Positions 1-64,000 of a DNA stretch of 64,000 bases are shown piece by piece. Each line of letters opens with the position of its first letter. Within the stretch, counting starts at the first letter, position 1. The position numbers and the translations under genes are program-made. Below the pieces are notes generated by a model. It worked only from the letters and a program-made list of their open reading frames with translations, was not told the DNA's origin and made no database searches. Source of the stretch: Primulina eburnea (taxonomy: Eukaryota > Streptophyta > Magnoliopsida > Lamiales > Gesneriaceae); the NCBI RefSeq assembly GCF_022965805.1, contig NC_133104.1, positions 40,530,682 through 40,594,681 on the forward strand. Direction: 5' to 3'.

Positions 1-399
1 TCTGAGGGCTAATTGCATCAACATTTATGGTTAAATTTTTGACAGGTAGATCGTATGTTTTTAAATATCATGAATAAATCCCCTGTTAAATATGGCAAAT
101 ATGCTTGAGTTTTTATAACATATAAATGAAATGTGTTTGCTATAAAAACTAAAAAAATATGTCTATTAATTTTTTTAAAGAGATTACGTCTTATAAACTT
201 TTCAAAAATATATAATGTTATTAGACTTATAATAGAAAACTACTGCCATTAATTACTCATATTTTACATGTAAGACAATGAAGATAACTTTGTCGTACGT
301 AGAAAATATATTATATGATCGAGCGTTTGTCGTTTTTATCAAAAGTTACAGTGGTCGTATAACATTACAAGCACCACGGTTCGATCGTTTTTCTAGCAC
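1..399. other. AT-rich intergenic DNA, nothing recognised
   Basis: No open frame, RNA gene or repeat boundary could be supported here. The sequence is AT-rich and ends at the start of the GAGCTCG-rich repeat. Confidence 0.5.
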
Positions 400-618
400 A
401 TAGGGATGTAAATGAATCAAGTTGCTCGCGAGATACTCGGAGCTCGGCACGGTAAAAAGTTTATTCGACGTCGTTCGTTAAGCGTATCGAGCCGAGCTCG
501 AGATTAAGGTTGTTTAGCTCATAAGCTCGCGAGCTTGTTTGCGAGCTCGAGCTCGACTTGTTTTTTGGGTAATTAGTTTGTGTATCACATTGCTATTTTA
601 TTGAAGTATAAACTACTG

Positions 619-692
<74 letters not shown>

Positions 693-763
693 TTATATCT
701 TAAACGAGCCGAGCTGGAGCCTGATACTATTTGGCTTAGCTCGGCTCGGTTGGTTTATACCTC
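399..763. mobile_element. GAGCTCG-rich hAT-MITE-like repeat
   Basis: The segment starts TAGGGATGTAAATGAA and its reverse complement starts TAGAGGTATAAACCAA, a short imperfect inverted repeat of the TAGGG type seen in hAT MITEs. The interior is full of GAGCTCG motifs and holds a TA microsatellite. No matching 8-bp target duplication was found, so this may be an old copy. A related GAGCTCG-rich stretch lies at about 57.85-58.31 kb. Confidence 0.35.
620..684. repeat. (TA)n microsatellite
   Basis: Uninterrupted AT dinucleotide tract of about 65 bases inside the GAGCTCG-rich repeat. Confidence 0.9.
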
Positions 764-899
764 TATCAGGGACAATTATTACACATTGTAAGGCTTGAAA
801 TTACTGATATGGTAATCCGAGATTTATTCATTGATAATTGATGTGATTATAGACAGAAAGGATCAGACCGGAAAAGACGAGAAAAATACATGAAAAATG

Positions 900-1022
900 T
901 GCGAGGACAGTACCCCTCGCGCATATGCGCGAGATAGGCAGCGCGAGGAGGTGTGGAGCCAAAGTTCCGAGACAGAACTTGTGGCGCACATGCGCGGCGT
1001 GAGGGCGCGCATATGCGCGAGA
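900..1022. repeat. Array of GC-rich palindromes upstream of the solo-LTR TATA box
   Basis: Several short palindromic units of the form CGCGCATATGCGCG and CGCACATGCGCG are spaced through this stretch, about 40 bases upstream of the TATA-like sequence. Their position matches palindrome arrays in three other LTRs of the window. Confidence 0.75.
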
Positions 1023-1069
1023 AGTCCAGCATTAATTTTGAGTTGACACATGTCATGATATATATAAAC

Positions 1070-2867
1070 TGTAAGGACCGTGTATCGTATTATCGTAAAT
1101 CTCATATGATTATCGATAATTAATGAACTTGTCATGTGATTATACATTTGATGTATATTATGACAATGAAATTGGAAAATGAATATTGAATATGAATTGA
1201 TGTTGTACGAATTGATTTGAGAGGCCGGACGCCAATTTAGTACAAACTTAAAATTTGTACAGAACATGTGGCGCCCGGGCGGTAGAAAATGACCGCCCGA
1301 GCGCCAGGGAATGAAAACTTGATATTCGGGCAGAACACCTCGCGCCCGAGCGGTAATTTTTGACCGCTCGAGCGCGGTGTAAGTTGAAACCGGGGGCAGA
1401 ATGTCTTGCGCTCGGGCGCGAGAATTCTACCGCCCGAGCGCGAGAACGGTGGTGATAAGTACGAGACTTCTGCTTTATTTTTCTTCATTCTTCACCGTAA
1501 ATCGAGAGGAAAGTTTGAGATTTCGAAATTCTATCGTCCGAATCGACTTTGAAACGCCGTCTAAACGCGAAACAAATTATATATTTGTAATCTGCGCGTC
1601 GAGGGCTTCAGACTGAGGTAATTTTCTTCTAGTTTCAGCAGCTTTAAATATCAAAGTGCTGGAATAGCATGTATTTGAAGTTGAATTTCTGATATGTAGT
1701 AGAATAACCGACAAGAAACTCATATTCGAAGTCGGAATTGAATTATGATATGATTTTGATTTGATATGAATATTTGAAGTTTCAAATGATATTTGAAACT
1801 CATATTAATGATTTTGGAATATGTTATTGATTGAAATGAGTATGTAATTGATGTAGATAAAGCGGTATATCAATATCTTCAGGCTACATCAATTGGAAAC
1901 GAAGAGTTGAGGTATGTTGCGACCGGGTAACATACGGCAGGTATCTGTATTATATGATATATGATTGGATTGATTTGATTGGATTGGATTGGAATACGTG
2001 TCTATGTGCCTATTTGATGATTTGATGTGGCATACATGACATTGGGATTGGAGTATCGATGTATAAAATAAATGTTTTGTTAACACACATCATTTTATGC
2101 ATACATCGATACATGACATGCACGTTGAGCTATGATCCTTGGATACCCTGATATGATTTGATTGAATTCCGGGGTTTGTGAACACAATCGCTATGCCGGT
2201 ATTATATGACCCGTAAAGCATAGACAATTGTGGCCCCATATGATTGGATATGAGATGTGGGATTGACGACGCTTCGTCGACGTTGTCATATGTGTATTCC
2301 CATATCGGCTGGTGTGCCAGCTCGAGCATTGATTTGATTTGATAGCGATTCGATTGATTCTGACATGTGCTCAGTGGATGGGCATTTGACCTGATACCTC
2401 CACGACATACATGCATTGCATACCATATATCATTGTTTAGATATCTGTGGTATATATGATTGGTTGTTCCATACGGAGCTTTGCTCACCCCCAAGGGGGG
2501 GCTGTTGTTGTCTTTGTGTGTGGACAATGGCAAGTACTCCAGGATATCAGAAGACCAGAGAGGGTACTTCTGGAGGGAGCCACAGCTTGGGCTGAGGTTT
2601 ATATTTATGTCTTGTTCCCAGTATATATGTATATGTATCTATATACCGGGGCATGTCCCGAGGATATGAGATGTTTGTATGTGATTGGTTTTGATTTCGT
2701 GTGGGCGTGTTTTATGATTTGAATTTAGATACTATTTTTAGTATTTAAATTATAGAAGAGATATTTTGGGCTCGTCGTAAAGAAATTTTAAACCCGTTTT
2801 CCGCTGTGATCACTTAATCCTAATCAAATTGTGTTATAATAACGATTAGGAGCTAAGGGCCCCCACA
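1070..2867 (+). repeat. 5' LTR of the Tekay-type element
   Basis: Starts TGTAAGGACCG and ends GCCCCCACA. It pairs with the 3' LTR at 10936-12733, of the same length. It contains three GC-rich stem-loop units near 1260-1445. Confidence 0.93.
1264..1445. repeat. Three GC-rich inverted-repeat units in the 5' LTR
   Basis: Each unit pairs a GCGCCCGGGCGGT-like left arm with an ACCGCCCGAGCGC-like right arm across a short A/T-rich loop. The same set recurs in the 3' LTR at about 11130-11311. No clean TATA box was found downstream, only a TTTATTTTT stretch. Confidence 0.75.
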
Positions 2868-2872
2868 CAGAG

Positions 2873-2890
2873 TGGTATCAGAGCATAGCT
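2873..2890 (+). other. Primer-binding site, initiator tRNA-Met type
   Basis: TGGTATCAGAGCATAGCT, five bases after the 5' LTR, matches the complement of the 3' end of plant initiator tRNA-Met. Confidence 0.88.
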
Positions 2891-3091
2891 GGGAATGCTC
2901 TATTGAGTCTTGTGTACACGTGAATAGGCACAAATGAATTGTGCGTATGTGTTTGATTTATTTGTATTACTTGCTCCTACTTGATTTGGTTTGAGTAAGT
3001 ATCTGATGAGATTGATGATATGAGATGATGATATGAGACGATGAGATTATGAATTGATATGAAATTGTGATATTCATCTTTTGATTTGTAG

Positions 3092-4270
3092 ATGGATCAC
3101 ACAAATGAAACTGCGAGTAGCAGTACTGAGAGGATTGTTGGGCAATTTGAAGGATTGTCCATGGATGTTGTGATGGCTCGATTCCAGGATCTGAAACCAC
3201 CGAGTAGGGGTGTTCATCGGTCGGTTCGGTTCGGTTTTCGGTTTTTTATTTCGGTTTTTTCGGTTTTCGGTTTTACAAATATATAATCCGATATCCGAAC
3301 CATTTTTCTTCGGTTCGGTTCGGTTCGGTTTTTTACCGAAATGGTTCGGTTATTTCGGTCGGTTATTCGGTTTTGATACAATTATTTAAATTAACAATAT
3401 AAATATATTATAAAATATAATACGTTATCTTTTTAAATGATTTCTTAGTAAAATATTTAAATATAAAGTACAAATGAATTACATAAACAATAATCAACTA
3501 AGTATTATTCAAAATAATTCTTCATTCACTAATATCATCTCAATAAATAATATAAAATAAAAATAACATTATTAATTTAATTAAATTTCTGTTTTTTCGG
3601 TCGGTTCGGTTTTGACATTTATAATCCGAAACCGAACCAAATTAATTTCGGTTTTAACATTTATATCCGAATTATAAAATTCGGTTTTCGGTTCGGTTTA
3701 GTGTTCGGTTTTTTCGGTTTGGATTTTCGGTTTTTTCGGTTTTATCCGAAGTTTGAACACCCCTACCACCGAGGTTCTTTGGCACTGAGAGTGCTGAAAG
3801 AGCTGAGGCCTGGCTAAAGGATATCGAGCACTTGTTTAATATTGTGGAGTATTCTAAGGCTCGGAGACTGAAACTTGCTTTGTATCAGTTGAAGGAGCGA
3901 GCTAAATCTTGGTGGGAAGCCGCTGAGATTGGATTGAAAGGGGCCGGGACTGAAGTCACATGGGATGTCTTCAAGGCCCAGTTTTTGGAGCAGTATTCTC
4001 CTCCTTCCTATTATACTGCTCAGGAGAATGAATTCAATAATCTGCAGCAGGGAATGATGTCTGTTGCAGAGTATGCTTCGAAGTTTTCTACTTTACTGAA
4101 GTAAGCACCTCACGTAGCTGAGAATGCGTGGGCAAAATATAACAGGTTTTTAAATGGATTGCATCCTGCTATATATGCTTATGTTGTTTCTGGATTGCCT
4201 ACCAGCTACGCAGAGGTAGTTGAATGAGCCAAGGCAGCTGATGCTGGATTAAGGCGAGGAGGTCCTCAGT
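3092..4270 (+). pseudogene. Broken gag of the Tekay-type element
   Basis: The gag frame opens at 3092 and is interrupted by a MITE at 3205-3765. It resumes with a typical gypsy gag core (W-L-x-x-I-E, then KARRLKLALYQL, AKSWWE, QYSPPSYY motifs) up to a TAA at 4102-4104. Recognisable gag-like codons continue to about 4300 with further stops. The CCHC zinc knuckle normally found between gag core and protease is absent, and the sequence jumps into mid-protease, which points to an internal deletion. It cannot make a working Gag protein. Confidence 0.8.
3205..3765. mobile_element. hAT-type MITE inserted in gag
   Basis: This 561-bp element has 12-bp perfect terminal inverted repeats TAGGGGTGTTCA and a perfect 8-bp target duplication CCACCGAG (3197-3204, 3766-3773), both typical of hAT. 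The interior is dominated by CGGTTCGGTT motifs near both ends and AT-rich in the middle. No transposase frame is present, so it is non-autonomous. Confidence 0.9.
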
Positions 4271-5588
4271 ATGTTCCTCCACCTTAAGTGTCAACTCAGC
4301 AGCCTGCCCTGCGACTCAGAAGCAGGAAAGATTATTTTGTCTGAGCAAGTTTTACAGAATTGTGTATTGATATACGAGGATAATGTGATATTTCTGAATT
4401 TGATTGTCCTCCCAATGCACGACTTTGATTGTATTGTTGGCATGGATATCTGGATGACGAATCGAGCTACTGTTGATTGTTGTCATGGAGTGGTTCGATT
4501 TCGACCGATTGATGGACCCAAGTGGAATTTTTATGGCAAGGGTTCCCAAGCCAAAATTCCATTGGTATCTTCCTTGGAAATGTCCCGATTGTTGACTAGC
4601 GGAGATGAGGGTTATCTTATCTACGCTATTGATATTTCGAAGAAGGAATCTTCCTTATCTGAGATTCCTGTTGCGAAAGAGTTTTCGGATGTATTTCCCG
4701 ATGAGATTCCTGATTTTCCTCCTCATCGAGAAATTGAGTTTATTATTGATCTTGTGCTGGGGACTGCGTCTATTTCTAAAGCTCCTTATCGCATGGCGCC
4801 CCTGGAATTGAAAGAATTGAAAGAACAATTACAGGATCTTCTTGACAAGGGATATATTCGACCGAGTGTATCACCTTGGGGAGCTCCAGTTTTATTTGTT
4901 CGAAAGAAAGATGGTACGATGCGAATGTGTATCGACTATAGGCAACTGAATCGGGCTACTGTGAAGAACAAGTACCCACTTCCTCGTATTGACGATTTAT
5001 TTGATCAGCTTCAGGGTACTTCTGTTTACTCGAAGAGTGATCTTCGTTCTGGGTATCATCAAGTACGAGTTCGAGACGAAGATGTGCCCAAAACTGCTTT
5101 TCGTACGAGGTATGACCACTATGAATTCCTGGTTATGCCTTTTGGTCTTACGAATGCTCCTGCTATTTTTATGGATTTAATGAATCGGGTCTTTCGAGAT
5201 TATCTAGACCGATTCGTTATCGTCTTTATTGATGATATTCTTGTGATCGAAATCGAAAAAGGAGCATGCTGAACATCTGAGACTGGTACTTCAAACTCTT
5301 GGTACTAGTCATTTGTATGCCAAGTTGTCCAAATGTGAATTCTGGATGGACAAAGTGGTATTTCTGGGCCACGTCATTTCGAGACATGGCATATCTGTTG
5401 ATCCTGCGAAGGTCGAAGCTGTATTGAATTGGCCAAGACCTACGAATGTTCCTGAGATCCGTAGCTTCATGGGTTTAGCTGGATATTATCGCCGTTTTAT
5501 TGAAGGATTTTCGAAAATAGCTAAACCGATTACTCAACTGACACAGAAGAATCAGCGATTCATTTGGCCAGATGAATGTGAAGCTAGT
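4271..5588 (+). pseudogene. Protease C-terminus and reverse transcriptase of the Tekay-type element, frameshifted
   Basis: The frame enters within the protease. The catalytic DTGA-type motif is missing, but the downstream DCIVGMDIW and VRFRPI segments remain. A full RT core follows, with [17 protein letters not shown] and the catalytic FIDDIL box. Just after the FIDDIL box (about 5246) a frameshift moves the remainder into another frame, which continues from about 5250 through FLGHVIS and [12 protein letters not shown] to 5588. There the coding is cut by the minus-strand LTR element at 5589. The protein is not functional as it stands. Confidence 0.85.
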
Positions 5589-7015
5589 TGTAGTGACCCG
5601 TTCCAGAATCACCTACTAATTGAAAACTAAGCATGCAATTAACTTAATAATTACTAATAATCAGAGATAACAGCGGAAAAAGTCAACAACTATACCGATA
5701 AACTAAACCAACCAGCTACTCAACGTCCTCCTCCTGCTCCTCCTGAGCTGTCCAACCTGAGGCCTGCCCCGAGGGAATGGGGTGTCCAAGAATAAACAAA
5801 ACCGAGGACGTGAGCGATAAGAACGCCCAGTACAAAAGTATGAGTATACAGACCTATATGAAATGCACATGCTATGATCATGATACCGGGGTAGTCAAGA
5901 AACAGGAATCACAAAAGGATCTCAACAATGCTCAGTCTAGAGGCGCCAAGTGGATAGTGCCGCGCGGTCCAACCTCTGGGTCACTGCATCCACTACAAGA
6001 CAGACGTGGACCTAAAATGTCCCGGACCACCGAAGCCCTCCCGACCCGTCGGCCACTGTGTACTCTCGGTGTCCATGCGTCCACAAGACAGGGCTGAGCG
6101 GCCCCAAGATATAGCTTATCTCGAAAGAGATACAGCTCAACAGTAAAGGCTATCTCGAAGAAGAATACGGCTCAACATGAAATGCAACGTGCAGTAATAA
6201 ACGTGACATAATAGCATGCATCATATGACATATATCAATGCACCACATAATCATGCAACACATATATGAATGTATACTCAACCAGGATATCTCGGATAGT
6301 ACTTTCGTACCTCTATCACAGCAATCCTAATCCACTGGAACAACCAGACAACAGGTCTAATCCAAGCCTATTCATCAAGTGAAAACCATCACTAAACTTA
6401 TCTACCAGACTTGACTAGATAATCCTGAGATAAATACTGATAAAATTCCAAACCTTCGTCCGTCGCTAGCCCGCTGATGCCGCTAGCTCCCAACTAGAGC
6501 ACAGCTCTGCTACAAGACCAGCAGCTCCCCGCTAGTGCCCAAATCTCGGAACAAGACTAGAACCTGTCAGAAACGACTGAAATGCTATGGAATTCTCTGA
6601 ATTGGCGAGTCAAAATGAGGAAAATCCGACCACTATTTATAGGCCATGTTCGGATCCTCCGAACACCACTTCGGAACGTCCGAACGCTACGTGTCCATTG
6701 GCTCTTGACAGCTCATGATCGGATCCTCCGATCATACACTTCGGACCGTCCGAACATGCACGTGTCCAGCTGCTCTTGACACCTCATGATCGGATCCACC
6801 GAACCTACACTTCGGAACGTCCGAACTCCCACGTGTCGATCAACTCTTGACACCTAATGATCGGATCCACCGAACTCACTTCGGACCTTACGAACTCTTC
6901 GTTGCTTCCGAACCATCTTCGGTCCGTCCGATCATGACTCGGTCAAAATTACACATTAAACCTTCTTAATCACCAATACTCCGTTAATTACCCAATTGGA
7001 ATTCGGGCTACTACA
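5589..7015 (-). repeat. 3' LTR (left copy) of the non-autonomous element
   Basis: Begins TGTAGTGACCC and ends GGGCTACTACA on the plus strand. At least one base differs from the right copy (GTGAGCGAT against GTGAGAGAT). A minus-strand TATA box, CTATAAATAG, lies at about 6629-6640. Confidence 0.9.
6641..6948. repeat. Array of TCGGAnnnTCCGA palindromes in the LTR
   Basis: At least eight units such as TCGGATCCTCCGAAC and TTCGGAACGTCCGAAC, separated by ACGTGTC and CTCTTGACA spacers. The array lies directly upstream of the minus-strand TATA box. The identical array recurs at about 8432-8739 in the other LTR, and a similar motif set occurs at 60483-60732. Confidence 0.85.
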
Positions 7016-7379
7016 TTCTCCCCCCCTTAAAAATGATTTCGTCCTCGAAATCTAGGCAAGAGAATGAACAAAACGAAAATAACAACATCATTACCCTCCA
7101 AATCTAAGGAACAACCCATCACTAGACGCTTAGCTAACCCCGAATGACCCATCGGAGTAGAAACAGAAAGAATGACGTCTAGAGAAACATGCGGTAACTT
7201 ATGACGCTTAACAGATCGTCCTGGTCACCCCAACGACCTACACTTCCCTGACTACCCTCATCACCAAAGTGGTCAGCCATTGCTATAACATAGAATAGGG
7301 AAACTAGTAAATTGGTCAACGGAAATCCCAAAACAAAAATCTATATCCCAAAATCGTACGCATGCTCTGATACCATAAA
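7016..7379 (-). other. Short internal region of the non-autonomous element
   Basis: 364 bases with a polypurine-tract complement (TTCTCCCCCCCTTAA) at the left edge and a primer-site complement (GCATGCTCTGATACCA) at the right. No meaningful open frame was seen. The rest looks like residual leader and tail of a parent Ty3/gypsy element. Confidence 0.8.
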
Positions 7380-8806
7380 TGTAGTGACCCGTTCCAGAAT
7401 CACCTACTAATTGAAAACTAAGCATGCAATTAACTTAATAATTACTAATAATCAGAGATAACAGCGGAAAAAGTCAACAACTATACCGATAAACTAAACC
7501 AACCAGCTACTCAACGTCCTCCTCCTGCTCCTCCTGAGCTGTCCAACCTGAGGCCTGCCCCGAGGGAATGGGGTGTCCAAGAATAAACAAAACCGAGGAC
7601 GTGAGAGATAAGAACGCCCAGTACAAAAGTATGAGTATACAGACCTATATGAAATGCACATGCTATGATCATGATACCGGGGTAGTCAAGAAACAGGAAT
7701 CACAAAAGGATCTCAACAATGCTCAGTCTAGAGGCGCCAAGTGGATAGTGCCGCGCGGTCCAACCTCTGGGTCACTGCATCCACTACAAGACAGACGTGG
7801 ACCTAAAATGTCCCGGACCACCGAAGCCCTCCCGACCCGTCGGCCACTGTGTACTCTCGGTGTCCATGCGTCCACAAGACAGGGCTGAGCGGCCCCAAGA
7901 TATAGCTTATCTCGAAAGAGATACAGCTCAACAGTAAAGGCTATCTCGAAGAAGAATACGGCTCAACATGAAATGCAACGTGCAGTAATAAACGTGACAT
8001 AATAGCATGCATCATATGACATATATCAATGCACCACATAATCATGCAACACATATATGAATGTATACTCAACCAGGATATCTCGGATAGTACTTTCGTA
8101 CCTCTATCACAGCAATCCTAATCCACTGGAACAACCAGACAACAGGTCTAATCCAAGCCTATTCATCAAGTGAAAACCATCACTAAACTTATCTACCAGA
8201 CTTGACTAGATAATCCTGAGATAAATACTGATAAAATTCCAAACCTTCGTCCGTCGCTAGCCCGCTGATGCCGCTAGCTCCCAACTAGAGCACAGCTCTG
8301 CTACAAGACCAGCAGCTCCCCGCTAGTGCCCAAATCTCGGAACAAGACTAGAACCTGTCAGAAACGACTGAAATGCTATGGAATTCTCTGAATTGGCGAG
8401 TCAAAATGAGGAAAATCCGACCACTATTTATAGGCCATGTTCGGATCCTCCGAACACCACTTCGGAACGTCCGAACGCTACGTGTCCATTGGCTCTTGAC
8501 AGCTCATGATCGGATCCTCCGATCATACACTTCGGACCGTCCGAACATGCACGTGTCCAGCTGCTCTTGACACCTCATGATCGGATCCACCGAACCTACA
8601 CTTCGGAACGTCCGAACTCCCACGTGTCGATCAACTCTTGACACCTAATGATCGGATCCACCGAACTCACTTCGGACCTTACGAACTCTTCGTTGCTTCC
8701 GAACCATCTTCGGTCCGTCCGATCATGACTCGGTCAAAATTACACATTAAACCTTCTTAATCACCAATACTCCGTTAATTACCCAATTGGAATTCGGGCT
8801 ACTACA
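7380..8806 (-). repeat. 5' LTR (right copy) of the non-autonomous element
   Basis: Same 1,427-bp length and ends as the left copy. In minus orientation it is the upstream LTR, next to the primer site. Confidence 0.9.
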
Positions 8807-10857
8807 CTAGTTTTCTTGAATTGAAGACGAGATTGACTACAGCACCTGTGCTTACTATTCCCTCAGGTACCGGAGGATTTGTGGTGTGTACAGATGTGTC
8901 TGGTAAAGGTTTGGGCTGTGTTCTGATGCAACATGGCAAAGTGGTTGCTTATGCGTCTCGTCAATTGAAATCTCATGAAACTCGTTATCCTGTTCATGAT
9001 CTCGAATTGGCCGCCATTGTGTTTGCTTTGAAGATTTGGCGCCATTATTTGTACGGAGAAAAGTTTGTTATCTATTCGGACCATAAGAGTCTGAAGTATC
9101 TCTTTTCTCAATCTGATTTGAATATGAGGCAACGCAGGTGGATGGATCTCCTGAAGGATTTTGATTGTGAGATTCAATATCACCCTGGATCGGTGAATGT
9201 TACTGCGGATGCCCTGAGCCGTAAAGTTCATGACTCCGTTTTAGCTTCTGTCAATGTCGCCAAAGTACACGAGGATATTTGTACTTCTGGCTGGACTTTT
9301 CACTCGAATTGGAATTCTGTCACTGTCTCAGCATTGCAAATTGAGCCGAATTTGATATCGAAAATACGGAAGGCCCAACGAAGCGATGCTCAGATTCAAA
9401 AGTCGAAAGAACTTATATCTGCTGGACATCAGTCTGGATTTCAGATTTCTTCTGATGGGTCTTTACGACTTAATGGTCGGCTGGTAGTTCCTGACGACTC
9501 TGATTTGAGATCTACCCTTCTTCGAGAAGCACATTGTAGCAAATACAGTATTCACCCTGGAGGTCGAAAGATGTATTTGACACTGAGACCTCAATTCTGG
9601 TGGAGACGTATGAAGAAGGACATTGCTGAGTTTATTTCAAAATGTCTTGTCTGCCAGCAAGTGAAAGCCGAGAGAATGAAACCTGGAGGATTGCTCCATA
9701 GTCTTGAAATCCCGAAATAGAATTGGGAGCATATCGCTATGGATTTTGTAACTCATTTACCTCGTTCGCCCAAGGGCTGTGATGCTATTTGGGTGATTAT
9801 TGATCGGCTTTCGAAATCTGCACATTTTATTCCGTATGAACGGACTTATTCTTATAAGAGAATGGCCCGTTTATACATTGAGAATGTTGTGAGACTGCAC
9901 GGGGTGCCAGTCTCAATTGTATCTGATCGTGATCCCAGGTTTGCTTCTAAATTCTGGGGTAGTTTTCAGGAAGCGATGGGTACGCGTTTGGCTATGAGTA
10001 CTGCTTATCATCCTCAAACTGATGGCCAAACTGAGCGTACGATTCAAACGTTAGAAGATATGTTGCGTGCTGTGGTGATGGACTTTAGAATGGGATGGCA
10101 AGATGCCTTACCATTGGTTGAATTTTCTTATAACAATAGCTTTCAGACGAGTATCGGTATGGCTCCGTTTGAAGCTCTATATGGGAGACGATGTAGATCA
10201 CCGTTATTCTGGGATGAGATTGGTGAGAAACAATTGACTGGACCTGAAATGATACAGGAAATGAACGATAAGGTTCAGTTAATTCGGCAGCGGATGAAAG
10301 CTGCTCAGGATCGTCAAACAAGTTATGCGAATAAACGAAGACGACCCTTGGAATTCCAGAAAGGTGACAGAGTGTTTTTGAAGATATCTCCCTTTAGAGG
10401 CACTGTTCGATTCGGCATGCGAGGGAAGTTATCTCCTCGATATGTTGGTCCATACGAGATTCTGGATCGAGTTGGTGATCTTGCATATCGATTGGCATTG
10501 CCACCAGCTCTATCTGCTATTCACGATGTGTTTCATGTTTCTATGTTGAGGAAATATGAACCTGATCCATCACATGTACTTGCACCTGATGAGGTTGAGC
10601 TGGATCCTTCTCTTTCCTATGTTGAACAACCTATTCGCATTATGGATCGAAAGGAAAAGATATTGAGAAATAAATCGATTCCTCTGGTACGAGTGCAATG
10701 GACACGACATGGTGTTGAAGAATCGACGTGGGAATTGGAGAGCAAGATGCGAGATTCGTATCCACATTTGTTTGATTCTATGACATCTGTTCCATTGTAT
10801 TCGATGTATTCTGATCCTTATTCTGATTTTAGTTTTGATATGTACTATAACTGGTGA
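8807..10857 (+). pseudogene. RNase H, integrase and chromo-like domain of the Tekay-type element, one nonsense codon
   Basis: After the inserted element the frame resumes with RNase H ([11 protein letters not shown], then [14 protein letters not shown] and YSDHKSL), the integrase zinc domain ([19 protein letters not shown]) and the integrase core (MDFVTHLPRS, SDRDPRF, YHPQTDGQTERT). It closes with a chromodomain-like end (VRVQWTRHGVEESTWE). A single in-frame TAG at 9718-9720, where a conserved Trp is expected (TGG to TAG), splits the region. The frame is the same on both sides. Host transcription or readthrough is not shown. Confidence 0.88.
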
Positions 10858-10920
10858 CATATATATGTTTGCCAATGTTATGTATATAGAGATGTTTGAG
10901 ATTTCGAGGACGAAATCTTT

Positions 10921-10935
10921 TAAGTGGGGGAGAAA
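10921..10935 (+). other. Polypurine tract of the Tekay-type element
   Basis: TAAGTGGGGGAGAAA lies immediately before the 3' LTR and follows the family-typical GAGGACGAAATC tail. It is the expected plus-strand DNA priming site. Confidence 0.8.
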
Positions 10936-12733
10936 TGTAAGGACCGTGTATCGTATTATCGTAAATCTCATATGATTATCGATAATTAATGAACTTGTCA
11001 TGTGATTATACATTTGATGTATATTATGACAATGAAATTGGAACATGAATATTGAATATGAATTGATGTTGTACGAATTGATTTGAGAGGCCGGACGCCA
11101 ATTTAGTACAAACTTAAAATTTGTACAGAACATGTGGCGCCCGGGCGGTAGAAAATGACCGCCCGAGCGCCAGGGAATGAAAACTTGATATTCGGGCAGA
11201 ACACCTCGCGCCCGAGCGGTAATTTTTGACCGCTCGAGCGCGGTGTAAGTTGAAACCGGGGGCAGAATGTCTCGCGCTCGGGCGCGAGAATTCTACCGCC
11301 CGAGCGCGAGAACGGTGGTGATAAGTACGAGACTTCTGCTTTATTTTTCTTCATTCTTCACCGTAAATCGAGAGGAAAGTTCGAGATTTCGAAATTCTAT
11401 CGTCCGAATCGACTTTGAAACGCCGTCTAAACGCGAAACAAATTATATATTTGTAATCTGCGCGTCGAGGGCTTCAGACTGAGGTAATTTTCTTCTAGTT
11501 TCAGCAGCTTTAAATATCAAAGTGCTGGAATAGCATGTATTTGAAGTTGAATTTCTGATATGTAGTAGAATAACCGACAAGAAACTCATATTCGAAGTCG
11601 GAATTGAATTATGATATGATTTTGATTTGATATGAATATTTGAAGTTTCAAATGATATTTGAAACTCATATTAATGATTTTGGAATATGTTATTGATTGA
11701 AATGAGTATGTAATTGATGTAGATAAAGCGTTATATCAATATCTTCAGGCTACATCAATTGGAAACGAAGAGTTGAGGTATGTTGCGACCGGGTAACATA
11801 CGACAGGTATCTGTATTATATGATATATGATTGGATTGATTTGATTGGATTGGATTGGAATACGTGTCTATGTGCCTATTTGACGATTTGATGTGGCATA
11901 CATGACATTGGGATTGGAGTATCGATGTATAAAATAAATGTTTTGTTAACACACATCATTTTATGCATACATCGATACATGACATGCACGTTGAGCTATG
12001 ATCCTTGGATACCCTGATATGATTTGATTGGATTCCGGGGTTTGTGAACACAATCGCTATGCCGGTATTATATGACCCGTAAAGCATAGACAATTGTGGC
12101 CCCATATGATTGGATATGAGATGTGGGATTGACGACGCTTCGTCGACGTTGTCATATGTGTATTCCCATATCGGCCGGTGTGCCAGCTCGAGCATTGATT
12201 TGATTTGATAGCGATTCGATTGATTCTGACATGTGCTCAGTGGATGGGCATTTGACCTGATACCTCCACGACATACATGCATTGCATACCATATATCATT
12301 GTTTAGATATCTGTGGTATATATGATTGGTTGTTCCATACGGAGCTTTGCTCACCCCCAAGGGGGGGCTGTTGTTGTCTTTGTGTGTGGACAATTGCAGG
12401 TACTCCAGGATATCAGAAGACCAGAGAGGGTACTTCTGGAGGGAGCCACAGCTTGGGCTGAGGTTTATATTTATGTCTTGTTCCCAGTATATATGTATAT
12501 GTATCTATATACCGGGACATGTCCCGAGGATATGAGATGTTTGTATGTGATTGGTTTTGATTTCGTGTGGGCGTGTTTTATGATTTGAATTTAGATACTA
12601 TTTTTAGTATTTAAATTATAGAAGAGATATTTTGGGCTCGTCGTAAAGAAATTTTAAACCCGTTTTCCGCTGTGATTACTTAATCCTAATCAAATTGTGT
12701 TATAATAACGATTAGGAGCTAAGGGCCCCCACA
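10936..12733 (+). repeat. 3' LTR of the Tekay-type element
   Basis: Same 1,798-bp length as the 5' LTR, with about a dozen substitutions by eye and no length difference. Followed by the target duplication TAAAC. Confidence 0.93.
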
Positions 12734-14155
12734 TAAACCATGTATTTGATTCATTCTTTCAGCCATTCCAGCAGCAAAAAACCGAGAGCAAAAGTTCAGA
12801 AACTCCTCAAGTTTCATCTTAGCTTGAATTTGTGCTTACGAACGATCTGACCGTTCAATTATCGATCTGAGCTCAGATTTGTGATCCTCTTGTCACTGGC
12901 TATTAAAGGACGTAAGTTTTATTGATTTCCAACATGATTCAGATTTTATATGTTGGAGGAATTATGATATGCTTGATATTATGTGTTCTGGACATTTTCG
13001 AAGTCGTATAATCGAAATCGAATTGAAGAACGGGCTGTATATGCTATTGTTATCAAATTTCCAGCTATATGTGATTTAGAATATACAGATTTGGTATTGA
13101 CATGATGTTGTTCATTGATTATGAGTTGTTGAGATTGGTCGTATCTTATTTATATTGCCGGTATATCAAGACTACGCTGTTATGCCGTCGAAATGTATCG
13201 AGATTGCATAATGATATTCTTACGTTGAGTTGGAGGTTGATATAGTGCATCCTATACATGTTATTTCAGATTGGTATTGACAGATTCGATATCGAGACTT
13301 CGACTTTTCCTAACGACGAAAAAAGTATAATTCAATGTTTAGTTGGGAGAAACAACTCGAATCAGATACGATTTGAGTTTCCTAAACAAACCACATACTT
13401 CTTATTATTGCTTTGATATAATATGTTTTTTCTATTGATTTATAGAAATGCACTTGAGATAGATGAGTCATTGACAGATGTTCCAAGTTACTGGATGTTC
13501 GGTGGTATCGATGTGCGTAGGAGAAGATTGATTCCTATTGTAGATATTAGATACAGATAGGAATGAAGTCTGGGAATAAGACGTACCGCCACCCCGATTC
13601 GGAGAGTAGTGGGAGACTTGTTACGTATTATTCACACCGGGATCCCTAGACTTAGATATGAGTCGAGTCAAAGAGTTTTATCTGTATTCACTAATGTGTC
13701 ATAAATTATGATTCATGTTATTTGATACATGGTTTATGCTTTTGTATATGATTTTATGCATTGCATATATACATGTTTTATACTGGGATTTATTCTCACC
13801 GGAGTTTCCGGCTGTTGTTGCGTCTGTATGTGTGCAAGACAACAGGTGGGACAGGATCAGGTTCACGAAGAGGATAGAAGATCGAGTTTAGCGTGGTGAT
13901 TACGGGTTTGGAAGAAGAACTAGTTGTTTATCACTAGACATGCATTGAGATTCTAAACACTAGTTGTATATTGTTTTTGTTTAAGATTTTGAACTTGATC
14001 CCTTTTAAATTTGAATAAGATGATATATAAGTCGTTGTATGTCATACTTTTAGTTAGGATGTTTAAATAAAAAGAAAAAATTTGACCTACATTTTTTTAT
14101 AATTGATCCTTTTAATCTCAAAGATAAATGAGTTAGCGTCCGGGTCCCCACACAT

Positions 14156-15090
14156 ATAATAATTTCCATTCCAATAATTGTGCTGAGAATCGAACTCGTT
14201 ACATTAGCTCAGATACCAATTGTTGGACTGATTGCTTGCCGTTTTGTTAAAAATTATAGTTGGTGGTAATAGTGCGACTCAAATTTTTAAAATTGTTTAG
14301 CCACCCAAAGACTACGTTCGATCTCTTTCCCAACATATATAATTATTACACCCAAGATACATAGTAAGTAATAAGTATCAGTCTTATACCATATATTTTA
14401 TAGATTCGCTGATTTCACTTATTTTCTCATGAGCATTTAGATTTATTTAATTATGTGGGTTCCAAATTAGGTTTTTTTTTTAAAAAAATAATATAATTTT
14501 AAAAAGAATATAGTAAAATATTGCAAATTTGAAATAGTTGTAAAAGTAGTGCAATCCGTGATTCAAATTCTCGGATTCAATTTTTTATAAAAAAAAAAGT
14601 CACGCATTCTATGAATATGTGGCAGACTGTCACAGATTCTAGAAATTCGTGAATTCATGCTTATAAATTGCATCGAGTGAAGTCTGAATATGTATCCATG
14701 ATTCATTTGCGCAAATTATGTTTTCTTTCTTTGCTTCGATTTTTCCGCGGCTTTTTTGTTGCTTTATTTCTTCTCAGTCCGACGCTGTGTTGATAATATT
14801 TTTTGTTATCAAGCATCATTGTATTTTTGAAGTATTTGACATGTGTTAATTTTTTGTATTATTATTGAAATAATTTTGTTTTATAATGTTATTTTTTATA
14901 AGAATGTTTAACATTGTCAAGTAATAATATTGTTTGTTGATTTTATCATTTATTTTATACGAGAGAATCTTAAAAGGTAACGTTATTATTTTTGTTCTTA
15001 ATATTTAAATTATTTTTGTATTTAGTGTTGTTATTGTTATTATAAGAACAAAATTTTTTTTTATTTAACGTCTTTATGTTAAAGACTACA
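14156..15090. other. Intergenic DNA, no gene seen
   Basis: AT-rich sequence with many short T runs. No coding frame, splice pattern or repeat boundary could be supported. Confidence 0.5.
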
Positions 15091-15094
15091 TACA

Positions 15095-15892
15095 CAAGTT
15101 TGTTGTTTTTGTGCAAGACTTACTCAACTAATCTTTGAAGTTCAACTCTCTTGTATATGTGTGAGTGGTTGTGTGTGTGCGTGTGTGAGAACTGATCTAT
15201 GAATACAACACGAAAGTGTTATCACACACCGAGAATTTTGCTTCTAGACTAAGCAGTTGGCATGCCCTATTTTTCTTTTGATCTTCACACACTTGTGTGT
15301 TTTCCACACGCTTATATTGATGATCTTGGTCTGATATTTATAGAAACAATGTGACAGTACAACAAGACTTATCAAATATGAACAATGCAGTTTGTTCGTT
15401 CCTCGATATTTGTCTTGTACTTTCTGACAGCCATTCTGGAACGTTTTGGCTTTAAACACTGGTGCAACGTCTATTATTGTCTTTTGACTTGACGAAAGCT
15501 TTTCCTCAATGCGTACAGCTGAATTCCATTGAATAAGCTTGTTGTGTTTTGCAAACTGATTGTTTCCTAATTGATGTTCTGAAGTGGTCAGTTGAACTGA
15601 TCTTGAACTGGTTCGGTGAAATCAGTTGGCTCGTCAGCTGAACTGATTTCGTTGCTTCAGTTGAACTGGTCAGCTGTGGACTCTTCATCAGTTTAGCTCT
15701 TCATCAGCTGGTCGGGCTTCTGAAAGTCTTCTGCTGATCTGCCTATCAGCTGTACAATCAGTTGAACTAGTTTAGTTTGGGCAATCAGTTGGCGCTTTCG
15801 GTTTGCGTCTCAATAGCTTCAGTTTTGGATTGATAACTGATCAATTCGAATCCTGATCAATTCCAGTTTCTGCACACTTAGATAAAATCATT
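15095..15892 (-). mobile_element. Probable minus-strand LTR remnant with CAGTTGAACTG motif array
   Basis: A dense series of CAGTTGAACTG and CAGCTGAACTG motifs occupies about 15560-15860. On the minus strand a TATA box, CTATAAATATC, follows at about 15335-15346. This layout (motif array, then TATA) matches the U3 organisation of other LTRs here. No LTR partner, primer site or target duplication was found, so the boundaries are approximate. Confidence 0.4.
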
Positions 15893-15896
15893 AGGA

Positions 15897-16076
15897 GTGA
15901 GTCTAATGTGAGAGCGTCTCACAGGTCATAATCTGTGAGACGTGTCAATCATACTCATATTCACAATAATTAGTAATACATTTAGCATAAAAAGTAATAC
16001 TTTTTAATGGGTGACCCAAATAAGAGATCTGTCTCACAAATACGACCCGTGAGACCGTCTCACACAAGTTTTTATC
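15897..16076 (+). mobile_element. GAGACGGTCTCAC MITE family, copy 1
   Basis: About 180 bp with inverted ends built on TGTGAGAC/GTCTCACA and an AT-rich middle containing CACAATAA and AAAAAGTAATACT. Five other copies occur in the window. No coding capacity. Confidence 0.75.
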
Positions 16077-16648
16077 AATCTTTAGAAACAAAATAGCAAG
16101 TTACATTAATCATAAAATCAATATTACGAACATGAAATGTTCTAACATTTTTTTTAAAAAAAAACCCTTCGAACTGCTAAACTATACATATATATTTTAG
16201 TTCCATGATAATATAAAAGCAATGGGTATCGTCATTAATAAATGTAAAGGATTTAGATTTGTCAAGCGTCGGCGTCTTGTTCATGAATTTCTATTCACAC
16301 GCAGCCCCCGCATAAGATAATTGGTTGCGTTGTCCGCTTTATTCATTCTTTTCACATTGCCAATCATCAATATTGCTACTGTGATCTTCGTTATCTCGAA
16401 ACAATTTCATCGATGAATTAATCTTGGTTTTTTCTTTGATTCACACTATTTAGGATAGTAGTTCCATGCCTTCCAAATCAGTCAAAGGCGAGACTTTAAT
16501 TACCGCTATTTTAATCCCCTGTGCGTTTTCCCATTACCATAAGCTCCATTTTTTGGTTTGGGTTCGAGTTAATTTGGTCTCACAGCAGCCAATTTCTGAC
16601 AACCCATCTGGCTTTTTTCTCCTTCCCACGTGTTTTCTTACTTGAAAA

Positions 16649-18065
16649 ATGAAGCGTTTCTGCATATTCTTCAAAGAAAATACCAATGGTGGAACTCGGA
16701 AATCAGCCTCAAAGTTGAGAAAATCCACTGCGTCCGCGCCATCGAATCGGAGCATCGCAGATTTAAGGGTATTTTCTGTTCCTGAACTGAAGGAAGCAAC
16801 CCAAAATTTCAACAAATTGCGCAGGATCGGGGAGGGTGGCTTTGGGACTGTGTATAAAGGTGTGATTAAGCCACAAAATGGCGGGGAAGAACCCACTACT
16901 ATTGTTGCCATCAAGAAACTCGATCCACAAGGTTGGCAGGGCCACAAGCAGTGGATTGCGGAGATCCAATTCCTTGGAGTTCTAGATCACCCTAATCTGG
17001 TAAAGCTTTTCGGGTACTGTTCCTCGGATGGAGAAAGAGGAATCCAACGATTATTAGTTTACGAGTATATGCCTAATAAAAGCTTGGAGGATCATCTTTT
17101 CAACAAGGCAATGCCCACAATACCCTGGATTACTAGACTACGCATTATTCTCGGGGCAGCTCAAGGAATGGCTTATCTGCACGAAGGTTTGCAAGTACAG
17201 GTACACTCATCCGGGCATACCGAACATGCGTGACCGGGGGTTGTCGCCCCTGCGCAATTAAGAAATGTATACGCATTTTGAAGCACTATTTGGTACATAA
17301 TATTAAAACAAGGATCGGTTTGTAATGCATATTAATCCTATGGTTCACTGTAAAATCAGATAGACATCATTCGAACTGGTGTGACCCCCCATCACTCACT
17401 CGCTACCCCTTCGACGGACTTTCTTGATATGCCCCAGTCCATCACCACAATATATCTGACTTTGATCACCCTTTTCCTCGTTGCAATGTTTGTTGTTGGT
17501 CCAAAATTCGTTTTTATGATAGTTGTGCTCTGTAATGTAGGTGATATACAGGGACTTCAAGTCCTCCAACGTCCTGTTGGACAAGGAATTCAATGCCAAG
17601 CTTTCAGACTTTGGTCTCGCAAGAGAAGGCCCCACAGGGGACCGGTCTCACGTGTCCACAGCGCCCATTGGGACGTGCGGGTATGCGGCCCCAGAATATG
17701 TAGAAACGGGGCGTCTGACGAGCAAGAGTGATGTATGGAGCTTCGGAGTCGTGCTTTATGAGATGATCACTGGAAGGCGGACATTGGAAAGAAACCTTCC
17801 ACTGGCAGAGCAAAAGCTTATTGAATGGGTGAGACAGTTTCCTCCCCAGACCAAAAGGTTTGGCATGATAATTGATCAACGACTGCAAAAACAGCATTCC
17901 CAGAATTCGGCTAGAACCATTGCAAAATTGGCTGATAGCTGTCTCAACAAGAACCCAAAAGATCGTCCGGCGATGAGCCAAGTGGTGGAGATCTTGAATC
18001 AAGTTATAATGCAAGAAGAATCAGTCACCAGAAATGATTTTTCAAATCACTTATTAGAATTTTGA
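16649..18065 (+). CDS. Receptor-like cytoplasmic kinase (RLCK-VII/PBL type)
   Basis: Two exons, 16649-17200 and 17541-18065, joined by a phase-0 GT-AG intron, give a 358-aa Ser/Thr kinase without signal peptide or membrane segment. Seen: the glycine loop [12 protein letters not shown] at about residues 60-71, the ATP lysine in VAIKKL near 89-90, the catalytic YRDFKSSN at 187-194, DFG at 207-209, and the activation/APE region [17 protein letters not shown] kinases relay signals from surface immune and growth receptors at the plasma membrane. The N-terminal MKRFCIFFK and YRD instead of HRD fit the PBL19/PCRK-like subgroup. There is no N-terminal Gly for myristoylation. The catalytic residues look intact. 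The exact orthologue is uncertain. Confidence 0.9.
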
Positions 18066-19406
18066 AATAATATTTTTTCGTGAGTGTTCTAAATAGAATA
18101 TTCGTCTAAAAAAATTGACACGTCCGATTGTCTCAAATAAGTTTTTGTGAAATAAATAAGTACAATTGGACTCCATATATAGTCCTCCATTTCTTCAAAT
18201 GTTCCATAATTAAGGCACATTTCTGATGCGCAAGATTAGCGACCTTTTTAACAGCTTAGTATGTGAAAATTCTGATGTGCAAGAAGTTCCACCTCTTAGA
18301 GCTCGATGGGTTCACGAGAACTTGGAGGTTGTCTTTTGCTTTATTTTCACATAAGATTCTTAAAATTCTTTTCGTAATAAACAAATTGAAGCTAGAGTAG
18401 TTTTTTTCGACTTTTCATTTTTACTAAATTAAGTTTGAGTCATTTGTATACACAGAAAGATGAGTGAATAAAGTCATGTAATCAACTTATATTTATAGAC
18501 TCTAGTTGAATACATTAATGTTTTTTTTTTAATTAAATTACTGTATTCCAATTTAACATGTTAAGCACAAAATTGAGTTTATAATCTTATTATTCATGTG
18601 AGTGAACAACAAAGAGGTTGAATGGTTTGCACTATTCATTGTCAAAGTAGTTGCTCGATGAATCGTCTTCTTTGTGTGCTCTATCTTTTTTCCATATGAA
18701 ACTCCACCTACTTTTAGGCATTTTCGGGGAATAGCCCTCTTCCTATTAATCAATAAAGCAATTCATTCCACATAATCAGGAGAGCCATAAAAAGATGACT
18801 AAAACACAATAAATAACGACTGCTGGAGCTAATAATAGAGACAACCACACCTTCCCACCAAGTCCCATTAATTGATCATAATGATGAACCTTACAAACAA
18901 ATATGCAAATATTTAAACACACAACATCTATAAATTATTGCTAGTTAATATGTAAGAATAATTCATAATCAGTTAAACTTAGAAGACAACAATAAATTCT
19001 ACACCTCATACATTTATATATAATAATGTTTATTACTTTGTTCTTAAATTTAAATTTTTTGAAAAAATATATATTTTATTTTTCAAAATTATTAGTTTTA
19101 TATTTTCATTTAAAGTATACTTAAATTTACATTATATTATATTTTATAAATATCATAATTAAATCAAAACGTAAGAAGAAATACATATTATACACAATAA
19201 TCGCAACGTGCATTGTGCCAGCTAGTAGTGGATATTGTATCTAACACATTAGGATTCGCGTAACTCTTCTCCAACGAAACGACGAGGCCAGTTTCCTTCG
19301 CAGTCAAACCCATCCATTTTGCTACGCCACACTCCGACAAACTATCCTTTTCTTTCTCCTCCCGATTACCTCTCAGTTTGCGCCGACTTTTATTTTTCTT
19401 GCATTC
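18066..19406. other. Intergenic DNA between kinase and TMEM214-like gene
   Basis: AT-rich with no supported gene. The last 150 bases or so are GC-richer and probably hold the 5' UTR and promoter of the next gene. Confidence 0.5.
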
Positions 19407-22400
19407 ATGGAAGAAGAGAAATCAGTTTCCCTCCCATACGAAGGAGAAGAAGTAAACAATCATGGCTGGCAGAAAGTCACCTACGCCAAAAAACAGCGGC
19501 AAAAGCAGGCTGTACAGAACGGATCCGCTGATTTACCTGAAAGAGGTAGCGTTTTTAAGGGCTTGGAGAAGCACTCGGAGGAACGGCGCCGGAAATTGGA
19601 CGCACAGCGCGCTGCTGCCTCGATTTACGATGACGACGATAAGTTGCCGTTGAGATCGAGGAAGGATTTTGGAGGAGACGAAGATGATGAGGAGAACAGC
19701 GATACTGATATCAATTCGAAGGAGAATAATGCTGCGGAGGCGAACAAGAAGGAGAAGCTCAAGAAGCTTAAAAAGCCTAAGGTGACGGTGGCGGAGGCCG
19801 CTGCCAATATCGACGATTCTGATCTCGCAGCTTTTCTTTCCGATATTTCTGTAATTTTTAATTTATTGTTTTGTTAACACCTTTTCGTCTTATTTTCTTC
19901 TCGCTCTTTGTGGAATTGGATAATTTCAGTTGGTTATTTGGAATGTTTTATGTGTAGGGATCGTATGAAGGGCAGCAGGACATACAATTGATGAGGTTTG
20001 CCGATTATTTTGGGCGTGCATTTTCGGGGGTCAGCGCATCACAGTTCCCGTGGCTGAAGATGTTTAGAGAATCGGCGGTGGCTAAATTAGCTGATGTGAG
20101 TGAGTCGGAAATTCATGTGATCTCTGTTAATAGATCATTACAATATTATGTACTGTGAGTTAACAAAAATCTCATTGGAATGGTATCGTACTGGTGATAT
20201 GACGATTATTTGAGAACTTTTTCGTGGATAATTTTTCAAATCTCGCAAGCTTTACTAATTGGTCAAAGGGGAAAGAAATGTTTGTATTAGGACGCTACTA
20301 ACTACAAGAATATTGAATTGTTTTGAATTGCAAAATGAAGCTACATTCATGATCCCACAATAACTTGTTTTCACTCAAGTCTGAAACCTCGATGGCCCCG
20401 TACCCTCTCTGGTGAGAATGGTGAGAAGTAAAATACAATATTTTGAGACATTTCAGTTTTCTAGTCCCTCTTTACTATATTTTATATGAAAATCCGGAAA
20501 CAACTTATGGCACGTGTCGGTATTTATTTCCATTCTCTCCGGGGGAGCCTTTCTCGTATTTTTTGGTGCTTTGGTGAATTATGTAGTTTTAGTATTTCTC
20601 TTGTAAATCCTAGATTTTGACTTTCTGAATTAGTATATATGCCCCAAAATATTCAATTTTGGTTGTAAAATTTGGATGGTTTTGTGTTCCATCATGCTTA
20701 TGAATATGATATCTTTATCTCAAAAACTGATTGTGTGACGTTATTTGGGATTCCTGATTGAAAATTTTGATTGCGAGAGCCAGATAACAATTTACGAGTT
20801 ACTATGATTCACTTGCATTTCTTAATATCTCTTGCTTTGCTATAAGATGGTTTTTTTTCTCACACGGATCACTAGTACATTCTTGGGAACTAATGAGAGG
20901 TAAAATAAGCTTTCAAAATTGTCATAGATGATTCTAATTCTTTCGATGAACAATGAGATTCCTTGTTCTTTGTTGGACAAGCAATTGACAGAAGCATTTT
21001 GGAACATATTTTCTGGATGACAAAACTTAAGGTGTTCTCTAAAATCGAAATTCTTTCTTTATTGTGGTATCCGATCATATTTGCCTGCTAATATTTTTCG
21101 TGGTTGTATGGGTGAGAACTTTACGATGTGATCTGTGTGGTATTGGCGTTTATAGCATTGTTTTGGTTTTATTTTAAAGTTTTTTTTATTGGTATTTAAG
21201 TCCACGAATTATTTTATTTCTTACAAGCAGGTACCTGTTTCTTCTATTTCTGAAGCTGTTTACAAGACCTCGGTTGACTGGATCAATCATTTCTCCTATG
21301 ATGCATTAGGGACCTTTGTGTTATGGTCATTTGACAGATTTCTTACTGGCTTGGTAACCCAATTGTTGGGGCCTAAGGGCTCAAGGAGAGGAGCAGAGCC
21401 ATCATCCTCAAAGTCTCAGGTATTTATGATTGATTTTCCTTTTTCTGTATTTCAGTCAATGAACTCTTCTCTTCTTATGTCAGTTACAAAGCTCTGTTTT
21501 GTGGAAATTCCTTGTAACTACTGTTTTACATGACAATTTCTTCTGCAAGTACCATCTGTACTAAAAGTTGCAGTATGTGACATCGTTAAACACTACTTTT
21601 AATGCAAAAACAAATATATCCAAGATTTCAATTTTTCGGCACTCATCTGGAGGTACATATGCTTATTCAACATGGGATGGATTATTGAAGGAGTATTTAT
21701 TGTTGATAAATAACTTTTAGATGGTGCTTGATAATAGTTTACTTGTTCTTTTGCGATAAAAGGTTCCAAATTTTGTAACAAAATTTGTCTGAATGTGACG
21801 CGATATATTGAAATTTACTTGAAGCGCATTTATATTGATGATTACGAGAGAGCATTACATTTCTCACTTGCACATGCATGCAGAAAGATGTACCTACATC
21901 ATTATCCGTTGTGTTACCTCCTGAACTAAAAAGGAATTTAACTCACGAGAAGGTTTTTTTTTTGCTAGGTAGTTAAACTTCATATCATTGACTACTTTCC
22001 TATTTTTATCTAATATTGCTTTGTACATCCGACTGATCAGTTTTGTACAAGATCCGTAACTTCTATCAAGGGAAATGTTATTTATAGTGTTTTCTTGAGA
22101 AGCAGTATTCCAGTTATTTTCTCAATTTATTCGCATGGACTACTTCCTAATAACAGCATACCATAACATATTGTTGATTCTGAGCATTGCCATCTCATCT
22201 AGCCTTCTGGTGCATACTAATTGTTGATATTGCAGGTTGCCATCTTTTTAGTCTTAGCAATGGTATTACGGCGGAAACCTGATGTACTAATAAATGTATT
22301 GCCGATATTCATGCAAAATTCGAAATATCAAGGACAAGATAAGCTTCCAATTATTATATGGATGATAGTTCAGGTGTGTAAATCATGTTTATCCTCTTTG

Positions 22401-24302
22401 AAATTAGTTCTGATCAGAGCTGCTCCTTGTTCCCTGTGACTTTTGTATTCCATGCTAAAGTTTAACTCTTTTGTCTAGGCCTGTCAAGGAGATCTGGCTG
22501 TTGGATTGTACCTATGGGCACATCATATTTTGCCAATACTTGGAGGAAAATCGGGGTCTAACCCACAGATTAGGGAATTGATTTTGCAGCTAGTTGAAAG
22601 GTTTAATGTCATGATTCTTTTCAAAACTTGCTGCAATTGATGCTCAACTGTGTGCTTTGGGTCGATAATGTTTTGCTTTGAATTAATAAATGGTTTAATC
22701 CTTGCCTTAGGATACTGGCTGCACCTAAAGCTCGCGTTGTATTAGTGAACAATGCTGTTAGGAAAGGGGAGCGTTTGATGCCACCAGAATCCCTGGACTT
22801 TCTGTTACATTTAACATTTCCTGCATCTCCCGCGCGAGTTAAGGTAGTTGCATCGATTAAACTTTCTTTGTGTTCCACCTCAATGACTGATACTTCTCTT
22901 TCTTCTGGGTGAGTGAAAGCAAAAGTCTGGGTAGTTTGAAAAACTAATTAGTTTATTGGAGACCCAAATTTCTTCAGTTTTCACTGACAAATTTAAAGCT
23001 AATTTTGTTTCTGTATCTGAAGATAAAAATTAGTGGATAGCTTGTTTGAACTTTGTAAAGTGCTCTTGTTTATTGAATCTTGCAGAGTATCAAACAAGTT
23101 TTTGAAACACTTTAAGGAAAATTCAGAATGTTTTAGAAAAAGTTGTCTTAACATTTATTTCTGGAACCCATGGCACAAAAATTTCAATCCACGGGTAGCC
23201 TTTGTAAAGGACATTTGCATGGTGTCGAGCAGTTCTGACAAGTTTTCTTTGTGCTTGTGTTTTCCATCATTCACATTTTTATCGCTGATTCTGTATAATA
23301 GGCTACTGAAAGATTTGAGGCAATCTACCCCATCCTCAAAGAGGTTGCTCTTGCTGGTTCTCCTGGAAGCAAAGCCATGAAGCAGACCTCACTGCAGATA
23401 CAAACATTTTCTGTGAAAGCAGCTGGAGAAGGTAATTTTGAACTGGAAGTTGTATATATAATATATGTGATTCTTTCTAAAGTGATTGAGAATTCTTGAA
23501 GAAATTTTGAAAAATGATGCTCCTCAGGAATTCCAGCACTATCTCTGGAAGCAACAAGCATCTTCATATGGTGTTTAACTCAGAATCTTGATTGCTACAA
23601 GCAGTGGGTAAGCTTTTATGCTTCATATGAGGGGTTTGATAAAAAATATATGTTTGAGTTTATTTTTTAAACTACGTGAAACTGATTGTTATATTAATCA
23701 CAATTGTCATCTAAGTTTGTTCCATTTCTGACAATGGTCCAGTGTCCTTTTGCTTAAGAAAAGGACTTCCTTTTTTCATTCACTCCTGTATTTGTTCTAC
23801 CTTTGAACCTCCATCATTCATAGTATAAAATTAATTTTGACAGGACAAGATTTACGTAGATAACATAGAGGCCAGTGTAGCTGCCTTGAGAAAGCTTGAC
23901 GAGGAGTGGAATAATTTTTCTTTTAAACAGTCTTCTCTTCAAGCACTCACTGAAACTTTGAAAAGTTTCAGACAGAAGGTTGTCATGATTTTACTTGTAT
24001 TCTTACCTCTCGATATGTATGAGTATGATACTATATTTGGGCTGAACTAATGAGTTAACCGTTTCAATTTACAGAATGAAAAAGCATGGAGTGACGATGC
24101 TCACCAAGCTTTCTTCAAGGATGCAGATAAATATTGTAAGACAATATTAGGAAGGCTATCAAGCGGCCGTGGTTGCGTGAAAACCATGGCTGTTACTGTT
24201 GTGATACTAGCTGTGGGAGCCGCCTTGTTTTATCCAAGCCTGAATGTGTCGGATTGGAAGAAGTTATCCATCCTATTGAACAAAATGGTGATCGGTGATT
24301 AA
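19407..24302 (+). CDS. TMEM214-like endoplasmic reticulum membrane protein
   Basis: Eleven exons: 19407-19850, 19958-20095, 21231-21419, 21884-21952, 22236-22373, 22479-22600, 22711-22843, 23302-23431, 23528-23607, 23844-23978 and 24075-24302. All use GT-AG borders and keep one frame, giving 601 aa. The N-terminal third is charged and low-complexity (GWQKVTYAKKQRQKQ, acidic DDDDK and lysine runs). The middle is the conserved helical domain (DYFGRAFSGVSASQFPWLK; YLWAHHILPILGGKSGSN). A hydrophobic helix near the C-terminus (AVTVVILAVGAALFY) is the likely membrane anchor. Animal TMEM214 is an ER protein; the plant role is poorly known. From memory it corresponds to Arabidopsis At1g70770. It is convergent with ndhL. 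Confidence 0.88.
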
Positions 24303-24918
24303 AAAAAGAAGTTTAGTTTCTGATCTCCTTCGAACCCTGGAATACTATTCCAATATTTGCCTGAAACAAAGTGGCGGAAGAGCTATAATTTTTTTAATCA
24401 AAGCATGTCGTGTTTTTTTCAAATATTTTAAAAAAATCACGACGTATATGCAAGTTAATTTCCAAAATTCTAGTCAGCATTCTTGATTGTCATATAAGCA
24501 ATTTTCACCAGACTCTGGTCAAAGAATAAAAAAAACATGTAGGTCAACGGGCTAAAAATTCAAATTCATCGATAATAGAAACAAAAATAAAAAAATCGTG
24601 CAAGTTATAGGACTAAAAACACAAATATAGTGTTAACAAGTAAAAAAAGAGAAAAAAAACATGCAATTTATGAGATTAAAATTGTAAATTTATTTTTAGC
24701 ATGATTAAAAGTGGAAAAAAAATGCAAATTAGTTTTTCCAGTATTGGAGAGTAATCACAATCTCCACCATAATTAAACTCATCCAAATCTGTATATTGAA
24801 TCCACCATGTTATAAATAAATCCATCCAAATTAATCTACGCATAGCTTTACATAACTATATAGCGAAATGAGAAAAAGGTCCTTGTATGTTGCAGATGAT
24901 CACAAAACTGTAGTAATA
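24303..24918. other. Convergent intergenic spacer
   Basis: About 600 AT-rich bases between the stop codons of the TMEM214-like gene and ndhL. It should contain both 3' UTRs. No other feature seen. Confidence 0.5.
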
Positions 24919-25185
24919 TTAGTCATAGTCTTCTGGTTTAGCCCATGGGTACTTCAAGAATCCACCTTTAATCTCGGAAGGATTTTCCGGTGTGGACCAA
25001 GGATACTTCATTGATGGATCTCTGGGGAACTTTCTGAAGTTGAGAAATGGTGCCCAAAGCAATACCCTCCACATTTCAAAAAAAACATTGCCATTTTTCA
25101 GCTGACTAATTTTTAAGAATATCATTTTCCACTCAATCTCTTCTATTCAACAACCATGTTTCATGCTTGAAAGCAAATCATAGGC

Positions 25186-25267
<82 letters not shown>

Positions 25268-26487
25268 TAAGCTAATGTCTTACTTGAACTAGTCATTTTC
25301 CTAAATCGAGGATGAATACGAGTTTACAGTGTAGTGGTGCTTGTGCGGGTCTAGCCCGGGCCGTAACATTGAATAGAGACACAATAGCAAATCAAGAGAT
25401 ACCAATTGTAGCTAGGGAGGACACTTACCCCGCATAGAAGATGAAAACGAACATGAATTGAAAATACATTTCCACTAAGCCCCTCCTGTACCATCTAACC
25501 CGAAGCCAATTCATTATGATGGGCTGCACCACCAAGTACTTTTGATTACCAACATGCTCAATATCCCAGCTTTATTTATTCTAGTATGATTATTGAGTCA
25601 TGCTACGTATACAAATTGACTTATACATCAGTTTACAAAGTGCATTTGAAATTATAAAACGATCTCAAATGTATTTATGAAAAAGATTCTTTTCCAAATA
25701 AGCTGTATGAATAATTTTGTACAAATTGACTTTCGCGTAAGTTTACAAAATGTATTTGAAATTATAAAACTATTTTAAACGTACTTATGAAAATATTTTT
25801 TTCCAAATAAAATATATGGATAACTTTGTAATTTCAAATGCAATTTGTCACCTGATTTGTATGGTCGGCATCTTTCATGATTATTTATCAGGTTGAAAAG
25901 ATTGACATTTATAACATTTTTCACTCACCGGAGCGACAATGAAATACAGGAAAGCCGCAATTCCCGACTGGATCAAAACCCAGACCAAATCTTCTTCATC
26001 GCTCACTCCCGTCACCGCAAAAGCTGGCTCCGCAACCTGTACCCACACCAATCAAATTATAAATAATTTCTTCTTCTTTTTTCAAACAAAAAGAACCCTG
26101 AAAATTTACTGACGAAACACAATCCGACAGTCCCCAGAAGCGCTCCAACTTGAATTGCCAAACCAGGAATTTCAGCCACCGAATCTTTGATTATCTTCAA
26201 GCTCAAACTGGTTCTTCCCTGTCATATCATCAGAAAGAAACACGCAAATTCGAATAATATCAATGATAATTCAATCTTTTTTTATGTCCGAATTTTAACT
26301 TTTTTTAAAAAAAAAAAACTGATAAAGTCATGTCCTGAAAGATTGTTGAAACCTGATTAGCTGAGTTGGGATAGAGATGGGATTGGGTTTGTTTACAAGA
26401 AATGGAGGAAGAACGGAATTTGGGATTACAGGGATGGAAGAGAAGAGATGGCAGAGCCTTGGGGACGTGGGAGCTCAATGAGTTCAT
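24919..26487 (-). CDS. ndhL: Chloroplast NAD(P)H dehydrogenase-like complex subunit L (NdhL/CRR23)
   Basis: Five minus-strand exons, 26353-26487, 26114-26218, 25929-26036, 25429-25523 and 24919-25066, read with GT-AG introns into 196 aa. The first about 60 residues are Ser-rich with no acidic residues, consistent with a chloroplast transit peptide. Three hydrophobic segments follow: QVGALLGTVGLCF, LVWVLIQSGIAAFLYF and MYFQFMFVFIFYAG. The conserved tail contains WAPFLNFRKFPRDPSMKYPW and GGFLKYPWAKPEDYD. NdhL is a nuclear-encoded thylakoid subunit of the NDH complex used in photosystem I cyclic electron flow. Adjacency to the TMEM214-like gene matches Arabidopsis At1g70760/At1g70770, as I recall them. 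Intron 4 contains a long TA microsatellite. Confidence 0.92.
25187..25262. repeat. (TA)38 microsatellite in ndhL intron 4
   Basis: Uninterrupted TA tract of 76 bases inside the 25067-25428 intron. Confidence 0.92.
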
Positions 26488-26845
26488 ATTTTAGCCAATT
26501 GTGTCGTCTCCTTATCCTTTTACTCCTTATTTTTCAGTCGTTCTTATTTTTTGTGAGTGCAAAATTATTTTGGAATTTATCTAAACAACCACATCCCATC
26601 TTTTCTTGTCGTTTCTTTTGTTTAATCTCACGAGTCATATATATGACTCCAAGCATTGTAAAACAAAAATAAAAATCATCAAAATAAGGAAGAGTAAATA
26701 ATTGATTTTTGTCACAAAACAGATCTAACAAGTAAATACAAATTATAATTTACATACTGACACATACAATGAATAATTTTGATCGAATTGAGTAAAAATC
26801 AGTTCAAGAGTCAAAAAATCAAATTACCAGATTATAAAATCTCGT

Positions 26846-27027
26846 GAGTGAGTCTCATGTGAGACCGTCTCACGGATCAAAATCTGTGAGACGGTCAATC
26901 CTACCCATATTCACAATAAAAAGTAATACTCATAGCATAAAAAATAATACTTTTTCATGGATGACTCAAATAAGAGATTCGTCTCCCAAATACGACCCGT
27001 AAGACCGTCTCACACAAGTTTTTGCCA
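26846..27027 (+). mobile_element. GAGACGGTCTCAC MITE family, copy 2
   Basis: Starts GTGAGTGAGTCTCATGTGAG and ends CTCACACAAGTTTTTGCC. Same layout as copy 1. Lies upstream of ndhL. Confidence 0.8.
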
Positions 27028-27147
27028 AATCTCGTATACCAAAAACTAAATCAATTAAAATAAAACACCAACCACAACAAACAAACAAACAGACAAGAAA
27101 AGTCATATTCAATTAAAAAAAATACACGAAAATATAATTTACCCAAT

Positions 27148-27320
27148 TGAGACGGTTTCACATGTCGTATTTTGTGAGACAGATATCTTATTTGGGTCAT
27201 CCACGAAAAAATATTATTTTTTATGCTAATAATATTATTTTTTATTGTGACTATCGATAAAGTTGACCCACATCACAGATAAAGATTCGTGAGATCGTCT
27301 ATAAGAGACCAACTCATTTG
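27148..27320 (-). mobile_element. GAGACGGTCTCAC MITE family, copy 3
   Basis: Inverted relative to copy 2 and about 120 bp from it, with the reverse-complement middle (ATTTGGGTCATCCACGAAAA, TATTTTTTATTGTGA). More diverged at its right end. Confidence 0.7.
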
Positions 27321-28696
27321 AGAATTCTAACTCGCCCTAGTAGAACAATTTAACAAAGAAGGGAGAGATTTTTTTTTTGAAGAAAAAGGTTTTTTCCCAA
27401 CGAAAGAAGATGAGCCAAAATACAAAAAGTTGACAACCATTTTCATTTTTCACCAAAAAAAATTGAAATTTTCACAAGGGTTTTAAATTTAAAAAACAAA
27501 AAAAAATTAAAAAAATATGGGAGCCCAACCAAAGGAGCGGTCAGAGCCCACTCTTCACATATTCTGAGAAACTTCCCAAAGGTCAATCAGCTTATAATTT
27601 GTCGAAGTTAATCACGCTGACCTTTGAATAAATCTTATGTCATAAGCTTCCAAATAACAACTGTTCAGTTTTCACCTACATAGTCTGGGAATATCTCCCA
27701 TTCTCGTATGATATTGGTTTATTCATATTTCCTGCGTTTATAACCCTGTCAAGATGCATTTATTGTCTGTGCAACCTCTTGACACCAACAATCATTTTCT
27801 GCTCTCTTCAGCTCCGAGCATCATATGTCCAACAGCTTTCGCTTGACAAAACACAAAAATAATTCAAAGAATTGTCGTCATATATATTATTTATTAAAAT
27901 TTATTTTAGTGGAAAAATAAGTTATATGAACGTTAGGCAAGTACAAATCATTAAGTTAATCGATGAGAAATTGGCAAAAAAAATAAAAAAATTTATCTTG
28001 CAAGTATTTTGTGGTTTTAAAATTTTAAATAGGGAATAAGAGTCCAGTTTAGACTTTAGAGCAGGATCTAGAAACATCGAAAAAGTTAGATGACATATAA
28101 CTTATTAATATTTAACATAAAAATTATAAGTTTGAGACGAGGTCGAAGTTCGAGATTCAAAATCTTTTTATTTATGTATTAATTCATTAATTTAAGTAGC
28201 TCATACACGCTTTCAAAGTTCATGAGTAATCTTTCTCTACTTTTATTCCAGACTTATGATGATTTATAATTCACATTCCAAATAAAACATCCGTCAAATT
28301 CCATTAAAATATAAATAATATATATATGCAGCAACAGCTCGCCACTTCGAATTTGGATAATCTAACGATATGGAACAAAATCTTATGCTATATTTGATAT
28401 TTTAAAAGTGCAAAAATTTGTTCAAACAAATTCTGTTTGCAGAAAGTATTAAAAATTAAATTGATTAAACAACATATAGGAACAAAATACAATTAACAAT
28501 TGATCAAACATCTTATTACTTTATTTTTTTTAAAAAAGCGTTAATAAATTGTATATCAAGCACGATAAATGATTAAAACAATATATCGATGATTTTTAAA
28601 TTTAAAAAATAAATGTTTTACCATGGTTACTTAATTTTTAATAATTCATAAAAACAAGGATTATCTAAATCAAGGGAAGCACGATTTGAACACCAA
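27321..28696. other. Intergenic DNA, no gene seen
   Basis: AT-rich, with scattered A runs. No supported coding frame or repeat boundary. Confidence 0.5.
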
Positions 28697-29401
28697 TTAC
28701 AACAAAGATTTCGTCCCCCACGATACCGGCTCGACTCCGAGCATGTGAAACAAAACGACCTCAATCCCCACGAAAAATTTAGACTTATCCAAGAACCAAT
28801 CACAAAACCCACTGACGATACAATATCTTCTGTCAAACGGGGGCTGGTGGTGCCCCGCATGATGAGATGGTCCCAGAATGATTCCCGAATCCTGCAGAAC
28901 CACCACCACCGGCGGAAGCTTCCGCCTGGGGGTGTGAGCCCACGCATGGAATTGCTGGCTAAAGAACCCGCAACATGCGAATACAGACGTGAAAGCGAGC
29001 AGATTAAGGTCTTCACAGAACATGTTAACCGGCGAGAAAAGAAGAGTCGCCGCCACCCCTTGAATATAAATATTGGTGGCGACGTGGTGCTTCGCGAGAA
29101 TCCACGGCTGCTGATGGTGGCATTGAATCGCTTCAATCTGCGGTCCCAAGACTGGGTGTTTAGGGTCTCCATAGTTATCGATGGCCCAGTGGACGATTCC
29201 GGTTAGGAAATCAGCCAGTACGTAGCCCGCCACCGCGGCGAAAATGGACTCGATCCAGATCCTTAAATCGGTTGATTTACTTAAGAACATTGAAATGAAC
29301 TTGGCTACCGAAATCATCACGGTGGCGCACCCACTTGCAAAGCATGCAAGCTGAACCCTCGTCGATTGCCAACTCTCGTCTTCGAATTGTAGTGGTGGCA
29401 T
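28697..29401 (-). CDS. FAD4: FAD4-like / plasmanylethanolamine desaturase-family (TMEM189-type) desaturase
   Basis: Intronless 234-aa frame. It carries the family's histidine pattern for a di-iron desaturase: GIVHWAIDNYG (His71), CHHQQPW (95-96), AKHHVATN (105-106), QQFHAWAHT (152, 156) and SHHAGHH (180-185). Hydrophobic helices surround these motifs. In Arabidopsis, FAD4 makes the trans-delta3 double bond of 16:1 in plastid phosphatidylglycerol. The reading begins close to the catalytic domain, and Arabidopsis FAD4-type proteins are longer (about 280-320 aa as I recall), so a conventional transit peptide seems missing. That may mean a missed upstream exon, a truncated gene, or another location. 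A broken paralogue lies at 38470-39218. Confidence 0.87.
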   Translation of the reverse strand: MPPLQFEDESWQSTRVQLACFASGCATVMISVAKFISMFLSKSTDLRIWIESIFAAVAGYVLADFLTGIVHWAIDNYGDPKHPVLGPQIEAIQCHHQQPWILAKHHVATNIYIQGVAATLLFSPVNMFCEDLNLLAFTSVFACCGFFSQQFHAWAHTPRRKLPPVVVVLQDSGIILGPSHHAGHHQPPFDRRYCIVSGFCDWFLDKSKFFVGIEVVLFHMLGVEPVSWGTKSLL

Positions 29402-29895
29402 TTTCTTGAAGTCGTAAAAGGAAACGAATATTAATGGAAGTTTTGGGAGATGGAGGCTATACGGGGTGACTCAATATTTATAAGTAAACAAAGATGATTT
29501 TGTTTTTGTGTGAAGAAATAAAATTGTTTTTAAATTAATATAAACTACTTATAATCAAGAATTCAAATATCTATACAAATATGTTTGGACTGAGTAATTT
29601 GAATTAAGAGTTTTACTTATAAAATCTTATTGAAAAAACAAACTAATAATATATTATTTAATTATAAGAATTTTACACATTTTTACATTAAATGTGTTTT
29701 GCATTAAAGCAATAAAAAGAATAACATAATCTTAAACTAACCAAAATTAATGATCAGAAAATAATTTTCATATTGTTAGCGTATGTACTTAATTGAACAT
29801 AGTGCCCATATCGCTATTTCATTTATATTATCTAAATTATGACACTCCATTTAAAAACATTATCTAAATTAATGCGCTAATAATATGAAAATTAC
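29402..29895. other. Upstream region of the FAD4-like gene
   Basis: AT-rich. The reverse strand just above the ATG should hold the promoter and 5' UTR, with a TATA-like TTATAAATATTGAG at about 29470-29483. No other feature seen. Confidence 0.45.
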
Positions 29896-30215
29896 TTGGC
29901 CGCCATCACCCTATGGCTGGGCTTACGTATCAATTTTATTTTGAAATTAAGGCACGCCGCGTCATGCATGCATGCATGGTAGTTAAATTTTGAAATATCT
30001 TGCTTGAAAGAAATAAATTTTCGAGAGAGATAATCAATCTCGAAAATTTATTTCTTTCAAGCAAGATATTTCAAAATTTATCAAAATTTAAGTACCATAT
30101 ATATATTATATGTATAATACTTAACTACCTATGTATAATATATACATAGATATATTATATGCATGCCATTGGCCGCCATCACCCTATGGCTGGGCTAGCT
30201 ACGTATCAGTTTTAT
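29896..30215. repeat. Direct repeat pair enclosing a 43-bp perfect inverted repeat
   Basis: A roughly 45-base sequence beginning TTGGCCGCCATCACCCTATG occurs at 29896-29940 and again at 30169-30215, with about 28 bases identical. Between them, 29984-30026 is the exact reverse complement of 30038-30080, with an 11-base loop. The remaining spacer is TATA-rich. This could be a foldback element or a duplicated hairpin locus. No terminal repeat of a known family was recognised. Confidence 0.8.
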
Positions 30216-30470
30216 ATTTTTATCGATGAAATTGGTATTTTCACTCTATCGACTCAATAATGATTTTTTTTTTTACATTTGTTTTATTATTTGGCGAAAT
30301 TTATAGGTTTATGGAATGCTGCTTGCATTCGGACATGTTGAAAATTACAAGTGATACATTATTTTGTATGGAAATTATCGGGGTTTCGTATCACCCAAAT
30401 TAATCAATCGAGATGTTTTTTTAAAAAAAAAAAAAGATTAAGCTATATTTGGTTAATCAATCCATTGATC

Positions 30471-30993
30471 TGCTAAGTAATCAAGCCACCCATATTTGAA
30501 TTCAAAGCACACAATTTTGGAATTCAACAACACAATTAACACATGTGTTGATTAGTCAAAAATAATGAGGTAAGCCATGAGGTTTTATTTTTTGTTTTTT
30601 CCCTAAACTTTTCCTATAAATACCCATCCATTCTTCATTTCAAAATCACACCAAAAACACAAATCCTCTCATCTACAATCATAAGTGTAGAAGTGAGATA
30701 AAGGATTTAGTGTGAGATTTCTTAAGGAGTGTTTATCCTTGGAAGGAATAGGATTAGTGGAGAGAAAGTGAGTGTTAAAATCAGAGTGTTCTGAGTGAAA
30801 TACTTTGTATTCTCAATTCTCTTGTCTTCTTTGTTATTAATAAAGAAGTGATCTCCTTGAGAGGTTTAGAGTGGACGTAGCCCAATCTTGGGGTGAACCA
30901 CTATAAATATTGGTGTCCATCTTATTTATTGTTGATATCACTTATGATGTTCCGCTGCGATGTTACCTCGTTTATTTCCCTGATATCCCAACA
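30471..30993 (+). repeat. 5' LTR of the copia element
   Basis: TGCTAAGTAATC...ATATCCCAACA. Contains a TATA box TCCTATAAATACCC at about 30612-30625. Confidence 0.92.
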
Positions 30994-30995
30994 AC

Positions 30996-31008
30996 TGGTA
31001 TCAGAGCT
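30996..31008 (+). other. Copia primer-binding site, tRNA-Met type
   Basis: TGGTATCAGAGCT starts two bases after the 5' LTR. Confidence 0.88.
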
Positions 31009-31161
31009 AGATTCTCAAATACTATAGGAAGTCCTCGTATGCTCTGTGGTTGCAGCTTAGTCTGAACTTCCACATCAGAAAAGGCTTTCTAGACAGTATT
31101 AGGGAAGTGGTTCTTTTGTGTTCAGGCTTTGACGATTATTCGTTGGTAGCATTCACAAAAG

Positions 31162-34100
31162 ATGGAGGTACGCACAAGCAAGATGATTAGCCTTAATGGC
31201 TCTAATTATCAACTTTGGAAAAGTAAGATGAAAGATCTTCTATTCGTCACCAAGATGCACCTACCGGTGTTCAGCGAGTCTAAACCAGATGATAAATCAG
31301 ATGCTGAATGGAACTTCGAGCACGAGCAAGTCTGCGGGTACATCCGACAATTTGTCGATGACAACGTGTATAATCACATCTCTAACGAGACACATGCTCG
31401 TACGCTTTGGACAAAGTTGGAGACACTATATGCCTCCAAAAGTGGTAACAACAAATTGTTCTATTTGAGCAAGCTTGTCCAGGTTCGATACAAAGAAGGA
31501 ACTCTGGTCGCAGATCATCTGAACGAGATTCAAGGATTCGTGGAGCAGTTATCAAGTATGAGCATAAAACTTGATGACGAGGTGATAGCTCTGATTGTGC
31601 TAGCTTCATTGCCAGAGTCTTGGGAGACTTTGAAGGTATCACTCACGAACACAGCACCAGGAGGAGCCGTGAGTATGGACTTCATCAAGAGTGGCATCTT
31701 GAATGAAGAGATGAGGCGGAGATCTCAAGGATCCTCTACCTCACAGTCAGATGTTTTGGCTGCTGAGTCAAGGGGGAGAAGCAAGATCAAGAAAAACACA
31801 AATCAGAAGCCAAGAAGAAGCAAGTCCTCAGGGAGATATGCCAACATAAAGTGTTATCGCTGTGGAGAAAACGGACATATTAAAAAATATTGTCGGCAAC
31901 CGAAAAACAAACATGAAACCGACGATGAGCAAACAAACGCCATTGATGAATTCAATGTTGTTCACGAGCTAGAGCAGGAGTCCGTAAATTTGGCAACTCA
32001 AGTAACTAGTTGGGTGATCGATAGTGGAGCAACAGTCCACGTCACATCTCGAAGAGAATGCTTTACATCCTACACACAAGGAGACTTTGGTGTGGTGAGG
32101 ATGGGGAATAACGACTTATCCAGAGTCGTGGGAAAAGGAGATGTGAGCTTGACTACCGTGGATGGCTCTACACTGATCCTGAAAGACGTCAGGCATGTGC
32201 CAGATATGCGCCTGAGTCTGATATCGGTCGAAAGACTCGATGAAGAAGGTTTCTGTACAACCTTCCGAAATGGGGTATGTAAGATTTCAAGAGGATCACT
32301 TGTGGTGGCAAAGGGATTAAAGATGTCAAAGCTATATGTAGTTCAGGAAAATCATTCCGAAAGAGTGAACTACGCAGGGGAAGAAAACTCAACAGAGTTG
32401 TGGCACCGACGTCTTGGTCACATAAGTGAAAAGAATCTTACACGCCTTGTGAGCAAGCAAGTTCTGCCCGGTATAAAGCAGGTTCATATGAAACAATGCA
32501 CAAACTGCTTAGCCGGAAAGCAAAACAGGATATCATTCAAAAGTTCACCTCCTAGCAGAGCCAAAAAAAATTCTAGATCTGGTGCACTCAGATCTATGTG
32601 GTCCGATGCCATTGTCGCTCGGAGGAGCGAGGTACTGGGTAACTTTTATCGATGATCATTCTCGGAAAATTTGGGTGTGGACACTCAAAACCAAGGACCA
32701 AGTTGCTGAAACATTCAACAATTTTCTAAACTTGGTTGAACGGCAAACATGCATTAAACTCAAATGTATTCGAACGGATAATGGAGGAGAATACATTGGA
32801 TCCTTTGATGAGATATGCAAAAAGAACGGAATCAGACATCAAACAACACCACCAAAGACACCACAACTCAACGGATTAGCTGAGAGGATGAATAGAACTT
32901 TGGCAGAAAGAGTCAGAAGCATGCTCTCACATTCAAAGCTGACTAAGGAATTTTGGGGTGAGGCCGTGGTTGCTGCTGCATATATATTGAATCGCTCACC
33001 TTGTGTTCCTCTCAATTATGATGTCCCAGAGCAGGTGTGGCAAGGCAAAGAAGTTTCCTATAATCATTTGCGGGTATTTGGCTGTGTTGCTTATGTTCAT
33101 ATACCAAAGGATGAAAGACAGAAGTTGGATGTCAAAACAAGAAAGTGCATATTTATAGGCTATGGCGAGGATCAACTTGGTTACAAGTTTTACAATACAG
33201 ATCTCAAAAAGCCTATAAGAAGTCGTGATGCCATATTTCAGGAGAATGAATTCTTGGAGACTGCGGAAAAGGAGAATTCTGGATCTGAACAAGATCTGGA
33301 ATGGTGGCCTTCAACGGTAAATCCACAACCGGTTGAAGATGAAGAATTGCAGAACGATCATGAAGATGATGATGAGATTCGTGTTCACAGTGAACCACCA
33401 GCAGAAAGTTCTCGTGGTACAATGACCACACGTTCTGGAAGAGAAGTGCGACCCTCAACCAGATATTCCTCAAATGAATATATCCTGCTAACTGACGGGG
33501 GAGAACCAGAGAGCTTCGAGGAAGCTATTACTAGTGAACACAAGGATAAGTGGATGGAGGCTATGCAAGAAGAAATGCAATCATTGCATGATAATGAGAC
33601 GTTTGAGCTGGTGAAGTTGCCGAAAGGCAAGAAAGCTTTGAAGAATAAGTGGGTGTTCAGATTGAAGCACGAAGAACACAGTAGTCAACCAAGATTCAAA
33701 GCTAGGATTGTCGTCAAAGGTTTCGGACAGAAACACGGGGTCGACTTTGACGAAATATTTTCACCTGTGGTGAAGATGACATCCATCCGGATTGTGCTAG
33801 GGTTAGCAGCTGAGCTTGATCTGGAGGTGGAACAAATGGATGTCAAGACCGCATTCCTTCATGGGGATTTGGAGGAAGAAATCTACATGGAGCAACCAGA
33901 GAGGTTTGAAGAGAAGGGGAAAGAGGACCTCATGTGCAGATTAAAGAAGAGTTTGTACGGTCTCAAGCAAGCACCAAGACAGTGGTACAAGAAGTTTGAA
34001 TCGGTGATAACTCAATAGGGATTCAAGAAAACCACTGCAGACCATTGTGTGTTTGTCAAAGATACCTCTGATGATGATTTGATGGTGCTTCTACTCTATG

Positions 34101-35082
34101 TAGATGATATGTTGATTGTTGGCAAAGATGCTTCTGAAATCAAAGGCCTAAAGAAGCAACTAAGCAAGATTTTTTCAATGAAAGACTTGGGGCCAGCAAA
34201 AAGAATTATTGGCATGGAAATCCATCGAGACAGGTATGCCAAGAAGACCTGGTTGTCGCAGGAGAAGTATATTGAGAAGGTACTTCAGAGGTTCAACATG
34301 GACCAGGCCAAAGCGGTTGGATGTCCTCTTGCCAACCACTTCAAGTTGAACTCAAAGCAGAGTCCTATTACAGAGGATGAGGAAGAAGAAATGAAAAGTG
34401 TTCCATATGCTTCAGCTGTTGGAAGTCTGATGTATGCCATGGTATGTACTCAGCCGGATTTAGCTCATTCAGTAGGTGTAGTGAGTAGATTCCTTTCAAA
34501 ACCGGGAAAGGAACATTGGGCTGCAGTAAAATGGATATTCAGATATCTACGGGGAACCTCTAAACATAGATTGAGTTTTGGAGGATCCAGACTTGAGCTT
34601 GTAGGCTACACAGATGCAGATATGGCAGGAGATGTTGACTCCCGAAAATCCACATCAGGATACCTGATTACATTTGCAGGGGGAGCTGTGTCATGGCAGT
34701 CAAAGTTGCAAAAGTGTGTAGCATTATCAACCACTGAAGCGGAGTTCATTGCAGCAACTGAGGCATGCAAGGAGCTATTATGGATGAAAGGGTTTTTGGA
34801 GGAATTAAGTTTTGTGCAGGATCAATATAAGTTGTTCTGTGATAGTCAGAGTGCAATTCATCTTGGAAAGAATCCTTCAATGCATTCAAGATCAAAGCAT
34901 ATTGATGTACGCTATCATTGGATACGGGATGTATTGGAGAAGAGTTGTTAAAACTTGAGAAGATTCACACAGATGAAAATGGATCTGATATGATGACCAA
35001 GACATTGCCGAAATGGAAGTTGGAATACTGTAGAACTGTTGCAGGTTTGATCGAATCACAAAATGGGCTTGAGGGGGAGAAT
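31162..35082 (+). pseudogene. Copia gag-pol polyprotein with three lesions
   Basis: From ATG 31162 the frame gives gag ([11 protein letters not shown]), a CCHC knuckle ([14 protein letters not shown]), protease ([13 protein letters not shown]) and the integrase zinc region (LWHRRLGH...C-x2-C). A run of eight A at 32563-32570, one more than the frame allows, then shifts coding to the frame open to 34018. That frame holds the integrase core ([15 protein letters not shown]) and RT start (NKWVFRLK, QMDVKTAFLHG). An in-frame TAG at 34016-34018 precedes the RT box YVDDMLIVG and the RNase H signature (YTDADMAGD). A final one-base shift near 34935 moves the last about 45 codons out of frame. All domains are recognisable. 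Confidence 0.9.
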
Positions 35083-35605
35083 TGCTAAGTAATCAAGCCA
35101 CCCATATTTGAATTCAAAGCACACAATTTTGGAATTCAACAACACAATTAACACATGTGTTGATTAGTCAAAAATAATGAGGTAAGCCATGAGGTTTTAT
35201 TTTTTGTTTTTTCCCTAAACTTTTCCTATAAATACCCATCCATTCTTCATTTCAAAATCACACCAAAAACACAAATCCTCTCATCTACAATCATAAGTGT
35301 AGAAGTGAGATAAAGGATTTAGTGTGAGATTTCTTAAGGAGTGTTTATCCTTGGAAGGAATAGGATTAGTGGAGAGAAAGTGAGTGTTAAAATCAGAGTG
35401 TTCTGAGTGAAATACTTTGTATTCTCAATTCTCTTGTCTTCTTTGTTATTAATAAAGAAGTGATCTCCTTGAGAGGTTTAGAGTGGACGTAGCCCAATCT
35501 TGGGGTGAACCACTATAAATATTGGTGTCCATCTTATTTATTGTTGATATCACTTATGATGTTCCGCTGCGATGTTACCTCGTTTATTTCCCTGATATCC
35601 CAACA
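35083..35605 (+). repeat. 3' LTR of the copia element
   Basis: Appears identical to the 5' LTR by eye. Followed by the TGATC target duplication. Confidence 0.92.
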
Positions 35606-35610
35606 TGATC

Positions 35611-36536
35611 AATGTTGGTTCATGTTATGCATGTGGATATATGTCACTGGAACAATTTGCAGCAACACAAAACACTAAAATAGAGGCAAGGATGAATTAT
35701 TTATCCGCGAGATGAAATTACCCGTATACAGTGCTCTACGTTGATGGAAATTTTCATATGATACGACGACTTCGAATCGAGATAATGAAACACTACATAA
35801 CTCTTCATAAAAGCGAACGATAATATATAGAAAACTCCAAACATGAAATGAACAAAAAATCAGTAAAGATGTCAAAAATTCTGATAAATGCAGATGGAGG
35901 GATTGTTGTAACTTGTTCACTAGTTGTGGAGAAGGAACACCACCTTCTAGATACGAACACAACCTTATGTGATAAGGCAAGGGATGCAGTGTGTGGTTCG
36001 AAAGCAGCCTGGTCCAGACGCAACCTTCTGTGATAGGCCAAGGGACATTTATTTTCCAAATAAATTTTGTCCAAAAATTTTAATACGGTTAAGGACACTT
36101 ATTTTCCAAATAGATTTTGTCCAAAAATTATAAATAAGGTCAAGACACTGCACCGAGTCGACCACAAGCGCGCGTGTTTCACCGATACTCAGGCTATCAG
36201 TGTCTTTCTTCTTTTAAAAACTTCTAGTATTCCTAAGTGCCCAATCTCGTAGTTCAAACTTATAACTAATAAAGAAGATAAAACTTGGTTTGACTTTCAA
36301 CGTGGAACAACTTCTTATCTCATTTAATTCAATATTCCAGTGGTTAATACTAACTCGTGAGAATTATATCTAATACATGTCACATACAACAATAAGACAC
36401 TATTTCGGCGAAAGATCATAAGGCTTTACATCATATATATCTGCCGCTATATAATAATATTTTTTAGAAAATATATAATAATCTTTTCAAATCAATAAAA
36501 AGTTAAAATTTGTTCCATATTTTACTTTTTAGTCAG
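35611..36536. other. Intergenic DNA with two short local duplications
   Basis: TTATTTTCCAAATAAATTTT followed by GTCCAAAAATT occurs near 36048 and again, with one change, near 36099. CAACCTTATGTGATAAGGCA near 35962 is echoed near 36020. No gene seen. Confidence 0.5.
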
Positions 36537-37608
36537 TGTTAGCTAGATACCTTAGTTTTGATGATGACAAATAATAAATTATTGTGTTAAATAAACTATT
36601 TTTGCTCTAAATTATAAGCACTCGATCGTTCTAATTAACATTAAGTAGATACACGTTCGATCGGTCTCAAAGCTACGACATCCAACCGTTGTTTTATTTT
36701 ACTCCAGTTGACCGGTCGAAAGCATTTAAAGTAGTGCACAAAGTTCAAACCATTGATTCCCAATAGCACTTCACACGGTCGGATTTGATGTTTCTCATAA
36801 GGATATATGGCAAGTCAACAATACTGATGGAAGCTTAAAATAGAAATATTGCAAAAAGATCCTACAAACTCTATAATAACAGAAATTTGCGGTCCAACAA
36901 ACTTTTTGATAAAATATGGACTTAAAATCGCAAAACAAGAAGATATTAATTGGTATTAAATGATACTTGTAACGACCGATGATGACATGTCAATATTGTC
37001 AGTAAACAATATAAGTTATCGTTGAACGGGAAAATTCAAAAGATAATACAAATAGAGGATGTCAAGAAGAGTTGAAGATACAAAAATTCACAAGAACACA
37101 CATTCAAACTTACATTCTCTAAAAAGATTTCTTAGTGATCCTAATTATTATTCACTGCTGCTCTTCAGCCCTAACATCAAAGAACATTTATCAGATCTTC
37201 AAGAATCATCAAAAGCCTCTGTCAAACCATTCGACCATTTCTGTATAGAACGTTTGAAGAGTTGTTCGAAAATTTGAATATGAAGATTCACTTATTTAAT
37301 TGTTGTATTGGTTGTTAGATTGTGTATCTCAATCATTTGAGTTACTAGGAGTTTTAATTTAGGTAGTAGGTAAATCCTAAAATTGAAACGAGTTGTTACA
37401 AGTTTTGTAAAACCAAAGTCTTATAGTGAAATTCTTCCATAAGTGGAAGAAGCTGTGACATAAGAACTTGAGTCTCCGAACATCCATGAACATCACTTGT
37501 GTTAGTTCCTTACTGCATTTAGTTATCTTGTTTAAATTGTCCTATTTGAGTATAAAATAGTCATAAAATTCATCGGACCGTTTCCACATAATTTGTTGTT
37601 CAACCATT
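36537..37608 (+). mobile_element. SIRE-like copia LTR remnant
   Basis: Begins TGTTAGCTAGATACC followed by TTTTGATGATGACAAA, and contains CTTCCATAAGTGGAAGAAG and GAGTCTCCGAACATCC. I associate these features with SIRE-type copia LTRs. No partner LTR or coding region is present and the right boundary is uncertain because a hAT-type element sits next to it. Confidence 0.5.
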
Positions 37609-37616
37609 CTTAAGAG

Positions 37617-38039
37617 CAGGGGCAGAGCCAGGATTTTGGTTCAGTGTAGGCAACAATATATATAATTAATAAAGCGAAAAAAAGAGCAATCGACAGCTAA
37701 AAATAATGTATCATAAAGTTTGAACACAAATTACGCACAGCCAGTAACATTGATAATTGATGGTAAAACTTCAGAAAAATAACGAACAACAACGTTTACA
37801 AAATCTGAATTCAAAACAAAATATTATATAAAATATAAAATATATGTAACCACGAATTCATTATCTATTGGAAAAATCATAAAGTTATAAAACAATTGAA
37901 TGATCGACGAACATTGAACGAAAAAACGAACCTAAAATTTGGTAACATTTTGGATTTTTTAGAGATTATGAAAGATGAAGCAATAATTAAAATGAATTGG
38001 AATGATTGTGAATCAAAGTATATGACGTTCGTGACTCGA

Positions 38040-38093
<54 letters not shown>

Positions 38094-38153
38094 TTTTTTT
38101 TTTATCCACTATAGACACCAGCCCACACTGGGCCTATGCTGACTCTGCCAGTG
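37617..38153. mobile_element. hAT-type non-autonomous element
   Basis: 537 bp with ends CAGGGGCAGAG and (reverse complement) CACTGGCAGAG. The flanking 8-mers CTTAAGAG and CTCAAGAG match at seven of eight positions, consistent with an old hAT duplication. The interior has no transposase and includes a TA microsatellite at 38041-38091. Confidence 0.6.
38041..38091. repeat. (TA)n microsatellite
   Basis: About 51 uninterrupted TA bases. Confidence 0.9.
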
Positions 38154-38469
38154 CTCAAGAGTTGAGAAAACCTGATCTTGACATTTAATAACATCAAGAC
38201 AGGTCACACTATTTGACATGGTTTAAAAAATTTAAATGAGTTTATTCACTAATCTAAACTTTAACCCAATCTGATAATGTGTGTATATTGTAGGGAAAAA
38301 ATCAAATAATATAAATGATATAGCAGAACAAGAAATGATATAATATAATAGTATATTTTACGTTTTAAGTGTATATAGTACAAAATATTTCGTATATTTC
38401 GATTATTATATTTTCTTGAAGGATCAGCCGAATTCACATCTATATCCCTGAACTTGATGATGCTTCAGT

Positions 38470-39218
38470 TTATTTGGAGCCGAAATCACTCCATGATCTT
38501 GGCCTAACTCCAAAAATACAGATTAGAATCATCTCCATTGCCAAGAAGAACTTGTATTTATCCAAAAACCTGTTCCAAACCCCACTCACGATGCAGTAAT
38601 GGCTGTCGAAAGGCTCGTGGTGGTGCGCCGCGTGCTCAGCCCTCGGCAGAATGATCCCGAAATCTTGCAGCGCCGCCACGAGCCGCGGAAGCTTCCCTTT
38701 TGGTGTGTGAGACCATGCATGAAGCTGCTGACAAAACATACCGCAACCGAAGAAAGCGGCAGCAAAAGTCAGCAAACTCGTGTTGGTGCAGAATATGTTC
38801 ATTGGTAATACGAAAATGGTGAAACTCGCCCCCCGACGTAGAGGTTGGTGGCGATGTGGCATTTCGTTATCGCCAACGGATGCTCGTGGTGACGAAGGAA
38901 ACCTTCTATCTGGGACCCGAAAACGAGAGTTTTGGCGCTGCCGTAGTTGTCGATGGCCCAATGGTATATCCCGGTGCCGAGGTCCCCTAGAACGTAGCCC
39001 ATGACGGCGGCGAAAATTGGATAGATCCAGCATCGGAGACCGGTTGATTGTCGAGAAATTAATATTAAGGATTTGGCTACAGAAATCACAAGTGTGGCGC
39101 ACCCAATTGATAACCAAACACGCTGAATGCTAGTTGGTGTTTTCCAGTTCTCTTCATCATAGAAGCGCTTTGGAGATGTTTTTGAAGCGGTCTTCTGTTG
39201 AGGCTCAAATTCAGCCAT
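38470..39218 (-). pseudogene. Second FAD4-like desaturase, single frameshift
   Basis: Starting at ATG 39218 the frame reads a FAD4-like N-terminus, HWAIDNYG and RHHEHP motifs. It goes out of frame at a six-G run (plus strand CCCCCC at about 38830-38835). One more base would restore it. The rest of the family sequence follows in the second frame: QQLHAWSHT, EHAAHHHEP and a normal C-terminus, stopping at 38470. Everything except the frame is conserved, so this is a very young pseudogene or a homopolymer sequencing error. Like its neighbour 9 kb away it is on the minus strand, intronless and short at the N-terminus, suggesting tandem duplication followed by transposon insertion between the copies. 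Confidence 0.82.
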
Positions 39219-39349
39219 TAATTGTTTTCGGAGCAAATGAATACAATAAATTCTATTGAAAAATACCAAGTTTTATGCAGAGAAAGGAAATTCTGGAACG
39301 ATATTTATGGGAAGAAACACATGCATACATATATAATATACGAGTAGAT

Positions 39350-39487
39350 GAGACGTTCTTATTCTGTTAGACGGGTCAATCTTATCAATATTCACAATAA
39401 AAAGTAATATTTTTTCATGAATAACTCAAATAAAATATATGTCTTACAAAATACGATCCGTGATACTGTCTCACATAAATTTTTACA
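39350..39487 (+). mobile_element. GAGACGGTCTCAC MITE family, copy 4 (degenerate)
   Basis: Recognisable by TTCACAATAAAAAGTAATAT and by GATACTGTCTCACATAAATT at its end. More diverged than copies 1 and 2. Lies upstream of the FAD4-like pseudogene. Confidence 0.65.
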
Positions 39488-40496
39488 ATAATATATACGT
39501 GTAATTGAGATTTTGAAGCACGTTGTTGGGTATGAAAGTTCTGACAAATTATGAATTTAATAAAATAAATTTATCATTTCTAACAAGTAATACGTGGTGC
39601 TTATCCGTTATCGTCAGAATATTGATATATTGATTTTTATGGGACACAAATTAAATTGATATGAAACTTAAGAAACAGCTTACAGCATAATCCTTTAATT
39701 TGTATTTCTTCGTTAGCTGCTGATATTAAGGAAATTTTATTTTTCAAGAATAATTAAATAAATAATGCAGGTGGAAGATGGCGATGATACAAAAAAAAAT
39801 TAACGAAATTAAGTTTCCGCAAAATTATATGTCAAGCTTGTTGAAAAATAATATTTAAAATGTGTGTATTGAATATTTGAATGTTGAAAATAAGAGTTGT
39901 AAATATTGAAAATTAGTGTGTGATGATGTAGGTAATGATAAATTTATTTTTTGGATTATTGGTAAAGATTTTCTATAAATAGATCTCTCAAAAGAAAAAT
40001 ATTATAAAGTGTGTAGTTTGGTAAATTTTGAGAGTTTGAGATTTTTACTTTTTTATCATAAATTTTTACTTTTTCATAAGAAAGCTTAATTAATATATAC
40101 AAATAGACAGTCCACGTATTATCGTTGAATTAGGAATTCGGATACCCGTTGCACACTCAATAAATGAAAACATCGAAAAAATCTGTGTTAAGTTTATTAC
40201 AATGTACTTTTCCTTTATCCTAGCTCATTACAAAAGTTTCGTTTTCAATAATTTAATTAATTTTCGAAATTGGACCGATCCTAATTTATGCACTAGGACC
40301 TAGCTGCCTCAGCCAAAATAGGTGGTTTGGTTTTGGTTGTTGGAACCGCAAAATTTTATTTAGTCATCTTATATATATATATATATATATATAACAAAAT
40401 CATAGTCCTCTAATTAGCATAAATAAGTTCAGATAATTTAAAAATAGTACTTGAAGAGAAAAGACAACGCGACCATATAATTTGTTGGAGCTTTTT
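39488..40496. other. Intergenic DNA, no gene seen
   Basis: AT-rich, with a short TA repeat at about 40371-40392. Confidence 0.5.
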
Positions 40497-40742
40497 TCAT
40501 AATATGAAACGCTTCGCTCCATCAGCCGTGTCAACTGATGGAAACGCTAACGCTGCGCCGAAACGAACTCGCTCTAGTTAAATGTTAGAAAGCTCGGAAA
40601 TATGCGATATTCAGGTCGACGATCAAATTATTTGTGGTTTATATTTATGAAGATCATATAGAAGAGAGAGCCAAGCCAGCTAACCTGCAGCTGAAGTAAG
40701 CACAAGGAAAGTTAACAGAGCTACTTTCATGCACTCCTTCAT
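40497..40742 (-). CDS. Possible small secreted peptide gene (two exons)
   Basis: I do not recognise this gene. On the minus strand an ATG at 40742 opens a classic signal-peptide-like stretch (MKECMKVALLTFLVLTSAA, exon 40685-40742). A GT donor follows, and a CTAG acceptor 111 bases on leads to an in-frame exon (40573-40497) ending in TGA, for 44 aa in total. The mature part would be about 25 residues with an RVRFG start and KRFIL end. A TATA-like CTATAAATTAAA lies about 60 bases upstream. No cysteine occurs in the mature part, so it is not a defensin type. A different acceptor (GGCGCAG) would keep the frame. Both strands of exon 2 are open, so this may be chance. Confidence 0.35.
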
Positions 40743-40799
40743 TTTAAGCTAGCTTTTTACCGGTTGATGTACATTTTGTGATTCAAAGGGATTTAATTT

Positions 40800-41252
40800 A
40801 TAGAAGTGGGATGAAAATCCAGACAAAAAAAATCCTACTTAATCAGTGCAACTTGTTATTACAAGGCGGGGATGATTACAAAGGTTGAAGAAATTCTATG
40901 CTGGCGAATTTTCCTTTACATTATGCTATACTAATTAGAAATTACAGTTCGATTATTTGTATATGTTACAGATGGATTGGAATTTATTTAAGTGTATAAA
41001 ACTTCATAGTACAAAGAACTGTGAACTACTGATTAAATTATTTAGTATCAATTGAAGTGTATAAAAATTCATAGTACAAAGAAAAATCTTAAAGTTACAT
41101 CATATACAAAATTTCTGTGGTGGCAGCCGGCAGGTATTTGTATATTAATACATTGATAAAGATATTGAACAACAAACAACTTCCATGCAGCATATATATA
41201 TATATATATATATATACATACACATGTAAAATGTTCTAACAAGTCACCAGTT
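40800..41252. other. Intergenic DNA with a short TA repeat
   Basis: AT-rich, with a TA tract at about 41190-41215. It should include the 3' UTR of the phosphatase gene. Confidence 0.5.
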
Positions 41253-43798
41253 TCAAGGCTCCAGTAGAATTTTTCTTAGCTCGTGGCTCTTTTCAGCAAC
41301 ACAACCAGAACCAAGTAGAGAAGTAATCCATATTTCATCAGACTTCACTGGTTCGTCGTCATCATTCCTGTGCCAACTCCAAAACGCATGGGTAGAGTTC
41401 ACTATCTTGAACTCGCCATGACCGAAACTTGCTTCGCGGAAGACAGACCACTCGGGCTGGGGATCCAGGTACCTATAAGATGATTTTCCAAAATTCAAAA
41501 GCTCAGTAATCAAATTAATCCTCCGTCTCATGCAATAATGATAACTCAAAAAAGATGTGGCAAATGATGGGGTAAAATAACTTAATTCAAGGATTCCACA
41601 ATGTAATCTAGGAACAAGAATAGTAATCTCTATTGGACTTGCCAGACAGAGTAATGATCGTTAAGTATGAGTGAAGGCGTTCAATAATAGATCTAGGCCA
41701 TAAATTTTCCTTTTCCATCATTGTTTCCAGTGGAAGGAGGTGGCGGGGGAATATGAGTCAAGTCGTAACCCAAAAATGGAACATCATGTAAAAAAACAGA
41801 AGAATTTAAGGTAAGCCTTCCACCTAAATAATTAGCTAAATTAACAGATTTTTTATTGATACTCAACATAATTCTTCCTTGTTAAAAAACGAACTTACTT
41901 GTGAGCTAAACCTTCACCATTTCCGCCATCACCAATTGTAATGTGAACAGCTCCACAGGGATCCACTTTACCATTGTACACACGCCTCTGTTAAAAACAA
42001 AAATTAAGTCTTCAACTGCTCAAAGATAATTAAGATGATAAAAGCAATAGGTTGAAATCATACCGAGCGCTCATAAGCATGCACATGGCCAGCAAAAATA
42101 ACATCCACACTAGCAGCATGAAGCAAGGGCTCCATCGCTGCCATCATGTCATCACCTTCACCTTGATGAGCCTCATTACTGTTATACCATGGTGCATGAA
42201 ACAACACAAGTAGCCAGGGTGTTCTTTCACGGTCCACCATTGAAAGATCAGTCTGCAAAAATTTTAAGGTAGAAAAGGATATAAAAATAAAAAACACAGT
42301 TTATAAAATAATGCTTCATCGGTAGCCTGATTATTGCCCCATTTGTAACCATATAAGCTCATTAACTGTTTCAAGATAAATAAAGAGATTTATTACCCCT
42401 GCTACTAACGCTTTATGAGAAAGTTCCTTAAGACAACTCCATCCGTAGCTGTTATATCTACATGCCAGTTCATGTGATACGTATATGCTGGTAAATGCAA
42501 TTCCTAGATATACATCAATAAATGAAGCATCTAATGTCGCTGCGTTAAACGTACCTTCAGCCAACTGTATTGAACGGAGTACTGATCATAATCAGTGTAC
42601 GAACCAAGCATTATGACATGAACTCCGGCCACGTCAAACGAATAGTAGAGATTCGAACTGGACCCACTCTCTTCATACGGCATCTTCCATCTTGAGTTAT
42701 AGGATTTGAAGCTGTCTATGAAGATTGGTATGTTCTCCTTCTCATGATTCCCTTGGGTCACCATCCACGGTCTTGCACTAGCGAGTGGCTGCACTAGTTC
42801 CCCAAACGTGTCCCATCTATGTTGTATATAATCCGCATAGGAAAGGTCTCCAGGAAGCATATGTACATCATATCTGCACTGGTCTATGTGGTCCAAAGTC
42901 GACTTGGTCCATCCAGTCTGACCTAAATCACCTGCCACAGCAAATGTAACAGGAAATTGAGAGGGTGGAGTTTTTAGTTGGAACTCAGTGCCCTCCCCAC
43001 CACATCTATAGAAATACAACGTGCCATATTCCAGGGGACCAATCACCGTATGGTGAATCTTCCCAGATCTATACAGTATATAACTATAACTAGTACTCTC
43101 TCCTTCAGCTTTAAAACTGTAATTTTGGGATGACGTTCCATATTCAACAATTGAAGGAGCATTTTTGTCGCTAGTTATCCATGATATCCGCATGTGTTTG
43201 TCTCCGGCCAAGGAGATGTGAACCTGCCATTGAAACCAATACACAGTCACAGTGACAGAATCGGTCAATCTTGACAAAAAAACGGAGTGCAGATTATATT
43301 TGGATTGGGCAACTTTTCAAAATTTTCTTTACTTCTCAGAAAAGATAACAGGAATCAGATCAAGTGTAATAAATTTAACCATAAAGTCAATTGTAGCAGA
43401 CCAATAGCAACCAACTTCCAACTTCCGACATATTAGCAAAAAGCACCTACGGCTCCGAATTCAATGTATTTTCCCTAAAAAACGCATCCATTAATTTTTC
43501 CTGTTTTTTCAAATAAATACGCTAGAGACAAAGAATTTAACTTCAAAACCTAAATCTTGCAAAGCCGAACACCCTAGAAATAGTGAAATGCAATCAAGCC
43601 ACTCTCTTTCCTGATCAATTAAATACCGACAAACTAACATTAAAAGGAAAAAGAAAAGAATTTCACCTGTTGAGGATGAGAAGAGGGCCTCGAATTCCAC
43701 GGGAAGTGAATCATTTTGCGCGGCGGCGGTCGAATGTACTCCGCCGCGGCGCCGATTGTCAGCACGACCAGAATCAAGACAACCAATTTAAAATTCAT
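41253..43798 (-). CDS. Purple acid phosphatase (PAP18/PAP22-like)
   Basis: Five minus-strand exons, 43667-43798, 42555-43223, 42064-42252, 41899-41987 and 41253-41472, give 432 aa. An N-terminal hydrophobic stretch (KLVVLILVVLTIGAAA) is a signal peptide. A fibronectin-like domain precedes the catalytic metallophosphoesterase domain, whose five metal-ligand blocks are intact: GDLG (about 142), GDLSY (169), GNHE (202-205), VLFH (283-286) and GHVH (322-325). Secreted or vacuolar enzymes of this family hydrolyse phosphate esters with a binuclear metal centre, often under phosphate starvation. Length and the HAPWYNSNEAHQGEG segment fit the PAP18/22 low-molecular-weight group. Regulation is not visible in the sequence. 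Confidence 0.92.
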
Positions 43799-43997
43799 GG
43801 CTTCGCGAAGTTTACATGAACCAGAATTGTCTGCTTTATGTGGTTATCTTGATTTTGACGTTCGAATGTGGAAAGTGGAGTCAGCGGGACAACACGATAT
43901 TGCCTGTATATTTATAATGGGACTGAACCACCCCGCCATCTTCGGCCTCAATCTGGCAACATTTCAATAATACTTTTTTAAGACAATATTTTAATAA

Positions 43998-44138
43998 TGA
44001 GTAGGTCTCATGTGACACCGTCTCACGGATCCCAATCTGTGAGACGGGTCAACTCTACACATATTCATAACTAAAAGTAATATTTTTAGCATAAAAAGTA
44101 ATACGACACGTGAGACCATCTCACACAAGTTTTTGCCT
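43998..44138 (+). mobile_element. GAGACGGTCTCAC MITE family, copy 5
   Basis: GAGTAGGTCTCATGTGACAC to CATCTCACACAAGTTTTTGC. An internal segment present in copies 1 and 2 (TTTTTCATGGATGACTCAAA) is deleted. Confidence 0.75.
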
Positions 44139-44164
44139 TTAAAGAGATGCATCAATATTTTTTT

Positions 44165-44318
44165 TGACAAAAATTTATGTGAGTCGTTGATCTTATTTTG
44201 TGAGACGGATCTCTTATTTGAGTCATCTATGAAAAAATATTATTTTTTATACTAAGAGTATTATTTTTTATTGTGAATATCGGTAGGGTGGATCCGTCTC
44301 ACAAAAGATCTACTCTTT
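44165..44318 (-). mobile_element. GAGACGGTCTCAC MITE family, copy 6
   Basis: Opposite orientation to copy 5 and only about 27 bp from it, so the two form a tail-to-tail pair next to the MULE-pararetrovirus element. Confidence 0.75.
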
Positions 44319-44413
44319 ATTTTGTTAATTATCGAATGAAATTGAATCACATTGTTTTTTTTTTTTCTGTTTTTTTCATGAAAATCAGGAATAAAAATAA
44401 TAATCACAAATCA

Positions 44414-44422
44414 CGATCACTT
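44414..44422 (+). repeat. Target-site duplication, left (9 bp)
   Basis: CGATCACTT, exactly repeated at 52643-52651. Nine bases is the characteristic duplication length of Mutator-superfamily transposons. Confidence 0.85.
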
Positions 44423-44555
44423 GGGGAAATTGCTCATAAATTCCTAAACCCAAACTTAACTTGTCCCTAGCCATCAAAAACTCTCTTTTAACTCCCTAAA
44501 CCTATAAAATTGACAAAACTACCCTTATTCTCTATTTTCTTTTAATTGATCCTCC
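44423..44555 (+). repeat. Left terminal inverted repeat of the MULE-like unit
   Basis: About 133 bp pairing with 52501-52642. Roughly 20 of the first 28 positions match the right repeat with one gap, and CCCTTATTCTCTATTTT matches near the inner end. Confidence 0.7.
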
Positions 44556-44567
44556 GCGCTTCAAAAA

Positions 44568-44583
44568 TGGTATCAGAGCATGG
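44568..44583 (+). other. Pararetroviral primer-binding site, tRNA-Met type
   Basis: TGGTATCAGAGCATGG, complementary to the plant initiator tRNA-Met 3' end. It conventionally marks position 1 of a caulimovirid genome and here lies only about 12 bases inside the left inverted repeat. Confidence 0.9.
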
Positions 44584-44876
44584 TTAATTTATTTCAAACA
44601 CGAAAATTTTATTATTACTAGTAATTAAATGTATGAGAAGGAGAATTTCGAAAAAATTATGAATCCGAACTTTAGTTCGAGAAGAATAATTTACAAGAAC
44701 TATTCCAATATTTTGGAATATACACAAGTTTATCTAACTATTGTTAGATATCAGAAACAGGAGAACAAAGGAAATTTATCTCCTGATTAAAGACAGCAGT
44801 GTTTGCAAAACCTTGCATACACAAAAGGTAGACTCTTACAGGCCGAAAAGACCAGATCTTCGATGATCTGTTAAAT

Positions 44877-45074
44877 ATGCCAGGGACTACCATCCAGTTC
44901 GAAATTGAACTTATTTCCCTGGAAATAAATCAATTAGAACAAGAATTACAGCGAAGTACATGCTTCACTGAACTCAGAACGAAATGTATGCGTTTACAAG
45001 GTTTAAAGAACCGTAAAAACATACTTCAAAATCTACTCAGAAGAAATTCTTCAGAGAACAATGGATCTGTATAG
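44877..45074 (+). CDS. Pararetrovirus ORF I, small protein of unknown function
   Basis: 65 aa, from the ATG at 44877 to TAG. It is Leu/Glu-rich with a probable coiled coil (ISLEINQLEQELQ) and a basic end. Position and size resemble the first small ORF of badna- and tungro-like viruses. The function is unknown and homology was not tested. Confidence 0.65.
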   Translation: MPGTTIQFEIELISLEINQLEQELQRSTCFTELRTKCMRLQGLKNRKNILQNLLRRNSSENNGSV

Positions 45075-45121
45075 ACAGAAGATCTACGAAGGGAAACAAC
45101 AGCACCCTCAGGTAAAAATTT

Positions 45122-45493
45122 ATGATTCAGAATAATAAATTTCTGGAGATAATACCAGACTCCTCTAAGCTCTCTCTGGATCTTAGAGAAATACAGAAAA
45201 CGGTACAAAATTATGGCAATATGCTATATTATGTACCTCAAAGGATTGAAAAGGTCCTAGAAAAACAAGAAGAAATTCTTGAAATATTAAAGGATATTCA
45301 AATAAGAATACAGAAACTAGAACAACAACCAAGTTTTAGTAGAAGAACTTCAGGAGGCTGGTTACCACCATCCTTTGGTACCGAACCTTTGTTACATCAA
45401 CAAGGGAAGGCCAGAGTGGTGTCAAAACCTTTAACTGAAGAAGAAAAGATGATCAATCTAATCAAGTCTGTCTCAGAAAAGAAATTGATCTGA
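45122..45493 (+). CDS. Pararetrovirus ORF II, virion-associated-protein-like
   Basis: 123 aa. The first half is a coiled coil (RIEKVLEKQEEILEILKDI), followed by a Ser/Pro/Gly linker and a charged C-terminus. This matches the layout of caulimovirid virion-associated proteins, which bind coat protein and nucleic acid. Its TGA overlaps the next ATG as TGATG, typical of coupled reinitiation. Identification rests on architecture and position. Confidence 0.65.
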   Translation: MIQNNKFLEIIPDSSKLSLDLREIQKTVQNYGNMLYYVPQRIEKVLEKQEEILEILKDIQIRIQKLEQQPSFSRRTSGGWLPPSFGTEPLLHQQGKARVVSKPLTEEEKMINLIKSVSEKKLI

Positions 45494-46938
45494 TGACAAC
45501 TTTAGAAAGGATTGGTTTGGAGGATCTACAAGAGCTTGCGGAATCTTTCGCAAATCTCAAAGTAGTAGATCTAAAGATGAATACAGCAGTAGGTGAAACA
45601 CCACCTGCAATAACCTGGTCATCTTCTCAGGAACCACCAAGGGAAAGTATGGGATCTCATAATGTAAATATGAGAGAATCTCAGACTGATTTCCATACCG
45701 GTGGAGGATCACACCCAGCGGGAACAAGGGCAAGGAGAACTCAAATCCCTTTGCACCAAACACCCTATGGGAAAACTGTTTTAGATCCTATACATCCTTA
45801 CGGGGTTATGCTTAACCTTGATGTATTGGACTTCAAAAACAGAGAAGATCTCATAGACGATTGGACATCTGCTATGAGGATCGCAGCAGGAACACTTGAT
45901 CTCAACAAAGAAGGATTCATTAAACTTTTGGAAATGAGTCTTATGGGATCAGTAAAAATTGCTTGGGACATGACTTCATCAGACATGAAAGAGTCAGTTC
46001 TAGTTGGGGAATCTCTTAGTGAGATCGCTGGAAAAATGGCTACCCTATTCAAAGCACACTTTATAGGGGTAGACTATTTCAATAGTCAAGATACAGAGAA
46101 AAAGAAAAAATATACTCAAGCTCTGTATAGTCTTGAATTACATGATATATGTTTGGTAGATGAATACATTATGTTATTCACCAAATATAGATGGAATTCA
46201 GGAGTCGAAGAAGATATAGCTATGCAGCTTTTCTTCGCAAAAATGCCAAGCCTTTGGAGAGAAATGCTCATAAGGGAATACGTACCTGGTAATCCAGATA
46301 CATTGGCAAGAAGAGCCTCTTTCCTTAAAGGGAAATTAGCAGAATGGTGTCACATGGCAGCATTACAAAAGAATTACAAACGACTAAGGGGTATCAACAA
46401 AAGAACTCCTTTGTGTTGTAAGGAAAATGATCTTCCAACAATTATTGGAAGTAAACCACAGAAGCATAAAAGGAAAAGTTTTAGGACTCATCCTTATGCA
46501 CGAAGTGGAAGAAGTTCTTGGAAACCAAGAACCGTATGGTCTAGACAGAAAGCCAGATCTTATAAATCTGGACAAAGAAGCGGACCATCGAGAAGTAGGA
46601 TATCATCCCAGGCATCGAGTTCATCTCGAAACACAGGAAGAACACCTACAAAGAAAACTTTCAGAAGAGCTCATACGCGAGCTAATGAAAGTTTCAAAGA
46701 TTGTAATTGCTGGACATGTGGAGCAAGAGGTCATATCTCGACCAATTGTCCAGAGAATGAGAAAAGAGGTATTAAACGTTTTGATCCTACTCCGGATATT
46801 GAAGAAGCAGTTTATTACCAAGATCTTATTCAAGTATACCAATTTGAGGATATCGCCTCAGATGAAAGTATATATGAAGAAGAAGAAGTCGTCTTAAGTC
46901 AAGAAGAATCTGATGGAACAGAATCGGAATCTGACTGA
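45493..46938 (+). CDS. Pararetrovirus coat protein
   Basis: 481 aa, intact. A conserved capsid core in the middle third (about residues 95-300) is followed by a strongly basic Arg/Ser/Lys-rich stretch (about 325-400). Next come a CCHC zinc knuckle (CWTCGARGHISTNC, about 415-428) and an acidic tail (YEEEEVV, SESD), the standard order of caulimovirid coat proteins. The zinc knuckle binds the pregenomic RNA during packaging. The 3' end overlaps the movement-protein ORF by 26 bases in another frame. No internal stop or frameshift. Confidence 0.85.
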   Translation: MTTLERIGLEDLQELAESFANLKVVDLKMNTAVGETPPAITWSSSQEPPRESMGSHNVNMRESQTDFHTGGGSHPAGTRARRTQIPLHQTPYGKTVLDPIHPYGVMLNLDVLDFKNREDLIDDWTSAMRIAAGTLDLNKEGFIKLLEMSLMGSVKIAWDMTSSDMKESVLVGESLSEIAGKMATLFKAHFIGVDYFNSQDTEKKKKYTQALYSLELHDICLVDEYIMLFTKYRWNSGVEEDIAMQLFFAKMPSLWREMLIREYVPGNPDTLARRASFLKGKLAEWCHMAALQKNYKRLRGINKRTPLCCKENDLPTIIGSKPQKHKRKSFRTHPYARSGRSSWKPRTVWSRQKARSYKSGQRSGPSRSRISSQASSSSRNTGRTPTKKTFRRAHTRANESFKDCNCWTCGARGHISTNCPENEKRGIKRFDPTPDIEEAVYYQDLIQVYQFEDIASDESIYEEEEVVLSQEESDGTESESD

Positions 46939-48148
46939 AGACGAGGTGTTTCGACACGAAACACATGAAGATTTGTCTGGGTTTTTTAGCCAGACAACAA
47001 TATCTCATAACATGGTTCAAAGAATCATGAGAGAAAATCCAAGTCTACAGAGATACCAAGGTTTCTCTGCAGGACAGGTAGAAAAGTTCTTAGGAAGTCT
47101 TGGCCTAAGAAGCAGAAAGCATCATCTAATCTATAAAGTTTCTATAAGGGAAATGGCAATCCCAATGGAACTTACAGGAAATAGAATGGAGATGCAATTA
47201 ATTCCTTCCGAAGAAATAAAGGAGGAATTACAAAAACTCAAGATAGAAGTAGCAAGGACTATGTCCTGGATTCATATAGGAGCAATCCAGATTATGATAA
47301 AGGCTACTTTCAAAGAAGGGATAGATTCACCAATTGATATCGCCATATGCGATAAAAGAATGGGGAATCTACAAGATTCAGTACTGGGAACAATCTCAGG
47401 AAACCTCTGTGCAGGAAAAATTGTAGGAGTAATTTATCCAAGGATAGCCTACAACCTGGCAGATCGAGATTTCAGCCGAGCCTTGACATTACATCAGAAC
47501 TTCAAGGAAAAAAGGTTGATGAAAGAAGGCAATAGACCATATTCTATTACCTATCAGATTTCATATGCTCTATCTAATACACATCATTCTGAATTGTTTA
47601 TTAGAAACGAGTTTATTGAAATCCCTGAGATATTTGGAAAAGTTGCGCAGGCAATTTATCCAGAAAGAATTGAGTTTTCTTTAATACAGGAAACAGATAT
47701 CCAGATCCAAGACAAACCGATTCTACAGAGAAATCAAAGTCTTAGACTGGAACCAAGAAGACTATCTTTTCAAGGAGATAGAATTACAAGTTACAGATGG
47801 GATAAAAAGCCTGTCATAGAAACCCAACAGGAGTTGAAAAGTTTTTCTACAATAGGAAAGCTCAGATGCCCAGAAGGTTGGAAGGAAGTAGAAATAGTAT
47901 TTGACATTACAAAACAAAGGAATCAATTTCCTTGTAATTCAATATACTATTTGGAACAACCGATAATAGGAACTTATCAAGGACTGATTAATATCGGAGA
48001 ATTGGAGGTTCATATTCAAGGAATTCCAGGAAAAGAATCAGAACGACTGATTCTTGGGCTAGAGTTTCTCGAGGAACATAAACCTTGGAAACGTCTAGAG
48101 TATGGAATGGAGTTTATGGCAGAAGATAAAATGTGGAAAATCCAATGA
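46913..48148 (+). CDS. Pararetrovirus movement protein (30K type) with C-terminal extension
   Basis: 411 aa. Residues about 50-250 carry the caulimovirid movement-protein signature, including WIHIGAIQIMIKATF, GIDSPIDIAI and the LADRDF box that contains the family's conserved Asp. Movement proteins form tubules through plasmodesmata. The last about 110 residues continue past the usual core and include RLILGLEFLEEHKPW, which loosely resembles the end of a retropepsin fold; I cannot assign it. The stop overlaps the Pol start as ATGA. Intact. Confidence 0.82.
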   Translation: MEQNRNLTEDEVFRHETHEDLSGFFSQTTISHNMVQRIMRENPSLQRYQGFSAGQVEKFLGSLGLRSRKHHLIYKVSIREMAIPMELTGNRMEMQLIPSEEIKEELQKLKIEVARTMSWIHIGAIQIMIKATFKEGIDSPIDIAICDKRMGNLQDSVLGTISGNLCAGKIVGVIYPRIAYNLADRDFSRALTLHQNFKEKRLMKEGNRPYSITYQISYALSNTHHSELFIRNEFIEIPEIFGKVAQAIYPERIEFSLIQETDIQIQDKPILQRNQSLRLEPRRLSFQGDRITSYRWDKKPVIETQQELKSFSTIGKLRCPEGWKEVEIVFDITKQRNQFPCNSIYYLEQPIIGTYQGLINIGELEVHIQGIPGKESERLILGLEFLEEHKPWKRLEYGMEFMAEDKMWKIQ

Positions 48149-50169
48149 CCACAAGTCCATTCTCCATATACATTCCAGTAGGAATGTTGTATGAACAATA
48201 TAAGGCAGAATACTTTGCTGCATATATTGATTCAGGTGCTGGAATATGTACAGCAAAACGAGGAGTTTTTCCAAATAATTTGGAAGAAGAATTACCCAAG
48301 ATTGCTGGAAGAGATTTTTCCAGAAGAATCTTAATCTTATGTAAAGGGATTAAGATGACTGAAATCATGATTGGCGGTGCTGGACAAACACCTTGGTACA
48401 AGGTAAAGACACCACCAATTTATTTTCATGATACAGGAGCTGACATATTGTTAGGAAATAATTTCCTACAAATGTTCAAATCCTATACACAGGAAAATGA
48501 GACTAGAAGATTAGTATTCACAACACCATGTGCTCACAAAATCATAGTCCAGAGACTTCGGGAGGCATTTTACAGAAAATTGCCAATCCAGTTTCGCAGC
48601 AAGCGTGGTGATTCAGGAAAACTTCTGAACCCAAAAATGAAGGATTCAAGACGGTTTGGAGAAACAATGCTCCAGTTAAGAGCAGATAAGGAACTCCAAC
48701 CAGAAGATATAGAATGCCTTAAGATAACTCTACACACAAATGAAGTAGAGTTTGAATCTAAGGTATCACTGGAAGATGTCAAGAAGAGGATCAAAGAAAA
48801 TTATAACGAAGATCCCTTGGCATGGTGGGACAGAAATCAACTCAGGGCTTGCCTTAAAATCAAAGAAGGCAAAGAGTATGAATTTGTCCGTTGTAAACCC
48901 ATCCCAATGAACATCATTGATCAAAGGGATATGCAGATTATAATCAAGGAACATTTGGACCTTGGATTAATCAAAGCAGGTATGTCACCATATAGCAGTC
49001 CAGGTTTTCTGGTAAGAAACCATGGTGAAATTAAACGAGGAAAACCCAGATTGGTTATTAATTATCAAGAAATTAATAAGATTCTGGAGTTTGATGGGTA
49101 TTTTATACCTAGTAGAGAACACTTGATTAGTTGCATTCGCAATGCCAAGATATTCTCTAAATTTGATTGCAAGTCTGGATTCTATCAGATTCGGATGCAG
49201 GAAGAAAGCAAGAAATTCACAGCTTTCTCCACACCTCAAGGACATTATATTTGGGAAGTATTACCAATGGGATTGGCTAACTCACCCCAAATATTTCAAA
49301 GAAAGATGGATAATCTTTTCAAAGATTATTTCAAGTTTATGTTTGTTTACATCGACGATGTTTTAATAGCATCCAAAGATATGAATGAACATGTTAAACA
49401 TTTGGAGATTTTCTCTAATGTTTGCAAGAAAGAAGGACTGGTTTTATCTGAAAAGAAAGCAGTCATTGCTACAAGAAAGATTGAATTCCTCGGAATTGAA
49501 ATCGATGAGTCAGGAATAATTCTGCAAGAGCACATAGTAGAAAAAGTGCAGAATTTTCCAGAAAATCTCAAAGACAAGAAGCAACTTCAAAGTTTTTTAG
49601 GGGTTGTTAATTTTGCTGGGATGTTTATTAAAAACCTAGCAAAACACAGGAAGGTGTTCAGTCCATTATTGAAAAAGGATGCTAGATTTATATGGACAGA
49701 CGAACACACAAAAGGACTTATCCATTTAAAGAAGGTTTGCAAAAATCTTCCAAAGATGGATATTCCTCAAGACGAGGATGATCTGGTATTATATACCGAT
49801 GCCAGTGATCATTGGTGGGCTGCAGTATTAACAAAGCTCACACCAGATGGAGAACAACCATGCAGATATTGTAGTGGGTTATTCTCAGATGCAGAAGCCA
49901 TAAGATGGCATATCAACGAAAAGGAATTTTATGCAGTAAAGAGGGCTTTTGAAAAATGGCCATTATTTTTACTTGCAAAGAAATTCACTTTGAAAGTTGA
50001 TAACACTCAAGTTAAAGCCTTTTTGAGGAATAGAATTGAGTCTAAACCGGAGAAGGCTAGATTATTACGATGGCAAGCTTTATGTCAAAATTATATTTTT
50101 GATATTATGATAATAAAATCTCATGAAAATATTCTTGCAGATTTTTTAACAAGAGATGGACAGCATTGA
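48145..50169 (+). CDS. Pararetrovirus Pol: aspartic protease, reverse transcriptase, RNase H
   Basis: 674 aa from the ATG at 48145; a GTG twelve bases upstream is less likely. Order: protease with the catalytic DSGAG (about residue 29-33) and HDTGADILLG; RT with RLVINYQEIN, FSKFDCKSGFYQ, LPMGLANSP and the catalytic YIDDVL box; RNase H with YTDASDHWWA, NEKEFYAV and VDNTQ. It ends after RNase H with no integrase, as expected for a pararetrovirus. All key motifs are present and the frame is uninterrupted. It makes viral DNA from pregenomic RNA. Confidence 0.92.
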   Translation: MTTSPFSIYIPVGMLYEQYKAEYFAAYIDSGAGICTAKRGVFPNNLEEELPKIAGRDFSRRILILCKGIKMTEIMIGGAGQTPWYKVKTPPIYFHDTGADILLGNNFLQMFKSYTQENETRRLVFTTPCAHKIIVQRLREAFYRKLPIQFRSKRGDSGKLLNPKMKDSRRFGETMLQLRADKELQPEDIECLKITLHTNEVEFESKVSLEDVKKRIKENYNEDPLAWWDRNQLRACLKIKEGKEYEFVRCKPIPMNIIDQRDMQIIIKEHLDLGLIKAGMSPYSSPGFLVRNHGEIKRGKPRLVINYQEINKILEFDGYFIPSREHLISCIRNAKIFSKFDCKSGFYQIRMQEESKKFTAFSTPQGHYIWEVLPMGLANSPQIFQRKMDNLFKDYFKFMFVYIDDVLIASKDMNEHVKHLEIFSNVCKKEGLVLSEKKAVIATRKIEFLGIEIDESGIILQEHIVEKVQNFPENLKDKKQLQSFLGVVNFAGMFIKNLAKHRKVFSPLLKKDARFIWTDEHTKGLIHLKKVCKNLPKMDIPQDEDDLVLYTDASDHWWAAVLTKLTPDGEQPCRYCSGLFSDAEAIRWHINEKEFYAVKRAFEKWPLFLLAKKFTLKVDNTQVKAFLRNRIESKPEKARLLRWQALCQNYIFDIMIIKSHENILADFLTRDGQH

Positions 50170-50626
50170 CATTGATGCTATTATCAAGATGCAGAGGCAT
50201 TTGAGGGAACACCTTGAAATGCTTCAAACCGAGTTCAACAAGTTAGCTGTTAACGCAGAAGTTGCGGGAAGGCTACAACAAGCTGATAAGAGAATTGTCT
50301 CTGATCGAATTACAGGATGTTTACAGGCATATACTCAATTATGGTCTGTAACGCAAAGGCCTATCCTCCAGGGCATTGAGAGACCACTGGTTTCTCAAAT
50401 GGAGAGTTTTCGAGTACAGGACTCTATATCTGTAGCGGGGGATTCAAATACCCCTTGCACAAGTGTTAAGTCGGGATCATCACGAGATGAGTCGGCTGAA
50501 ACAAAAATTGAGATTCCTGATCCTTATCTTGAGTCCTCAAGCCAACCCTTCACCTCGGGGATTGAAGAGGGAGAGATCAACCTTAGGCCTCGTATTGACA
50601 AAGGCAAAACTAAGGATTGGTACTAA
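50156..50626 (+). CDS. Pararetrovirus ORF VI, N-terminal part
   Basis: 156 aa. The ATG lies inside the last codons of Pol (14-base overlap). A helical N-terminus (MDSIDIDAIIKMQRHLREHL) is followed by a Ser/Glu-rich linker. It ends at a TAA at 50624-50626. The next part of what looks like the same protein is in the +1 frame, so I interpret this as the front half of a transactivator/inclusion-body-like protein. Confidence 0.65.
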   Translation: MDSIDIDAIIKMQRHLREHLEMLQTEFNKLAVNAEVAGRLQQADKRIVSDRITGCLQAYTQLWSVTQRPILQGIERPLVSQMESFRVQDSISVAGDSNTPCTSVKSGSSRDESAETKIEIPDPYLESSSQPFTSGIEEGEINLRPRIDKGKTKDWY

Positions 50627-50627
50627 T

Positions 50628-51503
50628 GAAGGTGTAATTTCTCCATTTCAGGTTTATCAGCAGAATTGGGAGAAATTAAAAACACGTATTGGCATTAACC
50701 CAGCTACAAATAGGGTTGATGTTTCAGGAAAATATCCAAGGGTATGGATGAAACCTAATTCATATCCCAAGGAGGTTAAAGCTTGGTATGAATTTGGGGC
50801 TCTTGCCTCAGTTTATACTACATCACCCAGCTTTCCGGAAATCTCAGGTTTACCAAAGTGGATCCAGGAAGCTGTTCACGAGACTTGGGCAAACAATGAT
50901 TATTTGTCCAGAGGAGATGTTTTGGAGCTATACTTCTTTAGTGCAGCACCAGAACCAGCAGGGAAAGGTTCTCACGAAGCCTTTCATTTCATCAAGCTAA
51001 GGAGGCCGGATACAAATGTCCAAAAATTTATCAAGGATCCTCCAACAGAAGAAACACCCCTGGTTGCTTCAATCACTGAAGATGACATTTCTACCAGAAG
51101 AGCTTGGGGTTTATGGGTCTGTCTTACTGAGATGGACAAAGTCAAGTTTCCGTTCAAGTTCTACAATCATTCAGTGAACGGATCATTCCTGTTGAATACC
51201 ATGACAGGAAAAACAACAAGTTTCGCAGAAGATTTATTTGAAAAGAAAAGAAATCTCTTGTGGAACAGCAAGCTACCGGCAAGCAAAGAGACTCGCCGAA
51301 AGTTCTGTAATATGGCACACATAGGAAGATGGTCGGAGAACATCTGCTCTGAATGCCAAATACAGAAAGAACCAGAGTTCGGTAAAGGTTTCAAACCAAG
51401 ATCTGATCGGAAGCATTTTACCGAAGCAAGGACAAGTGGGGAAGGACCACATGCACATTTTCCTCGAGGATACAAAAAACCGAAGATTCCTCGACAAAAT
51501 TAA
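50628..51503 (+). CDS. Pararetrovirus ORF VI, C-terminal part (transactivator/inclusion-body-like)
   Basis: This frame is open from 50463 to 51503, and about 290 residues after 50628 look like the conserved part. Features include FGALASVYTTSPSFPEI, WGLWVCLTEMDK and FYNHSVNGSFLL, then a Cys/His-containing region and a basic end. Position after Pol and before the promoter is that of the translational transactivator (P6-type) ORF, which supports reinitiation on the polycistronic RNA and forms inclusion bodies. No good ATG opens it, so it is separated from its front half by a frameshift near 50620. Alternatively a spliced mRNA could use the CCATTTCAG acceptor at about 50643-50651. Confidence 0.6.
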   Translation, partial: EGVISPFQVYQQNWEKLKTRIGINPATNRVDVSGKYPRVWMKPNSYPKEVKAWYEFGALASVYTTSPSFPEISGLPKWIQEAVHETWANNDYLSRGDVLELYFFSAAPEPAGKGSHEAFHFIKLRRPDTNVQKFIKDPPTEETPLVASITEDDISTRRAWGLWVCLTEMDKVKFPFKFYNHSVNGSFLLNTMTGKTTSFAEDLFEKKRNLLWNSKLPASKETRRKFCNMAHIGRWSENICSECQIQKEPEFGKGFKPRSDRKHFTEARTSGEGPHAHFPRGYKKPKIPRQN

Positions 51504-51753
51504 AAGGGACATGTGACCCTCCATTATAAAAAGCAGGACCACTACCATGTGAGTGGTAGAATCAAGACAACCACTAATTAGTGGTAAAGGACAAATAGAC
51601 CACCAATAACAAATGGTAGATGACTCAGCAAAGCATTGGATACCAATCTAAAAGGAATCCAATAAGTAAAAGTAAATTAACTGGTCCCGAAAATTCATCC
51701 ATAAATAAGGACAGAAAGGAAACCAGTTAACACACCAGAATCAAAACTTAAAA

Positions 51754-51954
51754 ATGTATCACGTATATTTGAAAGTTTTGAAAAGAAGGATAACATACAA
51801 GAGGAAAGAGGCAGAAGCTCTTAAATGGTTAGTAAATCATTTCAAAGAGTATAAAAAAGATGAAATTACTGTCGATATCCTGGAAACTCATCGTCAATGG
51901 TATCTAAAAGAGATAAAGGAGGATGAGAAGTTAATGTCCAGATTAATAATCTAG
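51754..51954 (+). CDS. Small ORF in the pararetrovirus intergenic region
   Basis: 66 aa, Lys/Glu-rich (KRRITYKRKEAEALK). It follows a TATA-like CATAAATAAGG about 50 bases upstream. No family recognised. It could be a real short viral gene or chance; coding is plausible because the surrounding leader is otherwise stop-rich. Confidence 0.35.
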   Translation: MYHVYLKVLKRRITYKRKEAEALKWLVNHFKEYKKDEITVDILETHRQWYLKEIKEDEKLMSRLII

Positions 51955-52045
51955 ACAGGGACCCTTCAACCACTACATGGTCCCCAAGCAAGCTGTAAAG
52001 GCTAATGAAGATTTGAAATCCGAGTTTCAAATCCGAAAGAGCCTT

Positions 52046-52055
52046 CTATAAATAA
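52046..52055 (+). promoter_or_regulatory. Pararetrovirus TATA box
   Basis: CTATAAATAA in the intergenic region, downstream of all ORFs, where caulimovirids place the promoter for the terminally redundant pregenomic RNA. Confidence 0.7.
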
Positions 52056-52230
52056 AGCCGGAAGAAGGAAGTGAAGATCATCAAATATTTTCTGCATTTC
52101 TTTCATACAAGGTTGTAATATTTTCTTTCAAGTTTTATGTGTGTTAAGAGTTCAGCTACGATAAGTAGCTAAAACAAGTTTCTCCTCCTCTACAGGAGGT
52201 TACTATGTAATAAATAAATATTTGTGTTTG

Positions 52231-52236
52231 AATAAA
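52231..52236 (+). terminator. Pararetrovirus poly(A) signal
   Basis: AATAAA about 180 bases after the TATA box, as needed for a short terminal redundancy with first-pass bypass. Confidence 0.6.
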
Positions 52237-52500
52237 AGAGATCTTTGCTCTTAGCCCCTATCATGTATTATTTTCAAAAAATTTAATCTTTTGCTGTACG
52301 CTCTAAGGTAGGAAACGAATTAGAGCTGTGCTAAGTATTGCTGAAGGAATCTGCTTAGTAACCATCGGTTGCGATCGTGTGGTTGGACTGTGAGGAGCAG
52401 TTCGTAAAAAACGGTGGATACAACCCGGTGGTACTCTAGTCAAAAAGGTAAAAGATTCAATTTATTTTACGGAAGCATGATGGGCCTTTTACTACAAAAA

Positions 52501-52642
52501 AGGAAAATCAATTATTTAAAATAAAGATATAAGGGCAAACTTGGAAATTTGAAGGATATGGGGAGTTGAAACAAAGTTTTAATGGGGTAAGGAGTAAAGA
52601 GGAAGTTGAGAATGGAAATAGGGAGTTTTTGACAAAATCCCC
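52501..52642 (-). repeat. Right terminal inverted repeat of the MULE-like unit
   Basis: About 142 bp pairing imperfectly with 44423-44555. Ends TTTGACAAAATCCCC. Confidence 0.7.
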
Positions 52643-52651
52643 CGATCACTT
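52643..52651 (+). repeat. Target-site duplication, right (9 bp)
   Basis: CGATCACTT, identical to 44414-44422. Neighbouring bases on both sides differ, so the match is exactly nine. Confidence 0.85.
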
Positions 52652-54237
52652 CGATATTTGATATAAAATTATAATAATATATAAACAACATTCAATTTTC
52701 AGTCTCTCTCATATTCAAAATTCTCCTATAAATAATAATAAAAATCTATTTTTCTTAAATATTTTCCAAATTAGTCTCAAAATAGAAAAATCATGAATAA
52801 CGGTACAACACCTAACATCAATGTAAACAATAATGAATTAAATTTGAAAAATGTTATTTTGTTGTGATTGTCTTGTTGTGCCCAAACAAACATATTAGAA
52901 TTTATTAACTTTGATTTGAATCTTAATTATTGCTTTATTTATTTGTATTTGTATGATCTGACTTATATTTTATATTTGAAAAAAACAATGTTGTTATTAT
53001 TTTCGAATCAATTTGAATTTATATTTTAATATCTTAGCGTTATAGTTGATCATTCACCAAAAAATGGCAAAACGATCGAAACCTCCCCAAAACCGCTCAA
53101 AGCTTCAAATCTAATTTCACACGTAAAACCACAATTTTTTTAAAAATAATAATAACAATAGCATATGACAATTTGGTTTGAATTTTCTGAAGAAAAAAGT
53201 GGCACACCGTGATCATCCCTACATCATTATGTTATGATTATTAGTTTACCATCAAATTTTATGTAATAAGTATAATTATATTAATTTTCATATTTACTTA
53301 GGTCTAAGATTATAATTTACATCTCGGGTGCAATGTTAACTTGCATGAGATGTTTATTTCACAACATTTATGCATATTAATTTTATTTTTTATGTTTAAT
53401 AACAAATTTCAACTAAAACTTATTATTTATTTCACAATCATAAAATATTATTTATAGACAGTTAAATTTATAAGAAACCTAAGTCAAATACTTTGAAAAA
53501 CAAAAACATATTCCACAGGGGCAATATATAATATTTATGGGTTGTATTATATACATGCAATGCTCTCCTAGTTCCCATTAAAAGTTAAATGATACTTAAA
53601 CTTTCTTGATTAATTTGGTCCAAATAAAAGATTCTACTAAAAAAATAGTAAAGATTAGACATATGGAGAGATATTGTTTGATAATAATGATAAGATTAAA
53701 TGAAAAATCAAGAATATAAAATATAACATATGCTTTAAAAATACAAACATAAATACATAATCAGAGTTGATATTTACACTTCATTTTATGTTATCTACAT
53801 TTTACTTTATGTATAAATTATGTTTCAAATTTATTCACAAATGAAGTACAAATAATAAGAAACGAAACTTAAATATCAACTTCCATACATATAACCTTTA
53901 AAAAATACTGATAGGTTCTAAACTCACTTGTAACGATTTAAAAAAAAAATGACTTGATAACGTGTTTGATTAAATGTCTAGGATGAAAGAGCTTCCCAGC
54001 ATTGAATGCAAATGTAACCCATGTTTTCAAGAAATTGTGAAGACAACGGTGATGGCTAGAATCTCAGGCCACACGCAAGCAATTATGCAAATGGCTTGAA
54101 GTCAAAACAACTCGTAGAATGAATGAAAATCTTGTATAATTTGATCGAAGAAGTATCGTGCGGTAGATAGAAGATTGTATAGAGTTCTCATTAACCACAA
54201 ATACATGCCTGAGCAAATTTTCCTAAATGGACAAGGC
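52652..54237. other. AT-rich intergenic DNA, no gene seen
   Basis: About 1.6 kb of very AT-rich sequence without supported coding or repeat structure. The last part should include the 3' UTR of the next gene. Confidence 0.5.
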
Positions 54238-57200
54238 TTATTTCTTCTTAGGAGCACTTTTTTTCTTTGCAGCAGTTTTCTTCTTCGCAGCTGCTTTCTT
54301 CTTCGGATTTTTTAACCCCGTTCCACTTTCCTGTCAGCACAATCAACATGCATGTTTAATTCGTGAATTGGAACTGAATTCTTGTTCTTTTGTGTCTCAC
54401 CGTAACAATCCAGTTTGTCATAAACATGACGTTTTCAAAGTGCAGAAATTTGTTGCAACCTCGCGAGATACGGTAAATGGTGATGAATGATGACTAGCAG
54501 AAACATTGTAAATTTATAAAGGTTTTACTCCTTAAAATTTAACGGACACTAAACATACAGGAGAACGTTGCAATATCATTAATAAACACATTTGAAATAT
54601 AATTGTATGTATCTTCTAAAAGTACCTTCCTGTAACCCCTGTAAGCACTTTGACCACTCAACTGCTGCCCATTTCTGCTAACGTAAACCTGAAAATCATT
54701 TGGCGGTTTGATTAATACTGTAAATCAAATATATGTAAGATATTAATCAGAAACCAGAGTATGTGTGTGCAGAGGTGCAGGGCTGGTCGAGAAGAAGATA
54801 TCAGCTTCACTGGCAAGGTTACCTTGATTAAAATTAAATATATATTTTCGACCTCATCTTGGCATCAAGATTGAGTGTGAAATGTTTAGATATCGTTAGA
54901 TTTGTTCTTTGCTTCTTATAATTGACAAAAAACTGAGAAAACGATGGCCGAAATATACTGAGGATATATATGGCTGAACCCTACGATAACAATGTCTTCC
55001 ACTACTATATTATTCTTGATACAGAATCCATCAATTGCTAAAAATTAATTCAATAAAAGAAAAAAAATTGGCTTGAATATTTAATGGAGCACAACAAAGA
55101 CGCTGGCATCTTAGGCATTCTTTACTTCCGAACAAGAAACAACAAAGAGAATAAGTTTGAGAAATGCGTAGTAAAGTTAGACATTGAGATATATCTATGA
55201 CCTCGTCCACATTTTGTTGTGCAACTGGATCATAGACAAAAATGAAACAAAAAGTTTGAAAAGAGAACAAATTGGAATCTATATACGAAGTTGCACTTAC
55301 TCTTTGGCCACTTGAGTTGGTGTACCAGTGACCACTAGATTTACTGGCAGCTGCGTGCACCTTTCTCTTTCCAGCCTTTTTAGGAATTCCACAACCTTTT
55401 GGATTCACCCAGTTTTCAGAATCTTCAGGCATGATGGCATTCGATTTTGAAACATTTCTCTTGGTCCTCGTGGAGCTAGTCTCATACGTTATCTTCGAAT
55501 TTTCTTCATGGCAGAATTGGTGCCTATGAACATATACGCAGATTCACATAAAAAAACATGTATAGCATAAGAAGGAAAAATAACAGTTGAATCGCAAAAA
55601 ATTCTGAAATGGCAATACATGTAATCAATAACTGATGCCTTCTGCTGCTTATGTTCCTGATTTTTTGCTGTTCCCAAGGGGAAGAAGTTGGGCAACCGAT
55701 CACAAACCAGTTTCTGAATTCTTGAATTGTCATGGAAAAAATAGAGATGAGCTGGAGGAACAGAACCCACATCCAATTTCTTCTCATTTTTAGAGTCCTC
55801 GCCGTTAATTACCACTTCATTGTCAGATTTCCCGGATCTGAAAAATTTATCACAGACCTCATCAAAAGCAGGAGTAGGGATGCGAAAACTCTTCTCCTTG
55901 CAGATATCTTTACACAAATCAGTTTCGTGATTGCCAACAGATTCTTTCCTTGAATATGAAGTTGAACAACCGACTTTACACACATTTTCACCATTAGATG
56001 AGTCGTCAGAATCAGAACTAGAAACGATCAGCTGGAATCTTCGAAGAGGACTGACAGATGTCGAAGCACCTAAAACCTCTTTCCTCCTGGTTGATTTCCA
56101 GAGACTACCAGATTGTGTAGTCAAAACTTGCCGAACATGTAGTGAGGGCTTCGAGCTGCTACATATAGAATGACCAGGAGGATTTCCAGCTAAATAAAAC
56201 AAAGATGAAGATTATGAGGAAATGAAAGGTAAGGGCGACCACAGAGTCTCAAGCCACTACAATGAAACTACTATCAAAGAATAATGTGAGACAGCCAAGA
56301 GCCCAAGACAGTCACAACAGGCATATGGTATTTTGATGCCAAGAGAATTGCAACTGCACTAAGGTAATTGCTAGGGTAAATAACACTAAAAAATTTAAAA
56401 CGAAGGAACATAGGTCTTGAGGGTAAATAACTTCAAATAGCACACTGATGTATCAAGCAATAACCGAAATTGATGTTCCATAAAATCACTAAAGAATTAT
56501 GCGCCATCTCCTGTCTTCGGCTTAGTTAACCAGTTACGTTGATTTTCAGATAAAATTTGATTTGCAGCACATAACTAAGAATCAAACTATTTTAACTGAA
56601 GTATTTGATGACCTAGCAGGATTCTATGTTAATTCTAAAAGCAATCGTGGAATAAGTTGATAAGTTTGAAAGGTTGTTTCATCGAACAGACTATCTTCAC
56701 TTATCCCTAACATGACTGCATTCGACAAATTCACTTCATATATCCTCATTGTTTTCTTTAACTCAGATGATACTCACATAATAGCTACAATGCCAAATTT
56801 TCGAATGATGCCATTTCAATTCCAAGAATGCGTAACATGTAGATTCTACTGGCAAGACACCAATTTCTGCAATTCAATGTTTAGAACATTAAAATATTTT
56901 GCAGCTACAACAAAAGCAAAAAGAAAATACAATCGGTTAGCTCCATAAGCCTGAAGCCACGTTTTTCCCATCTTGCACTCGGACAGCAAAATATCAAAAG
57001 TCATTCTGAAAAACGAGACATTTGCATTTTATATATGTCGTGACAACTCTTCCAAATTTTTTAAAGGACTCCAAGCAAGAACATTTACAGTCACATCTAA
57101 GTCTATTTCAGCTCAATCACTAGCATAAACAAATATATATCCAATTTCAAGTGGGTTCATCTATGGATGCTTGAAAAGGTACAGCATTCAAAAGAAACCC

Positions 57201-57582
57201 ATATTTGATAGAGGCAAAAGAATGAAACTTTACCTCTAGGGCAATCTTCCTCGGAAGAGAAACCCTCGATACCATCATCCACATCGTATCTTCCCCGCGC
57301 ATCATTAGCTTCTCCGTTTCGGGCCTCGGAATTGAGCTGTACAGTGGGCCCCTTTCGAAGCCTTTTGAGCACCCGAGTTGGGTTAGAAACCTGTTGGAGA
57401 GAAATCCTCATTGGGGATTCAAAATCTTCATGTTCGCTTATTTCAATCGTCCTAAAACCTACAGCGGTTGAACTTAGAGGCCGTTCAGCTGGCTGGGTTG
57501 AAGAGTTGGAAGGCGGTTCCGATTCTATGTCCAAATCAAGCCCTAGAGAGAACGAAGGAGGCAACAAATCGAAATCCGCCAT
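54238..57582 (-). CDS. Unrecognised plant nuclear-type protein with lysine-rich tail
   Basis: I do not recognise the family. Five minus-strand exons, 57234-57582, 55619-56189, 55301-55523, 54626-54688 and 54238-54330, join in frame through GT-AG introns into 432 aa. The start is conserved-looking (MADFDLLPPSFSLGLDLD). A Ser/Asp-rich middle (VSSSDSDDSS) precedes a segment with DNSRIQKLVCDRLPNFFPLG. A Gly/Tyr/Gln region (HWYTNSSGQRVYVSRNGQQL) follows. The tail is repeated AAAKKK/TAAKKK blocks ending KKK, which should act as a nuclear or nucleic-acid-binding signal. No membrane segment or signal peptide. A nuclear chromatin or repair-related role is only a guess. Confidence 0.8.
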
Positions 57583-57849
57583 GGGAAGAAAGGTAGTTGT
57601 TGAAGGGTAAAGGCTAGAATGGAGGGATCCTGGGAGAATATCATCAACTCGGTGGAATTGAAAATGGTCCCGCGCTTAGTGCTGGACTGCTGGGTTTGCG
57701 AGCGGGAGGTAAACAAATCAAATCGTTCGAGATCAGTTGGATAAAAGTTGGTTTCACGTTGTTTGTTAATTATATCAAGTGAGGCTCAAAATCGAGTTTA
57801 AATTTGATAATTTAATCAAATTAAGTTTTTAAACTTAAGAATATTCGAC
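57583..57849. promoter_or_regulatory. Upstream region of the lysine-rich-tail gene
   Basis: Includes the 5' UTR and probable promoter on the minus strand. No clear TATA box was identified. Confidence 0.4.
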
Positions 57850-58315
57850 TTGTGCAAACGTGTTTGTTAGTAGGCTCACGAGTTCGAGCTCAAGCTCGAG
57901 CTCGACTTGTATAAGTGACTCGTAAGCTTGAGCTTTGCTCGTTTGTTGATATGACAAATAGAAATATTAATGCGAATAAAATTCACACTTTTACCTGAAA
58001 AAAATATTTAATCTTTAACAAGCTTGAATCAAGCTCAAACTCGAGCTCAATTGTATGTTTAAGAGCTCGAAAACGAGTTAAGCTCAAGTCAAGCTTCTTA
58101 AATATGATAAACGAACTATTAATAAATCAAGCTCGATTTCAACTTGATTAACATGATAAACGAGCTTTTAACGAGTCGAGCTCGAGCTTTTTCACGAGCT
58201 TAATAATTTCAAGACAATTTGAACTCGAACCTGATGATAAAAGCTAAAATCGAGCTCAAGACTCTATCAATTTTAAACGAACTAAGTTCAAGTCTGATAC
58301 TGTTTAGTTTGATTT
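57850..58315. mobile_element. GAGCTCGAGCTCG-rich repeat, probable degenerate MITE
   Basis: Many GAGCTCGAGCTC, AAGCTCGA and CGAGCTTTT motifs on both strands, resembling 399-763. Boundaries are unclear because the SINE cluster begins directly after it. Confidence 0.35.
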
Positions 58316-58321
58316 GGATTG

Positions 58322-58563
58322 TTTAGCTCAATTGGTACCAGGATTGTGCCAAGTATCTATATATCCATGTGATCTTGGGTTCGATCCTGGGGAGGCACAT
58401 ACTTAAGTTCATGGGCTTAAGAGTTCTATGAGTAGCCTGTACTATCAATGTGGCACCACAGGGTAGGGTACGGCCTACCGGGCTTATGGGCCAAGTCACT
58501 TGGTAGATCGGGGCAGTGGAGTACGGTCCACTAGGCCTGTAATGGGTCGTTACAATAAAAGGC
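58322..58563 (+). mobile_element. tRNA-derived SINE, copy 1
   Basis: Has a perfect pol III A box (TAGCTCAATTGG, 58324-58335) and B box (GTTCGATCC, 58379-58387) and ends in GGGTCGTTACAATAAAA. Its body is more diverged and slightly shorter than copies 2, 4 and 5. Confidence 0.8.
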
Positions 58564-58593
58564 GCCTTTTATTGTAACGACCCATTACAGGCC
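58534..58593. repeat. 60-bp perfect palindrome at a SINE tail-to-tail junction
   Basis: Symmetry centre GGC/GCC at 58563/58564. The arms read GGCCTGTAATGGGTCGTTAC then AATAAAAGGC. Imperfect symmetry continues outward into the two SINE bodies, so the whole could form a long cruciform. Confidence 0.9.
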
Positions 58594-58841
58594 CAGTGGA
58601 CCGCCCATACGGCCCACTGCCCCAATCGACCCAAGGCTATCCCGATCTTGTGACTTGGCCCGTAGGCCCAGTGGGCTTGCCCACCCTGTGGTGTCACTCA
58701 CGGGCTTTCCATAGGCGTCGTATGGGTTACTCATAGAACTCTTAAGCCCATGAACTTAAGTTTGTGCCTCCCTAGGATCGAACCCAAGATCAAATGGATA
58801 TACAGATACTTGGCACAATCCTGGTACCAATTGAGCTAGTC
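58564..58841 (-). mobile_element. tRNA-derived SINE, copy 2
   Basis: Full-length in reverse: B-box complement GGATCGAAC near 58777 and A-box complement CCAATTGAGCTA near 58828-58839. Tail-to-tail with copy 1. Confidence 0.8.
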
Positions 58842-58880
58842 GGTCTACTGGGCCTGTAATGGGTCGTTACAATAAAAGGC
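58842..58880 (+). mobile_element. SINE 3' tail fragment, copy 3
   Basis: Only the last about 40 bases of the SINE (GGGCCTGTAATGGGTCGTTA and following) remain, forming the left arm of the second palindrome. Confidence 0.75.
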
Positions 58881-58908
58881 GCCTTTTATTGTAACGACCC
58901 ATTACAGG
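58853..58908. repeat. 56-bp perfect palindrome, second copy
   Basis: Same centre GGC/GCC (58880/58881) and same arms as the first palindrome, 317 bp downstream. Indicates duplication of a tail-to-tail SINE unit. Confidence 0.9.
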
Positions 58909-59045
58909 TCCAGTGGACCGCTCGTACGGCCCACTGCCCCAATCGACCCAAGACTATCCCGATCTTGTGACTTGGCCCGTAGGCCCAGTGGGCTTGCCCA
59001 CCCTGTGGTGTCACTCACGGGTTTTCCATAGGCGTCGTATGAGCT
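58881..59045 (-). mobile_element. tRNA-derived SINE, copy 4 (head truncated)
   Basis: Nearly identical to the 3' part of copy 2 but lacks the A and B boxes. It abuts the head of copy 5. Confidence 0.75.
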
Positions 59046-59313
59046 ACTAGCTTAATTGGTACCAGGATTGTGCTAAGTACCTATATATCCATGTGGTCTT
59101 AGGTTCGATCCTAAGGAGGCACAAACTTAAGTTCATGGGCTTAAGAGTTCTATGAGTAACCCATACGACGCCTATGGAAAGCCCGTGAGTGACACCACAG
59201 GGTGGGCAAGCCCACTGGGCCTACGGGCCAAGTCACAAGATCGGGATAGCCTTGGGTCGATTGGGGCAGTGGGCCGTATGGACGGTCCACTGGGCCTGTA
59301 ATGGGTCGTTACA
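59046..59313 (+). mobile_element. tRNA-derived SINE, copy 5
   Basis: A box TAGCTTAATTGG (59048-59059), B box GTTCGATCC (59103-59111), full body, ends GGGTCGTTACA without the AATAAAA tail. Confidence 0.8.
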
Positions 59314-59404
59314 TAGATTCAGGGTCTAGATTTAGTCACAAGTATATGGAGTCCACTTTTTTTTAAAAAAATCACAAATGTGACTAAATCTGGATCATCT
59401 AAAT
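59314..59404. other. Short spacer with an inverted repeat
   Basis: TAGATTTAGTCAC near 59330 pairs with GTGACTAAATCT near 59380 across a T/A-run loop. Confidence 0.6.
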
Positions 59405-60880
59405 TGTGGGGACCCGGGCTCTAAATCTTTTTCTTGGGATTAAATGGATTGTTATTCTAAAATGTGGGTCAATTTTTCGCTTTTATATTTAAATCAAAAT
59501 GTAACTAGACAAGCACAAGTTCTTTATTTAATTTATAACATACAAACATAAAATCTATGTCCTGTTCCGTATGTCCTCAACTAACCAGTAATAAAATACA
59601 GTACATAACAAAAGATAACTACTGGTCCGTCTGCTAGGCCCGAGATCTCCACGCTAACACGATCATCTCTGTCTCGACCCAAATCCTGCCCCACCTGTTG
59701 TTATGCACACATACAGACATAACAACAGCCGGAAAACCGGTGAGAACACATCCCAGTATAAACATGTGAACATGCATATAAATACTATAAAACATGAAAC
59801 ATGCTGATATGAATGTCATTCATATAAAATCATGAAATGCGAGCCTAATCATGTCTAGATGCGACTCGACTAAAACTCTAGGGATCCCGGTGTGAATAAG
59901 ACGATCTATCACCTACCCTCCCAATCGGGGTGACGGTACGTCTTATTCCTAGACTTCGGCCTGATCTGTATCCACGTCTACAAAGGGGCGGTGATCTTCC
60001 CCTAAGCTGGGATAGAACCGAACATCTAGAAGTCTGCCTGATCTCCAGACTGTCCTATCTTAATGCATGAATACAAAATCTGTAAACAAGCATAATCATC
60101 TAATGCAATGTAACATGATCTGTAAACAAAGCATAATAAGAATTGAATACAAGTTCTAATAAACATCTAATGCAATGTAACATGATCTGTAAACAAAGCA
60201 TAGCGAGATTTGCATACAAGATCTATAAACAATTCTATAATAATAATACCTATATCAAGATATAAACAATAAAACTCGTATGTGGTTTTGGTTGGGAAAC
60301 TCAAATGTGATCTCATTTGAGTCGTGATTCCCCAAAACAAAACATGTATTATACCTTTCGTCGTAGAATTGCTGTTACAGTCGTGAAGATGAATCTGCAA
60401 TAGAATGTCTAACACTTTCTAGGAAATGTTTCTTTAACACTTACTAATCAAATGAAATCTCGCGCCTCTATTTATAGACAATGATCGGAAGATCCGATCC
60501 ACTTCGGACGCTCCGATCTGACACACTTCGGACGCTCCGAACTCACTTCGGACGTTCCGAATCCTGCATGTCTTCCACGTCTCTAGCCAACTGTCTCGGA
60601 TGATCCGAACTACGATCGGTCGATCCGAACTCTGCATGCCATCCATGTGTCCAGCCACCTGGCTCGGACGCTCCGAACGCCGAACGGACGATCCGAACGC
60701 ATCGGACGATCCGATCCTGGTTCGGTCCTTCCGGTCTCACCGAAATATAAATAATCCAACATTCTCGATATCGGTCAATCTAATCTCAATAGATATCATT
60801 TCTTATTTCTTATGGTTATGTACAATCTTCACAACATATCTATGAATTCGTACATGTCAATCATTGCTCTGGGCATTACA
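59405..60880 (-). repeat. 3' LTR of the right-hand Tekay-type element
   Basis: 1,476 bp, TGTGGGGACC at the left and GGGCATTACA at the right on the plus strand. It is next to the purine-tract complement of a minus-strand element. A minus-strand TATA box CTATAAATAGAGG lies at about 60466-60478. The LTR resembles the solo LTR of the left block at its GGGTCCCCACA end. Confidence 0.85.
60483..60732. repeat. TCGGAnnnTCCGA palindrome array in the right-hand LTR
   Basis: About ten units such as TTCGGACGCTCCGAA and TCGGATGATCCGAA. On the minus strand the array ends just upstream of the TATA box at 60466-60478, as in the non-autonomous LTRs of the left block. Confidence 0.85.
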
Positions 60881-60976
60881 TTTCTCCCCCTCTAAGACAG
60901 AAGTTCGTCCTCGAACTGAAGTAACCATACAAAGTATCTAAAACAGTTTGATAATCTAACTGAATACATACTCATA

Positions 60977-63900
60977 TCATATAAATAACTCGGGGTGTTT
61001 CTGCCTCATGTTTTCTTCCGTTTCCCACGTCGCTTCCTCAATGCCATGTCGACTCCACTGAACTTTCACAAGTGGAATGGTCTTCGTTCTGAGCTGTTTG
61101 TCCTTTCGATCAAGAATCTGTATCGGTCGTTCTATATAGCTCAAGGTTTGATCAAGTTCAGCTTCGTTCGGTTGAATAACATGAGAAACATCTGGCATAT
61201 ATCTGCGTAACATTGATACATGAAATACGTCATGTATTCCGGATAAAGAAGGAGGAAGAGCAAGTCGATAAGCTCGATCGCCAATCTTTTCAAGAATCTC
61301 GTACGGACCAATGTATCGAGGAGATAGCTTCCCACGTTTGCCAAATCGCACAACGCTTCTAAAAGGAGAAATTTTCAAGAATACCCTATCTCCTACCTCA
61401 AATACTAACGGTCTACGTCTGATATTGGCGTACTTTGCTTGCCTATCCTGTGCTGTCTTCATTCTTTTCTGAATAACCTTTACCTTCTCAGTCATGTCAC
61501 GAATCATATCTGGCCCAAGTTCTGGTACTTTTGAAACATCATCCCAATATAGCGGAGATCTGCACCTCTTGCCATACAAAGCTTCAAACGGTGCCATCTC
61601 AATGCTTGTTTGATAGCTATTATTGTACGAGAATTCGCAAAGAGGTAGGGAATCTTGCCAACTAATGCCAAAATCTAGCACGACGGCTCTCAACATATCC
61701 TCTAATGTCTGGATAGTCCGTTCTGACTGTCCGTCTGTCTGAGGATGGTAAGCAGTGCTAAGGTGTAAGGTCGTACCTAACGCCTGCTGTAAACTGTGTC
61801 AGAGGTGTGAAGTGAATCGTGGATCACGATCTGATACGATAGACTTCGGCACTCCATGCAATCTGACTACCTCACGAATATAAATCTCCGCCATCTGATC
61901 CTGTCTATACGTCATTCTATAAGGGATGAAACAAGCAGATTTGGTCAATCTGTCAATAATGACCCAAATCGCATCGCAACCTCTGGATGATCGAGGTAAC
62001 TTCGTCACGAAATCCATGGAAATGTGGTCCCATTTCCATTCTGGAATGGATAAACTCTGAAGTAAACCCCCCGGCTTCTTCCTCTCGGCCTTCACCTGTT
62101 GGCAGTTCAAGCATTTAGACACAAATTCGGCAATGTCTGACTTCATTTGTTTCCACCAGAATTGGGTCTTCAAGTCATTGTACATCTTCCTGCCACCAGG
62201 ATGAATGCTGAACCGACTACAATGTGCCTCTGTCAGAATCTGCTGCCTCAAATCTGCAACATCTGGCACAACTAGACGGTTATTCACGTACAACACATGA
62301 TCTCGTACCTGATATTCTGATACATGCCCTGATCTGACCATTTGGATTGATCTTTGCACATTCTGATCAGTTTTTTGTGCTTCCTTAATCCTCATAATCA
62401 AATTGGGCTCAACTTGGATCGTAAAGAGTCGTAGTGGCTTACTATCTGTATCAAATTCTAATCCAGACATACAGCAATTTTCAACTAACTTGTTAACACC
62501 TATCGTCGATAAGGACAATGAACATATCTTACGACTCAAGGCATCTGCTGCTGCATTTGACTTACCTGGATAATATTTGATTTCACAGTCAAAGTCTTTC
62601 AGAAGATCTAGCCATCTACGTTGCCTCATATTCAATTCTGATTGAGAAAATAGGTACTTTAAGCTCTTGTGATCGGAAAAGATCTCAAATTTCTCGCCAT
62701 AGAGATAATGACGCCAAATCTTTAATGCAAACACGATAGCCGTCAATTCAAGATCATGAATGGGGTATCGAACTTCATGTGGCTTCAATTGTCTCGAGGC
62801 GTATGCGATCACATGACCTCGCTGCATAAGAACACATCCCAAACCTCTATGAGAAGCATCACAATATACAACAAAATCACCTGTACCTGAAGGTATCGTC
62901 AATACTGGAGCACTGGTCAGCCTTTTCTTCAATTCAACAAAGCTAGACTCACACTCCTCTGACCAAACAAATGGTGCATTCTTTTGTGTTAATTGAGTTA
63001 TTGGTTTTGCAATACTGGAGAAATCTTTGATAAATCTTCTGTAGTATCCGGCTAAGCCCATGAAACTGCGTATTTCTGGTACAGAAGTCGGTCTCGACCA
63101 ACTAATCACAGCTTCCACTTTACTCGGATCAACAGAAATACCATCTCCAGAAATGATATGTCCTAAGAAGACAACTCTATTCAACCAAAACTCACACTTT
63201 GACAATTTAGCATACAGTCGCTCGTTCCTCAACGTCTGCAAAACAATTCTGAGATGCTCTGCATGCTCATTTCTGTTCTTCGAATACACCAAAATGTCAT
63301 CAATGAAGACAATCACAAATTCATCTAGATATCTCTGAAACACTTGGTTCATCAAGCCCATAAATACCGCAGGAGCATTTGTTAAACCAAAAGGCATGAC
63401 AATAAATTCGTAATGTCCATACCTGGTTCGAAACGCTGTCTTTGGTATGTCTATATCTCGAACTCTGAGCTGATGATAACCAGAACGTAAATCAATCTTA
63501 GAATAGACCGAGGATCCCTGCAACTGATCAAATAGGTCATCGATCCTAGGCAAAGGATATTTATTCTTGATCGTTGCCTTGTTCAACTGCCGGTAATCGA
63601 TACACAACCGCATCGACCCATCTTTCTTTCGCACGAACAGCACCGGAGCGCCCCAAGGAGATACACTAGGTCTGATATATCCCTTGGCTAGAAGATCTTC
63701 TAATTGTGCTTTCAATTCTTTGAGTTCGATGGGTGCCATCCTATATGGAGCTCTCGAAATAGGTACGGTACCTGGCGCAAGTTCAATGCTGAAATCTACC
63801 TCACGAACCGGAGGTAATCCTGGGATCTCATCTGGAAAAATATCTGGAAATTCCCGTACTACTGGCAGATCTGCCAATGCCGGGCTCGACTTCTGCATAT

Positions 63901-64000
63901 CTACAGCATAAACAAAGACCATCCGCTCCTTTCTGTAACAGTCTGTTCATAGTAAGAGCCGAAATCAAGGGAATCCGAGATCTGGAACCCTTCCCGTAGA
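60977..64000 (-). pseudogene. Pol of the right-hand Tekay-type element (RT, RNase H, integrase, chromo-like end)
   Basis: Reading leftward: RT with [18 protein letters not shown] and [11 protein letters not shown]; RNase H with [11 protein letters not shown] and SDHKSL; integrase with the SIHPGG/KCLNCQQ zinc motif, [10 protein letters not shown] and SDRDPRF; and a chromo-like end (VKVQWSRHGIEEATWE). One in-frame TGA at 61799-61801 replaces an expected Trp (TGG to TGA) in the integrase, with the frame continuous on both sides. Another break near 63915 shifts the frame just before the YAVD segment. Otherwise well preserved, and younger-looking in coding than the left-hand Tekay copy. Confidence 0.88.

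Follow-up and report, generated by a model that had tools for sequence, protein, structure and literature searches.

The locus at positions 44414-52651 of the window (the whole 64-kb stretch of DNA analysed here) raises the question of how a virus genome that encodes no integrase domain came to lie between what look like the ends of a DNA transposon, and which of the two was there first. A 2023 review describes as speculative how caulimovirids, which lack an integrase, enter plant genomes (PMC10377300), and among the titles and abstracts listed by our literature searches we found no described case of a Mutator-like element (MULE) or other transposon with a pararetrovirus. The unit, of about 8.2 kb, consists in order of CGATCACTT, a 133-bp inverted repeat, a 7.93-kb caulimovirid genome, a 141-bp inverted repeat and CGATCACTT again (Table 1).

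Table 1. Features of the unit (window coordinates) and the basis on which each was assigned
Feature	Position	Strand	Basis or remark
Target-site duplication, left copy, 9 bp, CGATCACTT	44414..44422		Exact repeat, two copies only in window
Left terminal inverted repeat, 133 bp, begins GGGGAAATTG	44423..44555	+	Alignment with right arm
Left junction, 12 bp: 7 bp of unassigned DNA (GCGCTTC) and A5 run	44556..44567	+	A5 may be of either side
Primer-binding site TGGTATCAGAGC, tRNA-Met type (presumed)	44568..44579	+	Single plus-strand occurrence in 44400-52660
ORF, 123 aa	45122..45493	+	No family match
Coat protein ORF, 481 aa, CCHC zinc knuckle	45493..46938	+	PF22909, PF00098
Movement protein ORF, 411 aa	46913..48148	+	PF01107 (3.1e-31)
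Protease-reverse transcriptase-RNase H ORF, 678 aa	48133..50169	+	PF02160, PF00078, PF17917, PF17919
ORF, 156 aa	50156..50626	+	No family match
ORF, 346 aa, transactivator position	50463..51503	+	No detectable homology
TATA box, putative pregenomic promoter	52047..52052	+	Motif; choice inferred
AATAAA, three, overlapping or neighbouring	52209..52236	+	Motif
Long leader hairpin, predicted	52257..52484	+	Fold of 51870-52500
Right terminal inverted repeat, 141 bp, inner end at viral A-run	52502..52642	-	Alignment with left arm
Target-site duplication, right copy, 9 bp, CGATCACTT	52643..52651		Exact repeat

The initial annotation had described a perfect 9-bp duplication outside inverted repeats of about 135 bp that start with GGGG, and both features were confirmed: CGATCACTT has no third copy on either strand of the 64 kb, and the two arms align from GGGGA with a score of 87, above all controls. 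In this alignment (44423-44555 against the reverse complement of 52502-52642) 97 of 145 columns are identical and 16 contain gaps, so that the terminal inverted repeats (TIRs) are, over the TIR alignment alone, 67% identical with gaps and 75% over ungapped columns. Mononucleotide shuffles of the arms gave a mean score of 34 (n = 500; sd 5.5; maximum 55), and none of 5917 random segments of the window reached 87, the top control scoring 57. With arms of 400 bp the best alignment enters the virus, to 199 and 207 bp, and scores 94; this extension is noise, since the inner 200 bp, compared separately, score 24, no better than shuffles (mean 26.8; equal or higher in 366 of 500). TIR similarity ends 12 bp short of the virus on the left and about 1 bp short of it on the right, with chance-level similarity only further inside. 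As for the duplication, a survey of exact 9-mer direct pairs 0.3-20 kb apart (n = 18705) yielded 146 that have four outer bases in common as well as 150 bp per side; the CGATCACTT pair ranks third among these, ranks 1 and 2 both falling within one palindromic array at 58.5-59.3 kb. The chance of a match of nine given flanking bases is about 7e-6.

G-rich ends are common to many plant MULEs, and the repeats, judged from their sequence, bear the hallmarks of a non-autonomous member of that group. MULEs have been delimited by TIRs of 100-500 bp and a target-site duplication (TSD) of 9-11 bp, with families curated at 80% TIR identity (PMC3310237). Like non-autonomous MULEs and TIR-only MITEs, the unit has TIRs in this range (133 and 141 bp), G-rich ends and an exact 9-bp TSD, CGATCACTT; unlike them, it has a virus genome as its interior and its TIRs fall below 80% similarity (67% with gaps, 75% ungapped), a value that is one study's curation cut-off and no biological definition. 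It is highly improbable that the repeats belong to an inverted-repeat element of some other kind, arose by chance or form a structure related to the virus: such a reading can point to the arms of this putative MULE family being just 67% alike and to the scan of seven ORFs, out of the 37 with at least 50 aa that overlap 44400-52660, which found no transposase domain, but the GGGG ends adjoin an exact 9-bp duplication, for which the joint chance is very small, and the repeats sit outside the viral unit that runs from primer-binding site (PBS) to leader. The same position, outside both the PBS and the leader end and next to the duplication, disfavours the possibility, allowed for in the initial annotation, that the repeats are part of the viral genome. 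With their GGGG ends pointing outwards, the repeats enclose the virus, and on this anatomical ground we reject a MULE jump into the virus. We likewise reject two independent elements side by side, since one 9-bp duplication brackets the unit at its outer ends. Under the Pack-TYPE tandem model, two adjacent MULEs would have captured a viral locus that was already resident; this was also rejected, since random flanking DNA would be expected and 7-12 bp are seen.

Caulimovirid genome numbering conventionally begins at the PBS, and TGGTATCAGAGC, which we take to be a PBS of the tRNA-Met type, opens the viral span (44568 to about 52501). From the PBS to 52500 the virus measures 7933 bp, within the 7.1-9.8 kb range of the Caulimoviridae (PMC10377300). 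Its five main ORFs include those for coat protein (CP), movement protein (MP) and protease-reverse transcriptase-RNase H (PR-RT-RH), without an integrase domain; motifs and prediction add a tRNA-Met PBS, a structured leader, a promoter and a poly(A) signal, which are caulimovirid features (in part after PMC5902531). The CP ORF matches PF22909 at 5.5e-6, barely past its cut-off, and PF00098 at E 0.002, short of its cut-off; its product shares 76% identity, over 76%, with a protein of Henckelia pumila. The PR-RT-RH ORF starts at GTG, the first ATG being codon 5, and its nearest named kin are Sesamum copies (61% over 96%); among viral contigs, a polymerase query and a 12-row alignment found no relatives. 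Family searches gave no match for the unassigned ORFs (123, 156 and 346 aa), and for the 346-aa ORF there was no Pfam match up to E = 5 and no NCBIfam match. The 156-aa and 346-aa ORFs overlap by 164 bp in different frames, and may be two genes or one interrupted gene. Further TATAAA motifs occur at 51525 and 51850, and further AATAAA motifs at 52051 and, within the right repeat, at 52520. The fold predicted for 51870-52500 has a z of -7.4, and none of 20 shuffles was equally stable. The description of the interior as a complete virus genome thus holds for its full length, PBS, CP, MP and PR-RT-RH genes, TATA, AATAAA and leader hairpin, and the genome is seemingly complete, the 346-aa ORF in transactivator position being, however, without a Pfam match.

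The inner edges of the repeats had been said to meet the virus almost directly, and indeed the other DNA amounts to 7-12 bp, on one side. The viral left end is the PBS and the right end lies 16 nt beyond the leader hairpin, with CAAAAA present at both (44562-44567 and 52495-52500); the right end is placed from structure, since no external relative fixes the true circular junction. Because the left end is the PBS and the right is the end of the leader, both look like the natural termini of a viral DNA linearised where its minus strand is discontinuous. In rice, too, endogenous caulimovirids frequently terminate at discontinuities or within the intergenic region (PMC526188). The break occupies the centre of the element, since TIR similarity reaches the virus edges yet stops there; a simple model with one break placed at random puts it at the centre in 4.5% of cases. 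When joined, the arms fold as one hairpin with 95 arm-to-arm pairs and -36.7 kcal/mol (100 mononucleotide shuffles: mean -20.0, sd 3.9, lowest -29.8 kcal/mol), a weak hairpin because the arms are 67% alike with gaps. The junctions also bear on abortive gap repair, in which a larger MULE would have excised or broken, templated repair would have halted at both TIRs and viral filler would have replaced the interior. Both TIRs are retained and the interior is almost wholly viral, and caulimovirid capture is widely explained in one of two ways, of which filler DNA is one (PMC10377300); this course of events is nevertheless distinctly improbable, as it predicts unequal arms, whereas the two arms, of 133 and 141 bp, stop at matching columns of the alignment, and no remnant of an earlier interior is seen past the 7-12 bp.

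The presence of MULE-type ends and a 9-bp duplication around a full-length caulimovirid is thus borne out, and of the two histories put forward initially, integration of the virus into a short TIR-only MULE or capture by a MULE that moved with it, the anatomy favours the first, because the viral ends look natural and lie at the centre of the element. We put at roughly two in three the probability that a short MULE came first and that one linear viral genome was then end-joined into its hairpin centre. A non-autonomous MULE of about 285 bp, with little beyond its two inverted repeats, would have inserted upstream of a PAP18-like gene, making the 9-bp duplication; later, the arms would have folded back at the centre into a hairpin or cruciform, leading to a break, and caulimovirid DNA of full length, linearised at the minus-strand discontinuity (the PBS), would have entered the broken centre by end joining. 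Both viral ends have a short A-run, which suggests joining by microhomology. We infer this order of events, the hairpin break and the mode of joining from the anatomy of the locus, and likewise that the composite has not moved since viral entry. It has been proposed that caulimovirids insert where hairpins or cruciforms break, serving there as filler DNA (PMC10377300, PMC4241990). Several points count against nested integration: the insertion site differs from the (TA)n tract that is the usual setting in print, the hairpin of the joined arms is weak, the right viral end is placed from structure, and no empty (virus-free) sibling element was seen within the 64-kb window.

The second history, in which the MULE gained the viral genome elsewhere and transposed here with it, host MULE transposase being able to move the unit, is possible but unlikely. 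Such a mobile composite would show what is seen here, namely outer TIR ends that match and seem intact, and a perfect TSD enclosing the unit; captured DNA has been described in MULEs (PMC3310237, PMC8903248), and Teratorn is a virus riding a cut-and-paste transposon (PMC10175614). However, natural viral termini are not required of captured DNA, but both ends of the virus seem to be of that kind; blastn found no second full TIR copy, and no second copy of the composite was found, elsewhere in the 64-kb window; the ORFs scanned (7 of 37) gave no transposase domain; and the duplication can be older than the virus. Since it may predate the virus, it fits both a unit that has moved and one that has not. 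As in Pack-MULEs and Pack-TYPE elements, foreign DNA lies between TIRs with a TSD outside; the cargo described for those elements is, in contrast, coding-gene fragments, and the main text of PMC8903248 does not contain the words virus or viral. A further comparison is with Teratorn, the fish piggyBac-herpesvirus fusion given in a 2023 review as the first example of a transposon-virus vehicle, in which a whole virus genome lies within a cut-and-paste DNA transposon (PMC10175614). A whole virus genome inside transposon ends with a TSD is present here too, the last viral ORFs being without an assigned function; Teratorn is, however, active and encodes its transposase, whereas the scan of seven ORFs at this locus gave no transposase domain. 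If the composite were mobile, an integrase-less virus would have gained a cut-and-paste germline route, as a plant counterpart of Teratorn, and dispersed composites, if present, would show a transposon vehicle for a virus and a new means of virus spread in a plant genome.

With regard to the favoured history, a virus nested in a MULE, the locus is a clean case: its viral ends look natural, the element that preceded integration is defined and the order of events can be tested. Sibling elements free of virus, if present, would back the hairpin-break model. Named comparators among endogenous caulimovirids are the Sesamum and Gesneriaceae copies, rice ERTBV and the florendoviruses. The virus resembles endogenous caulimovirids in having CP, MP and PR-RT-RH without an integrase, and ERTBV in ending near discontinuities and the intergenic region; unlike them, it is a single full-length unit with long open frames inside a DNA transposon, bounded by the transposon's duplication and not set in a (TA)n tract. 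Further viral pieces in the window were sought by tblastn and rejected: outside the unit, its matches are two RT regions of retrotransposons and, in the Copia gag region, a weak one (E 0.006). Kin of the virus occur in Sesamum, Henckelia and Dorcoceras.

Alignment of the two terminal inverted repeats (the arms) gave a score of 87, as compared with maxima of 55 for 500 shuffles and of 57 for 5917 random segments of the window. The window contains 146 pairs that combine an exact 9-bp direct repeat with four matching outer bases; in a ranking of these, the pair flanking the arms was outscored by only two others, both of which lie in a palindromic array (58.5-59.3 kb). The observation made in the initial annotation, of a viral genome lying between inverted repeats and a 9-bp duplication, is confirmed. 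Hallmarks of Mutator-like elements (MULEs) described in the literature are duplications of 9-11 bp and terminal inverted repeats of typically 100-500 bp (PMC3310237); the arms are identical in 97 of 145 columns (67%) and fall short of the 80% curation threshold used in that study. The palindromic array is a tandem array (58324-59313), with copies in both orientations that are 75-97% alike.

The element is located about 1.1 kb upstream of a PAP18-like exon (42531-43277). Among the best 120 of 881 matches of this exon, a protein of Dorcoceras hygrometricum shows 91% identity over 92% and the others reach at most 85%, which makes a member of the Gesneriaceae the probable host of this flowering-plant DNA. 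MULEs prefer the 5' regions of genes, and the position of the element is consistent with this preference. A small inverted-repeat family with the motif GTGAGACGG is also found in the window (15882-16078, 26834-27316, 39363-39489 and 43996-44309); one of its copies stops about 105 bp to the left of the target duplication.

The insert is 7933 bp long. A motif search located TGGTATCAGAGC, the tRNA-Met primer site and start point of caulimovirid numbering, at 44568. The other end carries a putative promoter with a TATA box, AATAAA signals and a predicted leader hairpin (see the table); the fold of the stretch containing this hairpin beats all of 20 shuffles (z -7.4). With the primer site at one end, and the TATA box, the AATAAA signals and the predicted leader hairpin at the other, the insert begins at the primer site and follows the genome round until the leader ends. 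We therefore interpret it as one genome length, opened at the minus-strand discontinuity. In rice, the ends of endogenous caulimovirids are described as lying preferentially at discontinuities or in the intergenic region (PMC526188). The sequence CAAAAA is present at both viral ends, which fits either microhomology or a short overlap between the termini. With only one copy present, and the promoter and signals at its right end, transcripts started at this promoter would be expected to read out of the unit through the right repeat.

Features of the repeat-enclosed viral unit (window positions)
Feature	Position	Remarks
8.2-kb unit	44414-52651	CGATCACTT, 133-bp repeat, virus, 141-bp inverted repeat, CGATCACTT
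TATA box	52047	others at 51525, 51850
Three AATAAA signals	52209-52236	
Leader hairpin, predicted	52257-52484	

The similarity between the arms reaches to within 12 bp of the virus on the left and to about 1 bp on the right. Over the inner 200 bp of each side the similarity is no better than that of shuffles (366 of 500 scored as high or higher), and a 400-bp alignment drifts from the arms into inner viral sequence. Without the virus, the element would measure about 285 bp and have almost no loop; the joined arms are predicted to fold into one hairpin of 95 pairs. A simple model puts the chance that one randomly placed break strikes the centre of the element at 4.5%, whereas the tip of a hairpin is a plausible break site. 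A jump of the MULE into the virus is excluded by orientation.

Two histories had been put forward in the initial annotation, integration of the virus into a short MULE, or capture of the virus by a MULE that then moved with it. This interpretation is partly supported, and of the two histories the natural-looking viral ends and the central position favour the first: full-length caulimovirid DNA would have joined, once, into the centre of a short MULE, a reading to which we give a probability of about two in three. The outer ends and the duplication appear intact, so that the unit may be mobilizable by a transposase supplied from elsewhere, but nothing indicates that the unit ever moved. The duplication may stem from the element while still free of virus. 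Movement of MULE and virus as one is the less likely reading. The titles and abstracts searched yielded no comparable case of a MULE, or other transposon, with a pararetrovirus. For (TA)n sites, it has been proposed that hairpins or cruciforms break and that caulimovirid DNA is captured there as filler (PMC10377300, section 3.1; PMC4241990). If the viral DNA joined the centre of a short MULE, the locus would widen this proposal from (TA)n sites to the foldback of a transposon.

Matches to Pfam identified ORFs for the coat protein (CP), the movement protein (MP) and the protease-RT-RNase H (POL), in the order CP, MP, POL. These and three further ORFs (123, 156 and 346 aa) are arranged compactly one after the other, with overlaps of 14-26 bp at three of the junctions. 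The 156-aa ORF shares 164 bp with the 346-aa ORF, which is in another frame, and the two may be separate genes or else one interrupted gene. No integrase domain was found by a domain search of the five main viral ORFs, and no transactivator was detected by family searches of the ORFs without an assigned function. The long uninterrupted frames suggest that the virus arrived recently. For the coat protein, the closest of 34 matches comes from Henckelia pumila (76% identical over 76%). Among the best 120 of 684 polymerase matches, the closest named relatives are from Sesamum (61% identical over 96% of the query) and another match reaches 80% over 69%; these 120 also include P0019, a cluster of related polymerases that has 133 member sequences on a contig of 58.5 Mb and may represent a highly amplified relative.

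Other elements are present in the window. A Gypsy chromodomain LTR retrotransposon (1067-12733) has 1801-bp LTRs that are 99.3% identical and an internal duplication (5589-7015 and 7380-8806; 99.9% identical). A Copia retrotransposon (30471-35605) is probably very recent, as its 523-bp LTRs are 100% identical. Two regions, at 28697-29401 and 38470-39269, hold genes, or pieces of genes, with a lipid desaturase domain; their DNA sequences are about 66% alike, and the second of them is split across two frames.
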